From contig NZ_BOOH01000075.1 of assembly GCF_016863135.1 (NCBI RefSeq), positions 1 through 44,531 of the forward strand: DNA of 44,531 nt. The letters run 5' to 3'. Of this stretch, positions 1 through 44,531 are shown piece after piece. Made by a program: the position numbers and the translations under genes. The notes under the pieces were generated by a model that was given only the letters and a program-made list of their open reading frames with translations, did not search any database and was not told the DNA's origin. Position 1 is the first letter of the stretch, and every line of letters starts with the position of its first letter. The DNA is from Planobispora longispora (GTDB taxonomy: Bacteria; Actinomycetota; Actinomycetes; Streptosporangiales; Streptosporangiaceae).

Positions 1-68
1 CCGGGGTGCGCGCCGTACCGGCGCCAACCGCGCCGTACCGCCACGCGCCGTAGGCGCACCCCGCGCTG

Positions 69-3000
69 TCACCACGAGTCGACGAACAGGCCCTCGGGCC
101 GGAGGGGCGGCACGGGTGAGGCGCGCAGGGCGCGGCCCAGCCACTCCCGCGTCTCCGCGGGGTCGATCACCGCGTCGATCTCCAGGTGCGCCGCCACGTT
201 GACGGCCCGGCCCTGCTCGTAGGCGAGGGCGACCATGTCCTGGAACAGTTTCTCCCGCTCTCCGGGGTCGGCGACGGCCTCCAGCTCGCGCCGCATCGAC
301 AGCCGGACGGCGCCCTCCAGCCCCATCCCGCCGAACTCGCCGGTGGGCCAGGCCACGTTCAGCGCCGGGGAGTGGAAGGCGCCGCCCGTCATGGCCTGGG
401 CGCCCAGGCCGTACCCCTTGCGCAGCGTCACGCTGAACAGCGGGACGGTCAGCTTCGCCGCCCGCAGGAACAGCCGGCAGACGTGCCGGACGGCCGCCTC
501 CCGCTCGGAGGCGGGCCCGACCATGAATCCGGGCGTGTCGACCAGGGAGAGCACCGGCAGCCGGTGCGCCTCGCACAGGTTGAGGAAGCGGGCCGCCTTG
601 TCGGCGTTCGCCGCGGTGATCGCCCCGCCGAGGACGGCGGGGTCGTTGGCCAGCACGCCGAACGGCCGGCCCTCGAAACGCGCCAGGGCGGTGATCATGC
701 CGGGGGCGAAGGCCGCCCGCAGTTCGAGCACCGAGCCGGTGTCGGCGAGCGTGTCCAGCACCCGGCGGACGTCGTACACGCGCTGGCGGTCCTCGGGCAG
801 CAGGAACCGCAGCTCGCGCTGGTCGGCGCAGGACCAGCCGGCGAGGTCGCCCTGGAAGTAGGCCAGGTACCGCCGGGCCGTCGCCGCGGCCTCCTCCTCG
901 TCCTCCACCACGATGTCGCAGACGCCGTTGGGCGCCTGCACGCTCACCGGGCCGATCTCCTCGGGGGTGTGGACGCCCAGGCCGCCTCCCTCGATCATGG
1001 CGGGGCCGCCCATCCCGATCGTGCTGTCGCGGGTGGCGATGATGACGTCGCAGCAGCCCAGCAGCGCCGCGTTCCCGGCGAAGCAGCGGCCGTTGACGAC
1101 GCCGACGAGCGGCACGCGACCGCTCAGCTCCGCGAAGCGCACGAACGAGGTGGTGTCCAGGGCCGAGACCCAGGGGGCGTCGGTGTCGCCGGGCCGTCCC
1201 CCGCCTCCCTCGGCGAACAGCACCAGCGGCCACCTCCACCGCCCGGCCAGCTCGACGAGGCGGTCCAGCTTGCGGTGGTTGTTGTAGCCCTGCGTGCCCG
1301 CGAGGACGGTGTAGTCGTAGGCGGCCACGGCGCAGGCCGCGCCGGGGCCGAACAGGTCGGCGTTGACCGTGCCGACCCCGGTGATCAGGCCGTCCGCCGG
1401 GGTCCGCCGGAGCAGCTCCTCCTCGCCCCGGCGGCGGCGCTGGGCCGCGACGGCGAAGGCGCCGTACTCGTTGAGGCTGTCCGGGTCCAGCAGGGCGGCC
1501 ACGTTCTCACGGGCGGTGCGGTGGCCGAGGGCGTGACGCCGGGCCACCGGCTCCGGCCGCGCGGGGTCGCGCGTCAGCTCCCACCGCTCCCGCACCTCGC
1601 GCAGGGCGGGGCGGACGTGGTCCAGGTCCTGCGGCGCCGGGGCGGCCGTGTCCCGCGCGTCCTCCTGCCCGCCGTACGGCTCCAGGAACAGCACGGGACG
1701 GCCGTCGGCGACCGTGTCGCCGATCCGGACGGCGAGCCCGTGGACCCGCCCGCCCACCGGCGCCTCAACTGGGAAGCGCATCTTCATGGCCTCCAGGACG
1801 GCCAGCGTCTGACCGGCGCGTACGGCGGCGCCCGGCCCGGCCTCGACGGCGATCACGGTTCCGGACGTGGGCGCGGCGACCGCCACGGTCCCCGGCGGCA
1901 CGGCGGCCTCGGACGCGTCCGGGACGCCGGACGGACCGTCCGCTCCCCCGGCGGTGTTCTCCGCGGGGTCCGGGAGGAAACGTCCCCTCGGCAGCGCCTC
2001 CGCGGCGGCGAGCAGCTCCGGCAGGCGCGTCTCCAGCCAGGCCGTCGTCACCTGCGCGTCGCGGAGTGCGGGCTGATCGAGTACGGCGCGCAGCAGCCCG
2101 ATGTTGGTCGCCACCCCCTCGATCCGGAACTCGCTCAGCGCCCGCGCCGCCCGGCGCAGCAGCGCCGGGAGGTCGGAGCCGGAGCGGGAGACGACCAGCT
2201 TGGCCAGCAGGGTGTCGAAGCCCAGCCCGGGAGAGAACCCGGCGCGGGCGAAGGCGTCCACCCGCAGGCCGGGGCCGCCGGGCGGCTCGAAGGCGCGCAG
2301 CGTGCCGCCCGACACGCTCACCCGCCCGTCGGGCGACAGGCTCTCCATGGTGACGCGCAGCTGTACGGCGGAGGCCGCCGGGGGCGGGAGGGAGGGGTCG
2401 AGATGCCCTTCCAGTCCCAGGTCGCGCAGGCGGGCGCCCGCCGCGATCCGGAGCTGGGCGGCCACGAGATCGACCCCGGTCAGTTCCTCGGTGACGGTGT
2501 GCTCGACCTGGAGGCGCGGGTTGACCTCGATGAAGAAGAACGCGCCGTCGGGCCCGACGAGGAACTCGACGGTGCCCAGCCCCTCGTACCGGACCTCGCC
2601 GGCCAGCCGGAGGGCCGCCTCGATCAGCCGCGCCCGCAGGGCGGGATCCAGCGCCGGGGCGGGCGCGAACTCCATGAGCTTCTGGTGGCGGCGCTGGACG
2701 CTGCAGTCGCGCTCCCACAGGTGGGCCACCCGGTGGCCGTCGCCGACGATCTGGACCTCGACGTGGCGCGCGTCCTCGACGAACGCCTCCACGTACAGGC
2801 CGCCGGCGCCGGACGCCGCCAGGGCCTCGGCTCCGGCCTCGGCGTGGGCCGCCGCCAGGGCGGCCCTGTCCCGGACGACCCGGATGCCGCGCCCGCCCCC
2901 GCCGGCCAGCGCCTTGAGCACCACGGCGCGGCCGTCCAGCGCGTCCATGAACGCCCCGGCCAGCTCCGGCGTGGCGGCCTCCGGGGTGCCCGGGACGACG

Positions 3001-3389
3001 GGCACCCCCGCCCGGCCGGCCAGGGCGCGGGCGGCGGCCTTGTCGCCGAACGCCTCCAGCGTCGCCGCCGCGGGCCCGACGAAGACGATGCCCGCCTCAC
3101 CGCAGCGCCGGGCGAACTCGGCGCTCTCGCTCAGGAAGCCGTACCCCGGGTGCAGGTGCGTCGCCCCGGCCTCGACGGCCACGCCCAGGATCTTCTCCAT
3201 GTCCAGGTACGCCGCGGCGCCCCGGCCGGGCAGCGGCCGCGTCTCGTCGGCGTGGAGCACGTGCGGCGATCGCGCGTCGTCCTCGGAGTGGACCGCGACC
3301 GAGTGCCAGCCCAGGTCCGCGGCGGCCCGCGCGACGCGCACCGCCACCTCTCCCCGGTTGGCGATGAACAGCGTCGGGCTGCCGTGCAT
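69..3389 (-). CDS. Single-chain acyl-CoA carboxylase (biotin carboxylase + BCCP + carboxyltransferase)
   Basis: One polypeptide of 1106 aa holds all three activities that carboxylate an acyl-CoA using ATP, bicarbonate and biotin. The biotin carboxylase lies at about residues 1-460 (starting FIANRGEVAVRVARAA, with a glycine-rich ATP-grasp loop, RRHQKLMEFAPAP and EVNPRLQVEHTVTEE). The biotin carrier domain covers about 500-575, with the biotinylation motif EAMKM and its lysine at 536. The carboxyltransferase covers about 600-1106. This order and size match the long-chain acyl-CoA carboxylase type (LCC) known from mycobacteria, which forms a homo-hexamer; that assignment rests on architecture. 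I chose the ATG at 3389 because the family begins directly at the ANRGE strand; an in-frame start at 3485 would place the operator inside the gene. A 28-bp inverted repeat about 60 bp upstream suggests TetR control. The chain length of the substrate cannot be read from the sequence. Confidence 0.9.
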   Translation of the reverse strand: MHGSPTLFIANRGEVAVRVARAAADLGWHSVAVHSEDDARSPHVLHADETRPLPGRGAAAYLDMEKILGVAVEAGATHLHPGYGFLSESAEFARRCGEAGIVFVGPAAATLEAFGDKAAARALAGRAGVPVVPGTPEAATPELAGAFMDALDGRAVVLKALAGGGGRGIRVVRDRAALAAAHAEAGAEALAASGAGGLYVEAFVEDARHVEVQIVGDGHRVAHLWERDCSVQRRHQKLMEFAPAPALDPALRARLIEAALRLAGEVRYEGLGTVEFLVGPDGAFFFIEVNPRLQVEHTVTEELTGVDLVAAQLRIAAGARLRDLGLEGHLDPSLPPPAASAVQLRVTMESLSPDGRVSVSGGTLRAFEPPGGPGLRVDAFARAGFSPGLGFDTLLAKLVVSRSGSDLPALLRRAARALSEFRIEGVATNIGLLRAVLDQPALRDAQVTTAWLETRLPELLAAAEALPRGRFLPDPAENTAGGADGPSGVPDASEAAVPPGTVAVAAPTSGTVIAVEAGPGAAVRAGQTLAVLEAMKMRFPVEAPVGGRVHGLAVRIGDTVADGRPVLFLEPYGGQEDARDTAAPAPQDLDHVRPALREVRERWELTRDPARPEPVARRHALGHRTARENVAALLDPDSLNEYGAFAVAAQRRRRGEEELLRRTPADGLITGVGTVNADLFGPGAACAVAAYDYTVLAGTQGYNNHRKLDRLVELAGRWRWPLVLFAEGGGGRPGDTDAPWVSALDTTSFVRFAELSGRVPLVGVVNGRCFAGNAALLGCCDVIIATRDSTIGMGGPAMIEGGGLGVHTPEEIGPVSVQAPNGVCDIVVEDEEEAAATARRYLAYFQGDLAGWSCADQRELRFLLPEDRQRVYDVRRVLDTLADTGSVLELRAAFAPGMITALARFEGRPFGVLANDPAVLGGAITAANADKAARFLNLCEAHRLPVLSLVDTPGFMVGPASEREAAVRHVCRLFLRAAKLTVPLFSVTLRKGYGLGAQAMTGGAFHSPALNVAWPTGEFGGMGLEGAVRLSMRRELEAVADPGEREKLFQDMVALAYEQGRAVNVAAHLEIDAVIDPAETREWLGRALRASPVPPLRPEGLFVDSW

Positions 3390-3449
3390 CGGGCTCCTCA
3401 CTGCGCGGGCGTCGCCGTACGCCATGGGACAGCGGACCTGCCGGTCGAC

Positions 3450-3477
3450 CGGACATACCGATCGGTCGGTATGTCCG
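3450..3477. promoter_or_regulatory. TetR-type operator, 12-bp arms, 4-nt centre
   Basis: CGGACATACCGA and TCGGTATGTCCG are perfect reverse complements separated by TCGG. Only one base pair in the whole 28 bp breaks the dyad. It lies 61-88 bp upstream of the carboxylase start and on the promoter side of the amylase gene. A further ACATACC half-site follows at about 3482-3488. The ACCGA...TCGGT core is typical of TetR-family operators. No TetR gene is adjacent, so the regulator is elsewhere. Confidence 0.75.
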
Positions 3478-3655
3478 CCGAACATACCACCGTCCCCCGC
3501 GCCCCCGGCAGCCGCCGCCGGGGCGGCCCCGGACGGGAGACCCGCACGCCAAGATGGCCGCGGAGATCCTGGACCCGTTCCCGCCCTCCCGGTTGGATGG
3601 GTCTTCTACGGCCGAACCCGACGGGCCGTCCGCGGACGGCGAACGGGAGGAGACC

Positions 3656-5473
3656 ATGGCGACCCCCATCCCCGGCCCCGCGCCGGCCACGCTCGCCGGG
3701 CTCGACCTGACCCCGCGCGAGCAGGTCCGGCCGAGCCCGGTCACCTGGCGGGACCAGATCCTGTACTTCCTGCTGCCCGATCGCTTCAGCGACGGCGGTG
3801 AGGCGGGACGCCCCCGGTTCGACCGGGCCCGCCCGGAGGAGTTCCGGGTCTCCGACCACCGGGCGTGGGAGGAGGCGGGCACGCGCTTCCAGGGCGGGAC
3901 GCTGAAGGGGATCACCGGCAGGCTCGGCTACCTGCGCGGGCTCGGCGTCACCACGCTGTGGATCGGGCCGGTCTGGCGGCAGCGGCCGGACCTGCAGACC
4001 TACCACGGCTACGGCATCCAGGACTTCCTGGACGTCGATCCGCGCTTCGGCACCCGCCAGGACCTGCGGGACCTGGTCGACGCGGCGCACGGCCTCGGGA
4101 TGTACGTCCTGCTGGACGTGATCTACAACCACACCGGGGACAACTGGTTCTACGACCGCGACGGCGAGGCCGTCAGCGATCTCCCCTACCGGTTCCGGCC
4201 GCCCCACCCCGTCCACGGCTGGCGCTCGGCGACGGGCAGGAGCGTACGGGAGATCGGGTCGCGGGACGACGGCGTCTGGCCGGTCGAGTTCCAGCGCGCC
4301 GACTGGTACACCCGCGCCGGGCGGATCGGCCGCTGGGACCCCGAGCCCTGGGAGCATCCGCTCCACCCCGACAACGAGTTCCGGCGCGGCGACTTCTTCA
4401 CGCTCAAGGACCTCGCCCTGGACCGCGACGACGCCCTCTCGGCCGTCATCGACGTCTACAAGTACTGGATCGCGCTCAGCGACTGCGACGGCTTCCGCAT
4501 CGACACCGTCAAGCACGTCTCCTGGGAGGCCTCGCGCAACTTCTGCGGCGCGATCCGCGAGTACGCCGAGTCCATCGGGAAGGAGAACTTCCTGCTGCTC
4601 GGCGAGGTGACCGGGGGCGGCGCCATGGCCCGCCACTACCTGGACGTCTTCGGCCGCAACGTCGACGCCGTGCTCGACATCGGCGAGCCCGCCCGGCTCC
4701 TGGCCGACCTGGTCAAGGGATCCGCCGCGCCCGCGGAGTTCTTCGGCCAGTTCCGCGGGCACGACATCCTCGGCGGCCACCGCGAGACCGGCCGCTACCA
4801 CGTGTCGATACTGGACGACCACGACATGGTCGGCCGCGCCAAGCGGCGGTTCTGCGCGGGCGGCGGCGCTCCGGAACGGGTCGCGCACGCGGTCGGCGTC
4901 CAGCTCACCACGCTCGGCATCCCCTGCGTCTACTACGGCACCGAGCAGGCCTTCGACGGCGCGGCCCCCGGCGGCGACGGCGACGACCGCTACCTCCGGG
5001 AGAGCATGTTCGGCGGCTCCTTCGGCGCCTTCCGGACCTCCGGCTGCCACTTCTTCGACCCCGGCCACCCCGCCTACCTGCGCATCGCGGCGATCGCCGC
5101 GCTGCGCAACCGGGCCGACCGCGTCGGGCTCACGCTGCGGCGGGGCCGCATGTACCTCCGCGAGACGGACGAGGGAGGCGGTTTCCGGTTCCCTCAGGCC
5201 GGTGAGCTGACCGCCTGGTCACGGCTGCTCCACGACCAGGAGGTGCTCATCGCCCTCAACACCGACGGCGCGCGCCCCCGGCGGGCGGAGATCACGGTCC
5301 ACGCGCCCTTCCACCGCGACGGATCGGCCATGACGGTGCTCTACCGCGGGGACTGGAAGGACGAGCAGCTGCGTGATCCGCCGGCGGGCGAGGTCGTGCC
5401 GGTCGTCTTCCGGGACGGGCGCGGCGCCGTACGGCTCGAGCTGCCCCCGGCGGGGATGATGATCCTGGCGTGA
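3656..5473 (+). CDS. Alpha-amylase family (GH13) glycoside hydrolase
   Basis: The 605-aa protein is a retaining alpha-glucan hydrolase or transferase acting inside the cell: it has no signal peptide. The four GH13 regions are present: DVIYNH (residues 154-159), GFRIDTVKH with the nucleophile D283 and its partner R281, LLGEVTG with the acid/base E317, and LDDHDM with D390 (normally NHD, here DHD). A C-terminal beta-sandwich follows from about residue 520. The ATG at 3656 is preceded by GGGAGG at 3645-3650; an upstream in-frame start at 3554 lacks such a site. It is divergent from the carboxylase and shares its promoter region, but I see no metabolic link. Substrate (maltodextrin, glycogen or trehalose-related) is not determined. 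Confidence 0.88.
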   Translation: MATPIPGPAPATLAGLDLTPREQVRPSPVTWRDQILYFLLPDRFSDGGEAGRPRFDRARPEEFRVSDHRAWEEAGTRFQGGTLKGITGRLGYLRGLGVTTLWIGPVWRQRPDLQTYHGYGIQDFLDVDPRFGTRQDLRDLVDAAHGLGMYVLLDVIYNHTGDNWFYDRDGEAVSDLPYRFRPPHPVHGWRSATGRSVREIGSRDDGVWPVEFQRADWYTRAGRIGRWDPEPWEHPLHPDNEFRRGDFFTLKDLALDRDDALSAVIDVYKYWIALSDCDGFRIDTVKHVSWEASRNFCGAIREYAESIGKENFLLLGEVTGGGAMARHYLDVFGRNVDAVLDIGEPARLLADLVKGSAAPAEFFGQFRGHDILGGHRETGRYHVSILDDHDMVGRAKRRFCAGGGAPERVAHAVGVQLTTLGIPCVYYGTEQAFDGAAPGGDGDDRYLRESMFGGSFGAFRTSGCHFFDPGHPAYLRIAAIAALRNRADRVGLTLRRGRMYLRETDEGGGFRFPQAGELTAWSRLLHDQEVLIALNTDGARPRRAEITVHAPFHRDGSAMTVLYRGDWKDEQLRDPPAGEVVPVVFRDGRGAVRLELPPAGMMILA

Positions 5474-5528
5474 CGCCGCGCTCGGGCGCAACCCTCAGGT
5501 CCGGGCCCGGCGTTCCGATGGCAGGGGT

Positions 5529-6812
5529 ATGAGGTCCGTCACAACGCCTGCCGGGACGCCCGCCGCGACGTCCGGAGGACGGGCATTCTCGCGGCTGTTC
5601 ACGCTGTTCGCCGTGGCGAGTCTCGTGCAGGTGACCCTGCTCGGCGTCATGCTGGTCCGCGGGTACTCCGAGGACGCGGTTGCGGAGGGCCTGCAGCGCG
5701 GGCGCGCCCAGGCCAAGCTCATCCAGGAGATGGTGATCTCACCGGCCGTCACCACCGACGACCTCGTCCTCGCCCCGGACGAGCTGCGCCGGGTGCGCAC
5801 GGCCATCCGGGCGGCCATCTTCCACGGATCGGTGGTCCGGCTCCTGCTGCGCGACCGGAGCGGGCGGGTGGTGGTCTCCGACGACGAGACGGAGCGCACG
5901 GTGGAGCCCGCCGACGCGGAGGGGCTGGCCGCCGCCGCGCGGGGCCACACGCGCGTGTCCGTCCTGGACGACCCCGTGCCCGAGGCCGGCACGCCCGGCG
6001 TCATCTGGGTGGCGCAGCCCGTGCGTTCCATCGCCGACGGCAGGGTGATCGGGACGCTGGAGCTGTACCTGCCCTACGACGCCGTCGTCGCGCAGGCCCA
6101 GGAGCGGCTGGAGCGGGCGTGCTGGCGGCTGGGCCCCGGCCTGGCCGGGCTGTACGTGGTGCTGGTCGCCATCGCCTGGTCGGCCACCCGCAGGCTGCGC
6201 CGCCACGCCGAGCGGCACGAGCACGCCTCCCTGCACGACCCGCTGACCGGTCTGGGCAACCGCAAGCTGTTCCGGCAGCGGGCGGGGCAGGCGGGCAAGC
6301 GGGCGGCGGCGGGCGAGCGCGGAGCGGTCGTCCTGGTGGACCTGGACTACTTCAAGCAGGTCAACGACACCCTCGGCCACCACGTCGGCGACGGCCTGCT
6401 CCAGGTGGTCGCCGAACGCCTGACGGCGGGGCTGCGCGGCAGCGACACGGTGGCCCGGCTCGGCGGCGACGAGTTCGGGCTGATCCTGCCCGGCGTCGCC
6501 GACGCCGAGGTGGCGGTGCGGCTGCTGGAGCGCATCCGCGACCGGCTCACGCAGCAGGCGCAGGTCGAGTCCCACACGCTGCCCGTGCACGCCAGCTTCG
6601 GCATCGCGCTCTATCCGGACCACGGCGACGGCGTCGACGACTGGCTGCGCTGCGCCGACGCGGCGATGTACCGGGCCAAGCGGGGCGGCATCGTGGTCTA
6701 CGACTCCGCCGGCCCCGCGGAGGAGAACGCCGACGGGAACGCGGACGGAGAGGGTGGCGCCCGCCGTCCGGCCGGTCCGGCGGCCGCGGACCGGCCGGAG
6801 GTGTCGGCGTGA
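5529..6812 (+). CDS. Membrane diguanylate cyclase (GGDEF)
   Basis: The 427-aa protein makes cyclic di-GMP from two GTP. A first membrane helix (about residues 22-44) is followed by an extracytoplasmic sensor region of about 150 residues and a second helix (about 198-215). A cytoplasmic GGDEF domain follows, with the intact signature GGDEF at 312-316. An RxxD inhibitory site (R303, D306) lies exactly five residues before it, so product inhibition is expected. There is no EAL domain. The stop codon overlaps the start of the next gene by one base, so the cyclase and the binding protein are probably made together. The ribosome binding site is weak (AGGG close to the ATG). Confidence 0.9.
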   Translation: MRSVTTPAGTPAATSGGRAFSRLFTLFAVASLVQVTLLGVMLVRGYSEDAVAEGLQRGRAQAKLIQEMVISPAVTTDDLVLAPDELRRVRTAIRAAIFHGSVVRLLLRDRSGRVVVSDDETERTVEPADAEGLAAAARGHTRVSVLDDPVPEAGTPGVIWVAQPVRSIADGRVIGTLELYLPYDAVVAQAQERLERACWRLGPGLAGLYVVLVAIAWSATRRLRRHAERHEHASLHDPLTGLGNRKLFRQRAGQAGKRAAAGERGAVVLVDLDYFKQVNDTLGHHVGDGLLQVVAERLTAGLRGSDTVARLGGDEFGLILPGVADAEVAVRLLERIRDRLTQQAQVESHTLPVHASFGIALYPDHGDGVDDWLRCADAAMYRAKRGGIVVYDSAGPAEENADGNADGEGGARRPAGPAAADRPEVSA

Positions 6813-7762
6813 TGCGACGTTTCCTGGGGACGGTGGCGCTGGTGTGCGTGCTGCTGGGCGCGACCACGGCGGTCCTGGCCGAGTCCTCGTCCCGGGAGGA
6901 CGAACGCCCGCTGGTCCGCATCGGCCTGCACTCCTGGGTCGGTTACCGGGCCAACGCCGAGGTCGTGAGACACCTGCTCGAGAACCGGCTCGGCTACCGC
7001 GTGGAACTGGTGCCGGTGGACGAGGAGCACGGCTGGAAGGCGCTGGCGGCGGGAACCCTCGACGCGCTCGTGGAGAACTGGGGGCACGAGGACCTGGCCG
7101 CCGTCCACGTCCACGAGCGCGCGACGGTGGTCGACGGGGGCCCGACCGGGAACACCGGCACCATCGGCTGGTACGTGCCCGAATACCTGGTCGAGCAGTA
7201 CCCGGGGATCACCGACTGGCGCAACCTCAACCGGTACGCCCATCTGTTCGCCACCCCGCAGAGCGCCGGGCGCGGGCGGCTCCTGGCCGCCTCCCCGTCG
7301 TACGTCACCCGCGATCAGGCATTGATCTCGAACCTCGGGCTGAACTACGTCCTGGAGTTCGCGGGCTCGGAGGACGCCGAGATCGACCAGGTCCGCAAGC
7401 TGTACGCCCAGCGCAAGCCGGTGCTGTTCTACTTCTACGAACCCCAGTGGCTGACCTGGCGCCTTCGGTTCCGGAAGATCGAACTTCCCGCCCACCGTCC
7501 CGGCTGCGACGCCGACGAGGCGACCGTCGCCTGCGACTACCCCGTGTACCGGCTCAACAAGCTGTTCAGCCGCGCCTTCGCCGACGGGGACAGTCCCGCC
7601 TACCGGATGCTGCGGAACTTCCGCTGGACCGACGCCGACCAGGCCACGGTCGCGGCCTGGATGGCCGGCGACCGCATGTCGCCGGAGAAGGCGGCCCGGC
7701 GGTGGGTCCAGGCCCACCAGGACGTGTGGCGGGAATGGATGTCCGGCGTGCACCGTCCGTGA
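6812..7762 (+). CDS. Glycine betaine/choline-type substrate-binding protein (OpuAC-like), orphan
   Basis: The 316-aa secreted protein has a signal peptide ending near AVLA|E (residues 1-24) with no lipobox. It continues as a type II periplasmic binding fold of the OpuAC/ProX family, which binds quaternary amines in an aromatic cage; candidate cage residues are the tryptophans in HSWVGY, ENWGHED, GWYVP and EPQWLTW. No permease or ATPase gene for such an importer is nearby. The ATG shares its first base with the stop codon of the diguanylate cyclase, implying translational coupling and a sensory rather than transport role (inference). A GTG three bases upstream is an alternative start. Confidence 0.85.
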   Translation: MRRFLGTVALVCVLLGATTAVLAESSSREDERPLVRIGLHSWVGYRANAEVVRHLLENRLGYRVELVPVDEEHGWKALAAGTLDALVENWGHEDLAAVHVHERATVVDGGPTGNTGTIGWYVPEYLVEQYPGITDWRNLNRYAHLFATPQSAGRGRLLAASPSYVTRDQALISNLGLNYVLEFAGSEDAEIDQVRKLYAQRKPVLFYFYEPQWLTWRLRFRKIELPAHRPGCDADEATVACDYPVYRLNKLFSRAFADGDSPAYRMLRNFRWTDADQATVAAWMAGDRMSPEKAARRWVQAHQDVWREWMSGVHRP

Positions 7763-7776
7763 GGGCTTCCCCCGTG

Positions 7777-7847
7777 TCCGGAGGGAGAGTTCTCCCCGCG
7801 TCCGGGTGAGAGTTCTCTCCGGGGCCGGGTGGGGGCTCTCCCCCCGG
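7777..7847. repeat. Three 23-bp-phased imperfect palindromic repeats
   Basis: Copies of a TCCGGGTGAGAGTTCTCTCC-like unit recur about every 23 bp. Units one and two are palindromes (GGGAGA-GT-TCTCCC at 7783-7796 and GAGA-GT-TCTC at 7808-7817); unit three is degenerate (GGGGG-CTCT-CCCCC). They lie between the binding-protein stop and the sirtuin start. About two helical turns separate the copies, as expected for cooperative operator sites, but a terminator role is also possible. Confidence 0.6.
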
Positions 7848-7869
7848 GGCCCGAGCAGGTGCGGACGTC

Positions 7870-8784
7870 ATGCACCATGGACAGGTGGCTCACGTGGTGA
7901 ACGAGGGTTCCGGTGGCATGGCCGGCGCATCGCCCGGCCGTCCGGGCGTGCTCGCCGACCCCCCGCTGCGGGCGATGGCCGATCTCGTCGCGGACGGCGA
8001 GGTGGTGGTCCTGAGCGGGGCCGGCATCTCCACCGAGTCCGGCATCCCGGACTACCGCGGGGAGAGCGGCCGCAGGCGGCGGGCCGAGCCGATGACGTAC
8101 CAGGCGTTCGTCGGCAGCGCCGCGGCCCGCCGGCGCTACTGGGCCCGCAGCCACCTGGGCTGGCGGCACATCGCCCGCGCCGTCCCCAACACCGGCCACC
8201 GCGCGGTCACCGAGCTCCAGGAGCGCGGGCTGATCGCCGGGGTCATCACCCAGAACGTCGACGGCCTGCACCAGGCCTCCGGCACGCGGGGGGTGATCGA
8301 GCTGCACGGCGGTCTCGACCGCGTGCGCTGCCTCGGCTGCGGTGAACGCACCTCCCGCGCCCTGCTCGACCAGCGCCTGCGCGTCGCCAACCACGGCTGG
8401 CGGGCCGAGGCCGCCACGGTCAACCCGGACGGCGACGCCGTCCTGGCCGACGACCTGATCGACTCCTTCGCCGTCGTGGACTGCCTCGGCTGCGGCGGCC
8501 TGCTCAAGCCCGACGTGGTGTTCTTCGGCGAGAACGTGCCGCGCGAACGGGTCCAGGAATGCTACGCGCTGACCGAACGCGCCGGCATGCTGCTCGTCCT
8601 CGGATCCTCGCTGACCGTGATGTCCGGATACCGGTTCGTCCGCCACGCCGCCGGGCGCGCCATCCCCGTCGCGATCATCAACCAGGGTCCGACGCGGGGC
8701 GACGCCCACGCCTTCCAGCTCCTGGACGCCCCGCTCGGCCCCGCCCTCACCGCGCTCCTGTCGGAGCTCGGCCCGGCGCGGTGA
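7870..8784 (+). CDS. NAD-dependent protein deacylase, Sir2 family
   Basis: A sirtuin of up to 304 aa that removes acyl groups from lysines using NAD. The NAD-binding signature GAGISTESGIPDYRG has the class II (SIRT4-like) form. TQNVDGLH and the catalytic histidine in ELHGG (H146) follow. Zinc ligands are two Cx2C pairs (RCLGCGE and DCLGCGG). GSSLTVMSGY forms the end of the Rossmann fold. The start is uncertain: ATG 7870, GTG 7894 and ATG 7918 are all in frame before the first conserved motif and none has a strong ribosome binding site. The cluster of palindromic repeats directly upstream may control it. Confidence 0.88.
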   Translation: MHHGQVAHVVNEGSGGMAGASPGRPGVLADPPLRAMADLVADGEVVVLSGAGISTESGIPDYRGESGRRRRAEPMTYQAFVGSAAARRRYWARSHLGWRHIARAVPNTGHRAVTELQERGLIAGVITQNVDGLHQASGTRGVIELHGGLDRVRCLGCGERTSRALLDQRLRVANHGWRAEAATVNPDGDAVLADDLIDSFAVVDCLGCGGLLKPDVVFFGENVPRERVQECYALTERAGMLLVLGSSLTVMSGYRFVRHAAGRAIPVAIINQGPTRGDAHAFQLLDAPLGPALTALLSELGPAR

Positions 8785-8789
8785 CGGGA

Positions 8790-8894
8790 TCCGCGCTCAC
8801 CCCTCCCCGGGCCGCCCCTCCGATTCCGCGTTCACCCCTCCCCAGCCCGCTCCTCCGAGTCCGGGCTCACTCCTTCCCGGGCCGCTCGTCCGGG
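8790..8894. repeat. 35-bp minisatellite, three copies plus a partial fourth
   Basis: Three head-to-tail units start at 8790, 8825 and 8860, each beginning TCCG(C/G)G(C/T)TCAC and ending in CTCCGA or GTCCGG; a fourth starts at 8895 and fades after about 10 bp. The array begins just after the sirtuin stop and runs into the SDR gene from its 3' side. The third copy contains the SDR stop codon and its last codons, so copy number would not alter the upstream reading frame but could change the end of the protein. Confidence 0.75.
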
Positions 8895-9691
8895 TCCGCG
8901 CTGCCTGGCTCGGTCATCCGGCGGGTCATCTTCGCCTGCGCGGTCTCGGGCATGACCTTGCCGGCGACAGTCTGCAGCACGTTCTTCTTCGACCCGGCCA
9001 CGACGTGGTCGTCCCCCGCCATCAGCGCCTCGAAGCCCTGGCGCGCCACCTCCGCGGGGTCGTCCTTCTTACCGGCGCCCACCTTGGTGTCCTCCATGTC
9101 CGCGCGGCGGAAGAAGTCGGTGTCGGTGGGACCGGGCAGCAGGGCGGTGACCGTGACGCCGGTGTCCTTGAGCTCCTCCCGGATCGACTCGGAGAAGGAG
9201 TAGAGGAACGCCTTGGAGCCGGCGTACACCGCGTGGAACGGCCCGGGCATCGTCCCGGCGATGGAGGAGGTGAACAGCAGCCTGCCGCGGCCGCGCCGGA
9301 CCATGTCCGGCAGCACCCGCTTGGCCAGGTGGACCGCGGAGACGACGTTCAGCTTGAGGAGCTTCAGCTCCGCGTTCAGGTCGGTGTCGCGGGCGAAATC
9401 TCCGCTGACGCCGATGCCCGCGTTGATCGCGACGGCGTCCACCGGGCGGCCGGACGAGGTGACGCGGGTGTAGAACTCCTCGACGCCGTCATGGTGGGCC
9501 AGGTCGACGCGCACGCTGGAGACCGTCGCGCCGAGATCCTCCAGGGCGCGGGCGGCCCGGACGATGTCCTCGTCCTCGGCCGCGATGACGAGATCGAAGC
9601 CATTCTTGGCGAACTGCACGGCGAGCTCGTAGCCGATCCCGCTGGACGCGCCGGTCACGACGGCCAGCGGCCTGCTCTCGGGAACGCTCAT
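8867..9691 (-). CDS. Short-chain dehydrogenase/reductase (SDR)
   Basis: The 274-aa classical SDR is an NAD(P)-dependent oxidoreductase. It has the cofactor motif TGASSGIG near the N-terminus, an NAG-type segment (AINAGIG), a catalytic serine in FTSSIAG, and the YAGSK active-site pair. The C-terminal 40 residues are charged and not conserved in the family; the very end is encoded by the 35-bp repeat array. The ATG at 9691 has GGAG upstream (AAGGAGAAAACG). It is convergent with the sirtuin and divergent from the ferritin-like gene. The substrate is unknown. Confidence 0.88.
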   Translation of the reverse strand: MSVPESRPLAVVTGASSGIGYELAVQFAKNGFDLVIAAEDEDIVRAARALEDLGATVSSVRVDLAHHDGVEEFYTRVTSSGRPVDAVAINAGIGVSGDFARDTDLNAELKLLKLNVVSAVHLAKRVLPDMVRRGRGRLLFTSSIAGTMPGPFHAVYAGSKAFLYSFSESIREELKDTGVTVTALLPGPTDTDFFRRADMEDTKVGAGKKDDPAEVARQGFEALMAGDDHVVAGSKKNVLQTVAGKVMPETAQAKMTRRMTEPGSADPDERPGKE

Positions 9692-9737
9692 CGTTTTCTC
9701 CTTCGCTTTCCATGCACCGGTTCACCGTCCGTGCACC

Positions 9738-9782
9738 GGGAACGGTCCTTCCGTTCCCACGATCGGCCGCCTGACGCGTCAG
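9738..9782. promoter_or_regulatory. Divergent promoter region with two dyads
   Basis: Between the SDR and the ferritin-like gene lie GGGAACGG-TCCTT-CCGTTCCC (9738-9758, perfect 8-bp arms) and the perfect 12-bp palindrome CTGACGCGTCAG (9771-9782). Either may be a protein-binding site for one or both divergent genes. I cannot name the regulator. Confidence 0.5.
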
Positions 9783-9875
9783 AGGACCCGACAAAGGGCT
9801 GTCATGTCAGGTTCAGTCCGCGGCGGAGGGGTAGGGCAGCGAGACATGCCCGACCGACCGACGAGGAGCGCAGGC

Positions 9876-11084
9876 ATGACCTTCAACCCGCTGCAGGAAC
9901 GCGGCATCCCCCTGGACCGCCAGCTGCGCAACTGGCGCGAACTGAACGTCGCCCCGATCGATCCCGATCACGCCGACCCCTACACCCGCTGCCGGATCAT
10001 CGCCCTCAACGGCATCGAAGTCGAGGCGATCCTGTTCAGCCACCAGTTCGCCCGCAACTGCCCGGACCTGGCCGTCAAGCAGCAGCTGGCCCAGGTCCGC
10101 TACATCGAGGCCCAGCAGCAGAAGGTGGTCAACTGGCTGCTGCCCGGCCTGGCCTCGGTGCTGGAGACCACGATCGCCTACGAGCAGGTCGCGGTCGACC
10201 TGACCGCCTGGGTGGCGCGCATGGAGCCCGACCCGTACCTGAAGCAGGCCTACCAGTTCGGCGTGCTGGAGGACTTCGACCACCTGTACCGCTACGCCAA
10301 CCTGTTCGAGATGATCGAACACCGCAGGGCCGAGAAGCTCGTGGACGACCTGACCGAGGTCATGCCGGGCCGGCCCACCTACCTGCACCACCGTCACCCG
10401 ATCGACAACGTGCGGGAGCCGTACGACAAGGAGACCACCGACCCGATCTCCAAGTTGCACGCGCTGACGATCATGTCCGCCGAGCAGCAGACCATGAACT
10501 TCTACATGAACGTCGGCCCCACCTACATGGAGCCGATCGCCCGCCAGCTGTACCAGGAGATCGGGCTGATCGAGGAAGAGCACGTCACCCACTACGAGTC
10601 GCTGGTCGACCCGGGCCAGACCTGGTGGGAGCAGCTGCTGGTGCACGAGTACAACGAGTGCTACCTGTACCACTCGTTCATGCAGACCGAGTCCGACCCG
10701 AAGGTCAAGGCGATCTGGGAGCTGCACCTGAACATGGAGCTGGAGCACCTGCGCCTGGCCGCCGAGCTGTTCAAGCGGCACGACGGGCGCGACCCGGAGC
10801 AGGTGGTGGCCTCCGCGCTGCCGGCTCCGGTGACCTTCGAGCCGAACAAGGCCTATGTGCGCGAGCTGCTGGCCACCCAGATCGACTACACCACGATCGG
10901 CACCGGCTACGTGCAGGACGCCCACGAGCGCTTCGAGCAGCTGCAGCAGGCCATCCACGGCGGCGACGCGGCCCAGGCCCCCAGCGAGATCGTCATCAAC
11001 GACAACCGCGACAAGTCCGGCCGCGAGTACCGGCACGAGACCGAGGGGGCGCACCCGGTACCCAGCCTGCGCGCCGGCCGCTGA
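9876..11084 (+). CDS. Ferritin-like di-iron carboxylate protein, two-lobed
   Basis: A 402-aa all-helical protein with no signal peptide. The C-terminal half shows a full ferritin-like ligand pattern: a glutamate in SAEQQT, EEEH, a second glutamate in YNECYLYH, and ELEH, i.e. E...ExxH...E...ExxH. The N-terminal half looks like a second four-helix bundle with a degenerate site (YIEAQQQ, LEDFDHL). I do not recognise a characterised homologue; oxidase or oxygenase chemistry would be an inference. The ATG at 9876 follows GAGGAGCGCAGGC; upstream in-frame starts add residues without family character. It is transcribed alone and ends at a hairpin. Confidence 0.7.
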   Translation: MTFNPLQERGIPLDRQLRNWRELNVAPIDPDHADPYTRCRIIALNGIEVEAILFSHQFARNCPDLAVKQQLAQVRYIEAQQQKVVNWLLPGLASVLETTIAYEQVAVDLTAWVARMEPDPYLKQAYQFGVLEDFDHLYRYANLFEMIEHRRAEKLVDDLTEVMPGRPTYLHHRHPIDNVREPYDKETTDPISKLHALTIMSAEQQTMNFYMNVGPTYMEPIARQLYQEIGLIEEEHVTHYESLVDPGQTWWEQLLVHEYNECYLYHSFMQTESDPKVKAIWELHLNMELEHLRLAAELFKRHDGRDPEQVVASALPAPVTFEPNKAYVRELLATQIDYTTIGTGYVQDAHERFEQLQQAIHGGDAAQAPSEIVINDNRDKSGREYRHETEGAHPVPSLRAGR

Positions 11085-11191
11085 CACCGGTCCGGCCGGG
11101 GAGCCGGCTCCTCCGGCGGCCCGCGCCCGCTCCCCTCGCCCCGCGCCGGCGCCGGCCCGCCAGCACCGGCTCTCCTCCGGCCGCGCACCGT

Positions 11192-11226
11192 ACGGCCCGC
11201 GTCCCCTCCCCGGGGATGCGGGCCGT
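11192..11226 (+). terminator. Rho-independent-type hairpin after the ferritin-like gene
   Basis: ACGGCCCGC (11192-11200) pairs perfectly with GCGGGCCGT (11218-11226), with further pairing of TCCCC and GGGGA inside, followed by TTT. It lies 108 bp after the stop. The rest of the 379-bp gap (11085-11463) holds GC-rich filler and, from about 11300, an AT-richer stretch that probably contains the deacetylase promoter. Confidence 0.6.
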
Positions 11227-11381
11227 TTCCCATGCCGCCCCACCCTCGCGCATGCCCTCGTTCGTGCCCCCTCGGGCTGTCGGGAACGGGCTGCGGGCTG
11301 ATCGCAAGCGAGAAATCTCATCTTTTTAAGCCAAAACCCGATCTCTTCCGAACCACTTGGGTGCCGTGAGTGTCGAAATCC

Positions 11382-11417
11382 CTGGAGCGGTCCGCTGAAG
11401 GGTCTCTGGAACGGTCC
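11382..11417 (+). repeat. Direct repeat CTGGARCGGTCC upstream of the deacetylase
   Basis: CTGGAGCGGTCC (11382-11393) and CTGGAACGGTCC (11406-11417) are 12-bp near-identical copies 24 bp apart, 47-82 bp before the deacetylase start. Two helical turns between copies suits an activator or repressor site, but no regulator is identified. Confidence 0.4.
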
Positions 11418-11463
11418 ATGACGACTGAGCCCACCGGACACGGTGAATGAGGAGGGTTTGACG

Positions 11464-12309
11464 ATGAGCACTGCGGGGTCGCGCCGGTCGGTGGGATCGA
11501 AGACGAAGCGGGCGGCGGCGGTGACGCTCGCCGCGGCGGGTCTGGTGACGGTGGCGGCGTGCGGCGCCGGCAGGGGTGACACCGGCGGGGTGACCACCGG
11601 TTCCGCCGGGACCGGGAGCGAGACGCCCACGGTCCAGACCGTGCTGCTCGCCGCCGCCGTGCACGCGGCCGGTGAGCACACCTCCGGCAAGTCGGTCAAC
11701 TGCCGCAAGGTCAAGTGCGTGGCCCTCACCTTCGACGACGGTCCCGGAGAGCACACCGACGAGTTGCTGAACCACCTCGCGAAGTACAACGCCCGCGCCA
11801 CTTTCTACGTCGTGGGACAGAACGTCGCCGCCAGCCCCGACATCGTCCGGCGGACCGCGGAGGCGGGGCACGAGATCGGCAGCCACAGCTGGTCCCACCG
11901 CGACCTGACCACGCTGTCGGCCGCCGACCTCCGGGCCGACCTGGACCGCACCGAGAAGGCCATCGAGGACGCGACGGGCGTCGCGCCGAAGACCATGCGG
12001 CCGCCGTACGGAGCCTTCAACGAAACCGTCCGCAAGACCTCGCCGCTCCCCGTCGTCCTGTGGAGCGTGGACACGGAGGACTGGCGGTACCGCGACAGCG
12101 CCCGCGTGGTGCGCAAGGCCAAGAGCGTGAGCCCCGGGGGCATCGTCCTGTTCCACGACATCCACCCGACGACGGTGAACGCGATCCCGCAGGTGCTGGA
12201 GTCCCTCTCCAAGCGCGGCTACCACTTCGTCACCGTCAGCCAGCTGTTCGGCGGGAAGCCGCCGAAGGTCGTCTACAGCGGCGCCCCCGAGGCCGCCACG
12301 GCTCTCTGA
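11464..12309 (+). CDS. Polysaccharide deacetylase lipoprotein (CE4/NodB)
   Basis: The 281-aa protein is exported and probably lipid-anchored: the lipobox VAAC follows a hydrophobic stretch at about residues 20-36. After a Gly/Thr-rich linker comes a NodB domain with TFDDGP (catalytic D91, metal D92), metal ligands HSWSH (H141, H145), RPPYG, SVDTEDW and LFHDIH (H231). Such enzymes remove acetyl groups from N-acetylglucosamine in peptidoglycan or related polymers. GGAGGG at 11451-11456 supports the ATG at 11464. It appears monocistronic. Confidence 0.9.
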
Positions 12310-12436
12310 CCCGAGCCTTCGCCCTTCTCCTCCGCGGAAAGCCCGTACCCGCCCGGGAGAGCCGGGAAAGGGTCCGGAGGAGAGGCGGCGCGCCGCACCG
12401 ATTCCCGCGTGTGACGATGAGGAGGTGACGGAGACG

Positions 12437-13441
12437 ATGACCGCCTGGGTGGTCCGCCGGCCCGGTCCGATGGCCACCCGCCCGCTGGAGCGAGTACGGC
12501 TCCCCGTGCCGGAGCCCGCCCCCGGCGAGGTGCTCGTCCGGGTCGAGGTGTGCGCCGTCTGCCGTACCGACCTGCATCTGGCCGAGGGCGACCTGGCCCC
12601 GCGGCGGCCCGGCACGGCGCCCGGGCACGAGGTGGTCGGGTACGTCGAGGCCCGCGGCCCCGGAGCCGGCCGGTTCGCCGTCGGAGCCCGGGTGGGGGTG
12701 GCGTGGCTCCGCGCCGCCTGCGGCACGTGCCGCCACTGCGTCCGGGGCTCCGAGAACCTCTGCCCGCACTCGCGCTACACCGGCTGGGACGCCGACGGCG
12801 GCTACGCCGAGTATCTGACCGTGCCGCAGGACTTCGCCCATCCCCTGCCCGCCGACCGGCCCGCCGAGAAGCTGGCCCCGCTGCTGTGCGCGGGCATCAT
12901 CGGCTACCGGGCGCTGCTCCGCTCCGACCTGCCGCCCGGCGGGCGCCTGGGGGTGTACGGCTTCGGCGCCTCGGCCCACCTCACCGCCCAGGTCGCCCTC
13001 GCCCAGGGTGCCACGGTGCACGTGCTGACCCGCTCCGCGGCCGCCCGCCGACTCGCCCTGGAGCTGGGCGCCGCCTCGGCGGGCGACGCCTACGACGCTC
13101 CCCCCGAACCGCTGGACGCCGCCGTCCTGTTCGCCCCGGTCGGCGACCTGGTCCCGGTGGCGCTGGCGGCCCTGGACCGGGGCGGCACCCTGGCCGTGGC
13201 CGGGATCCACCTCACCGACATCCCTCCCCTGGTCTACCAGGACCACCTGTTCCAGGAACGCACCCTGCGCAGCGTCACCGCCAACACCCGCGCCGACGGG
13301 CGAGCCCTGCTGGAGCACGCCGCCCGCCACCCCCTGCACGTCGCCACCACCCCCTACCCCTTCGAGCGGGCCGACCGAGCCCTGGAAGACCTGGCCGCAG
13401 GCCGCATCACCGGCGCCGCCGTCCTCCACATCGGCGACTGA
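12437..13441 (+). CDS. Zinc-binding alcohol dehydrogenase (MDR family)
   Basis: The 334-aa medium-chain dehydrogenase has catalytic-zinc ligands in CAVCRTDLH and GHEVVG and an intact four-cysteine structural-zinc loop (CGTCRHC...NLC). The cofactor fold follows but its glycine motif is YGFGASAH instead of GxGxxG, which may change coenzyme preference. I prefer ATG 12437 (GGAG at 12430, GGAGG at 12421); GTG 12425 would add four residues but sits directly on the ribosome binding site. After its stop the same frame stays open for 52 codons to 13600. Confidence 0.87.
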
Positions 13442-13600
13442 CCGCCCCACCCGCCCCGCATCACCCCCGGCCCCACCAATAGGCCAGGCAAGACTGGTGC
13501 GACCGAGCCCATCACTCGTGAGCTCCGGCGCGCCTGGTCAGAGCGAATGGACCGGCTGGAGACCCATCCCGCCCGCCTGCAGGAGGGTGAGGAGCAGTGA
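13442..13600 (+). pseudogene. Start-less coding remnant
   Basis: The reading frame that continues from the dehydrogenase stop is open to TGA 13598-13600. Its last third reads like real protein (ATEPITRELRRAWSERMDRL, then ETHPARLQEGEEQ) but it has no start codon except an ATG at 13550, 16 codons before the end. The stop overlaps a GTG start by four bases. I read it as the 3' end of a lost gene; I do not recognise the family. Confidence 0.3.
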
Positions 13601-13743
13601 ACGGCGACGAACTCATCCACCGGCGGGTCTTGCGCGCGCCGCGCGGACGCCGCCCCGCGGCTGACACGCCGCAGCCGACATCACCGCCCCCACCCGGGGC
13701 AGGGACAGGACGTCTGCGCTGTCCGCACCTCGTGCCAGAGTGA
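13597..13743 (+). CDS. Possible 48-aa protein, coupled to the DUF6891-type gene
   Basis: A short ORF starts at GTG 13597 behind GGAGGG (13582-13587) and GAGGAG (13589-13594), the best ribosome binding site in this stretch. It overlaps the preceding stop by four bases (GTGA) and its own stop overlaps GTG 13740 of the next gene by four bases. The product begins with GDELIHRR and becomes Pro/Gly-rich. Overlap geometry is the main support; the sequence itself matches nothing I know. Confidence 0.35.
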   Translation: MNGDELIHRRVLRAPRGRRPAADTPQPTSPPPPGAGTGRLRCPHLVPE

Positions 13744-14666
13744 TCGGCATGTTCGCAATCACCGTACGGACCGAGGACGATCAACGGCACGTCCGGGCGA
13801 GCGCCGGGAAACTCGCCGAACTGGTCAACCGGCTGGGCGGTCAGCACAACAGGTTCCTGATCGTCCAGCGGATTCCCGACCTCCCCGAAGTCTTCATCCA
13901 GGTATGGCACGAGGATGAGGGCGACTACGCGCTGGAACATCGCGACGGGGCGCCCGACCGGCACTTCCAGGCGGCACTCGACGGGCCCGAGCAGGTGATC
14001 TCGGCCATGACCCGCTGGGCCCGCCAGGAGGACGACTGGGACTCCGGACTGGATTGGACCCCGCTGGATCTGGGTCCCCCTGAGGTCCCGCCTCCGCTCG
14101 AACTCGCCGAGGAGGAGCGCGAGCAGCTCGAGGCGCGCATCCGCGAAGTGATCGTGGGCGGTTACGCGACGCGGGCGCAACTGGCCGAGATCGCGCAGGA
14201 CTATCTCGTGTCAGGGGACCGCCGGCCGGTCTCTCCCGGACAGGCACGCCGGCTGGTCGACCGGATGTGGCTGGAGCGTGTCGAGGAGCAGGCCCTCTGG
14301 GACGGGGAGACAGACCCGGAACGGCTCAGCCGGGCTTTCACCTCCCTGGAAGCCGCGGGCATCACGGCGAGGGAGAACTTCACCTGCTGCCGCGCGTGCG
14401 GCCAGGCGGAGATCGGAGCGGCGGGCGCCCCGGATGCCCGTGGCTACGTCTACTTCCACAGCCAGTGCACGGACTCGGCCGCGGCCGGACGCGGGCTGAC
14501 GCTCCTGTACGGCGGCTTCGACGGTTCACCGGACACCACGGCATCCATCGGACGAGAGGTCGTGGCCGCACTCGGAGAGGCCGGGCTCTCGGTGGAGTGG
14601 AACGGCGATCCCCGGCACGCCGTCACCGTCACCCCCCTCGACTGGCGCAAACGCCTCATCGGCTGA
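13740..14666 (+). CDS. DUF6891-like domain protein
   Basis: A 308-aa cytoplasmic protein. The N-terminal 80 residues form a small alpha/beta domain (FAITVRTEDD). A linker with the acidic helix LAEEEREQLEARI follows, then a C-terminal domain with FTCCRACG, YFHSQCTD, LTLLYGGFDGS and the ending VTVTPLDWRKRL. The C-terminal part resembles the DUF6891 family as I recall it; function is unknown. The cysteine set CCRAC...C plus His could bind a metal. GTG 13740 gives a GTGA overlap with the small ORF upstream; ATG 13749 is an alternative. It is convergent with the flavoprotein gene, 28 bp away. Confidence 0.7.
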   Translation: MIGMFAITVRTEDDQRHVRASAGKLAELVNRLGGQHNRFLIVQRIPDLPEVFIQVWHEDEGDYALEHRDGAPDRHFQAALDGPEQVISAMTRWARQEDDWDSGLDWTPLDLGPPEVPPPLELAEEEREQLEARIREVIVGGYATRAQLAEIAQDYLVSGDRRPVSPGQARRLVDRMWLERVEEQALWDGETDPERLSRAFTSLEAAGITARENFTCCRACGQAEIGAAGAPDARGYVYFHSQCTDSAAAGRGLTLLYGGFDGSPDTTASIGREVVAALGEAGLSVEWNGDPRHAVTVTPLDWRKRLIG

Positions 14667-14694
14667 GGAGGCGCCCGCCGGCTTTCCTGCCCGC

Positions 14695-17397
14695 TCATAC
14701 CGGCTCCTCCTCCTCGGCGGTGCGCGCCGGCGCGATGCGGCGGCGCAGGGCCCGGCGGGCGTAGGCGCGGACGTCGGCGTCGGAGTCGGACAGGGCGGTG
14801 CGCAGCGCGGCGGCGACCTCCGGCCGGGCCGCCCACGGGCCCAGTGCGAGCACGACCGCCTTGCGCACGTCGAGGTTGCCGTCGTCCAGCGTCGCGATGA
14901 GCGGTCCGGCCGCGTCCGCCGGATCGCCCGCCCCCAGGCACCGGGCCGCGCCGACCCGTACCTGCCAGGCGGGATCCCGCAGGGCCCGTACGGCCTGGGC
15001 GAGCAGGGGTGAGCCGGTGGCGCCGGAGGATTCCAGGGCGGCGGCCCGGACGAGCGGGTCGGGGTCGTCGGCGAGCCCGGCCAGCGCCGCGGACGGCTTG
15101 CCGATCGTGCCCAGGCCCGTGGCGACCCGGACGCGGACCTCGCGGGAGGCGTCGCCCGCCGCGGCGGCGACCAGATCGCTCTCGTCCAGGGAGACCAGGC
15201 CCCGGATCGCCTCGATGCGGACCCGGTGGTCGGCGTCCCGCGTCCCTTCGGCGAAGATCTCCGGTGTTCCCAGGCGCAGCGCCCGCAGCATGTCCAGGAC
15301 GGTGCTCCGGACCGCGGGGTCGGGGCTGTCCGCTCGCGCGGCGAGGTCCGCACCGAGCGCGGGGGTGGCGGGCAGCACCTCGACCAGCTCGCGCAGGCCG
15401 CCGGCCGCGGCCCGCCGTACCGTGCCGTGGTCGTCGGCGAGCGCGGCGGCCAGCGCCCCGCCCACGCCCTCCGGGACGGTCTCGGTGAGCGCCGCGATCG
15501 CCGCCCGGCGCACCTTGGGGTCGGGGTCGGCGAGGTAGGGGGCGAGCCGGTCCAGGGAGGGCTGCTCCTCGGCGAGGCGGTGCAGCTCCAGGATCCGGGG
15601 GGAGCGTCCGACGGCGGCGTGGCCGGTGCGGGCCGCCGCGGTACGGCGCACCGCGGTGCTCGTGTGGGCGCCGACGAGCACGGGCTCCGCCCGGACCGGC
15701 TGGAACTCCTCGACCGGCACCAGGTACGGCTCGACGGGCCGCTTGAGGAACTCCATCGCGCCGTCGGGCCGCCTGCGCAGGTTCAGGTGGAACAGCCAGG
15801 AGGCGTCGTCGCGGACGGGCAGGTCGGCCCGCTCGTGGTAGAGGCCCCAGCGGCTCTCGGTCCGCACCAGCGAGGAGCGGGCGGCCATCTCCGCGCAGTC
15901 GCGGATGAAGTCCACCTCCACGCAGCGCATCAGCTCGTGCGGGGTGCGCGCGCCCATCGTCGCGATCTCCTCGCGCATGCGCTCGAAGGACTCCAGGGCG
16001 ATCTCCAGCTTGGCGCCGGTCTTGGGCGGGGCGACGTAGTCGTTGACGAAGCGGCGCAGCTTGTACTCGACCTGCGGCTGCGGCGGCCCGTCGGGGTTGC
16101 GCAGCGGGCGGTAGACGAGCTCGTGGGCCGCGGCGATCTGGTCTCCGGGGAGCGTCTCCGGGACGGCGTGGCGCGCGGCGGCGTGGGCCCCGGCGAGGTC
16201 GCCGAAGACGAACGCCCCGATCATGTAGTTGTGCGGCACGCAGGCCAGGTCGCCGGCCGCGTACAGGCCGGGGACGGTCGTGGCGCCGTTCTCGTCCACC
16301 CACACGCCCGAGGCCGAGTGGCCCCCGCACAGGCCGATCTCGGAGATGTGCATCTCCACGTCGTGGGTGCGGTAGTCGTGGCCGCGCCCGGCGTGGAAGG
16401 TGCCGCGGGTGGGCCGCTCGGTGGAGTGCAGGATGTTCTCCACCGCGGTGACCGTCTCGTCGGGCAGGTGGGAGAGTTTGAGGTAGATCGGGCCGCGGGC
16501 GGAGGCGATCTCGGCGGCGACCTCGGCCATCATCTGACCCGACCAGTAGTCGGAGTCGACGAACCGCTCCCCCCGGTTGTTGACCTGGTAGCCGCCGAAC
16601 GGGTTGGCGACGTAGGCGCAGGCCGGGCCGTTGTAGTCCTTGATCAGCGGGTTGATCTGGAAGCACTCGATGCCGCTGAGCTCGGCGCCGGCGTGGTAGG
16701 CCATGGCGTAGCCGTCCCCGGCGTTGGCCGGGTTCTCGTAGGTCCCGTAGAGGTAGCCGCTGGCCGGCAGGCCGAGCCGCCCGCAGGCGCCGGTGGCCAG
16801 GACGACCGCCCCGGCCCGCACGGTGACGAACCCCCCTCCGCGCGTGTCGAACCCGGCGACGCCCACCGCCCGGCCGCCCTCGGTCAGGACCCGGACCGGC
16901 ATGACCCGGTTCTCGATCCGGACCCGGTCCCGGATGTCGCGGCGGCGCAGCACCCGGTAGAGGACCTTCTTGACGTCCTTGCCCTCGGGCATGGGCAGCA
17001 CGTAGCTGCCGGAGCGGTGCACGCGGCGCACGGCGTACTCGCCGTAGTCGTCCTTCTCGAACTTGACTCCGTAGCCTTCGAGCCTGCGGACCATGTCGTG
17101 GCCGCGGGTCGCGGTCTGGTGGATCGTCTTCTGGTTGACGATCCCGTCGTTGGCCCGGGTGATCTCGGCGACGTAGTCCTCGGGGGTGGCCTTGCCGGGG
17201 ATGACGGCGTTGTTGACGCCGTCCATGCCCATGGCCAGGGCCCCGCTGTGCCGTACGTGGGCCTTCTCCAGCAGCAGCACCCGCGCGCCGCGCTCGGCCG
17301 CGGTGATCGCGGCCATCGTGCCGGCGGTCCCGCCGCCGACGACGAGCACCTCGCACTCGAGTTCGAGGCGGTCCTCGATCGGGGGGATCTCCGTCAC
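14695..17397 (-). CDS. AprA/fumarate-reductase-like flavoprotein with C-terminal HEAT repeats
   Basis: The 900-aa protein has two parts. Residues 1 to about 560 are a FAD_binding_2 flavoprotein: GGGTAG at 21-26, LATGACGRLG, and an FAD-contacting end segment VPGLYAAGDLA followed by PHNYMIGAFVFGDLAG. This resembles the alpha subunit of APS reductase and succinate/fumarate dehydrogenases. Residues about 610-890 are roughly nine HEAT repeats (LADPDPKVRRAAIAAL and similar). No signal peptide is present, so it acts in the cytoplasm. The GTG start overlaps the ATPase stop by four bases, making it the last gene of the six-gene operon. The AprB-like ferredoxin of the operon is its likely electron partner. 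HEAT repeats suggest a docking or regulatory role. The exact reaction is unknown; I see no domain that decides between sulfur-oxyanion and C=C reduction. Confidence 0.85.
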   Translation of the reverse strand: MTEIPPIEDRLELECEVLVVGGGTAGTMAAITAAERGARVLLLEKAHVRHSGALAMGMDGVNNAVIPGKATPEDYVAEITRANDGIVNQKTIHQTATRGHDMVRRLEGYGVKFEKDDYGEYAVRRVHRSGSYVLPMPEGKDVKKVLYRVLRRRDIRDRVRIENRVMPVRVLTEGGRAVGVAGFDTRGGGFVTVRAGAVVLATGACGRLGLPASGYLYGTYENPANAGDGYAMAYHAGAELSGIECFQINPLIKDYNGPACAYVANPFGGYQVNNRGERFVDSDYWSGQMMAEVAAEIASARGPIYLKLSHLPDETVTAVENILHSTERPTRGTFHAGRGHDYRTHDVEMHISEIGLCGGHSASGVWVDENGATTVPGLYAAGDLACVPHNYMIGAFVFGDLAGAHAAARHAVPETLPGDQIAAAHELVYRPLRNPDGPPQPQVEYKLRRFVNDYVAPPKTGAKLEIALESFERMREEIATMGARTPHELMRCVEVDFIRDCAEMAARSSLVRTESRWGLYHERADLPVRDDASWLFHLNLRRRPDGAMEFLKRPVEPYLVPVEEFQPVRAEPVLVGAHTSTAVRRTAAARTGHAAVGRSPRILELHRLAEEQPSLDRLAPYLADPDPKVRRAAIAALTETVPEGVGGALAAALADDHGTVRRAAAGGLRELVEVLPATPALGADLAARADSPDPAVRSTVLDMLRALRLGTPEIFAEGTRDADHRVRIEAIRGLVSLDESDLVAAAAGDASREVRVRVATGLGTIGKPSAALAGLADDPDPLVRAAALESSGATGSPLLAQAVRALRDPAWQVRVGAARCLGAGDPADAAGPLIATLDDGNLDVRKAVVLALGPWAARPEVAAALRTALSDSDADVRAYARRALRRRIAPARTAEEEEPV

Positions 17398-18161
17398 AGC
17401 TCCTCCAGGATGCGTTCACGCAGGTTCGTACGGGCGTCGTCGCCGTCGGGCACGTCCAGGACGGCCCGCACCCCGGTACGGCCCAGCACCGCGACGCGGT
17501 CGCCCAGCAGCAGCGCCTCGTCCACGTCGTGGGTGACGAACACGACCGTCGCCGAGGTGTCGCGCAGCACGTCCAGCAGCAGGCGCTGCATGCCGACGCG
17601 GGTCTGCGCGTCCAGCGCGCCGAACGGCTCGTCCATCAGCACCGCGCGCGGCGCGCCGACCAGGGCCCGGGCCAGCTGCACCCTTTGGCGCATGCCGCCG
17701 GACAGCTCGCGGGGCAGGTGCCCGGCGAACCCGTCCAGCCCGACCTTCTCGATCCACTCCCGCGCGGCCCGCCCGCGCTCGCCCCGGGACACGCCCCGGA
17801 TGCGCAGCGGCAGCTCGACGTTGCGCCGGACCGAGCGCCACGGCAGCAGCCCGTCGTCCTGGAAGACCATGGCGCGGTCCGCCGAGGGACCGGTGACCTC
17901 CCGTCCGCCGGCGAGGATCCGGCCCTCGCGCGGCGGGAGCAGCCCGGCCAGGGCGCGCAGCAGCGTGGACTTCCCGGAGCCGGAGGCGCCCACGACGACC
18001 AGGACCTCGCCCGGCGCCACATCCAGCTCGACGTCCCGCAGCACGGCGTCCCGGCCGTAGCCGAGGCCCGCCCGTTCCAGCCGGAAGGCGAGACCCGCGC
18101 CGCCCGCCGCCGTGCTCCCGGCTTCCGCCCGTCCGGTGGCGCTCTCCGCGACCGACGTCAT
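17394..18161 (-). CDS. ABC importer ATPase, sulfonate/nitrate (SsuB/TauB) type
   Basis: The 255-aa nucleotide-binding subunit energises import by the permease encoded upstream. It has Walker A GASGSGKST, Q-loop VFQDDGLLPW, signature LSGGMRQRVQLARAL, Walker B AVLMDEPFGALD and H-loop VFVTHDVDEA. The ATG at 18161 follows GGGAG and overlaps the permease stop (ATGA). A longer open frame upstream runs through the permease gene and is not used. Its closest families import aliphatic sulfonates, taurine or nitrate. Confidence 0.92.
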   Translation of the reverse strand: MTSVAESATGRAEAGSTAAGGAGLAFRLERAGLGYGRDAVLRDVELDVAPGEVLVVVGASGSGKSTLLRALAGLLPPREGRILAGGREVTGPSADRAMVFQDDGLLPWRSVRRNVELPLRIRGVSRGERGRAAREWIEKVGLDGFAGHLPRELSGGMRQRVQLARALVGAPRAVLMDEPFGALDAQTRVGMQRLLLDVLRDTSATVVFVTHDVDEALLLGDRVAVLGRTGVRAVLDVPDGDDARTNLRERILEEL

Positions 18162-19030
18162 CGCCTGCTCCCTTCCGCTCGGGGCAGCCAGCGGGTGGCC
18201 CGCCGCCCGATCAGTTCGATGGCGGCCGAGGTCAGCCAGCCGAGGACGCCGATAGTGATCATTCCGACGATCACCCCCGGGTAGTCGACGACCGTGTAGG
18301 CGTGCCAGGTCCGGTAGCCCACCCCGAACTCGCCGGAGATCATCTCGGCGGAGATCACGCAGATCCACGCCACGCCCATGCCGACCGAGAGCCCGCCGAA
18401 CACGCCCGGCAGGATGCCGGGCAGGACGACGTTCCACAGCACGTGGCGGCGGGTCCCGCCGAGGGTCCTGACCGCCTCCTCCCAGATCGTCGGCAGTGCC
18501 CGTACGGCGTGCCGCGTGCTGACCGTGACGGGGAAGAAGGCCGCGGTGAAGGTGATGAAGACGATGCCCTGCTCGTCGGTGGGGAAGAGCAGGATCGCGA
18601 TCGGCACCAGGGCGATGGCCGGGATCGGCCGGACCGCCTCCAGCAGCGGCAGCAGCACGTCGCCCGCGCGCCGGGAGCGGGCCACGAGGATGCCCGCGGT
18701 GATCCCGGCGACCGCGGCGAGGCCGAAGCCGGTGAGGATGCGGATGAGGCTCTGCAGCAGGTCGAGGTAGTACAGCGGGGTCGTCAGCTGCCCGGCGAAC
18801 CGCTCGGCGATCTCACCGAGCGTGGGGAGGCGGTCGAAGCGCAGCCACAGGCGCGCGTCGGCGGCCGTGAGCGCCTGCCACAGGCCGGCCGCCGCCAGCA
18901 GGGAGGCCGCCCGGATCCCCCACCGGAGCGCGGCCCGGCCGCCCGCCGTCCCCCGGGAACCGGCCGGACCTGCGGCCGCGGCCGTACCGGACGACGAGGA
19001 GCGGGTGAGCGTCTGAGGGCCGGCTATCAT
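18158..19030 (-). CDS. ABC importer permease, sulfonate/nitrate (SsuC/TauC) type
   Basis: The 290-aa inner-membrane subunit has about six helices. An Ala/Ser-rich cytoplasmic N-terminus precedes the first (RAASLLAAAGLWQAL). The EAA loop that contacts the ATPase is clear: EEAVRTLGGTRRHVLWNVVL followed by PGILPG. The start ATG at 19030 overlaps the binding-protein stop by four bases, and its stop overlaps the ATPase start by four. With one permease gene the channel is presumably a homodimer. Confidence 0.92.
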   Translation of the reverse strand: MIAGPQTLTRSSSSGTAAAAGPAGSRGTAGGRAALRWGIRAASLLAAAGLWQALTAADARLWLRFDRLPTLGEIAERFAGQLTTPLYYLDLLQSLIRILTGFGLAAVAGITAGILVARSRRAGDVLLPLLEAVRPIPAIALVPIAILLFPTDEQGIVFITFTAAFFPVTVSTRHAVRALPTIWEEAVRTLGGTRRHVLWNVVLPGILPGVFGGLSVGMGVAWICVISAEMISGEFGVGYRTWHAYTVVDYPGVIVGMITIGVLGWLTSAAIELIGRRATRWLPRAEGSRR

Positions 19031-20487
19031 GCGCCGTCCTCGCCCGCGGCGGCCTTCAGGGCGTCGTCGTAGGAGATGGTCTCGGCTCCGCCGTGGGCGT
19101 CGAGGTAGGCCCTGGCCCCGTCCTCGGTGGTGAAGGGCAGGAAGCGGGCGTTCTCCTCCGCGTCCGGGTCCTCGACCCAGAAGGCCCGGTCGGCGAACCA
19201 GCGGGTGCCGGTCGCGGCGTCGGGCACGTAGGCGGCGCGGACGTCCGCCGCCCCGTCCGCCTTCGCCTTCGCGATCCCGCGCAGCAGGCAGGCGGGGGTC
19301 GCCGCGGGGCGGGTGGTCTTCTCGCCGGCGAGCCAGAGCTCGGAGGCGGTGGCGGGGTCCTTCACCGGGATTCCGCAGACCGGGTCGTCCCCGGTGATCG
19401 CGGCGGGGTTGGCGGTGGAGGCGGTGTCGGCGTCGTAGGCCGGGCCGTACGCCTCGCGCAGGTGGGAGTCGTTGACGAAGCGGGTCAGGTCCACCCCGGA
19501 GAAGCCGTCGCCGATGCGCTTGAGGTAGGGCACGTCGTGCTCGTGGGCGGCCTTGAGCTGCGGCTTGAGGGTGACGTCGAAGGTGGAGATGCCGCCGGGG
19601 CCGTTGTAGAGGTAGACGACCTCGGCCGGGAGCCCGGTCTCCTCCGCGACCGACTCGGCCGCCTCCAGCGGGTGCTCGTGCAGGTAGCGGGTGGCGTCGA
19701 TCTGCGCCTTGAGGAAGGCGTCGACGACCTCGGGGTGCTCCTCGGCGTAGGCCGCGCGCACCACGGTGCCGTGGAAGGTCGGCACGTCCAGGGCGGCGCC
19801 GTCGTAGAGCAGCCGGGCCTTGTCCTGGAAGACCAGCAGGCCGGGCCAGGCGACGAACTGGGCGTACCCCTGGACGGTCCCGGCCTCCAGCGCGGAGGCG
19901 CCGACCGGCGGCTGCTGGTTGACGGTCTCGACGTCGCTCACCGGGTCGATCCCGGCCTTCTCCAGCGCCTGGACCAGGGTGCCGTGCCCGGCGGAGCCGA
20001 CGCTGGCGGAGATCTTCTTCCCCCTGAGGTCGGCCAGGGTCCTGGCCTCGGAGTCCTTCGCGACGACGACCATGTTGAGCGCGCCGCGCAGGTTGTAGCC
20101 GGTGACGGCGACCAGCTCGGTGCGGGCCGCCTCGACGCCCTGCGTGCGGGAGGCGTTGATCAGCAGCGGATAGTCGCCCATCGAGCCGATGTCGACCTTC
20201 CCGGCCACCATCTTCGCGGTGATCGGCGCGCCGGTGTCGTGGTCCTGCCATTCGACGGTGTACCGGTCTCCGAGCCGCTTCTCCAGGTAGCCGAGCGAGC
20301 GCAGCAGCGTGCCCGCGGTCACCGTGTTGATCGTCTTGGACTGGTAGCCGATGACGACCCGGATCTTCCCGGCGTCGTCACCGCCGTCGCCGCCCGCGGC
20401 GCCGGCGACCGAGCAGCCCGCGACGGCCAGCAGCAGGGCGGCCGCGGCCGCCGCACGGAGGGGGTTCATCTTCGCAGGGTCCTTCAT
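19027..20487 (-). CDS. Sulfonate-type binding lipoprotein fused to a NosL-like domain
   Basis: The 486-aa exported lipoprotein has signal peptide and lipobox AVAGC near residue 25. Residues about 40-350 are an SsuA/NMT1-type binding protein (IRVVIGYQSKTINTV, GKVDIGSMGDYPLL). From residue 368 the chain departs from that family: PVCGIPV (C371), a second cysteine in PACLLRG, YVPDAATGTRWFADRAFWV, then FLPFTTEDGARAYLDAHGG. This order matches the copper-binding lipoprotein NosL (CGM.V, Y..D..TG.W.DA..A.YV, F...E.A..F...GG), but CGM is CGI here, losing the methionine ligand. ATG 20487 overlaps the ferredoxin stop by four bases like the other junctions; ATG 20469 with AAGGA upstream is an alternative. 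Confidence 0.83.
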   Translation of the reverse strand: MKDPAKMNPLRAAAAAALLLAVAGCSVAGAAGGDGGDDAGKIRVVIGYQSKTINTVTAGTLLRSLGYLEKRLGDRYTVEWQDHDTGAPITAKMVAGKVDIGSMGDYPLLINASRTQGVEAARTELVAVTGYNLRGALNMVVVAKDSEARTLADLRGKKISASVGSAGHGTLVQALEKAGIDPVSDVETVNQQPPVGASALEAGTVQGYAQFVAWPGLLVFQDKARLLYDGAALDVPTFHGTVVRAAYAEEHPEVVDAFLKAQIDATRYLHEHPLEAAESVAEETGLPAEVVYLYNGPGGISTFDVTLKPQLKAAHEHDVPYLKRIGDGFSGVDLTRFVNDSHLREAYGPAYDADTASTANPAAITGDDPVCGIPVKDPATASELWLAGEKTTRPAATPACLLRGIAKAKADGAADVRAAYVPDAATGTRWFADRAFWVEDPDAEENARFLPFTTEDGARAYLDAHGGAETISYDDALKAAAGEDGA

Positions 20488-20711
20488 CGCAGCAGGTAGG
20501 GGATGTTGATGGTGACCGCGTCCACGGGGCAGCGGGCGGCGCACGGGCCGCAGTACCAGCACTCGTCGACGTACATGTAGGCCTTTCCGGTCTCGTCGCT
20601 GATGGCGAGCGAGTCGAGCGGGCACGCCTCCACGCAGAGCGTGCAGCCGTCGATGCACAACGCCTCGTCGATGGTCACCGGGACCTCGACGCGCTGGGTG
20701 ATCAGGGGCAT
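20484..20711 (-). CDS. AprB-like 2[4Fe-4S] ferredoxin
   Basis: A 75-aa soluble electron carrier. Cluster motif one is CIDGCTLCVEACP (Cx3Cx2Cx3CP) and motif two is CWYCGPCAARCP (Cx2Cx2Cx3CP). The spacing around the second motif (DECWYCGPCAARCPVDAVTI) recalls the beta subunit of APS reductase (ECW.C..C...CP..AI). The position in an operon with an AprA-like flavoprotein supports a two-subunit enzyme. It lacks the long C-terminal arm of AprB. GAGGAG precedes the ATG, which overlaps the regulator gene by ten bases. Confidence 0.9.
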   Translation of the reverse strand: MPLITQRVEVPVTIDEALCIDGCTLCVEACPLDSLAISDETGKAYMYVDECWYCGPCAARCPVDAVTINIPYLLR

Positions 20712-21544
20712 GTGTTCTCCTCGGGGTCCTCGGCGCGCTTCACGTCCTCGGCGCGCTCCACGTGCTCCACGTGCTCCGCGTCCTCGACGTCCTCGACGTC
20801 ACGGTGCAGGTGACCGCGCATGGCCAGGCGGTCCCCGCGGAAGCGGACGAACTCCAGGTCGACGGGGCGCCCGTCCGCCAGGTGGGTGAGCCGCTCGATC
20901 ATGAGGAGCGCGGCCCCCCGCGGGGCGTCGAGCACGGCGGCGGTGTGGGCGTCGGCGTTGACGGCCTCCACGGTCAGCTCCGCCGTGCCGAGCGGCTGCC
21001 CGGTGATCCGCTCCAGCAGCACGAAGATGTCGTTGCGTTCGAGATCGGCGTCGAACAGCGGCTCGCCGGCGTCGCGGACGAGGTAGGTCAGGTCGAGCGA
21101 GAGCGGCAGGCCGTTCAGGCGGCGCAGCCGTTCCAGGTAGACGACCTGCTCTCCGGCAGCCAGCCCGAGGCGGCGCCCGACCGCGGCGGGCGGCTCGACG
21201 AGGCTCATGGTGCGGACCTCGTTGCTCACCTCACCGTGCTCGTGGAGCGTCTCGGCCAGGCCGAGCAGCCGGTGCAGGCCGTGCGGGTACTTCTCGGCGG
21301 CGACCGTGGTGCCCACACCGGGGCAGCGTTCCACGAGACCCTCGCCGCGCAGCAGGTCCAGCGCCTCACGCACGGTGTTGCGGGAGGTCCCGAACTCGCG
21401 GGCGAGCGCGGCCTCCAGCGGCAGCCGCCCCCGGCCGTACCCGCCGTGCACGATCTCCCGGCGGAGCAGGTCGGCCACCTGCCTGGCCCGGTCGGCCCTG
21501 CTGCGCCGCGCGCCGCCCACGGTGGATGCGCCCGCATTCCCCAT
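20702..21544 (-). CDS. GntR-family regulator, HutC/UTRA type
   Basis: The 280-aa regulator has an N-terminal winged helix (LPLEAALAREFGTSRNTVRE at about 40-60) and a UTRA effector domain (about 95-245; YLERLRRLNGLPLSLDLTYL). It is the first gene of the operon and its start faces a palindrome at 21594-21611, so it is probably an autoregulator that also controls the divergent dioxygenase gene. The last 30 residues are a charged three-residue repeat (DVE/HVE/RAE) encoded by a 9-bp DNA repeat and are not part of the UTRA fold. GGGAGG precedes ATG 21544. Confidence 0.9.
   Translation of the reverse strand: MGNAGASTVGGARRSRADRARQVADLLRREIVHGGYGRGRLPLEAALAREFGTSRNTVREALDLLRGEGLVERCPGVGTTVAAEKYPHGLHRLLGLAETLHEHGEVSNEVRTMSLVEPPAAVGRRLGLAAGEQVVYLERLRRLNGLPLSLDLTYLVRDAGEPLFDADLERNDIFVLLERITGQPLGTAELTVEAVNADAHTAAVLDAPRGAALLMIERLTHLADGRPVDLEFVRFRGDRLAMRGHLHRDVEDVEDAEHVEHVERAEDVKRAEDPEENTCP
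20719..20801. repeat. 9-bp tandem repeat encoding the tail of the GntR protein
   Basis: About nine imperfect copies of a (G/C)(A/T)CGTCCTC-like 9-mer lie at the 3' end of the regulator gene, giving D/H/R-V/A-E triplets in the protein. Because the unit is a multiple of three, copy-number change would keep the frame. Confidence 0.65.
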
Positions 21545-21593
21545 GCCCGCCTCCCGGCGTCCCTCGACGTGATGACGGACATAACCCTACTCA

Positions 21594-21611
21594 ACCAGTA
21601 GGAATACTGGT
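21594..21611. promoter_or_regulatory. Candidate GntR operator
   Basis: ACCAGTA-GGAA-TACTGGT is a perfect dyad with 7-bp arms, 50 bp upstream of the gntR start. Its form (AT-containing arms ending GT/AC) suits a HutC-type GntR protein. The surrounding 320-bp intergenic region is markedly AT-richer than the genes. Confidence 0.65.
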
Positions 21612-21743
21612 GTAACGAGGAGATTGCGCCACCCGCAGGGCCGCCCCCACCCCCTCCACCTCGTCTTTCTCCGCCCAGAGCCGGAGAACCGCCATCGGTT
21701 CCGCCGTGAGGCGATCGATCCGGAGCGGATCCAATTTCATGTA

Positions 21744-21766
21744 TTCCCTATTGACTTATAGGGGAA
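21744..21766. promoter_or_regulatory. Second dyad near the dioxygenase promoter
   Basis: TTCCCTAT-TGACTT-ATAGGGGAA is an inverted repeat with one bulged base. It overlaps TTGACT (21751-21756), which could serve as a -35 element for the dioxygenase gene starting at 21865. It differs from the ACCAGTA dyad, so a second regulator or a transcript hairpin is possible. Confidence 0.45.
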
Positions 21767-21864
21767 TTTGACGCAAAGTCGTGGCTGTGAGCAGCGAGCT
21801 TCCGACCTCGCACCGCCACGTCGATCTCCGGCGACATCACGTCAGAACCCATGGAGGCCGTCTC

Positions 21865-22824
21865 ATGTCAGCAACCGTCACCACCCTCGCGGTCCGGCGC
21901 GTCGCCGGGCACATCGGCGCGGAGATCACCGGCGTCGACCTCTCCCATCCGCTCGACCCCACCACGGTCGCCGAGATCCGCCAGGCCCTGCTCGCGTACA
22001 AGGTCGTGTTCTTCCGCGGCCAGACCCTGGACCACTCCTCACAGATCGCCTTCGCCCGCCAGTTCGGCGAGCTCACCCACGCCCACCCGCACGAGGACGC
22101 GCCGCCGGAGGAGTTCCCGCAGATCCTCACCATCGATCCGCTCCGCTACGAGGAGCGTTACGGGGCGAAGTACCGCGAGCTCTACCGCAAGCGGCAGTAC
22201 TCCTACTACTCCGGCTGGCACACCGACGTCACCGCCGCGGTCAACCCGCCCGCCGCCTCCATCCTGCGCGCGGAGACCGTCCCGGAGTACGGCGGCGACA
22301 CCCAGTGGACCAACCTGGTGGCCGCCTACGAAGGCCTGTCCGAGCCGCTGCGCCGCTTCGTCGACGGCCTGCGCGCCGAGCACCGCTTCCTCGCCGGCTA
22401 CCAGACCACCGACGAGGACGGCAGGCTGCTCAAGCGGATCAACGACAACCTGCTGGTCTCCGTCCACCCCGTGGTCCGGGTCCACCCGGAGACCGGGGAG
22501 CGGGCCCTGTTCGTCAACCCCGGCTTCACCGACCGCATCGTCGGCGTCTCCTCCCAGGAGAGCCGGCGCATCCTGGAACTGCTCTACGAGCAGATCACCC
22601 GCCCCGAGTACACCGTCCGCTTCCGCTGGGCTCCGGGCAGCGTCGCTTTCTGGGATAATCGCGCCACCGCCCACCTGGCCCCCACCGACCTCGACCACCT
22701 CGACGTACGGCGCACGCTGCACCGCGTCACCCTGATCGGCGACCGGCCCGTCGGCCCCGACGGGTTCGTCTCGGAGATCGTCGCCGGCCGCGAGTTCACC
22801 GCGGAGTCCCTGGTCGTCGCCTGA
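21865..22824 (+). CDS. TauD/TfdA-family 2-oxoglutarate dioxygenase
   Basis: The 319-aa enzyme is expected to hydroxylate its substrate using Fe(II), O2 and 2-oxoglutarate; TauD relatives release sulfite from sulfonates this way. The iron ligands are H119 and D121 (WHTDVT) and H270 (RATAHLAP). R283 and R287 (RTLHR) are placed to bind 2-oxoglutarate and substrate. Length is slightly above the 283 residues of E. coli TauD because of an insertion around residues 85-115. GGAGG at 21853-21857 supports ATG 21865. Being divergent from the sulfonate-type importer and sharing its control region points to a sulfonate or sulfate ester as substrate (inference). Confidence 0.88.
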   Translation: MSATVTTLAVRRVAGHIGAEITGVDLSHPLDPTTVAEIRQALLAYKVVFFRGQTLDHSSQIAFARQFGELTHAHPHEDAPPEEFPQILTIDPLRYEERYGAKYRELYRKRQYSYYSGWHTDVTAAVNPPAASILRAETVPEYGGDTQWTNLVAAYEGLSEPLRRFVDGLRAEHRFLAGYQTTDEDGRLLKRINDNLLVSVHPVVRVHPETGERALFVNPGFTDRIVGVSSQESRRILELLYEQITRPEYTVRFRWAPGSVAFWDNRATAHLAPTDLDHLDVRRTLHRVTLIGDRPVGPDGFVSEIVAGREFTAESLVVA

Positions 22825-22941
22825 CGGCCCGGATCACCGCCGGTGTCCGGCGATCCACCCCATGAGCGCGGGCGGGGGCCCTGGGGGGTGTCCCCCGCCC
22901 GTTCCCCACGGCGGCCCGAGCGGCCGCGGAAAGGCACTCCT

Positions 22942-24216
22942 GTGAGTGACATGCCCGTGGCTTCACCGTTGCCGGCTGGCCCCGCGGTGGCGACGGGAAT
23001 CGCCGGAGCAGACGAGGCGGAGCCACCCGGCACCGTCCGCCTCGGACGGACCAGGCTGTTCATCCTGCTCGGCGCGCTGACCTCGATAGGCCCGCTCGCC
23101 ATCGACCTCTACCTGCCGGCGCTCCCCCGGCTCGCCGCCGACCTGGACGCGAGCGCCTCCGCGGCCCAGCTCTCCCTCACCACCTTCATGGTGGGGCTCG
23201 GAACGGGTCAGGTGATCGTCGGCCCGCTCAGCGACGCCTTCGGCCGCAAGCGCCCGCTGCTGATCGGATTCGCCGCCTTCTGCGTGGCGTCCGCGCTGTG
23301 CGCGCTGTCCCCGTCGATCGAACTCCTCGTCGCGTTCCGCCTCCTGCAGGGGCTGACCGCCGCCACCGGCGTCGCCCTGACCAAAGCCGTGGTCCGCGAC
23401 CTGCACGGGGGGATCGAGGCGGCCCGGTTCTTCAGCATGCTGATGCTGGTGACCGGCCTGGTCCCGCTCCTGGCGCCGCTCCTGGGGGCGCAGTTGCTCC
23501 GGGTGGTCGGGTGGCAGGGGCTGTTCGGGGTCATCACCGCGGCGGGGGGACTGCTCTGGCTCATCGCCCTGCTGGTGCTCCCGGAGACGCACCCGCCGCG
23601 CCTGCGGACCGGCGCGGGGCCCGGCGCGGTCCTGCGGTCGCTCGCCACGGTGATCCGGAACCGGACCTTCGCCGCCCTCGCCCTCACCGCGGCCTTCGCG
23701 AGCGGCGCGATGTTCTGCTACATCTCCGGCGCCTCCTTCGTCCTGCAGGAGGTGTACGGGCTCTCCCCGCAGGGCTTCAGCCTGCTGTTCGGCGTCAACT
23801 CGGCCGGCATGATCATCACCGGGCAGCTGGCCGGCCGGCTCGCCGGGCGCGTCCCGATGCGCCGCCTGCTCACGGTCGGCCTCGCCCTGGCGGGCGTCGC
23901 CGGGGTGCTGCTGCTGGTGGCGGCCCTCGCCGGCCTCGGCCTGCCCTGGGTGATGTCCGCCCTGTTCCTGGTGAGCTCGGGGCAGGGCCTGATCTACCCC
24001 ATGACGCTGACCCTCGCCATGTCCAGCCAGCCCACGTTCCGCGCCGGGAGCGCCTCGGCCCTCTTCGGGCTGGTGCAGTGGGTCGCCGGCGGGCTCACCG
24101 GGCCGATCTCGGGCGCCTTCGGCACGCACACCGCGGTGCCTCTCGCCGTGACCGTCGCGCTCCTCAGCCTGGCCGCGTGCCTGTCGGGGAATGTGCTCCT
24201 GCGCGGGGTCCGCTGA
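22942..24216 (+). CDS. Bcr/CflA-type MFS exporter
   Basis: A 424-aa membrane protein with about 12 helices. The first-helix segment GPLAIDLYLPALP and motif A (GPLSDAFGRKRPLLIG) identify the DHA1 Bcr/CflA group of drug/proton antiporters, some of which also export cysteine or sulfonamides. GTG 22942 lies 7 nt after AAAGG; ATG 22951 is a weaker alternative. It follows the dioxygenase gene on the same strand after 117 bp, so it may belong to the same regulon. A hairpin (CGCCCGT/ACGGGCG, 24226-24251) follows. Confidence 0.88.
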   Translation: MSDMPVASPLPAGPAVATGIAGADEAEPPGTVRLGRTRLFILLGALTSIGPLAIDLYLPALPRLAADLDASASAAQLSLTTFMVGLGTGQVIVGPLSDAFGRKRPLLIGFAAFCVASALCALSPSIELLVAFRLLQGLTAATGVALTKAVVRDLHGGIEAARFFSMLMLVTGLVPLLAPLLGAQLLRVVGWQGLFGVITAAGGLLWLIALLVLPETHPPRLRTGAGPGAVLRSLATVIRNRTFAALALTAAFASGAMFCYISGASFVLQEVYGLSPQGFSLLFGVNSAGMIITGQLAGRLAGRVPMRRLLTVGLALAGVAGVLLLVAALAGLGLPWVMSALFLVSSGQGLIYPMTLTLAMSSQPTFRAGSASALFGLVQWVAGGLTGPISGAFGTHTAVPLAVTVALLSLAACLSGNVLLRGVR

Positions 24217-24225
24217 GGTCGCGGC

Positions 24226-24251
24226 CGCCCGTCACGGGAGGCGGACGGGCG
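24226..24251 (+). terminator. Weak hairpin after the MFS gene
   Basis: CGCCCGT (24226-24232) pairs with ACGGGCG (24245-24251) over a 12-nt loop, 10 bp past the stop. There is no T-run. Confidence 0.35.
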
Positions 24252-24318
24252 AACGGGTTCTGTCGCCCTCCGCTGTTATAGATGTCGCCATCACATTCCC
24301 GACGAAAAGGGGCTTTTG

Positions 24319-24711
24319 ATGGCGTCGGTGATATTCCGCGATGAGACCATGACGGGCCGGGCGCTGGAGGAGTTCTCCCTGCCCGACCTGCCGGAGCGGA
24401 TCTCGGCCCGGGAGCTGGTACGGCTCCGCGTCCGAGAGGAGGTCGCCCGCCACAACGCCGCCCCGTCCCACCACTTCCGCGGCCTGGTCAAGCCCACCGA
24501 CGCCGAGGCCGAGTTGAACGGCTACCGGCTGCGCACCGCCCGCAGGCTCGACTGGGAGAGGCAGGCCGATGCCGCCGAGGCGGCCTTCGCCCGCAACGGC
24601 TTCCTGCTGCTGGTCGGCGACCGGCAGATCGAGGACCTGGACGCCGGGATCGACCTCACCGTCGACCCGGTCGTGTCGTTCGTGAAGCTCGTCCCGCTGG
24701 TCGGGGGCTGA
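24319..24711 (+). CDS. Conserved hypothetical protein upstream of DUF4132
   Basis: A 130-aa cytoplasmic protein, charged and mostly helical in the first half (LPERISARELVRLRVREEVA), ending in a beta-rich part (GFLLLVGDRQIEDLDAGIDL). I do not recognise the family. AAAAGGGG at 24305-24312 supports ATG 24319. It is separated by one base from the next gene and by overlap or short gaps from DUF4132, so it is probably the first gene of that operon. TATAGA at 24277-24282 could be a -10 element. Confidence 0.65.
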   Translation: MASVIFRDETMTGRALEEFSLPDLPERISARELVRLRVREEVARHNAAPSHHFRGLVKPTDAEAELNGYRLRTARRLDWERQADAAEAAFARNGFLLLVGDRQIEDLDAGIDLTVDPVVSFVKLVPLVGG

Positions 24712-24712
24712 G

Positions 24713-25446
24713 ATGGGCGTCATCGACGGGCTGCCCGCCGAACTCCGCGAGTGGCTGGACGAGTTCGACCAGGCGACCCTGACGATGTTCCGCCGCCTCG
24801 ACACCACCCTTCACCCCCGGGACACCCACCGTTTCGTCGACGACACGCGCCTGAAGGAACTCTTCGCCGGGTGGGCCGAGGCCGAATGGCGGGCGACGGC
24901 GTTGTGGGCCCAGTTGATCACCCGGACCACCGATGGCAGCATCGCCGGCCAGACACCCCTCACCAGGCTGGCGCAGCGCAAGCTGCACTGGACCCCGCAG
25001 GAGCGGGAGCTGCTGTGGCGGACCACGCTCGGCCTTCCTGAGCCGCCACGGACCGACTACCTCTACCGCATCCCGATCGCCGCGATCAAACACCTCACAG
25101 CCGCCGAATGCGAGCCCCTCCTGCCCTATCTTCGCCAGGCCCAGCGGGAGATCGGCCAGTGTCCCCATTCGGCCGGATGGATGGCCAGACGCCGATTGGA
25201 AGACCTGCTGTCCGATTGGAAGACCTGCTGTCCGAGCACCCGACCGACGCCCCGGCCGACGCCGCGCGTTCCCTGCTGCCCGGCGGGCTGACCGCCTCCT
25301 GGGACTTCCATCTGGACGAGGACTCCTACGAACGCGACAGCGGCGTTCTGTCGGGGACGTCCGGCAAGATCCCCCCATGCTGTCTTCCTCCCCAGCCTCC
25401 TCCCCGGTTTCCTCTCCGGTCGCGGCATCCGACGGATCCCCGATGA
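24713..25446 (+). pseudogene. DUF4132-operon gene broken by a 20-bp tandem duplication
   Basis: The gene starts at ATG 24713 and reads through a mostly helical sequence (LPAELREWLDEFDQATLTMF, then LTAAECEPLLPYLRQAQREI). At 25194-25233 a 20-bp segment is present twice, shifting the frame so that translation ends early at 25291 (192 aa). Removing one copy restores one continuous 237-codon frame (RRLEDLLSEHPTDAPADAAR and on) that ends at TGA 25444-25446. This overlaps the DUF4132 ATG at 25443 in the usual ATGA form, so the longer frame is surely ancestral. The product family is unknown. A sequencing or assembly error is possible but a precise 20-bp duplication is more like replication slippage. 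Confidence 0.75.
25194..25233 (+). repeat. Perfect 20-bp tandem duplication
   Basis: GATTGGAAGACCTGCTGTCC occurs twice head to tail (25194-25213, 25214-25233), with CCGA on both outer edges extending the identity. Twenty is not a multiple of three, hence the frameshift in the surrounding gene. Confidence 0.95.
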
Positions 25447-27644
25447 CCGGTGCCGCGGAGAGCTCCGCTCCGCGGCCCGACGCCGCGCGGCAGCGCGCGT
25501 TCGAGCTCGGCGCGCTGCTGCCTGCGGCCTACCGGAGCCAGTACATCGTGAAGTTCCACACGGCCGTGATGGAACAGGCCGGGAGAGAGCAGTCGCTGTT
25601 CACCCCGGAGACGTGCACGGAACTGTTCGACGTGATGGTGGAGGTGGCGGCGAGCCGGAAAACGGTGAACCCGTGCATCGCGACGGGCGCGCTGGCCCGC
25701 TGCCCCGCGGGGGCGCCGCTGGAGCGGCTGGCCGGTCCCGCCCGTGTCCTGGTGGAGTTCCTGCTGCGCGAGGAACGGCTGAGCCACCCCTTCGCGACGC
25801 TGGCGCTGGCCGGGCTCGCGGGACTGGACGCCGAGGTGGCCGAGCGGATCACCCGGGAGCTCGGGCCGATCGCGGTCGCCGAGGTGGAGCTGCTGCTCGG
25901 CTGGGGTGCGGAGCATCGGGCGCTGTTCGCCGATCCCATGCAGGACTCGACGTTCCGTCCGCTGGCACCCCTGCCCGACCTTCGGGGGCGACTCAGCGGC
26001 CTGCCCGGCTACCCGGCCTTCGCCCGGACCGCCGTCGAGGCCGCCGGGGCCCGCGTCGCCGCGATCCACGCCGGGGAGATCCCCTACCGGGCGGAGAAGG
26101 CGTTCGAGTCCTCTGAGAAAAAAACCATCGGGCGGGCCGTACGGCTGGCGCTCTTCCGGGACGAAGCCTGGCTGCCCGGACCGCTCGACCGGCTGGTGCG
26201 CGGGGTGGCGGTGGCGCCCACCTCGGCCAAGACGCTGCCCTCGCAGGGAGTGCTGTTCGAGGTCGCCCACGCGGCGGAGTCGCACCCGACCCCGGAGGCG
26301 GTCTCGGCGCTGCGCACCGCCCGGCGGATCACCCGGCACGCGGGCGTGACCAAGCAGCTGGACCGCATGCTCAAGCGGATCGAGCCGGTGCTGGCGGATC
26401 GCCTGGAGGTGGCCTTCCGGCTGCCCGACGGACGGGTGCGGCAGACGGTGGGCGAGCACACGGCGGTGATCTCGATCGAGGACGGGGTCGAGCTGTCGTG
26501 GTGGCACGGGGACAAGAAGCTCAAAACGGTCCCGGCGGCGGTCAGGCGGGAGCATCCGGACGAGGTCAAGCGGCTACGCGAGCAGGTCAAGCAGGTACGA
26601 CAGCAACAGGCGACCCTGGCCAGGGCGCTGGAGACCGGATACGCGAGCGAGGACGGGCCGCCCTACCGGCAGCTGGAAGGCCGGCCGATCACCGACCGGC
26701 TGATCTGGGAGTTCGAGGTCTCCCCCGGCGTGTGGCGGAGCGAGCTGGGGATGAACGTGCCGGACGTGCCGGTGCGGCTGTGGCATCCGGCGCGCGTGCC
26801 GCCGGAGGAAGTGCGCGCCTGGCGGGAGGCGGTGCAGGACGAGGAGCTGCGCCAGCCGTTCAAGCAGGCCTTCCGCGAGGTCTACCTGCTCACCCCCGCC
26901 GAGGAGGAGACGCGGGACCACTCGAACCGGTTCGCCGGACACGTGGTCGGCTATCACAAGCTGTACGCGCTGTTCAAGCAGCGCGGCTGGGCGGCCGGCT
27001 ACCTCGGGCCGTGGGACGGCGGCTGCAACGGGGAGGCCCGGCGGCTGCTGGCCGGAGGGCGGTGGCGGGCGACGTTCTTCCACGACCTGTACGACGAGGA
27101 ACACGCGACCACCGGCCAGGTCCGGTTCCACCGGCCGACCGACGGCGGCTGGCTCCTGACGCCCCTGGCCGAGGTGCCGGCGCTGGTGTTCAGCGAGGCG
27201 ATGCGGGACGTGGACCTGTTCATCGCGGTCACCTCGATCGGGGCCGACCCGGAGTGGCTCGACCGGGGGCCGGACGGGCTGCGGGACCACTGGCGGGCCG
27301 ATTCGTTCGGGCCGCTCCGGTCCTCCGCCGAAGTGCGCCGCGACGCGCTGGCCCGGCTGCTGCCCCGCCTGGCCGTCGCCGACCGCTGCACCCTCACCGA
27401 CCGCTTCCTCGTCGTCCGGGGCGACCTGCGCACCTACAAGATCCACCTGGGGTCGGGCAACATCCTGATGGAGCCCAACGACGCCTACCTGTGCGTCGTC
27501 CCCGGACGCGGCGGATCCGACCGGATCTTCCTGCCCTTCGAGGAAGACGGCGGCCTGCTGTCGGTCATCGTCTCCAAGGCCTTCCTGCTGGCCGCCGACA
27601 CCGCCGTCACCGACCCCACCATCACCCGCCAGATCCATGGATGA
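25443..27644 (+). CDS. DUF4132 domain protein (MolR/YehI-like)
   Basis: A 733-aa cytoplasmic protein. The N-terminal 320 residues are helical, HEAT/ARM-like. From about residue 380 comes the DUF4132 region with LEGRPITDRLIWEF, GYHKLYALFKQRGW and the hallmark C-terminal stretch YKIHLGSGNILMEPNDAYLC, followed by RIFLPFEEDGGLLSVIVSKA. DUF4132 occurs in E. coli MolR and YehI; its biochemical role is not established. ATG 25443 overlaps the ancestral stop of the broken gene upstream (ATGA). ATG 25377 is possible but would add a Ser/Pro-rich stretch. Confidence 0.85.
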   Translation: MTGAAESSAPRPDAARQRAFELGALLPAAYRSQYIVKFHTAVMEQAGREQSLFTPETCTELFDVMVEVAASRKTVNPCIATGALARCPAGAPLERLAGPARVLVEFLLREERLSHPFATLALAGLAGLDAEVAERITRELGPIAVAEVELLLGWGAEHRALFADPMQDSTFRPLAPLPDLRGRLSGLPGYPAFARTAVEAAGARVAAIHAGEIPYRAEKAFESSEKKTIGRAVRLALFRDEAWLPGPLDRLVRGVAVAPTSAKTLPSQGVLFEVAHAAESHPTPEAVSALRTARRITRHAGVTKQLDRMLKRIEPVLADRLEVAFRLPDGRVRQTVGEHTAVISIEDGVELSWWHGDKKLKTVPAAVRREHPDEVKRLREQVKQVRQQQATLARALETGYASEDGPPYRQLEGRPITDRLIWEFEVSPGVWRSELGMNVPDVPVRLWHPARVPPEEVRAWREAVQDEELRQPFKQAFREVYLLTPAEEETRDHSNRFAGHVVGYHKLYALFKQRGWAAGYLGPWDGGCNGEARRLLAGGRWRATFFHDLYDEEHATTGQVRFHRPTDGGWLLTPLAEVPALVFSEAMRDVDLFIAVTSIGADPEWLDRGPDGLRDHWRADSFGPLRSSAEVRRDALARLLPRLAVADRCTLTDRFLVVRGDLRTYKIHLGSGNILMEPNDAYLCVVPGRGGSDRIFLPFEEDGGLLSVIVSKAFLLAADTAVTDPTITRQIHG

Positions 27645-27745
27645 CCGGCCCGCCGGGGCGGGGAGCGGCGGGCGAGGGTTAAGTGTTCCCCAGGAATCCA
27701 CCTTCCGGCAAGAAGGGGACCGGCCGTACGGGTAAGCGAACCGGT

Positions 27746-29470
27746 ATGCGCTATCACGCTCTGGCCTGCGACTACGACGGGACGCTGGCCGCCGACGGCC
27801 GGATCGACGACGCCACCATGGCCGCCCTCGAACGCCTCGTGCGGTCGGGGCGGCGGCTGATCATGGTGACCGGCCGGGACATGGACGAGCTCACCTCGGT
27901 CTTCGACCGGCTCGACCTGTTCGAACGGATCGTCATCGAGAACGGGGCCGTCCTGTACGACCCGGTCCGGCAGGAGACCACCCCGCTGGCCGAGGCCCCG
28001 CCCGCGGAGTTCGCCGACAGCCTGCGGCGGGCCGGCGTGCGGCCGCTCACCGTCGGCGAGGTGATCGTCGCCACCCGGGAGCCGCACGACGGGACCGTCC
28101 TGGACACGATCCGCGACCTCGGCCTCGAACTCCAAGTGATCTTCAACAAGGGGGCGGTGATGGTCCTGCCGTCCGGCGTGAACAAAGCCACCGGCCTGGC
28201 CGCCGCCCTCGACGAGCTCGGCCTGTCACCGCACAACACCGTCGGCGTCGGCGACGCCGAGAACGACCACGCGTTCCTGTCCGCCTGCGAGTGCTCGGTG
28301 GCCGTCGCCAACGCCCTGCCCGCGGTCAAGGAGCGCTGCGACGTGGTGACCGGCCGGGCACGCGGGGCGGGCGTCACCGAGCTCATCGACCGGATCGTCG
28401 GCGACGACCTCGCCGGCGTCGATCCCGGCCGCCACCATCTCCCGCTCGGCACCGTGGAGGACGGGCGGCAGGTGCGGATCGCGCCGTACGGCACCCGCAT
28501 GATGATCGCCGGTCCCTCCAACAGCGGCAAGTCCACCGCCGCCGCCGCCCTGCTGGAACGCGTCTCCAAGGCCGGGTACCAGTTCTGTCTGATCGACCCC
28601 GAGGGGGACTACACCGACGGGGTCGAGGACGCCATCGTGCTGGGCGACGCCCGGCGCGCGCCCACCGAGGAGGAGATCCTCCAGGTGCTCGAGAACCCGG
28701 CGCAGAGCGTCGTGGTCAACCTGCTGGGCGTGCCGTTGGACGACCGGCCGGGATTCTTCGAGGCGTTCCTGCCGCGCCTGTCGGCGGTGCGCGCCCGGCA
28801 GGGCCATCCCCACTGGCTGATCGTCGACGAGGCCCACCACATGCTGCCCCAGGGGTTCGGGACGGAGTCGGTGGAACTGCTGGGCCAGGTCGGGGGCCTG
28901 CTGCTGGTCACCGTCCATCCGTCCCTGGTCAGCGAACCGGTCCTGCGGGTCCTGAACACGGTCGTCGCGGTGGGGGAGAATCCCGCCGACGTCATGGAGA
29001 CCTTCTCCGCCGCCGTCGGCCGGGACGAGGCCGTCTCGGACCTCCCCGGCGACCTGCCCACGGGAGAGTTCCTCCTGTGGCGGCTGTCCGGCCGGCCGGT
29101 CCGTGCCCGGCTGATACCGCCGGAGGGCGAACGCCAGCGGCACCGCCGCAAGTACGCGGCCGGCGAGCTGGGAGAAGAGAAGAGCTTCTACTTCCGCGGC
29201 CCCCACGAGGCGCTGAACCTGCGGGCCGGCAACCTGACGGCGTTCTGTCACATAGCGGACGGGGTCGACGACGACACCTGGGAGCACCACCTGCACCGGG
29301 GCGACTACTCGCGCTGGCTGGCCAGAGACGTCAAGGACGAGGAGCTGGCGGCCGAGGTGGCCGAGGTCGAGCGGGGAGACGGCGCGTCGGCCGCCGAGAC
29401 CAGGCGCCGGGTGCGCGAGCTCATCGAGAACCGCTACACCGCCTCCGCCGAGCCGGGCGGCGGGCTGTGA
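27746..29470 (+). CDS. HAD phosphatase fused to a HerA/DUF87-like P-loop ATPase
   Basis: The 574-aa protein joins two enzymes. Residues 1 to about 215 are a HAD-IIB (Cof/SPP-type) hydrolase: nucleophile D9 and acid/base D11 in CDYDGTL, MVTGRD, the lysine in GVNKATG, and GVGDAENDHAFL. Residues about 235-480 are a P-loop ATPase: Walker A GPSNSGKST (256-264), DPEGDY typical of the HerA/DUF87 group, and Walker B LIVDEAHH (D361, E362). A charged helical tail follows. ATG 27746 is the start that puts the HAD motif at the N-terminus. The HAD part could dephosphorylate a sugar, or process what the ATPase handles; this is not known. It follows DUF4132 by about 100 bp. Confidence 0.85.
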   Translation: MRYHALACDYDGTLAADGRIDDATMAALERLVRSGRRLIMVTGRDMDELTSVFDRLDLFERIVIENGAVLYDPVRQETTPLAEAPPAEFADSLRRAGVRPLTVGEVIVATREPHDGTVLDTIRDLGLELQVIFNKGAVMVLPSGVNKATGLAAALDELGLSPHNTVGVGDAENDHAFLSACECSVAVANALPAVKERCDVVTGRARGAGVTELIDRIVGDDLAGVDPGRHHLPLGTVEDGRQVRIAPYGTRMMIAGPSNSGKSTAAAALLERVSKAGYQFCLIDPEGDYTDGVEDAIVLGDARRAPTEEEILQVLENPAQSVVVNLLGVPLDDRPGFFEAFLPRLSAVRARQGHPHWLIVDEAHHMLPQGFGTESVELLGQVGGLLLVTVHPSLVSEPVLRVLNTVVAVGENPADVMETFSAAVGRDEAVSDLPGDLPTGEFLLWRLSGRPVRARLIPPEGERQRHRRKYAAGELGEEKSFYFRGPHEALNLRAGNLTAFCHIADGVDDDTWEHHLHRGDYSRWLARDVKDEELAAEVAEVERGDGASAAETRRRVRELIENRYTASAEPGGGL

Positions 29471-29488
29471 GCCACGAGGCTCGAGCGC

Positions 29489-30370
29489 TCAGAGATAGCG
29501 CCACTGCGCGCAGATCTCCCTGAGCTCCTCGGGCACCTCCTCGGGTGAGGGCAGCGGTCGGCCCTGCACGACCGTGCCGCTGTGGATCTTCTCGCGCCAG
29601 TCGCCGATGCCCTTGACGAACCCGCCGTGGTCCTTGTCCCCGTATTCCAGCATTCCGGGCTCCCACTCGACGCCGAGGAACGCGCAGAGCCGCCGGAGCT
29701 CCGCCTCGGGGTCGGCGACCAGCGCCTCGTACCTGACGGTCGCGCCGCGCAGATGGGTGCGGGCCTCCTGCAGGTAGGTCATGTAGCTCAGCGTCCGCGG
29801 TACGGCCTCCTCCAGCGGGCGGTTCTCCGGGTCGCCCTCGTGCCACGACTGCATGATCGACGCCGGGTGCCGGAGCAGGAAGATGAAGCGGGCGTCTGGC
29901 CAGCAGGTCGAGACGCGCCGCCAGGCGAACACGTTGCTCGGCGTCTTCTCCACCAGGATCGGCTTGCCGCTGCGGGCCAGCTCGCGATGGAGCATGCGGT
30001 CCCACACGATGTGCTCGATGTCGCTGTGGGTGTGGCCGAGCAGTTCCATGGCCTGCCGCACCGGGTCGGTGGGCAGGCCGACGGTCATCCGCCGGAAGTG
30101 CGTCTCGATGGGCGAGTGGATCTGCGAGTGGCTGTTCAGCAGGACGCGCAGCAGCGTGGAGCCGGACCGGACGGACGACAGCAGGAAGACCGGCGCACGC
30201 AGCAGCCGGTCGTGCGCGGGGTCGACCGGCGGGCGCACCACGTCGCCGGGGAGCCGTACCGTCTCCGGCGGAGGAGGGGGCGGGACGGGACGGGGCGTCC
30301 GCGTGGCCCGCGTCAAGGTGTATCCCGTCAGTCCTCCGAGGGTGGCGTTGGCCCGGTACTTCCAGCTCAT
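29489..30370 (-). CDS. Sulfotransferase family protein
   Basis: The 293-aa enzyme is expected to transfer sulfate from PAPS to a hydroxyl or amine. The 5'-phosphosulfate loop is SSVRSGSTLLR (about 65-75), the 3'-phosphate site is LRHPASIMQSW, and KTPSN lies between. A Pro-rich N-terminal stretch (about 28-36) precedes the fold; there is no clear signal peptide. ATG 30370 is preferred over TTG 30379, though neither has a good ribosome binding site. It is convergent with the HAD-ATPase gene. Confidence 0.85.
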   Translation of the reverse strand: MSWKYRANATLGGLTGYTLTRATRTPRPVPPPPPPETVRLPGDVVRPPVDPAHDRLLRAPVFLLSSVRSGSTLLRVLLNSHSQIHSPIETHFRRMTVGLPTDPVRQAMELLGHTHSDIEHIVWDRMLHRELARSGKPILVEKTPSNVFAWRRVSTCWPDARFIFLLRHPASIMQSWHEGDPENRPLEEAVPRTLSYMTYLQEARTHLRGATVRYEALVADPEAELRRLCAFLGVEWEPGMLEYGDKDHGGFVKGIGDWREKIHSGTVVQGRPLPSPEEVPEELREICAQWRYL

Positions 30371-30826
30371 AGACGGCAAACGTAGAGAGGGCCGGTGAAC
30401 CTGGAGTTAACCCAGGCTGGAAGGATCACCCGTCGACTGCGGGCGGCCGGGCGATCAGCGCATAGCGCTCATCGCTCACCAGAGCGGCCGTGACGTCCGC
30501 GAGCGTGCGCGAATACCGGGAATTCGAATCAAGCGTCGCCCGACCGGAAAACGCAATTCCGGAGTCGCGTCCGCGGATTCGATGGGCGCGCAAGAAAATC
30601 GCGCGGGCAGCGCCTCACCTCCTGCTCGACGGGGTGCAAGCACCACATGTTACCTACCGGTAACGAGAATTTCACCGTCTTCTAATTCTCAGTACCGGTT
30701 CGTACGCTGCCGCCACTGAAGCGCTGCGGCCCATGCCGTGCTCCGGACAGAGCGTCGACGGGCCGTCGTCACGCATGCCGCCGCCGCGCGTCACACCCCC
30801 CACCCGGACTCGCCCGAGGAGTGCGC
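30371..30826. other. 456-bp intergenic region with no gene
   Basis: This divergent gap between the sulfotransferase and the secreted hydrolase holds the GTTACC dyad at 30649-30664 and an AT-richer stretch (30660-30700) likely to contain the hydrolase promoter. GTACCGGTTCGTAC lies at about 30692-30705. I find no credible ORF in the remainder. Confidence 0.6.
30649..30664. promoter_or_regulatory. TetR operator upstream of the secreted hydrolase
   Basis: GTTACC-TACC-GGTAAC is a perfect dyad. The same pattern (GTTACC-GACA-GGTAGC) occurs upstream of the TetR gene at 33145-33160, linking the two. Confidence 0.7.
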
Positions 30827-32434
30827 ATGGCGCGACGCCGCTCGACCCTGCCCATCCGCCTGTTGTCGGCCGTGACCGCCACGGTCCTGACCGGCGCGGC
30901 GGCGGTCACCCCCGCCGCCGCGGACTCCGCCGCCGTCCGGACCGCCGGCGCGCCCGTGGCCACGACCGGATTCCGGTTCGTCGACGTCCCCGGCGCCGAT
31001 GTGACCCTCAAGGCCAACGTCATCGCCCCGTCCGCCGCAGGGCGGTACCCGGCCGTCATCCTCCCGTCCAGCTGGGGACTGAACGACCTGGAATACCTGG
31101 CCCAGGCCAAGGCCCTGGCCGCACGCGGCTACGTCGTCGTCTCGTACACGCCGCGCGGATGGTGGGCCTCCGGGGGCGAGATCGACACCGCCGGCCCCCG
31201 GGACATGGCCGACCTGTCCAGGATCATCGACTGGACGATCGCCAACACCGCCGCCGATCCCGCCCGCATCGGCGCGGCCGGCATCTCGTACGGGGCCGGC
31301 CTCAGTGTGCTCGGCTCGGCGTTCGACCCGCGCATCCGGGCCGTCGCCATGATGAGCGGCTGGACCGATCTGACCTACTCCCTCTACGGCGACTCCACCC
31401 GCCACCAGCAGTCGGCCGGGCTGCTCAAGCTCGCCGCCGACCTGCTGGGCAACGCCGGTCCGGAGCTGACCGGCAAGCTGGGCGACTTCGCCGCCAACCG
31501 CGACATCGCCGAAGTCAGCGCGTGGGCGAACGTCCGCTCCCCGGCCACCTACATCGACGCCATCAACGCCAACCGGCCCGCGGTGCTGATCGCGAACGCC
31601 TGGGGCGACTCGTTCTTCCCGCCCAACCAACTCCTGGACTTCTACGGCCGGCTGACGACCCCGAAGCGCCTGGAACTGCGGCCGGGCGATCACGCGATCG
31701 CCGAGTTCACCGGCGTGCTGGGGCTGGAGAACGACGTCTGGACCAGCATGTACCGCTGGTTCGACCAGCACCTGGCCGGCATCGACACCGGCGTCACCCG
31801 CGAGCCTCCGGTCCAGGTGAAGCCGCACAACGCCGCCATGGAGGGGTACGCGGACCAGGCGGCGCTCAGCTCCACCACCCGCCGCCACGGCCTGGGGCAC
31901 ATCCGCCGGCTGGACCGCACCGGCCTGCTCGGCGGGGATCCGAACTCCGGCTGGAGCAAGACCCTCCCGACCGACCTCGACACCAGGGCCAACGGCGGTC
32001 AGGTGCTCATCACCAACGGCGTCGCCGCGTTCACCGGCGAGCGGCCGAAGATCTGGCTGCCCACCGTGAACCGCGACCGCGCCGGAGTGTGGGCCTCGGA
32101 GCGGCCGTCCACGACGCAGCGGATCCGCGGCGTCCCGAAGCTCCACCTGAAGCTGACCGGCGCCGCGCCGCAGGGCACCGTCGTGGCCTACCTCTACGAC
32201 CTCGACCCGCTCGGCAACGCCCGGCTGATCACCCACGCCCCCGCCAGCTGGCTGGACGGCGGAGGTGACCGCACCCTCGACCTCAACCTCTCGGCGACCG
32301 CCTACGACCTGCCCGCCGGCCACTCCCTGACCCTCGTCGTCGACACCGTCGACCCGCTGTACTACGACGAGAACGCGCCGGACGGCTCGATAACGATCAG
32401 CGGCGGGTCCTACCTGGACATCCCGCTGAAGTAG
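30827..32434 (+). CDS. Secreted CocE/NonD-type serine hydrolase
   Basis: The 535-aa exported protein has a signal peptide (MARRRSTLPIRLLSA..., cleaved near PAAA|D). It continues with an alpha/beta-hydrolase: nucleophile serine in GISYGAG, an aspartate in NAWGDSFFPP and a histidine in PGDHAI. The C-terminal 180 residues are a jelly-roll as in X-Pro dipeptidyl-peptidase/CocE proteins (GTVVAYLYDLDPLGNARLIT). It may act as an esterase or aminopeptidase outside the cell. GAGGAG at 30816-30821 supports ATG 30827. The shared operator suggests repression by the convergent TetR protein. Confidence 0.88.
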   Translation: MARRRSTLPIRLLSAVTATVLTGAAAVTPAAADSAAVRTAGAPVATTGFRFVDVPGADVTLKANVIAPSAAGRYPAVILPSSWGLNDLEYLAQAKALAARGYVVVSYTPRGWWASGGEIDTAGPRDMADLSRIIDWTIANTAADPARIGAAGISYGAGLSVLGSAFDPRIRAVAMMSGWTDLTYSLYGDSTRHQQSAGLLKLAADLLGNAGPELTGKLGDFAANRDIAEVSAWANVRSPATYIDAINANRPAVLIANAWGDSFFPPNQLLDFYGRLTTPKRLELRPGDHAIAEFTGVLGLENDVWTSMYRWFDQHLAGIDTGVTREPPVQVKPHNAAMEGYADQAALSSTTRRHGLGHIRRLDRTGLLGGDPNSGWSKTLPTDLDTRANGGQVLITNGVAAFTGERPKIWLPTVNRDRAGVWASERPSTTQRIRGVPKLHLKLTGAAPQGTVVAYLYDLDPLGNARLITHAPASWLDGGGDRTLDLNLSATAYDLPAGHSLTLVVDTVDPLYYDENAPDGSITISGGSYLDIPLK

Positions 32435-32448
32435 GCGTTCACCCCAGC

Positions 32449-32489
32449 CGCCGTACGGCCCCCCGGCCTCCCCGGGGAGCCGTGCGGCG
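32449..32489. terminator. Bidirectional terminator between hydrolase and TetR genes
   Basis: CGCCGTACGGC (32449-32459) pairs with GCCGTGCGGCG (32479-32489), 11 bp with one G-U pair, enclosing a further GC-rich hairpin. It lies between two convergent genes. Confidence 0.6.
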
Positions 32490-32506
32490 TGCCGGGCCCC
32501 GGCGAC

Positions 32507-33121
32507 CTAGGCGGTCACCCCGCCGACCGCCCCGCGGACATCCGCGCCGGGCGCGGGCACCCCGCAGCGGAACAGGCCGTCCAGCACCAGCTCGATCGAC
32601 CGGCAGGCGGCCTCCTGGGCGGCGACGAGGTCCTCGCCGCCCTGCAGGATGCCCTCCACCATGCCGAACAGCAGCTCCAGGTCGCGCGCGTGAAAGTCGC
32701 CGCGCACCTCGCGACGCTCCTGGGCGCGCCGCAACGGCCCGGCCAGCGCGGTGACGATCCTGCGCTTGTGCCGTTCCCGCGTCCCGGCGTCCAGGCGGTG
32801 CGTGAGCGCCACCAGTGAGCGCATCGTCACCTGCGCGCGCAGCACCTCCCGGAGCAGGTCCCGGAAGGCCACCGGATGGTCGGGATCGCCGGCGCAGGCT
32901 TCCAGCCGTGATATCTCGTACGCGATCACCGCGTCGGCGAGCGCGTTGCGGTCCGGGAAATGGCGGTACAGCGTGGCCTGACCGACGCCTGCCCGGCGGG
33001 CGATCTCCGGCATCACACCCAGCGACCGCGGATCGGACATCATGCTCACCGCGGCCTGGATGATCGCCAACCGATTCCGCTGAGCGTCCTGGCGACGCGG
33101 CCCCTGCCCACCGTAAGGCAT
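32507..33121 (-). CDS. TetR-family regulator
   Basis: The 204-aa regulator has an N-terminal helix-turn-helix (IARRAGVGQATLYRHFPDRN at about 39-58) and an all-helical ligand domain ending in a Gly-rich tail. It has the architecture of the group with a short C-terminal domain of about 120 residues. Its ATG at 33121 lies 24 bp from a GTTACC/GGTAGC dyad, implying autoregulation; the same dyad stands before the secreted hydrolase gene. The ligand is unknown. Confidence 0.9.
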   Translation of the reverse strand: MPYGGQGPRRQDAQRNRLAIIQAAVSMMSDPRSLGVMPEIARRAGVGQATLYRHFPDRNALADAVIAYEISRLEACAGDPDHPVAFRDLLREVLRAQVTMRSLVALTHRLDAGTRERHKRRIVTALAGPLRRAQERREVRGDFHARDLELLFGMVEGILQGGEDLVAAQEAACRSIELVLDGLFRCGVPAPGADVRGAVGGVTA

Positions 33122-33144
33122 TGCCTAGCTCCTTACCCGCCGAT

Positions 33145-33160
33145 GTTACCGACAGGTAGC
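33145..33160. promoter_or_regulatory. TetR autoregulatory operator
   Basis: GTTACC-GACA-GGTAGC, with one mismatch in the dyad, lies just upstream of the TetR start. It matches the perfect copy at 30649-30664 in 11 of 12 arm positions. Confidence 0.65.
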
Positions 33161-33257
33161 GATGATCTCACCGGCGCCGGAGCCTGGCTAGCGTCCGCCC
33201 TTCCCGGCGGTACGGCTCGCGGCCGGGGCGAGCCCGGCTCCCGGGAGATCCGGCCGC

Positions 33258-34109
33258 TCAGAAGAGGGTCAGCGGCTCGACCGGCATCGGCTCGGGGAGC
33301 GGCTCGACCCCGGGCAGCCCGGCCCGCACCTCGTCGTGGAAACGGCGGGCGAGCACGAGCGCCTCGGCGTTGTCGGGGGTGTGGATGAACACGGTCGGCG
33401 AACGGCCCTCACGCAGCCACTCGGTGACCGTGCCGATCCAGTGCCGCCAGCCCTCGACCGTGCGCGTCGCGTCGTCCCGGCCGATGTAGCGGATGATCGG
33501 GCGATCGGTGAGGGCGGGCGCCCGGCGGGGAAGGCGCGGTTTCTTCGTCCACGCCTCCCGTTCGGCGTCCGTGACCGGAGGGCTCTGGAAGAGGGCGACG
33601 GTGTCGAACGGGACCCATTCGGCGCCGACCCCGGCGAGGACCCTCTCGAGGAGCTGCGCCGATCGCGGGTCGTCGAAGAAGGCGCGGTGACGGACCTCGA
33701 CGGCGTACCGGTAGGAGCCGGGGAGCCGGCGCAGGAAGGCCGCCAGGACCCCCAGGTCGGCCGGGGAGAACGATCCCGGCAGCTGCGCCCAGAGGGCGTG
33801 GACCCGCGGGCCGAGCGGCTCGACGGCCTCCAGGAACGACCGCACCTGCTCGTCGACGCCGGTGAGACGGCCCTCGTGGGTGACCGACCTGGGCAGCTTG
33901 AGCACGAACCGGAAATCGGGGCCGGTCTGCCGCGCCCACGACTCCACGGTGTCCCTCGCCGGTGTCGCGTAGAACGTCGTGTTCCCCTCGACCGCGTTGC
34001 ACCAGGTCGCGTAGGAGCGCAGGCGCTCCCCGGGAGGGAGCGGATGGGGCAGGAAGCGGCCCTGCCACGGCTTGTGCGTCCACATCGCGCATCCCACATG
34101 AAGTCGCAT
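33258..34109 (-). CDS. DUF72 (YecE-like) protein
   Basis: A 283-aa protein with a TIM-barrel-like DUF72 fold: LHVGCAMWTHKPWQGRFLPH at the start, AVEGNTTFYATP, FVLKLPRSVTHEGRL, YAVEVRHRAFFD and VFIHTPDNAEA. The family's biochemical activity is not established. ATG 34109 places the conserved VGCAMW strand at the N-terminus. It is co-directional with a HAD hydrolase 134 bp upstream, the gap holding a relic of another gene. Confidence 0.88.
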   Translation of the reverse strand: MRLHVGCAMWTHKPWQGRFLPHPLPPGERLRSYATWCNAVEGNTTFYATPARDTVESWARQTGPDFRFVLKLPRSVTHEGRLTGVDEQVRSFLEAVEPLGPRVHALWAQLPGSFSPADLGVLAAFLRRLPGSYRYAVEVRHRAFFDDPRSAQLLERVLAGVGAEWVPFDTVALFQSPPVTDAEREAWTKKPRLPRRAPALTDRPIIRYIGRDDATRTVEGWRHWIGTVTEWLREGRSPTVFIHTPDNAEALVLARRFHDEVRAGLPGVEPLPEPMPVEPLTLF

Positions 34110-34154
34110 GGACTCGACGCTAGCGGAGAGAAAGCCGTGATCTCCCCCGCGCTC

Positions 34155-34240
34155 CTCCCGCGGCGCCCGTCCGGCGGCAGGCCGACGCCGTCGTCCCGCA
34201 CGACCAGCGACAGCTGCCCGCCGGCGGCCGGGACCCGGCG
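34155..34240 (-). pseudogene. Relic of a sensor histidine kinase ATPase domain
   Basis: On the minus strand, one frame reads GGQLSLVVRDDGVGLPPDGR, which is the G1-box region of a HATPase_c domain (x-V-x-DDG-x-GLP) in the style of DevS/NarX-type kinases. The following GLxNL motif is scrambled and no other kinase part is present. It sits between the HAD stop and the DUF72 start. It is too short to be functional; I read it as the trace of a deletion. Confidence 0.5.
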
Positions 34241-34243
34241 CGG

Positions 34244-34894
34244 TCATGCGAAGGCCGGGCCGTGGTCCCCCTCCAGCAGCGGGGCCAGCGCCCCGCGCAG
34301 ATCCGCGACCTCGCGGTAGAGCACACCGGTCATGCCGAGCGCGCGGGCCGCCTCGACGTTCTCCCGGCGATCGTCGACGAACAGGCACCGTACGGCGTCC
34401 GCCCCCGCCCGCCCGGCCGCGATCTCGTAGATCCGCCGCTCCGGCTTGGCCGCCCCGACCCGGGCGCTGCTCACGACCTCGTCGAAGAAGTGGGCCAGCC
34501 CCAGTGCCTGGAGATCGTCTTCGAGCTGGACCGTCGCGTTGGTCACCAGCACCACCGGCACCCGCGCCCGAGCCCGCCGCAGCAGGGCCAGGACCTCCTT
34601 GTCCAGCAAGGCGCGGGCCTCGGCGAACGCCCTCCCCAGGGTCCGGGCCCGCTCGGTCTCCCCGAGCAGGTGCTCCAGCTCGGCGACGATCGAGGCCACC
34701 CACTCGCGAGTCGTGATCTGCCCGCGAGCCACGGGAACCAGCCGTTCGGGCGCCATCGCGATCTTCATCGTCGTTCCCTCGGCCAGGCCCCAGGCGCGTT
34801 CGAGGCCGATCATCTCGCCGGGGTCGTGGTGACGGATCACGCCGTCGAAGTCGCACAGCACCGCGTCGTAGGGCAGACGCCCGTCACCGCTCAT
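34244..34894 (-). CDS. HAD-IA family hydrolase
   Basis: A 216-aa phosphatase-like protein: nucleophile D15 and D17 in CDFDGV, a helical cap, VTNAT (motif II), the lysine in GAAKPERRIYE and acidic motif LFVDDRRENVEAA. Such proteins dephosphorylate small metabolites; the substrate is unknown. GGGAG lies 8 nt before ATG 34894. Confidence 0.88.
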   Translation of the reverse strand: MSGDGRLPYDAVLCDFDGVIRHHDPGEMIGLERAWGLAEGTTMKIAMAPERLVPVARGQITTREWVASIVAELEHLLGETERARTLGRAFAEARALLDKEVLALLRRARARVPVVLVTNATVQLEDDLQALGLAHFFDEVVSSARVGAAKPERRIYEIAAGRAGADAVRCLFVDDRRENVEAARALGMTGVLYREVADLRGALAPLLEGDHGPAFA

Positions 34895-35100
34895 ACTCGT
34901 CGCTCCCGTGGGCGGGTCCGGCGGTCAGCCGGATGATGTGGGGCCGGGCCGCCGGATGGGGCGACATCCCACCGGCCACGCGTCGGCAGCGTATCGCCCA
35001 TGATCTCGACGCCGCCACACGGACCCGTTCGCCCGCCCGACCCCGCCCGCCTGACACCGCCCGATCGACGCCACCCGCCCGGCCGGTGTCACGCGCCCGG

Positions 35101-36081
35101 TCAGCGCCCGAGGCCGGGGAGCGGGACGGGCAGCTGGGGAAGCAGCGCCATCGGCTCGCGGTTCAGCGCGGGGTCGCCGAAGTTGAGGACGGAGTGGGCG
35201 GGCGGGGCCTTGACCCTGACCCGGGCGCCCCAGCCGCTGAACCTCGTGGTGCTGGTGAAGACCGTGTGCAACCGCTCCCAGCCGGGTATGCCGGGCGCGT
35301 CCCATGTGTCGGCGTACGACACCACGAGCTTGCGCGTGTTCCGCTCGGCGTCCTGCCACAGCCTCCACCCGATGACCATCCTGCCCTCCGGGCCGCGCGG
35401 CCTCTCCCCCCGCGTCATGCGGTAGGTCCGCGAGATCCCGTACAGCCGGCGGGCCGTGATGGTGCCCCGGTAGAGGGTGGTGGGGACGCCGCCCACCGTC
35501 CCGCCCGGCCGCTCCCGCCGCGTGGTGGCCAGCAGTCCCCTGAGCGTGGCGGGCTCCAGAACGTTGACCATCTGGAGGGAGAGCACACCGGGGTTCTCCA
35601 TCTGGAACCACGCCGTACGGCGGGGCCGGGAGAGCAGCAGGCCCTTCATGCCGATGTACATCACCCTGCGCAACATGATGAACTTCACCGGCCTGTTCAC
35701 CTCCCGGATCTCCGCGGGAAGGGTCCGAGGATCGATCCTGTAGGTCATCCGGGAGGCTTTCACACCCGAGCGGCCGAACCGGTAGGCGCCGATCAGGCGG
35801 TACCTGTCCGTTTCGAACCTCCGGCCGTCGAAGAAGGACCGGACGGCGACCCTCTCCCTGAATCTGACGCCGTGACCGGCGACGAACCGGTCTTTGAGCG
35901 CGGCCACCGGTCCGGACGGGTCAGGACGTGCCTGCGCGAGAGCGGCCGGCGCGGACATGGACGCAGGCACGGAAACAGCTGGCGGCGCGGAAACGGGTGC
36001 CGGCACGGAGGCGTGAGTCGGCGCGGGGGCGAGCCCCGTCGCGGCGGCCGTGGCGGTCGCGGTGGCGATCCACCGCTTCAT
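35101..36081 (-). CDS. Secreted protein of unknown function
   Basis: A 326-aa protein with a signal peptide (MKRWIATATATAAATGLAPA, cleavage near THA|S) and a 35-residue Ala/Pro/Val-rich spacer. The rest is beta-rich, including FETDRYRLIGAYRFG, YRGTITARRLYGISR and VIGWRLWQDAE. The pattern recalls LolA/LppX-like lipid carriers, but I cannot confirm it. GGGAG seven bases before ATG 36081 supports this start over a longer in-frame start at 36159. It is divergent from the serine hydrolase gene. Confidence 0.7.
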   Translation of the reverse strand: MKRWIATATATAAATGLAPAPTHASVPAPVSAPPAVSVPASMSAPAALAQARPDPSGPVAALKDRFVAGHGVRFRERVAVRSFFDGRRFETDRYRLIGAYRFGRSGVKASRMTYRIDPRTLPAEIREVNRPVKFIMLRRVMYIGMKGLLLSRPRRTAWFQMENPGVLSLQMVNVLEPATLRGLLATTRRERPGGTVGGVPTTLYRGTITARRLYGISRTYRMTRGERPRGPEGRMVIGWRLWQDAERNTRKLVVSYADTWDAPGIPGWERLHTVFTSTTRFSGWGARVRVKAPPAHSVLNFGDPALNREPMALLPQLPVPLPGLGR

Positions 36082-36121
36082 GAACGTTCTCCCATGGGGT
36101 CCCTCTTCCCCATGGAGATCA

Positions 36122-36238
36122 AACCGACTGGCCGCATCGGTTCTGGAACCCGCAAACATGGGCCGGGGCTCCGCCGCATCCGCGCGGATTCTCCCCTTCC
36201 GGGTGCTCTGCGAACCGGTCCGAGGAGAAACCGAATCG
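36122..36238. promoter_or_regulatory. Divergent promoter region with ACCGA/TCGGT dyads
   Basis: AACCGA...TCGGTT (36122-36127 and 36137-36142) and ACCGA-A-TCGGT (36228-36238) occur in the 189-bp gap between the secreted protein and serine hydrolase genes. Both share the ACCGA half-site common in TetR operators. No regulator gene is adjacent. Confidence 0.35.
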
Positions 36239-36270
36239 GTCTGGATCTACGGATTTGTTAGGGTGCCCGG

Positions 36271-37701
36271 ATGCCTTCTCAGCGCACCCTGCTGCCGCGC
36301 TCCGCACCGGCCGCCTCGGGGATGTCGTCCCGTTCGATCACCGCGCTGCTGGACCGGCTCGACGCACGATCCGTCGAGTGCCACTCGATCATGATCGTAC
36401 GCCGCGGTCACGTCGTCGCCGAGGGCTGGTGGGCGCCGTACTCGGCCGAACGCCCGCACCTCCTCTACTCGCTGACCAAGTCGTTCACCTCGGTCGCCGT
36501 GGGGCTCGCGATCGCCGACGGGCTGCTCTCGCTGGACGATCGGGTGGTGGAGGTGCTGCCCGACCACGTTCCGGCCGGCGTCTCGGAGCAGGGACGCCGC
36601 CTCACCGTTCACCACCTGCTGTCCATGACGGCCGGACACCGCACGGACAGCCTCGCCGAGGCCTGGCGGCTGGAACCGGGCGACCTGGTGAAGGGCTTCC
36701 TGCGCGTACCGTTCGCCCAGGCCGAGGGAACCCGGCACACCTACGACAACTCGACCACCTTCGTCCTGGCCCGGATGGTGGAACGGGTCACCGGCCGCGG
36801 CCTCCCGGAGCTGCTCGACGAGCGCCTCTTCAAGCCGATGGGCGTCGACCACGCCGAATGGGACCGGGTGGCGAGCGGTGCCGCCTTCGGATTCCACGGG
36901 CTGCACCTCACGACCGAGGCCGTCGCCGCCTTCGGCGAACTGCTGCTGCGCGGCGGCCTCTGGGGCGACCGGCGGCTCGTCCCGCGCGAATGGGTGGAGC
37001 TCGCCACCAGACGGCACGTCGACACCCTGCCGTCCGAGGACGGATCGGGGGACGCCGACTACCTCTGCGGGTACGGCTACCAGTTCTGGATGTCGCGTCA
37101 CGGTTACCACGGTGACGGCTCCTTCGGCCAGCAATGCGTGGTCCTCCCCTCGCACGATCTCGTGGTCGCCGTGACCGGCGCCCATACGCAGGCGCAGACG
37201 GTGCTGGACGCGATATGGGAGTGCCTGCTGCCCGGCCTGGACCACGCGGGAAGCGCCCGGGACGACGAGATCCTCGCCGAGCGGCTGCGGCGGCTGTCAT
37301 TCGCGCCGGTGCCGGGTTCGGCCGGCCCGGAGCGTTCCGTCAAGGCGAGACTCGACGCCTCCGCCGAGGATTCGGCTCTCCCCGACGGGACCACGGTGAT
37401 CGTCGATCCCGTGGACGGCGGGTGGCTCCTGCGATTCGGGTCGTTCCCCGACGTCGAGGCCGGCCACGGCGAATGGCGGGAGAGCTCGCCGCTCGGCCGT
37501 CCCGTCGTCGCGGCCGGCGCCTGGCGGGGCGGCACGTTCGTCGCCGAGCTCTACCTCATCACCACCCCGCACCGGGTCCGGCTGGTGGTCGACGCCGAGG
37601 CGGGGACGGCGGTGGCGACGTGGAACACCGTGCCCCTGACCGGCCCCGGTCTGGCGTCGCATCTGCGGTCGCCGCTGATGACACGGCCCGACGTCGCGTA
37701 G
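36271..37701 (+). CDS. Serine hydrolase, class C beta-lactamase fold
   Basis: A 476-aa protein of the beta-lactamase/esterase/PBP4 family. The catalytic SxxK is SLTK with S67 and K70, and the YxN motif is YDN with Y158. A C-terminal domain of about 120 residues (from about 355) of beta-sheet type follows. No signal peptide is visible, so it is probably cytoplasmic, pointing to an esterase or peptidase, not a cell-wall enzyme. ATG 36271 has AGGG about 10 nt upstream. Confidence 0.87.
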   Translation: MPSQRTLLPRSAPAASGMSSRSITALLDRLDARSVECHSIMIVRRGHVVAEGWWAPYSAERPHLLYSLTKSFTSVAVGLAIADGLLSLDDRVVEVLPDHVPAGVSEQGRRLTVHHLLSMTAGHRTDSLAEAWRLEPGDLVKGFLRVPFAQAEGTRHTYDNSTTFVLARMVERVTGRGLPELLDERLFKPMGVDHAEWDRVASGAAFGFHGLHLTTEAVAAFGELLLRGGLWGDRRLVPREWVELATRRHVDTLPSEDGSGDADYLCGYGYQFWMSRHGYHGDGSFGQQCVVLPSHDLVVAVTGAHTQAQTVLDAIWECLLPGLDHAGSARDDEILAERLRRLSFAPVPGSAGPERSVKARLDASAEDSALPDGTTVIVDPVDGGWLLRFGSFPDVEAGHGEWRESSPLGRPVVAAGAWRGGTFVAELYLITTPHRVRLVVDAEAGTAVATWNTVPLTGPGLASHLRSPLMTRPDVA

Positions 37702-37939
37702 GCGGCGGTGATCCACCCGTTCACCGGGCCGCAGCCCATGTCCCTATGCCCGAAGGCCGTCGATACTGAAGACACGGATGTCGTCCGTGGATCATCGCGC
37801 CCGCCGCCGGCGTGGTCCCCGTAGCGATGGGCCGGCCGGGCGCGGTGGTCTCCCCCGACACCCGGGCCTGGCCTTCCGCCCCCTGGCGGAGGGCTGCCAC
37901 CCGTCAGCGGAACAGGGCATCCACAAGGAGGTACCCGTG

Positions 37940-38215
37940 ATGGAAGCCAAGGCGTGGAACGTGGAGATCTCCATCGCCGAGGACGACGACGACACTGTCA
38001 CCACGGCCAGGGCCGTTCTGTCCACACCGAACGGCAGGCGGCACGAGAGTGTCGGGCGCGCCCGGCGCAACCCCGGCGACCGGCCGGTCCCGGAGATCGG
38101 CGACGAGCTGGCCGCCGGGCGGGCGCTGGCCGATCTGGCGTCCAAGCTGCTCGGCGACGGCGCCAACGACATCGCCCAGTTCACCGGCCCGGCCTCCGGA
38201 CGCGCCGGCGTCTGA
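37940..38215 (+). CDS. DUF1876 protein (Rv2632c/Rv1738-like)
   Basis: A 91-aa protein of the small alpha/beta DUF1876 family (WNVEISIAEDDDDTVTTARA, then ESVGRARRNP and PEIGDELAAGRALADLASKL). Members in M. tuberculosis include the DosR-induced Rv1738, which resembles ribosome hibernation factors in fold. A perfect AAGGAGG at 37925-37931 precedes GTG 37937 and ATG 37940; I use the ATG. Strong ribosome binding suggests high expression. A universal stress protein gene is convergent. Confidence 0.88.
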   Translation: MEAKAWNVEISIAEDDDDTVTTARAVLSTPNGRRHESVGRARRNPGDRPVPEIGDELAAGRALADLASKLLGDGANDIAQFTGPASGRAGV

Positions 38216-38334
38216 GCCGGAGGCCGCGCCCCGAGCCGCGTCGGCGGCGGATCTCCGCCGTCCGGGCGGCCTTCGCGGAGCGATCACTCCGTGAAGGCCG
38301 CCCGGTCCCGGCCGGTGCGCCGCCCGCGGTCGTC

Positions 38335-38775
38335 TCAGCGGCCGGGCCGTACGACCGTCACCGGGCAGTGCGCGCGGTTCGGCATCTCCCGGGCGACCGA
38401 ACCCGGCGGCAGGCCGGTGGATCCGCCGAGTCCGTGACTGCCGAGCACGATCCGCGCGGCCGTCTCCGTCTCCCTGCGCAACGCCTCCATGACGTCGCCG
38501 GAGAGCAGTCCGGTGTCCACCTCGACGTCCGCGCGGCGCTCGCGGGCGAGTTCGGCGGCCCGCCTCAGCAGCAGCCCGCCGAACTCGCGGGCCCGCTCGG
38601 CGTCCGGGACGCCGTCCGGATCACGAGGGCGCAGCACGACTCCGGAGCGGGGCAGCTCCACCACGTGGACGATGCGCAACGGGCGGCCGTGGCGGGCGGC
38701 GGCGTCGACCGCCCACTCCACCGCGGCCAGCGCCGCCCGGGATCCGTCCACCCCCACCACGATCGGTCCGGACAT
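38335..38775 (-). CDS. Universal stress protein (UspA), ATP-binding type
   Basis: A 146-aa protein with the Usp fold: IVVGVDGSRAALAAVEWAV at the start and the ATP-binding signature G-x2-G-x9-G-S (GSHGLGG...GSVARE) near the C-terminus. GGGAGG lies 7 nt before ATG 38775. It is a single-domain Usp. The next gene upstream (ATP-grasp) ends 57 bp before it, so both may be co-transcribed. Confidence 0.92.
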   Translation of the reverse strand: MSGPIVVGVDGSRAALAAVEWAVDAAARHGRPLRIVHVVELPRSGVVLRPRDPDGVPDAERAREFGGLLLRRAAELARERRADVEVDTGLLSGDVMEALRRETETAARIVLGSHGLGGSTGLPPGSVAREMPNRAHCPVTVVRPGR

Positions 38776-38831
38776 GCCGTTCCTCCCATCGGATTCCGGT
38801 GGCCCGCTCCCCCGGCCGCCCGCCCCGCCGC

Positions 38832-39659
38832 TCACTCCGCGAGCAGGCGGCGGAGGGACGCCTTCACGGCCGCGACGAAGTCCTCGCGCGTCCCGGAAGG
38901 CAGCAGGTCCAGGGAGAGATAGGGATTGAGGTCCTCCAGCTCGACCAGGAGCAGCTCGCCGCCGGGCGCGCGGCAGGCGTCGACGCGCTGGATGCCGTAC
39001 TCGATGGTGTTCCAGTCGACGAAGCGCCGCGCGAAGGCCAGGTCGGCCGCTGTCGGCTCGTACGGTTCCAGGACCCAGCGCCGGTCGGGCCGGGGCGCGT
39101 ACAGGGCGTACTGGAAGGCGTGGTCGACGAAGTAGAACGAGACCTCGTACCGGAAGTCGACGCGCGGCTGGACGAGCACGTCGTCGAAGGTCACGTGCTC
39201 CAGCCCGTCCCGGGGGACGACCGTCAGGCCGATGGAGTCGGCGCCGAGCATGGGCTTGACGACGTATTCGTCCGTTTCCGGAAGGCGGCCGAGGTCCTCG
39301 CGGCGGCCGACGGTCGGGATCACCGGGTAGCCGGCGGCGCTCAGGTCGAGGAGGTACCGTTTGCCCGCCATGTCGCCCTTGCCGGTCAGCTGGTTGTAGA
39401 CGCGCACGCCGTCCTTGAGCGCCCGGGCGCGGAAGTCGTCGTATCCGGCCCGATAGTGCAGGACCGGGCCGCTGTTGCGCACCACGACCGCCTCGAAGGC
39501 GTCCATCAGCCCGGCCGCCTCCAGCGGGTGGCACAGGGCGAGGTCGAAGTCCTCCCGGAGGCGGGAGGTCAGGAAGATGTCCTCGTCGCAGTAACGGCGC
39601 CCCCGGGCCTCGTAGGCCAGGTCGGTGACGAACAGGACGCGGGGCCGGGCGGATGACAT
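38832..39659 (-). CDS. ATP-grasp enzyme, glutathione-synthetase-like
   Basis: A 275-aa ATP-grasp protein expected to ligate a carboxylate via an acyl phosphate. The lysine region is DEYVVKPMLGADSIGL, the B-loop DDVLVQPRVDFRYEVSFYFV, and the metal-binding end ELLLVELEDLNPYLSLDLL. It is shorter than glutathione synthetases (about 315 aa). Substrates are unknown; no partner biosynthetic gene is adjacent. AGGAG precedes ATG 39659. Confidence 0.82.
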   Translation of the reverse strand: MSSARPRVLFVTDLAYEARGRRYCDEDIFLTSRLREDFDLALCHPLEAAGLMDAFEAVVVRNSGPVLHYRAGYDDFRARALKDGVRVYNQLTGKGDMAGKRYLLDLSAAGYPVIPTVGRREDLGRLPETDEYVVKPMLGADSIGLTVVPRDGLEHVTFDDVLVQPRVDFRYEVSFYFVDHAFQYALYAPRPDRRWVLEPYEPTAADLAFARRFVDWNTIEYGIQRVDACRAPGGELLLVELEDLNPYLSLDLLPSGTREDFVAAVKASLRRLLAE

Positions 39660-39788
39660 GTCGCTCCTGGTGGGTCGGGCTCAGCGCAAACTACCCTCCC
39701 ACCCGGCGCTGCGCGACGGCACCGCCGAAGGCGGGGGCGGTGAACCGGCGGCGCCCGGCGGGAGCGCCGTCCGCTCCGCGGACCGTGC

Positions 39789-40364
39789 TCACGGACCGAC
39801 GAGAAGCCGCCGCCCGATCTCCGGGGGCACCGGATAGACCCGTTCCGGAGGCAGCAGCCGCTGGGCCTTCGCCGCCTGCCCGCCCTGCGCCAGGCTCGCG
39901 ATCTTCCGGACCCGGGGAGTGAGGTCGGCCAGGTCGGCGATCCACTCATCCGCGAACGTGCGGATGAGCCCGCGGCCGATGCCCACCTGGATGCTGTAGT
40001 GGTTGAGCGCCGCCCCGCGCAGCGAGCGCTCGGGGTCCCACTGGACGTGCACCGCCGCGCGGCCGACCGTCGAAGGGTCGGCGGTCGTCAGCACCGCCCG
40101 GGAAAGGGCCTCGTGCCATCCCTCCCGGGTGATCCGCACCATCAGGATGCGTTCCTGCCCGGCCTTCTGTCCCCAGTTGCTGCGGTGCATGAGCCACAGG
40201 AACGAGGGCTTGATCCACGTCATCCGGTTGAACGAGAAGGGCGGCACGAACCGCTTGGCGCGCAGGGCCGGATCGGCCACGGAGGCCGGATACGCCTGGT
40301 AGACCACGATCGTCTCAGCGTCGTAGTCGGCACGGACCTGGTACTGGGATGACACTCCGAGCAC
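39789..40364 (-). CDS. DUF4291 protein
   Basis: A 191-aa protein with the family pattern: [15 protein letters not shown] at the start, [28 protein letters not shown] and VQWDPER. The function is unknown. GTG 40364 or GTG 40355 are both plausible starts. It is divergent from a TetR gene; a perfect 13-bp-arm operator lies between them, so it is a likely target. Confidence 0.85.
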
Positions 40365-40486
40365 CCTGCCACCCGCCCGTTCCCCGCCGCAAAGCCTTTT
40401 CCCGCCGGGGTGGGACGGGGCGCGCGTGGAGCCCCGGCCCGATGTGAGCCGGCGGACCTCGGACCTTCCCACAGGATGCATACTCG

Positions 40487-40519
40487 CATCATCCAGATGT
40501 TGATATCATCTGGATGATG
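40487..40519. promoter_or_regulatory. Perfect 33-bp operator of the downstream TetR regulator
   Basis: CATCATCCAGATG (40487-40499) and CATCTGGATGATG (40507-40519) are exact reverse complements around TTGATAT. It lies 38 bp before the TetR start and about 125 bp before the divergent DUF4291 gene. Confidence 0.8.
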
Positions 40520-40556
40520 TCATCCTTGGAAAGACGCGGCGGAGGAAGGGGCAGTG

Positions 40557-41735
40557 ATGGCCAGGTTGACCCGGGCGCAGCAGCAGGAGCGCACCCGAGC
40601 GGCTGTCCTGGCCGCCGCGCGGGAAGAGTTCGCCGAGCACGGATACGCCGACGCCAAGGTCGACCGGATCGCGGAGCGCGCCGAGCTGACCAGGGGCGCG
40701 GTCTACTCGAACTTCCCGGGTAAGCGGGCGCTCTACCTGGCGGTCCTGGTCGACTCGGTCGAGCACGCGGACGCGGCCGGGACGCCGTCGTCACCCGGCC
40801 CGGCCGAGGCGCCCCCGCCGTCCGGCCTGGCCGAGGCGATGGGCGCGTTCGCCCGCGTCTGGCTGGAGCGGCTGCCGTTGACCGGCGACACACCCGCCGG
40901 CGGGAGGCTGCAGTCGCGCTCACTGACCGGATTGTTCGACGACGAGCCGGGCCGTACCGCGCTGGCGCAGGTCACCGCGCTGGAGGGATTGCTGCTGGCC
41001 CTGGCGCTGGAGTCGCACGCGCCGTACGGCGCGGGGCGGACGCGGCTGGTGCGCCTGGCCGAGCTGGCCCTCACGCTACTGGCCGGGGCCGGTCATCTGG
41101 CCGACGCGGCGCCGGGGTTCGGCGATCCCTTCGACGTGGCGCGCGCCTGCCGGCACCTGGCCGATCTCGACCTCGCCGACGCGTGGGACCCTCCGTACCT
41201 GCCCTACGTCACCGCCGCGCACCTCGTCCGGGAGCCCTGGGAGCCGCCCCCGGGACTGCCGGACCTGATCACCGGCCGCCGGGCCGGGTTCGAGGCCGAC
41301 GGAGTGATCGCGATCCTCGGGACCGGCCGGCTGGAGGCCGCGGAGGAGGCCGTCCGCGCCGCCCGACCGGGTGACCGGGTCACCGTGGCCGTGGTGACGG
41401 GCGACCCGGCCGAGATCGGACGCCTCCTGCGGCTGCGGATCGGCGACCTCGCCGGATGCCTGCGACGCGCGTTCGCCCCGGAGGCCCGGCCGCGCCTGCG
41501 CCTCGTCCTCGACGACGGCGCCGCCGTGGCGTCGGCCGCCGGAATCCCGGATCCGGGCGACGCCACCGAGGCCGCGGTGCGCATCCGGGCGGGCACGATC
41601 CTCTCCCGGGCCCGCGGACGGGGAGCCGCCCACGCCGCGGCGACCGCGGACGACTCGCCGGCGGACGGTCCGGCCACGGACGGCTCACCCACGGGCGGCT
41701 CACCCGCCACGTGGCCCGGCGGGGCCGGTGAATGA
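40557..41735 (+). CDS. TetR-family regulator with an extended C-terminal domain
   Basis: A 392-aa regulator, about twice the usual TetR length. The helix-turn-helix (IAERAELTRGAVYSNFPGKR) is at about residues 41-60. The normal helical domain ends near 200. The rest (about 245-350; ADGVIAILGTGRLEAAEEAV and RPRLRLVLDDGAAVASAAGI) looks like an additional alpha/beta domain, possibly thioredoxin-like. A Ser/Gly/Pro-rich repeat tail (SPADGPATDGSPTGGSPA) ends the chain. ATG 40557 follows AGGAAGGGGC; GTG 40554 is an alternative. The perfect palindrome upstream indicates autoregulation. Confidence 0.88.
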   Translation: MARLTRAQQQERTRAAVLAAAREEFAEHGYADAKVDRIAERAELTRGAVYSNFPGKRALYLAVLVDSVEHADAAGTPSSPGPAEAPPPSGLAEAMGAFARVWLERLPLTGDTPAGGRLQSRSLTGLFDDEPGRTALAQVTALEGLLLALALESHAPYGAGRTRLVRLAELALTLLAGAGHLADAAPGFGDPFDVARACRHLADLDLADAWDPPYLPYVTAAHLVREPWEPPPGLPDLITGRRAGFEADGVIAILGTGRLEAAEEAVRAARPGDRVTVAVVTGDPAEIGRLLRLRIGDLAGCLRRAFAPEARPRLRLVLDDGAAVASAAGIPDPGDATEAAVRIRAGTILSRARGRGAAHAAATADDSPADGPATDGSPTGGSPATWPGGAGE

Positions 41736-41801
41736 CCCGCGTCGCCCGGCCCGCCCCGGCATCGAGACAAGACCCGTGAACGGGTGGAAAGGCCTGCCGA
41801 C

Positions 41802-42428
41802 ATGGTGAGATCACCCCATTCGACGAGCGACGACCTGCTGGTGCTCCACACCCTCCGCAGCATCGGATACGCCGACCTCGCCCGCGTGTCCGCAGCGGCG
41901 GGGCTCACCGAGTCCGACACGGAATCCGCGCTGATCGATCTCGCGGTGGCCGGCCTCGTCAGGCGTGATCCCGGCGGCTTCGGCGCGTGGGGGCTGACCG
42001 GGGCCGGCCGCGCCGCGGACGCCGAGCGGATCCGCGACGAGCTCGACACGGCCGCCGCCCGGCCCGCGGTGACCAGGGCGTACGAGGAGTTCCTCGTGCT
42101 CAACCCGGAGATGCTCGATCTCTGTACGGCATGGCAGCTGCGAGCCGGCGACGGCGTCATGACGCCGAACGACCACACCGATCCCGCCTACGACTCCCGG
42201 GTCCTGGAGCGGCTCGCGGATTTCCACCGGCGTGCCGACGCCGTCTGCGCGGACCTGTCCGCGGCGCTGCTCCGGTTCCGGAGATACCGGGTCCGGCTCG
42301 CCGACGCGCTCGCCCGGGCCCGGGCCGGTGAGACGGAGTACGTGACGGACGATCTCGACTCCTACCACATCGTGTGGTTCCAGCTCCACGAAGACCTGCT
42401 GGCCACCCTCGGCATCCCGCGACACTGA
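41802..42428 (+). CDS. Winged-helix-type protein paired with PpdK
   Basis: A 208-aa protein. The N-terminal 75 residues look like a winged helix (DLLVLHTLRSIGYADLARVS, LIDLAVAGLVRRD). The remainder is helical with EEFLVLNPEMLDLCTAWQLR. A similar two-gene arrangement exists in M. tuberculosis (Rv1126c next to Rv1127c/ppdK), so it may regulate or assist the dikinase-like protein. ATG 41802 lies 9 nt after GGAAAGG; it ends 9 bp before the ppdK start. Confidence 0.8.
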   Translation: MVRSPHSTSDDLLVLHTLRSIGYADLARVSAAAGLTESDTESALIDLAVAGLVRRDPGGFGAWGLTGAGRAADAERIRDELDTAAARPAVTRAYEEFLVLNPEMLDLCTAWQLRAGDGVMTPNDHTDPAYDSRVLERLADFHRRADAVCADLSAALLRFRRYRVRLADALARARAGETEYVTDDLDSYHIVWFQLHEDLLATLGIPRH

Positions 42429-42437
42429 GCCGCCGCC

Positions 42438-43952
42438 ATGACCTGGATCCACCCTCTCTCGGCGGAGACCGAGGAGACGCCGGGCGTCCTCGGCGGCAAG
42501 GGGCACGGCCTCGTCGTGCTGCGACGCCTCGGACTGCCGGTTCCTCCCGGGTTCGTCATCGGCACCGGGGCCTGCCGCGCCTTCCTGCGTGACGGGCGCT
42601 TCCCCGACGGCCTCGACGCCGAGCTGACGGCGGCCGTCTCCGCCCTGGAAGCCGCCACGGGGCGGCGTTTCGGCGGGCGCGAGCGGCCGCTGGCGCTGGC
42701 CGTCCGCTCGGGCGGCAGCGTGTCGATGCCCGGCATGATGAACACGATCCTCAACCTCGGCCTGACCGCCGAGGCCGCGGCGGGGCTGGCGGCCGAGACG
42801 GGCGACGCGCGGTTCGCGCTCGACTCGCGCCTGCGGTTCCTGTCCGGCTTCGCCTCCGCGGTCGCCGGGGAACCGGTCCCGGACGACGCGATGCGACAGC
42901 TCGAGCTGGCCGTCGGGGCCGTGTTCTCCTCGTGGGACACGCCGCGCGCCACGACCTACCGCGAGCTGCACGGCATCCCGCACGAGCTCGGCACGGCCGT
43001 CACCGTGCAGGCCATGGTGTTCGGCAACCGCGACGACCGCAGCGGCGCCGGCGTCGCGTTCAGCCGCGACCCCAACACCGGTGAGCGCGTCCCGTTCGGC
43101 GACGTCCTGTTCGGCCGCCAGGGTGAGGACGTCGTCTCCGGCGGGTCGGCGACGCGGCCCCTGGCCGAGCTGGCCGGGCGGGAACCCGCGGTGTGGGCCG
43201 GTCTCCTGGAGGCGATGGACCGGATCGAGGGGCACTGCCGCGACGCGTGCCAGGTGGAGTTCACCTTCGAGGCGGGCGCGCTGTGGCTCCTGCAGGTACG
43301 GCCCGGCGGCCTCGTCGGACGCGCCGCCGTCCGCGTCGCCGTCGACCTGGCCGACGAGGACCTCATCAGCCGCCGCGAGGCACTGCTCCGGGTCTCCCCG
43401 CGTCATCTCCGGCACGCCAGCACGCCCAGGATAGAGATCACCGGCACGCTCGACGTCCTCACCCGGGGACTGGGGGCCTGTCCGGGGGTCGCGGCCGGCA
43501 GGGTGGCGACCACCGCCGAGCGGGCGGCCCGGATGGCGGCCGACGGCCCGGTCATCCTGGTGCGCCCGCAGACCTCGCCGCTCGACATGCACGGCCTGGC
43601 CGCCGCGGCGGGAGTCGTCACCGCCCTCGGCGGTCCGGCCAGTCACGCCGCCGTCGTCGCACGGGCGATGGGGAAACCCGCCGTCGTGGGCGCCGCGGGC
43701 CTCGTCGTCGACGTGGCCGCCGCCACCGTGCGAGCCGGAGGACGCACCGTCCCGGAGGGCACGTTCCTGACCATCGACGGGACCGGCGGAGAGATCGTCG
43801 TCGGCAGTCCCCGCGTCGTCACGGCGCCGGCCGACGTCCACCTGCACCGCCTGCTCGAATGGGCCGACGAGGTCACGGGCGGCGGTGACGGCGCGGGACA
43901 CGACGACGCGGAACGCCTCGCGGCGGCCCGCGCCGTCCTGCTGAACGCCTAG
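42438..43952 (+). CDS. ppdK: Half-length pyruvate phosphate dikinase (nucleotide-binding + phosphohistidine domains)
   Basis: The 504-aa protein has the ATP-grasp nucleotide-binding domain (GGKGHGLVVL, LAVRSGGSVSMPGMMNTILN; about 1-320) and the swivelling domain with the phosphorylated histidine H403 in GGPASHAAVVARAMGKPAVV. The C-terminal PEP/pyruvate barrel of about 340 residues found in full PPDK (about 870 aa) is absent, and no gene for it follows. M. tuberculosis PpdK (Rv1127c) has the same short form, so this is a natural architecture, not a truncation. Its phosphoryl acceptor is unknown. Its start follows the HTH gene by 9 bp, implying one transcript. Confidence 0.88.
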   Translation: MTWIHPLSAETEETPGVLGGKGHGLVVLRRLGLPVPPGFVIGTGACRAFLRDGRFPDGLDAELTAAVSALEAATGRRFGGRERPLALAVRSGGSVSMPGMMNTILNLGLTAEAAAGLAAETGDARFALDSRLRFLSGFASAVAGEPVPDDAMRQLELAVGAVFSSWDTPRATTYRELHGIPHELGTAVTVQAMVFGNRDDRSGAGVAFSRDPNTGERVPFGDVLFGRQGEDVVSGGSATRPLAELAGREPAVWAGLLEAMDRIEGHCRDACQVEFTFEAGALWLLQVRPGGLVGRAAVRVAVDLADEDLISRREALLRVSPRHLRHASTPRIEITGTLDVLTRGLGACPGVAAGRVATTAERAARMAADGPVILVRPQTSPLDMHGLAAAAGVVTALGGPASHAAVVARAMGKPAVVGAAGLVVDVAAATVRAGGRTVPEGTFLTIDGTGGEIVVGSPRVVTAPADVHLHRLLEWADEVTGGGDGAGHDDAERLAAARAVLLNA

Positions 43953-43967
43953 CCGGACAGATCCGGC
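43952..43967 (+). terminator. Hairpin after ppdK
   Basis: GCCGGA-CAGA-TCCGGC directly at the ppdK stop codon. A second hairpin, GACGGC/GCCGTC (44027-44046), lies nearer the convergent DoxX-like gene. Neither has a T-run. Confidence 0.4.
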
Positions 43968-44056
43968 GTCCTCGATCGGGACGGTGGAGCGGACCGGCTC
44001 ATCGGCGGAGCCGCCCGGCGGGGCGTGACGGCCTGCGGCTGCCGTCCGCACGGCGG

Positions 44057-44404
44057 TCAGGCGACGTGTCCCAGCACCAGGGCCGCGATCACCGGGCCCA
44101 TGTACAGCAGGGGGAAGACGACGGTCGAGTACGAGCGCGCCCGGAGCACGGTGATGACGGCTCCGGCGAAGTACAGGATCAGGCAGATCCCTGCCAGAAC
44201 GCCGATGGCCGGCACGAGCAGACCGACGAGCAGGCCTGCGGCCCCCGCCGCCTTGGCCGCGCCGAGCCAGGTCCACCACGATCGGGGAACCCCGTAGTCC
44301 GTCAGCGGCTTCACCACCCACTCGGCGCGGCGGAGGAGGGAGAAGGCCGAGAAACCCACCCAGAGGGCGGCCAGGACGGTGACGACTGTGGCGGTGGTGG
44401 ACAT
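44057..44404 (-). CDS. DoxX-like small membrane protein
   Basis: A 115-aa protein with four membrane helices (TVVTVLAALWVGFSAFSLL, AAKAAGAAGLLVGLLVPAIG, LAGICLILYFAGAVITVL, VVFPLLYMGPVIAALVLG). It carries the KAAGAAGLL helix typical of DoxX_2-type proteins. The role is unknown; some DoxX proteins contribute to redox homeostasis. GGGAG lies 8 nt before ATG 44404. The remaining 127 bp of the window hold its promoter region and no gene. Confidence 0.85.
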   Translation of the reverse strand: MSTTATVVTVLAALWVGFSAFSLLRRAEWVVKPLTDYGVPRSWWTWLGAAKAAGAAGLLVGLLVPAIGVLAGICLILYFAGAVITVLRARSYSTVVFPLLYMGPVIAALVLGHVA

Positions 44405-44531
44405 GGGGACGCTCCCTAGCTCTTGCTTCCTTGTGCCACCGATCCTGCGAGTCGTGGTTGATATCTCCGCGATGCGCTCGCTATGCGCGGCCTTACCGAT
44501 CTCGCCATATCCACCCGCCGGTTCGAGGCGG

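What the first reader, a model, noticed from the sequence alone, without database searches (positions are those of the whole stretch)
14695..22824. Candidate new organosulfur uptake and redox system: importer, AprA/B-like pair, TauD, GntR
Six overlapping minus-strand genes (regulator, AprB-like ferredoxin, binding protein, permease, ATPase, AprA-like flavoprotein) face a TauD-family dioxygenase across a palindrome. The sequence shows the overlaps and motifs directly. Families known: SsuA/B/C-type importers bring in sulfonates; TauD releases sulfite; AprA/AprB interconvert APS and sulfite. Inference: imported organosulfur is opened by the dioxygenase and its product, or another oxyanion, is handled by a flavin/Fe-S enzyme dedicated to this locus. 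I know no characterised pathway with this set, and a dissimilatory-type AprAB-like pair in an uptake operon is unexpected in an aerobic actinomycete.
Basis: partly seen in the sequence, partly recalled or inferred. Interest (0 to 1): 0.88.

Follow-up and report, generated by a model that had tools for sequence, protein, structure and literature searches.

The report
Import-and-reduction operon for sulfonate-like compounds
A six-gene bacterial operon, found with the same gene order in many actinobacteria and in related form in proteobacteria and cyanobacteria, probably imports one sulfonate-like compound and reduces it with a flavin and iron-sulfur enzyme whose reaction nobody seems to have described.

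Summary
The gene layout is real: six minus-strand genes overlapping by 10/4/4/4/4 bases (GntR, 75-aa ferredoxin, binding protein, permease, ATPase, flavoprotein with C-terminal HEAT repeats) and a divergent TauD. Of the 80 named loci kept, all actinobacterial, 74 hold all six genes and only 2 a TauD in the fetched flanks: TauD is a neighbour, not a part. Flavoprotein, ferredoxin and a separate HEAT gene recur in 15 of 15 non-actinobacterial plasmid loci fetched. The flavoprotein is in the AprA superfamily, but in 11 of 11 members AprA positions R265, R317 and W234 are L, M and Y, while N74 and H398 are kept; the genome also has CysH and NirA. So it is hardly an APS or PAPS reductase. The binding protein keeps sulfonate-contact positions of TauA/SsuA in 16 of 16 sequences, with a different, uniform organic side, and carries a NosL/MerB-fold domain. 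Best reading: one sulfonate-headed compound is imported and reduced by a ferredoxin-fed flavoenzyme, probably releasing sulfite. Substrate and reaction are inferred. My open-access searches found no description.

The parts
20702..21544 (-). GntR-family regulator with UTRA ligand-binding domain; first gene of the operon
   Evidence: Pfam UTRA 115.6 bits, GntR 57.8; present in 76 of 80 loci
20484..20711 (-). 75-aa ferredoxin with two 4Fe-4S motifs; electron donor/beta-subunit candidate for the flavoprotein
   Evidence: 78 of 80 loci; PAPS reductase beta subunit 8a8o_C is its best short-chain PDB match, 34 bits, rank 10 after polyferredoxins and larger proteins
19027..20487 (-). Substrate-binding lipoprotein: SsuA/TauA-like binding domain plus C-terminal NosL/MerB-fold domain
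   Evidence: SsuA_fam 140 bits; sulfonate-contact positions kept; C-terminal domain model pLDDT 91.4, Foldseek top 7 all NosL or MerB2
19030..19440 (-). C-terminal NosL/MerB-fold domain of the binding protein (stretch modelled)
18158..19030 (-). ABC permease
   Evidence: BPD_transp_1 82.9 bits; 75 of 80 loci
17394..18161 (-). ABC ATPase
   Evidence: best NCBIfam model TauB 219 bits, below its cut-off of 357; 75 of 80 loci
14695..17397 (-). FAD flavoprotein (residues about 1-570, AprA/fumarate-reductase superfamily) fused to HEAT repeats (about 600-890)
   Evidence: NF010374 1570 bits against cut-off 1196, NF006131 866 against 587; best PDB match 8a8o_A 190 bits
21586..21611 (.). Palindromic element upstream of GntR (CCTACT..AGTAGG overlapping ACCAGTA..TACTGGT), candidate operator/promoter
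   Evidence: the first pair of arms recurs in some relatives
21862..22824 (+). Divergent TauD-family dioxygenase: neighbour, not a conserved member
   Evidence: TauD 208.5 bits, best PDB 5hsx 343 bits; TauD in the fetched flanks of 2 of 80 loci

Best explanation
The operon is one import-and-reduce system. The lipoprotein catches one particular small compound with a sulfonate-type head, the permease/ATPase pair brings it in, and the flavoprotein-ferredoxin pair reduces it in the cytosol: electrons go from a cellular donor to the two 4Fe-4S clusters, then to FAD, and the flavin attacks or reduces the substrate, most likely cleaving off sulfite for assimilation by NirA. The HEAT domain is a partner or scaffold. 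GntR (elsewhere LysR, or Crp/Fnr nearby) senses the compound. Shown by sequence: operon, families, conservation, replaced AprA positions, kept sulfonate-contact residues. Inferred: substrate class, reductive direction, sulfite as product. TauD is a separate sulfur-scavenging gene.
For: Six genes together in 74 of 80 named loci and in 8 of the 11 relative loci that hold the flavoprotein, 3 of 11 keeping only GntR-ferredoxin-flavoprotein. Flavoprotein, ferredoxin and HEAT gene in 15 of 15 non-actinobacterial plasmid loci fetched, full importer in 12 of 15. Binding proteins: the Gln and Gly61 that touch the sulfonate in TauA/SsuA (PMC6906117, passages read) are kept in 16 of 16 and position 79 is Gly/Ala in 16 of 16, while E106 and W176 on the organic side are N and F in 16 of 16: one sulfonate-like ligand, not taurine. 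Cyanobacterial LysR regulators carry a copy of the same binding domain. Reductive direction: dedicated ferredoxin; genes annotated FdxA and ferredoxin-NADP reductase in Methylobacterium (FNR model 171 bits of 390); FdxA plus a 1153-aa Pyr_redox_2 protein in A. caldus. Sulfite: genes annotated TauE/SafE beside it in 4 of 15 and YeiH or sulfate exporter in 3 of 15 plasmid loci. Precedent: nitrogenase-like isethionate reductase with SsuCAB (PMC11423573, passages read).
Against: No substrate or activity is shown. In actinobacteria most loci have no recognised sulfur gene nearby: 7 of 80 against 0 of 40 control windows, and 2 of the 7 supplied query sequences. AprA Arg265 is Leu here, so a sulfate-like group would have to be held differently. 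The exporter names are record annotations: one YeiH copy tested scores 219 bits, under its cut-off of 233, and one TauE copy tested matched no NCBIfam model at 1e-10. The kept Gln/Gly pattern was not tested against binding proteins of this fold with known non-sulfonate ligands. In my alignment TauA D205 falls opposite a Tyr of SsuA, where the paper names Gly187 (of X. citri SsuA), so that column is unsure. Electron-supply genes are seen in only 2 plasmid loci.
Confidence: 0.4

Rival explanations
1. Import and redox conversion of a non-sulfonate compound (a carboxylate, nitrogen compound or phosphonate) by an SsuA/NrtA-type importer and a fumarate-reductase-superfamily enzyme; the sulfur neighbours are coincidental.
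For: The binding-protein fold serves many ligands; Phosphonate-bd 37.5 bits, permease best model is nitrate NtrB (126 of 209), GntR best model is PhnF (113 of 157). Most actinobacterial loci lack recognised sulfur neighbours.
Against: Sulfonate-contact Gln/Gly kept in 16 of 16; SsuA and TauA models score best for the binding protein; annotated or model-supported TauE, YeiH, TauD, SfnB-like, NtaA-type, sulfatase or MetX/MetY neighbours in unrelated lineages.
Confidence: 0.3
2. The pair works in the oxidative direction: it oxidises the imported compound (or sulfite) and reduces ferredoxin.
For: AprA/AprB is reversible (stated in PMC10322725, section 9); the sulfur oxidiser A. caldus carries the system.
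Against: Genes annotated as ferredoxin-NADP reductase and FdxA alongside fit a supply of electrons; MtPAPSR, the closest solved relative, showed no measurable reverse reaction (PMC10322725, section 9). AprA positions R265, R317 and W234 are replaced.
Confidence: 0.12
3. Metal or metalloid handling: the NosL/MerB-fold domain and three invariant cysteines (C245, C260, C357), placed near the flavin pocket by alignment only, handle an organometal or oxyanion such as an arsenical.
For: NosL and MerB2 are the only confident fold matches of the C-terminal domain; C245 and C260 stand where AprA has H259 and G274 in 11 of 11; SaoP is the permease's second-best model, though far under its cut-off (112 of 295).
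Against: The C-terminal domain has no invariant Cys, Met or His in 35 sequences, though one His is kept in 90% or more. No metal-resistance gene recurs in the annotated stretches that I read; a chromate efflux gene stands beside it in one.
Confidence: 0.08
4. A true APS or PAPS reductase, as the AprA/AprB likeness suggests.
For: Best solved relatives of the flavoprotein are MtPAPSR and AprA; the ferredoxin matches the MtPAPSR and AprB small subunits among others.
Against: AprA positions replaced in 11 of 11, models far below cut-off, separate 100/100 clade, CysH with the ECGIHL motif next to NirA in the same genome.
Confidence: 0.04
5. One reading: TauD opens the imported organosulfur compound and the flavoprotein handles its product.
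For: Divergent arrangement in the window; TauD in the flanks of two ABC-less loci, L048 and L080, and in Sinorhizobium chiapasense.
Against: TauD in the flanks of only 2 of 80 loci, and none in the 19 kb fetched around the 95% identical flavoprotein of a same-genus relative (L024).
Confidence: 0.06

Closest known systems
NCBIfam NF010374/PRK13800 and NF006131/PRK08275 ('fumarate reductase/succinate dehydrogenase flavoprotein subunit')
   Same: The flavoprotein is a member by score (1570 against 1196; 866 against 587), HEAT part included in NF010374.
   Different: Their names give no reaction beyond the superfamily's, and the superfamily name is misleading here, since fumarate-reductase motifs are absent.
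PAPS reductase of Methanothermococcus thermolithotrophicus (MtPAPSR, PDB 8a8o; PMC10322725, section 9 and passages read)
   Same: Closest solved relative of the flavoprotein, and of the ferredoxin among short chains; FAD subunit plus small two-cluster ferredoxin subunit; assimilatory setting.
   Different: MtPAPSR keeps AprA R265, R317, W234; this family has L, M, Y and a loop about 6 residues longer. No importer or HEAT partner is described in the section read.
Dissimilatory APS reductase AprAB
   Same: Superfamily, N74 and H398 kept, 8-Cys ferredoxin partner.
   Different: Scores 121 of 642 (AprA) and 26 of 136 (AprB), R265/R317/W234 replaced, ferredoxin of 75 aa against 150-166 for AprB chains.
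SsuABC/TauABC sulfonate importers
   Same: Same importer class, sulfonate-contact positions kept.
   Different: Extra NosL-fold domain on the binding protein, different organic-side pocket, below the cut-offs of both family models.
Isethionate reductase IsrBHDK with SsuCAB (Rhodobacter capsulatus, PMC11423573, passages read)
   Same: Works alike in concept: sulfonate import plus oxygen-independent, presumed reductive release of sulfite.
   Different: Nitrogenase-like enzyme and radical SAM protein, not a flavin/ferredoxin pair of this family; studied under anaerobic conditions.

Membership tests
Dissimilatory APS reductase (AprAB) | Alpha subunit over the AprA model cut-off (TIGR02061, 641.75) | tested here: not met
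   121.2 bits
Dissimilatory APS reductase (AprAB) | Beta subunit over the AprB model cut-off (TIGR02060, 135.65) | tested here: not met
   25.6 bits
Dissimilatory APS reductase (AprAB) | Substrate/flavin-site residues R265, R317, W234 (roles recalled) and Q145 (named in PMC10322725) | tested here: not met
   L, M, Y, V in 11 of 11; the Q145 column lies in a loop of differing length and is less sure
Dissimilatory APS reductase (AprAB) | N74 and H398 (roles recalled) | tested here: met
   11 of 11; H398 is shared with the SdhA rows too, so it does not discriminate
MtPAPSR-type PAPS reductase | R265, R317 and W234 as in MtPAPSR | tested here: not met
MtPAPSR-type PAPS reductase | PAPS reduction | not testable with these tools
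   needs enzyme assay
Fumarate reductase/succinate dehydrogenase | Over sdhA_frdA cut-off (TIGR01812, 567) and HPTG / NRLG-type motifs (roles recalled) | tested here: not met
   140 bits; NPLIKD and PHNYMIGAF instead
NF010374 (PRK13800) and NF006131 (PRK08275) | Over curated cut-offs | tested here: met
   1570/1196 and 866/587
SsuA/TauA sulfonate-binding proteins | Over SsuA_fam (163.5) or TauA (304) cut-off | tested here: not met
   140.2 and 97.7 bits
SsuA/TauA sulfonate-binding proteins | Sulfonate-contact Gln, Gly61, small residue at 79 | tested here: met
   16 of 16
SsuA/TauA sulfonate-binding proteins | Taurine amine contacts E106, D205 | tested here: not met
   N in 16 of 16 and H (15) or Y (1); the D205 column is unsure
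NosL copper chaperone | NosL fold | tested here: met
   7og7 probability 1.00, TM 0.64, Foldseek E 1e-3; Pfam NosL only 16 bits against 24
NosL copper chaperone | Copper ligands | tested here: inconclusive
   no invariant Cys/Met/His in 35 aligned domains, one His at 90% or more; ligand positions were not mapped on a structure
Taurine dioxygenase TauD | Over PRK09553 cut-off (313) | tested here: not met
   261 bits; Pfam TauD 208.5 against 27 met
SAO organometal operon | SaoX/SaoP/SaoA over cut-offs | tested here: not met
   38/300, 112/295, 176/360 bits

The most novel reading that the evidence does not exclude
A new enzyme class: an oxygen-independent, ferredoxin-driven flavoenzyme, related to the APS-reductase line, that reductively cleaves a specific imported sulfonate (or S-sulfonate) to sulfite in aerobic and even oxygen-producing bacteria, carried on chromosomes and plasmids in three phyla, with the imported ligand sensed in cyanobacteria by a regulator that holds a copy of the importer's own binding domain.
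Probability: 0.25. Interest if true: 0.86.

Novelty: new variant of a known kind. Interest (0 to 1): 0.62.

Why it matters
If the reading holds, aerobic soil bacteria, root symbionts and cyanobacteria have a way to take sulfur from a sulfonate without oxygenases, by a flavin/Fe-S enzyme related to APS reductase. It would also give a function to a large family (589 related stretches at E 1e-3 or better in one capped scan) whose database name, fumarate reductase/succinate dehydrogenase subunit, misleads metabolic reconstruction. The near-unchanged pocket across phyla says that one compound is involved, so a binding screen on one protein could settle the substrate.

Tried and rejected
APS/PAPS reductase: rejected on active-site positions, model scores, tree and presence of CysH/NirA. 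Fumarate reductase/SDH: rejected on motifs and scores. TauD as a member: rejected on 2 of 80 loci. A shared sulfur regulon from the CCCTATTGACTTATAGGG element before TauD: the only match in the genome at up to 3 mismatches is the window's own. Exact 7+7 palindrome as conserved operator: not kept. Known RNA element upstream: the 6 sources searched gave two matches at gathering threshold, both in the flanks of L045. Flavoprotein structure model: mean pLDDT 52.6, discarded, so the three cysteines are placed by alignment only. Viral contigs: 71 pattern matches, none confirmed. Sulfur-neighbour count in actinobacteria: 7 of 80 against 0 of 40; two of the seven (L080, L081) supplied queries, so 5 of 78 against 0 of 40 is the fairer comparison, and it is weak; three more loci with only a sulfonate-binding-protein hit were left out of the 7.

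Literature: 10 counted searches, open-access PMC only. Only (PRK13800: one fungal paper) asked for the family by accession; the others asked by gene names, neighbouring genes or related enzymes. No listed title or abstract describes this operon; passages of PMC13352529, PMC8305402, PMC5748707, PMC10418091 and PMC13188914 did not show it either.
Full report
What is there. Pfam and NCBIfam give GntR+UTRA; a 75-aa ferredoxin with two 4Fe-4S motifs; an SsuA/TauA-like binding protein; a permease; an ATPase; and a 900-aa protein made of FAD_binding_2, Succ_DH_flav_C and C-terminal HEAT repeats. The flavoprotein is over the cut-offs of NF010374/PRK13800 (1570 against 1196) and NF006131/PRK08275 (866 against 587), models named after fumarate reductase/succinate dehydrogenase. 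Against the fumarate reductase/succinate dehydrogenase subfamily model (TIGR01812) it scores 140 of 567, and against AprA (TIGR02061) 121 of 642.

How widespread. Mapping the window's proteins on these 80, at a fixed bit threshold per gene (TauD 120), gave flavoprotein 80, ferredoxin 78, GntR 76, each ABC gene 75, TauD 2; all six operon genes are in 74 of 80. Flanks are up to 9 kb and shorter at contig ends. Of the six exceptions, L052 and L082 are cut by contig ends, L048, L080 and L081 have ferredoxin and flavoprotein without the importer, and in L109, a 4.3-kb contig, the flavoprotein follows the ferredoxin with no room for an importer between them. Among relatives, 12 of 60 genomes, the window's own included, have an over-threshold flavoprotein. 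Across the phylum it is patchy: 8 of 296 genomes, own included. Plasmid records also hold it: 51 at E 1e-100 or better with the Cupriavidus protein. From the records I fetched 16 plasmid loci, chosen by hand for variety and without a control set: one actinobacterial with the fused form and 15 from proteobacteria and cyanobacteria. In those 15 the flavoprotein, the ferredoxin and a separate HEAT-repeat gene are present in 15 of 15; a complete importer with the long binding protein in 12 of 15 (apparently interrupted by an insertion sequence in A. caldus, not in the stretches of Nostoc and Mesorhizobium); a GBBH-like_N/DUF971 gene in 7 of 15; an Mrp/NBP35 Fe-S carrier in 4 of 15; a gene annotated TauE/SafE in 4 of 15; one annotated YeiH or sulfate exporter in 3 of 15.

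Not an APS reductase. The closest solved relative of the flavoprotein is the alpha subunit of the PAPS reductase of Methanothermococcus, 190 bits; its beta subunit is the ferredoxin's best short chain, 34 bits, behind polyferredoxins and larger proteins. On an alignment with MtPAPSR and A. fulgidus AprA, all 11 family members keep N74 and H398 but have L, M and Y at R265, R317 and W234, V at Q145, and a loop about six residues longer with an invariant YVLPMP. MtPAPSR keeps R265, R317 and W234. C stands at H259 and G274 in 11 of 11; with C357 these cysteines are invariant in both alignments made (13 and 24 rows). The roles of the numbered AprA residues are recalled, except Q145 and the general statement about retained catalytic residues, which are in PMC10322725 (section 9 and other passages read). 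A maximum-likelihood tree of 18 rows puts the 11 proteins in one 100/100 clade, apart from a 100/100 MtPAPSR+AprA pair (several long branches, so deeper order is unsure). The same genome has CysD and, side by side, CysH with the ECGIHL motif and a NirA-type sulfite reductase (L171; both named from recall of their motifs, CysH also by PF01507), so APS reduction is already served.

What the importer says. TauA contacts the sulfonate with Gln30 and the main chain of Gly61, Gly79 and Thr132, and the amine with Glu106, Thr132 and Asp205 (PMC6906117, passages read). Aligning 14 binding proteins of this system and two LysR sensor domains with TauA and SsuA fragments: Gln 16 of 16, Gly61 16 of 16, position 79 Gly or Ala 16 of 16, Ser131 16 of 16, position 132 Ala/Thr/Ser; but E106 is Asn in 16 of 16, W176 is Phe in 16 of 16 and D205 is His in 15 and Tyr in one. 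The Gln is read from the SsuA row, as the TauA fragment starts later. The D205 column is unsure: SsuA shows Tyr there, while the paper names Gly187 for X. citri SsuA. The head-group site thus looks like a sulfonate site, while the rest of the pocket is different and nearly the same in three phyla: one ligand, not taurine. I did not test same-fold proteins with other known ligands.

Two unusual fusions. The C-terminal 110-140 residues of the binding protein fold, in a confident model (pLDDT 91.4), like NosL: 7og7 at probability 1.00, TM 0.64 and E 1e-3, four NosL chains of NosDFYL complexes, MerB2 and one more NosL fill the first seven rows at probability 0.99-1.00; of the other 43 rows shown (57 in all) none is above 0.18. 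The domain lacks invariant Cys, Met or His in 35 sequences, with one His at 90% or more, so it may dock rather than carry metal. In two Pseudanabaena and one Leptolyngbya record the LysR regulator next to the genes ends in a copy of this binding domain without the NosL part (two of the three aligned), so the regulator probably senses the imported compound itself.

Direction and product. Methylobacterium has genes annotated FdxA and ferredoxin-NADP reductase in the cluster (the latter's best model scores 171 of 390) and A. caldus FdxA and a 1153-aa protein with a Pyr_redox_2 domain, which fits electrons flowing in. Genes annotated TauE/SafE and YeiH or sulfate exporter in cyanobacteria, and TauE/SafE in Aquabacterium, fit sulfite as product; of these I tested one of each, and YeiH scored 219 of 233 while TauE matched no NCBIfam model at 1e-10. 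Other sulfur-scavenging neighbours: SfnB-like (223 of 431 bits), NtaA-type and SsuA-like genes in Cupriavidus; sulfate and sulfonate transport and TauD in S. chiapasense; TauD, NtaA-type monooxygenase, sulfatase or MetX/MetY by L048, L080 and L081 (the short L109 shows none). Against this, a tblastn count found such genes near only 7 of 80 actinobacterial loci (0 of 40 fixed-position control windows from 8 genomes), and two of the seven supplied queries. The sulfur assignment therefore rests mainly on the binding-protein pocket and on other phyla.

Best reading. An import-and-reduce system for one sulfonate-headed compound: importer, then ferredoxin-driven flavoenzyme, probably releasing sulfite. 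It works like isethionate reductase plus SsuCAB (PMC11423573, passages read) in outline, with a different kind of enzyme. Ten open-access literature searches, most by gene names or related enzymes and one by family accession, found no description of this operon. I hold the substrate class and direction at about 0.4 and the exact chemistry lower.

Noticed in passing
L123:7661-9676, L124:7676-9676, L040:6301-8337: Cyanobacterial LysR-type regulators fused to a C-terminal periplasmic-type binding domain homologous to the importer's binding protein.
   Followed up: partly
window 19030-19440 and the binding proteins of relatives: NosL/MerB-fold domain fused to an SsuA-type binding protein, without invariant metal-type ligands.
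   Followed up: yes
L025/L026 about 1-4100; L024; window 21862-22824: In two same-genus relatives an Rrf2 regulator and another ABC importer lie directly upstream of the operon; in L026 a TauD fragment lies at the edge of the stretch. In L024 pieces of an MFS gene related to window 22843-24216 stand there and no TauD is found.
   Followed up: partly
upstream of GntR in relatives (rows) and window about 21600-21640: A GGTGGCG(C/T)AA-like element precedes the promoter-like CCTACT..AGTAGG element in many of the printed rows, also in Streptomyces and Kutzneria; possibly an activator site.
   Followed up: no
L121:16065-20324: On A. caldus plasmid pTcM1 the importer genes of this system appear split by an ISL3-type insertion sequence.
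   Followed up: no
L080:2646-4280: A second, distant FAD_binding_2 protein lies in the same direction a few kilobases before the ABC-less operon, near a sulfatase.
   Followed up: no
L013:1444-3201 and L015:1225-3246: Two further unnamed flavoproteins of the same superfamily in relatives, outside both the family described here and the MtPAPSR/AprA pair in the tree.
   Followed up: partly
L045:19494-19561: Match to the ASdes sRNA family (75 bits) several kilobases from the operon in Planotetraspora.
   Followed up: no
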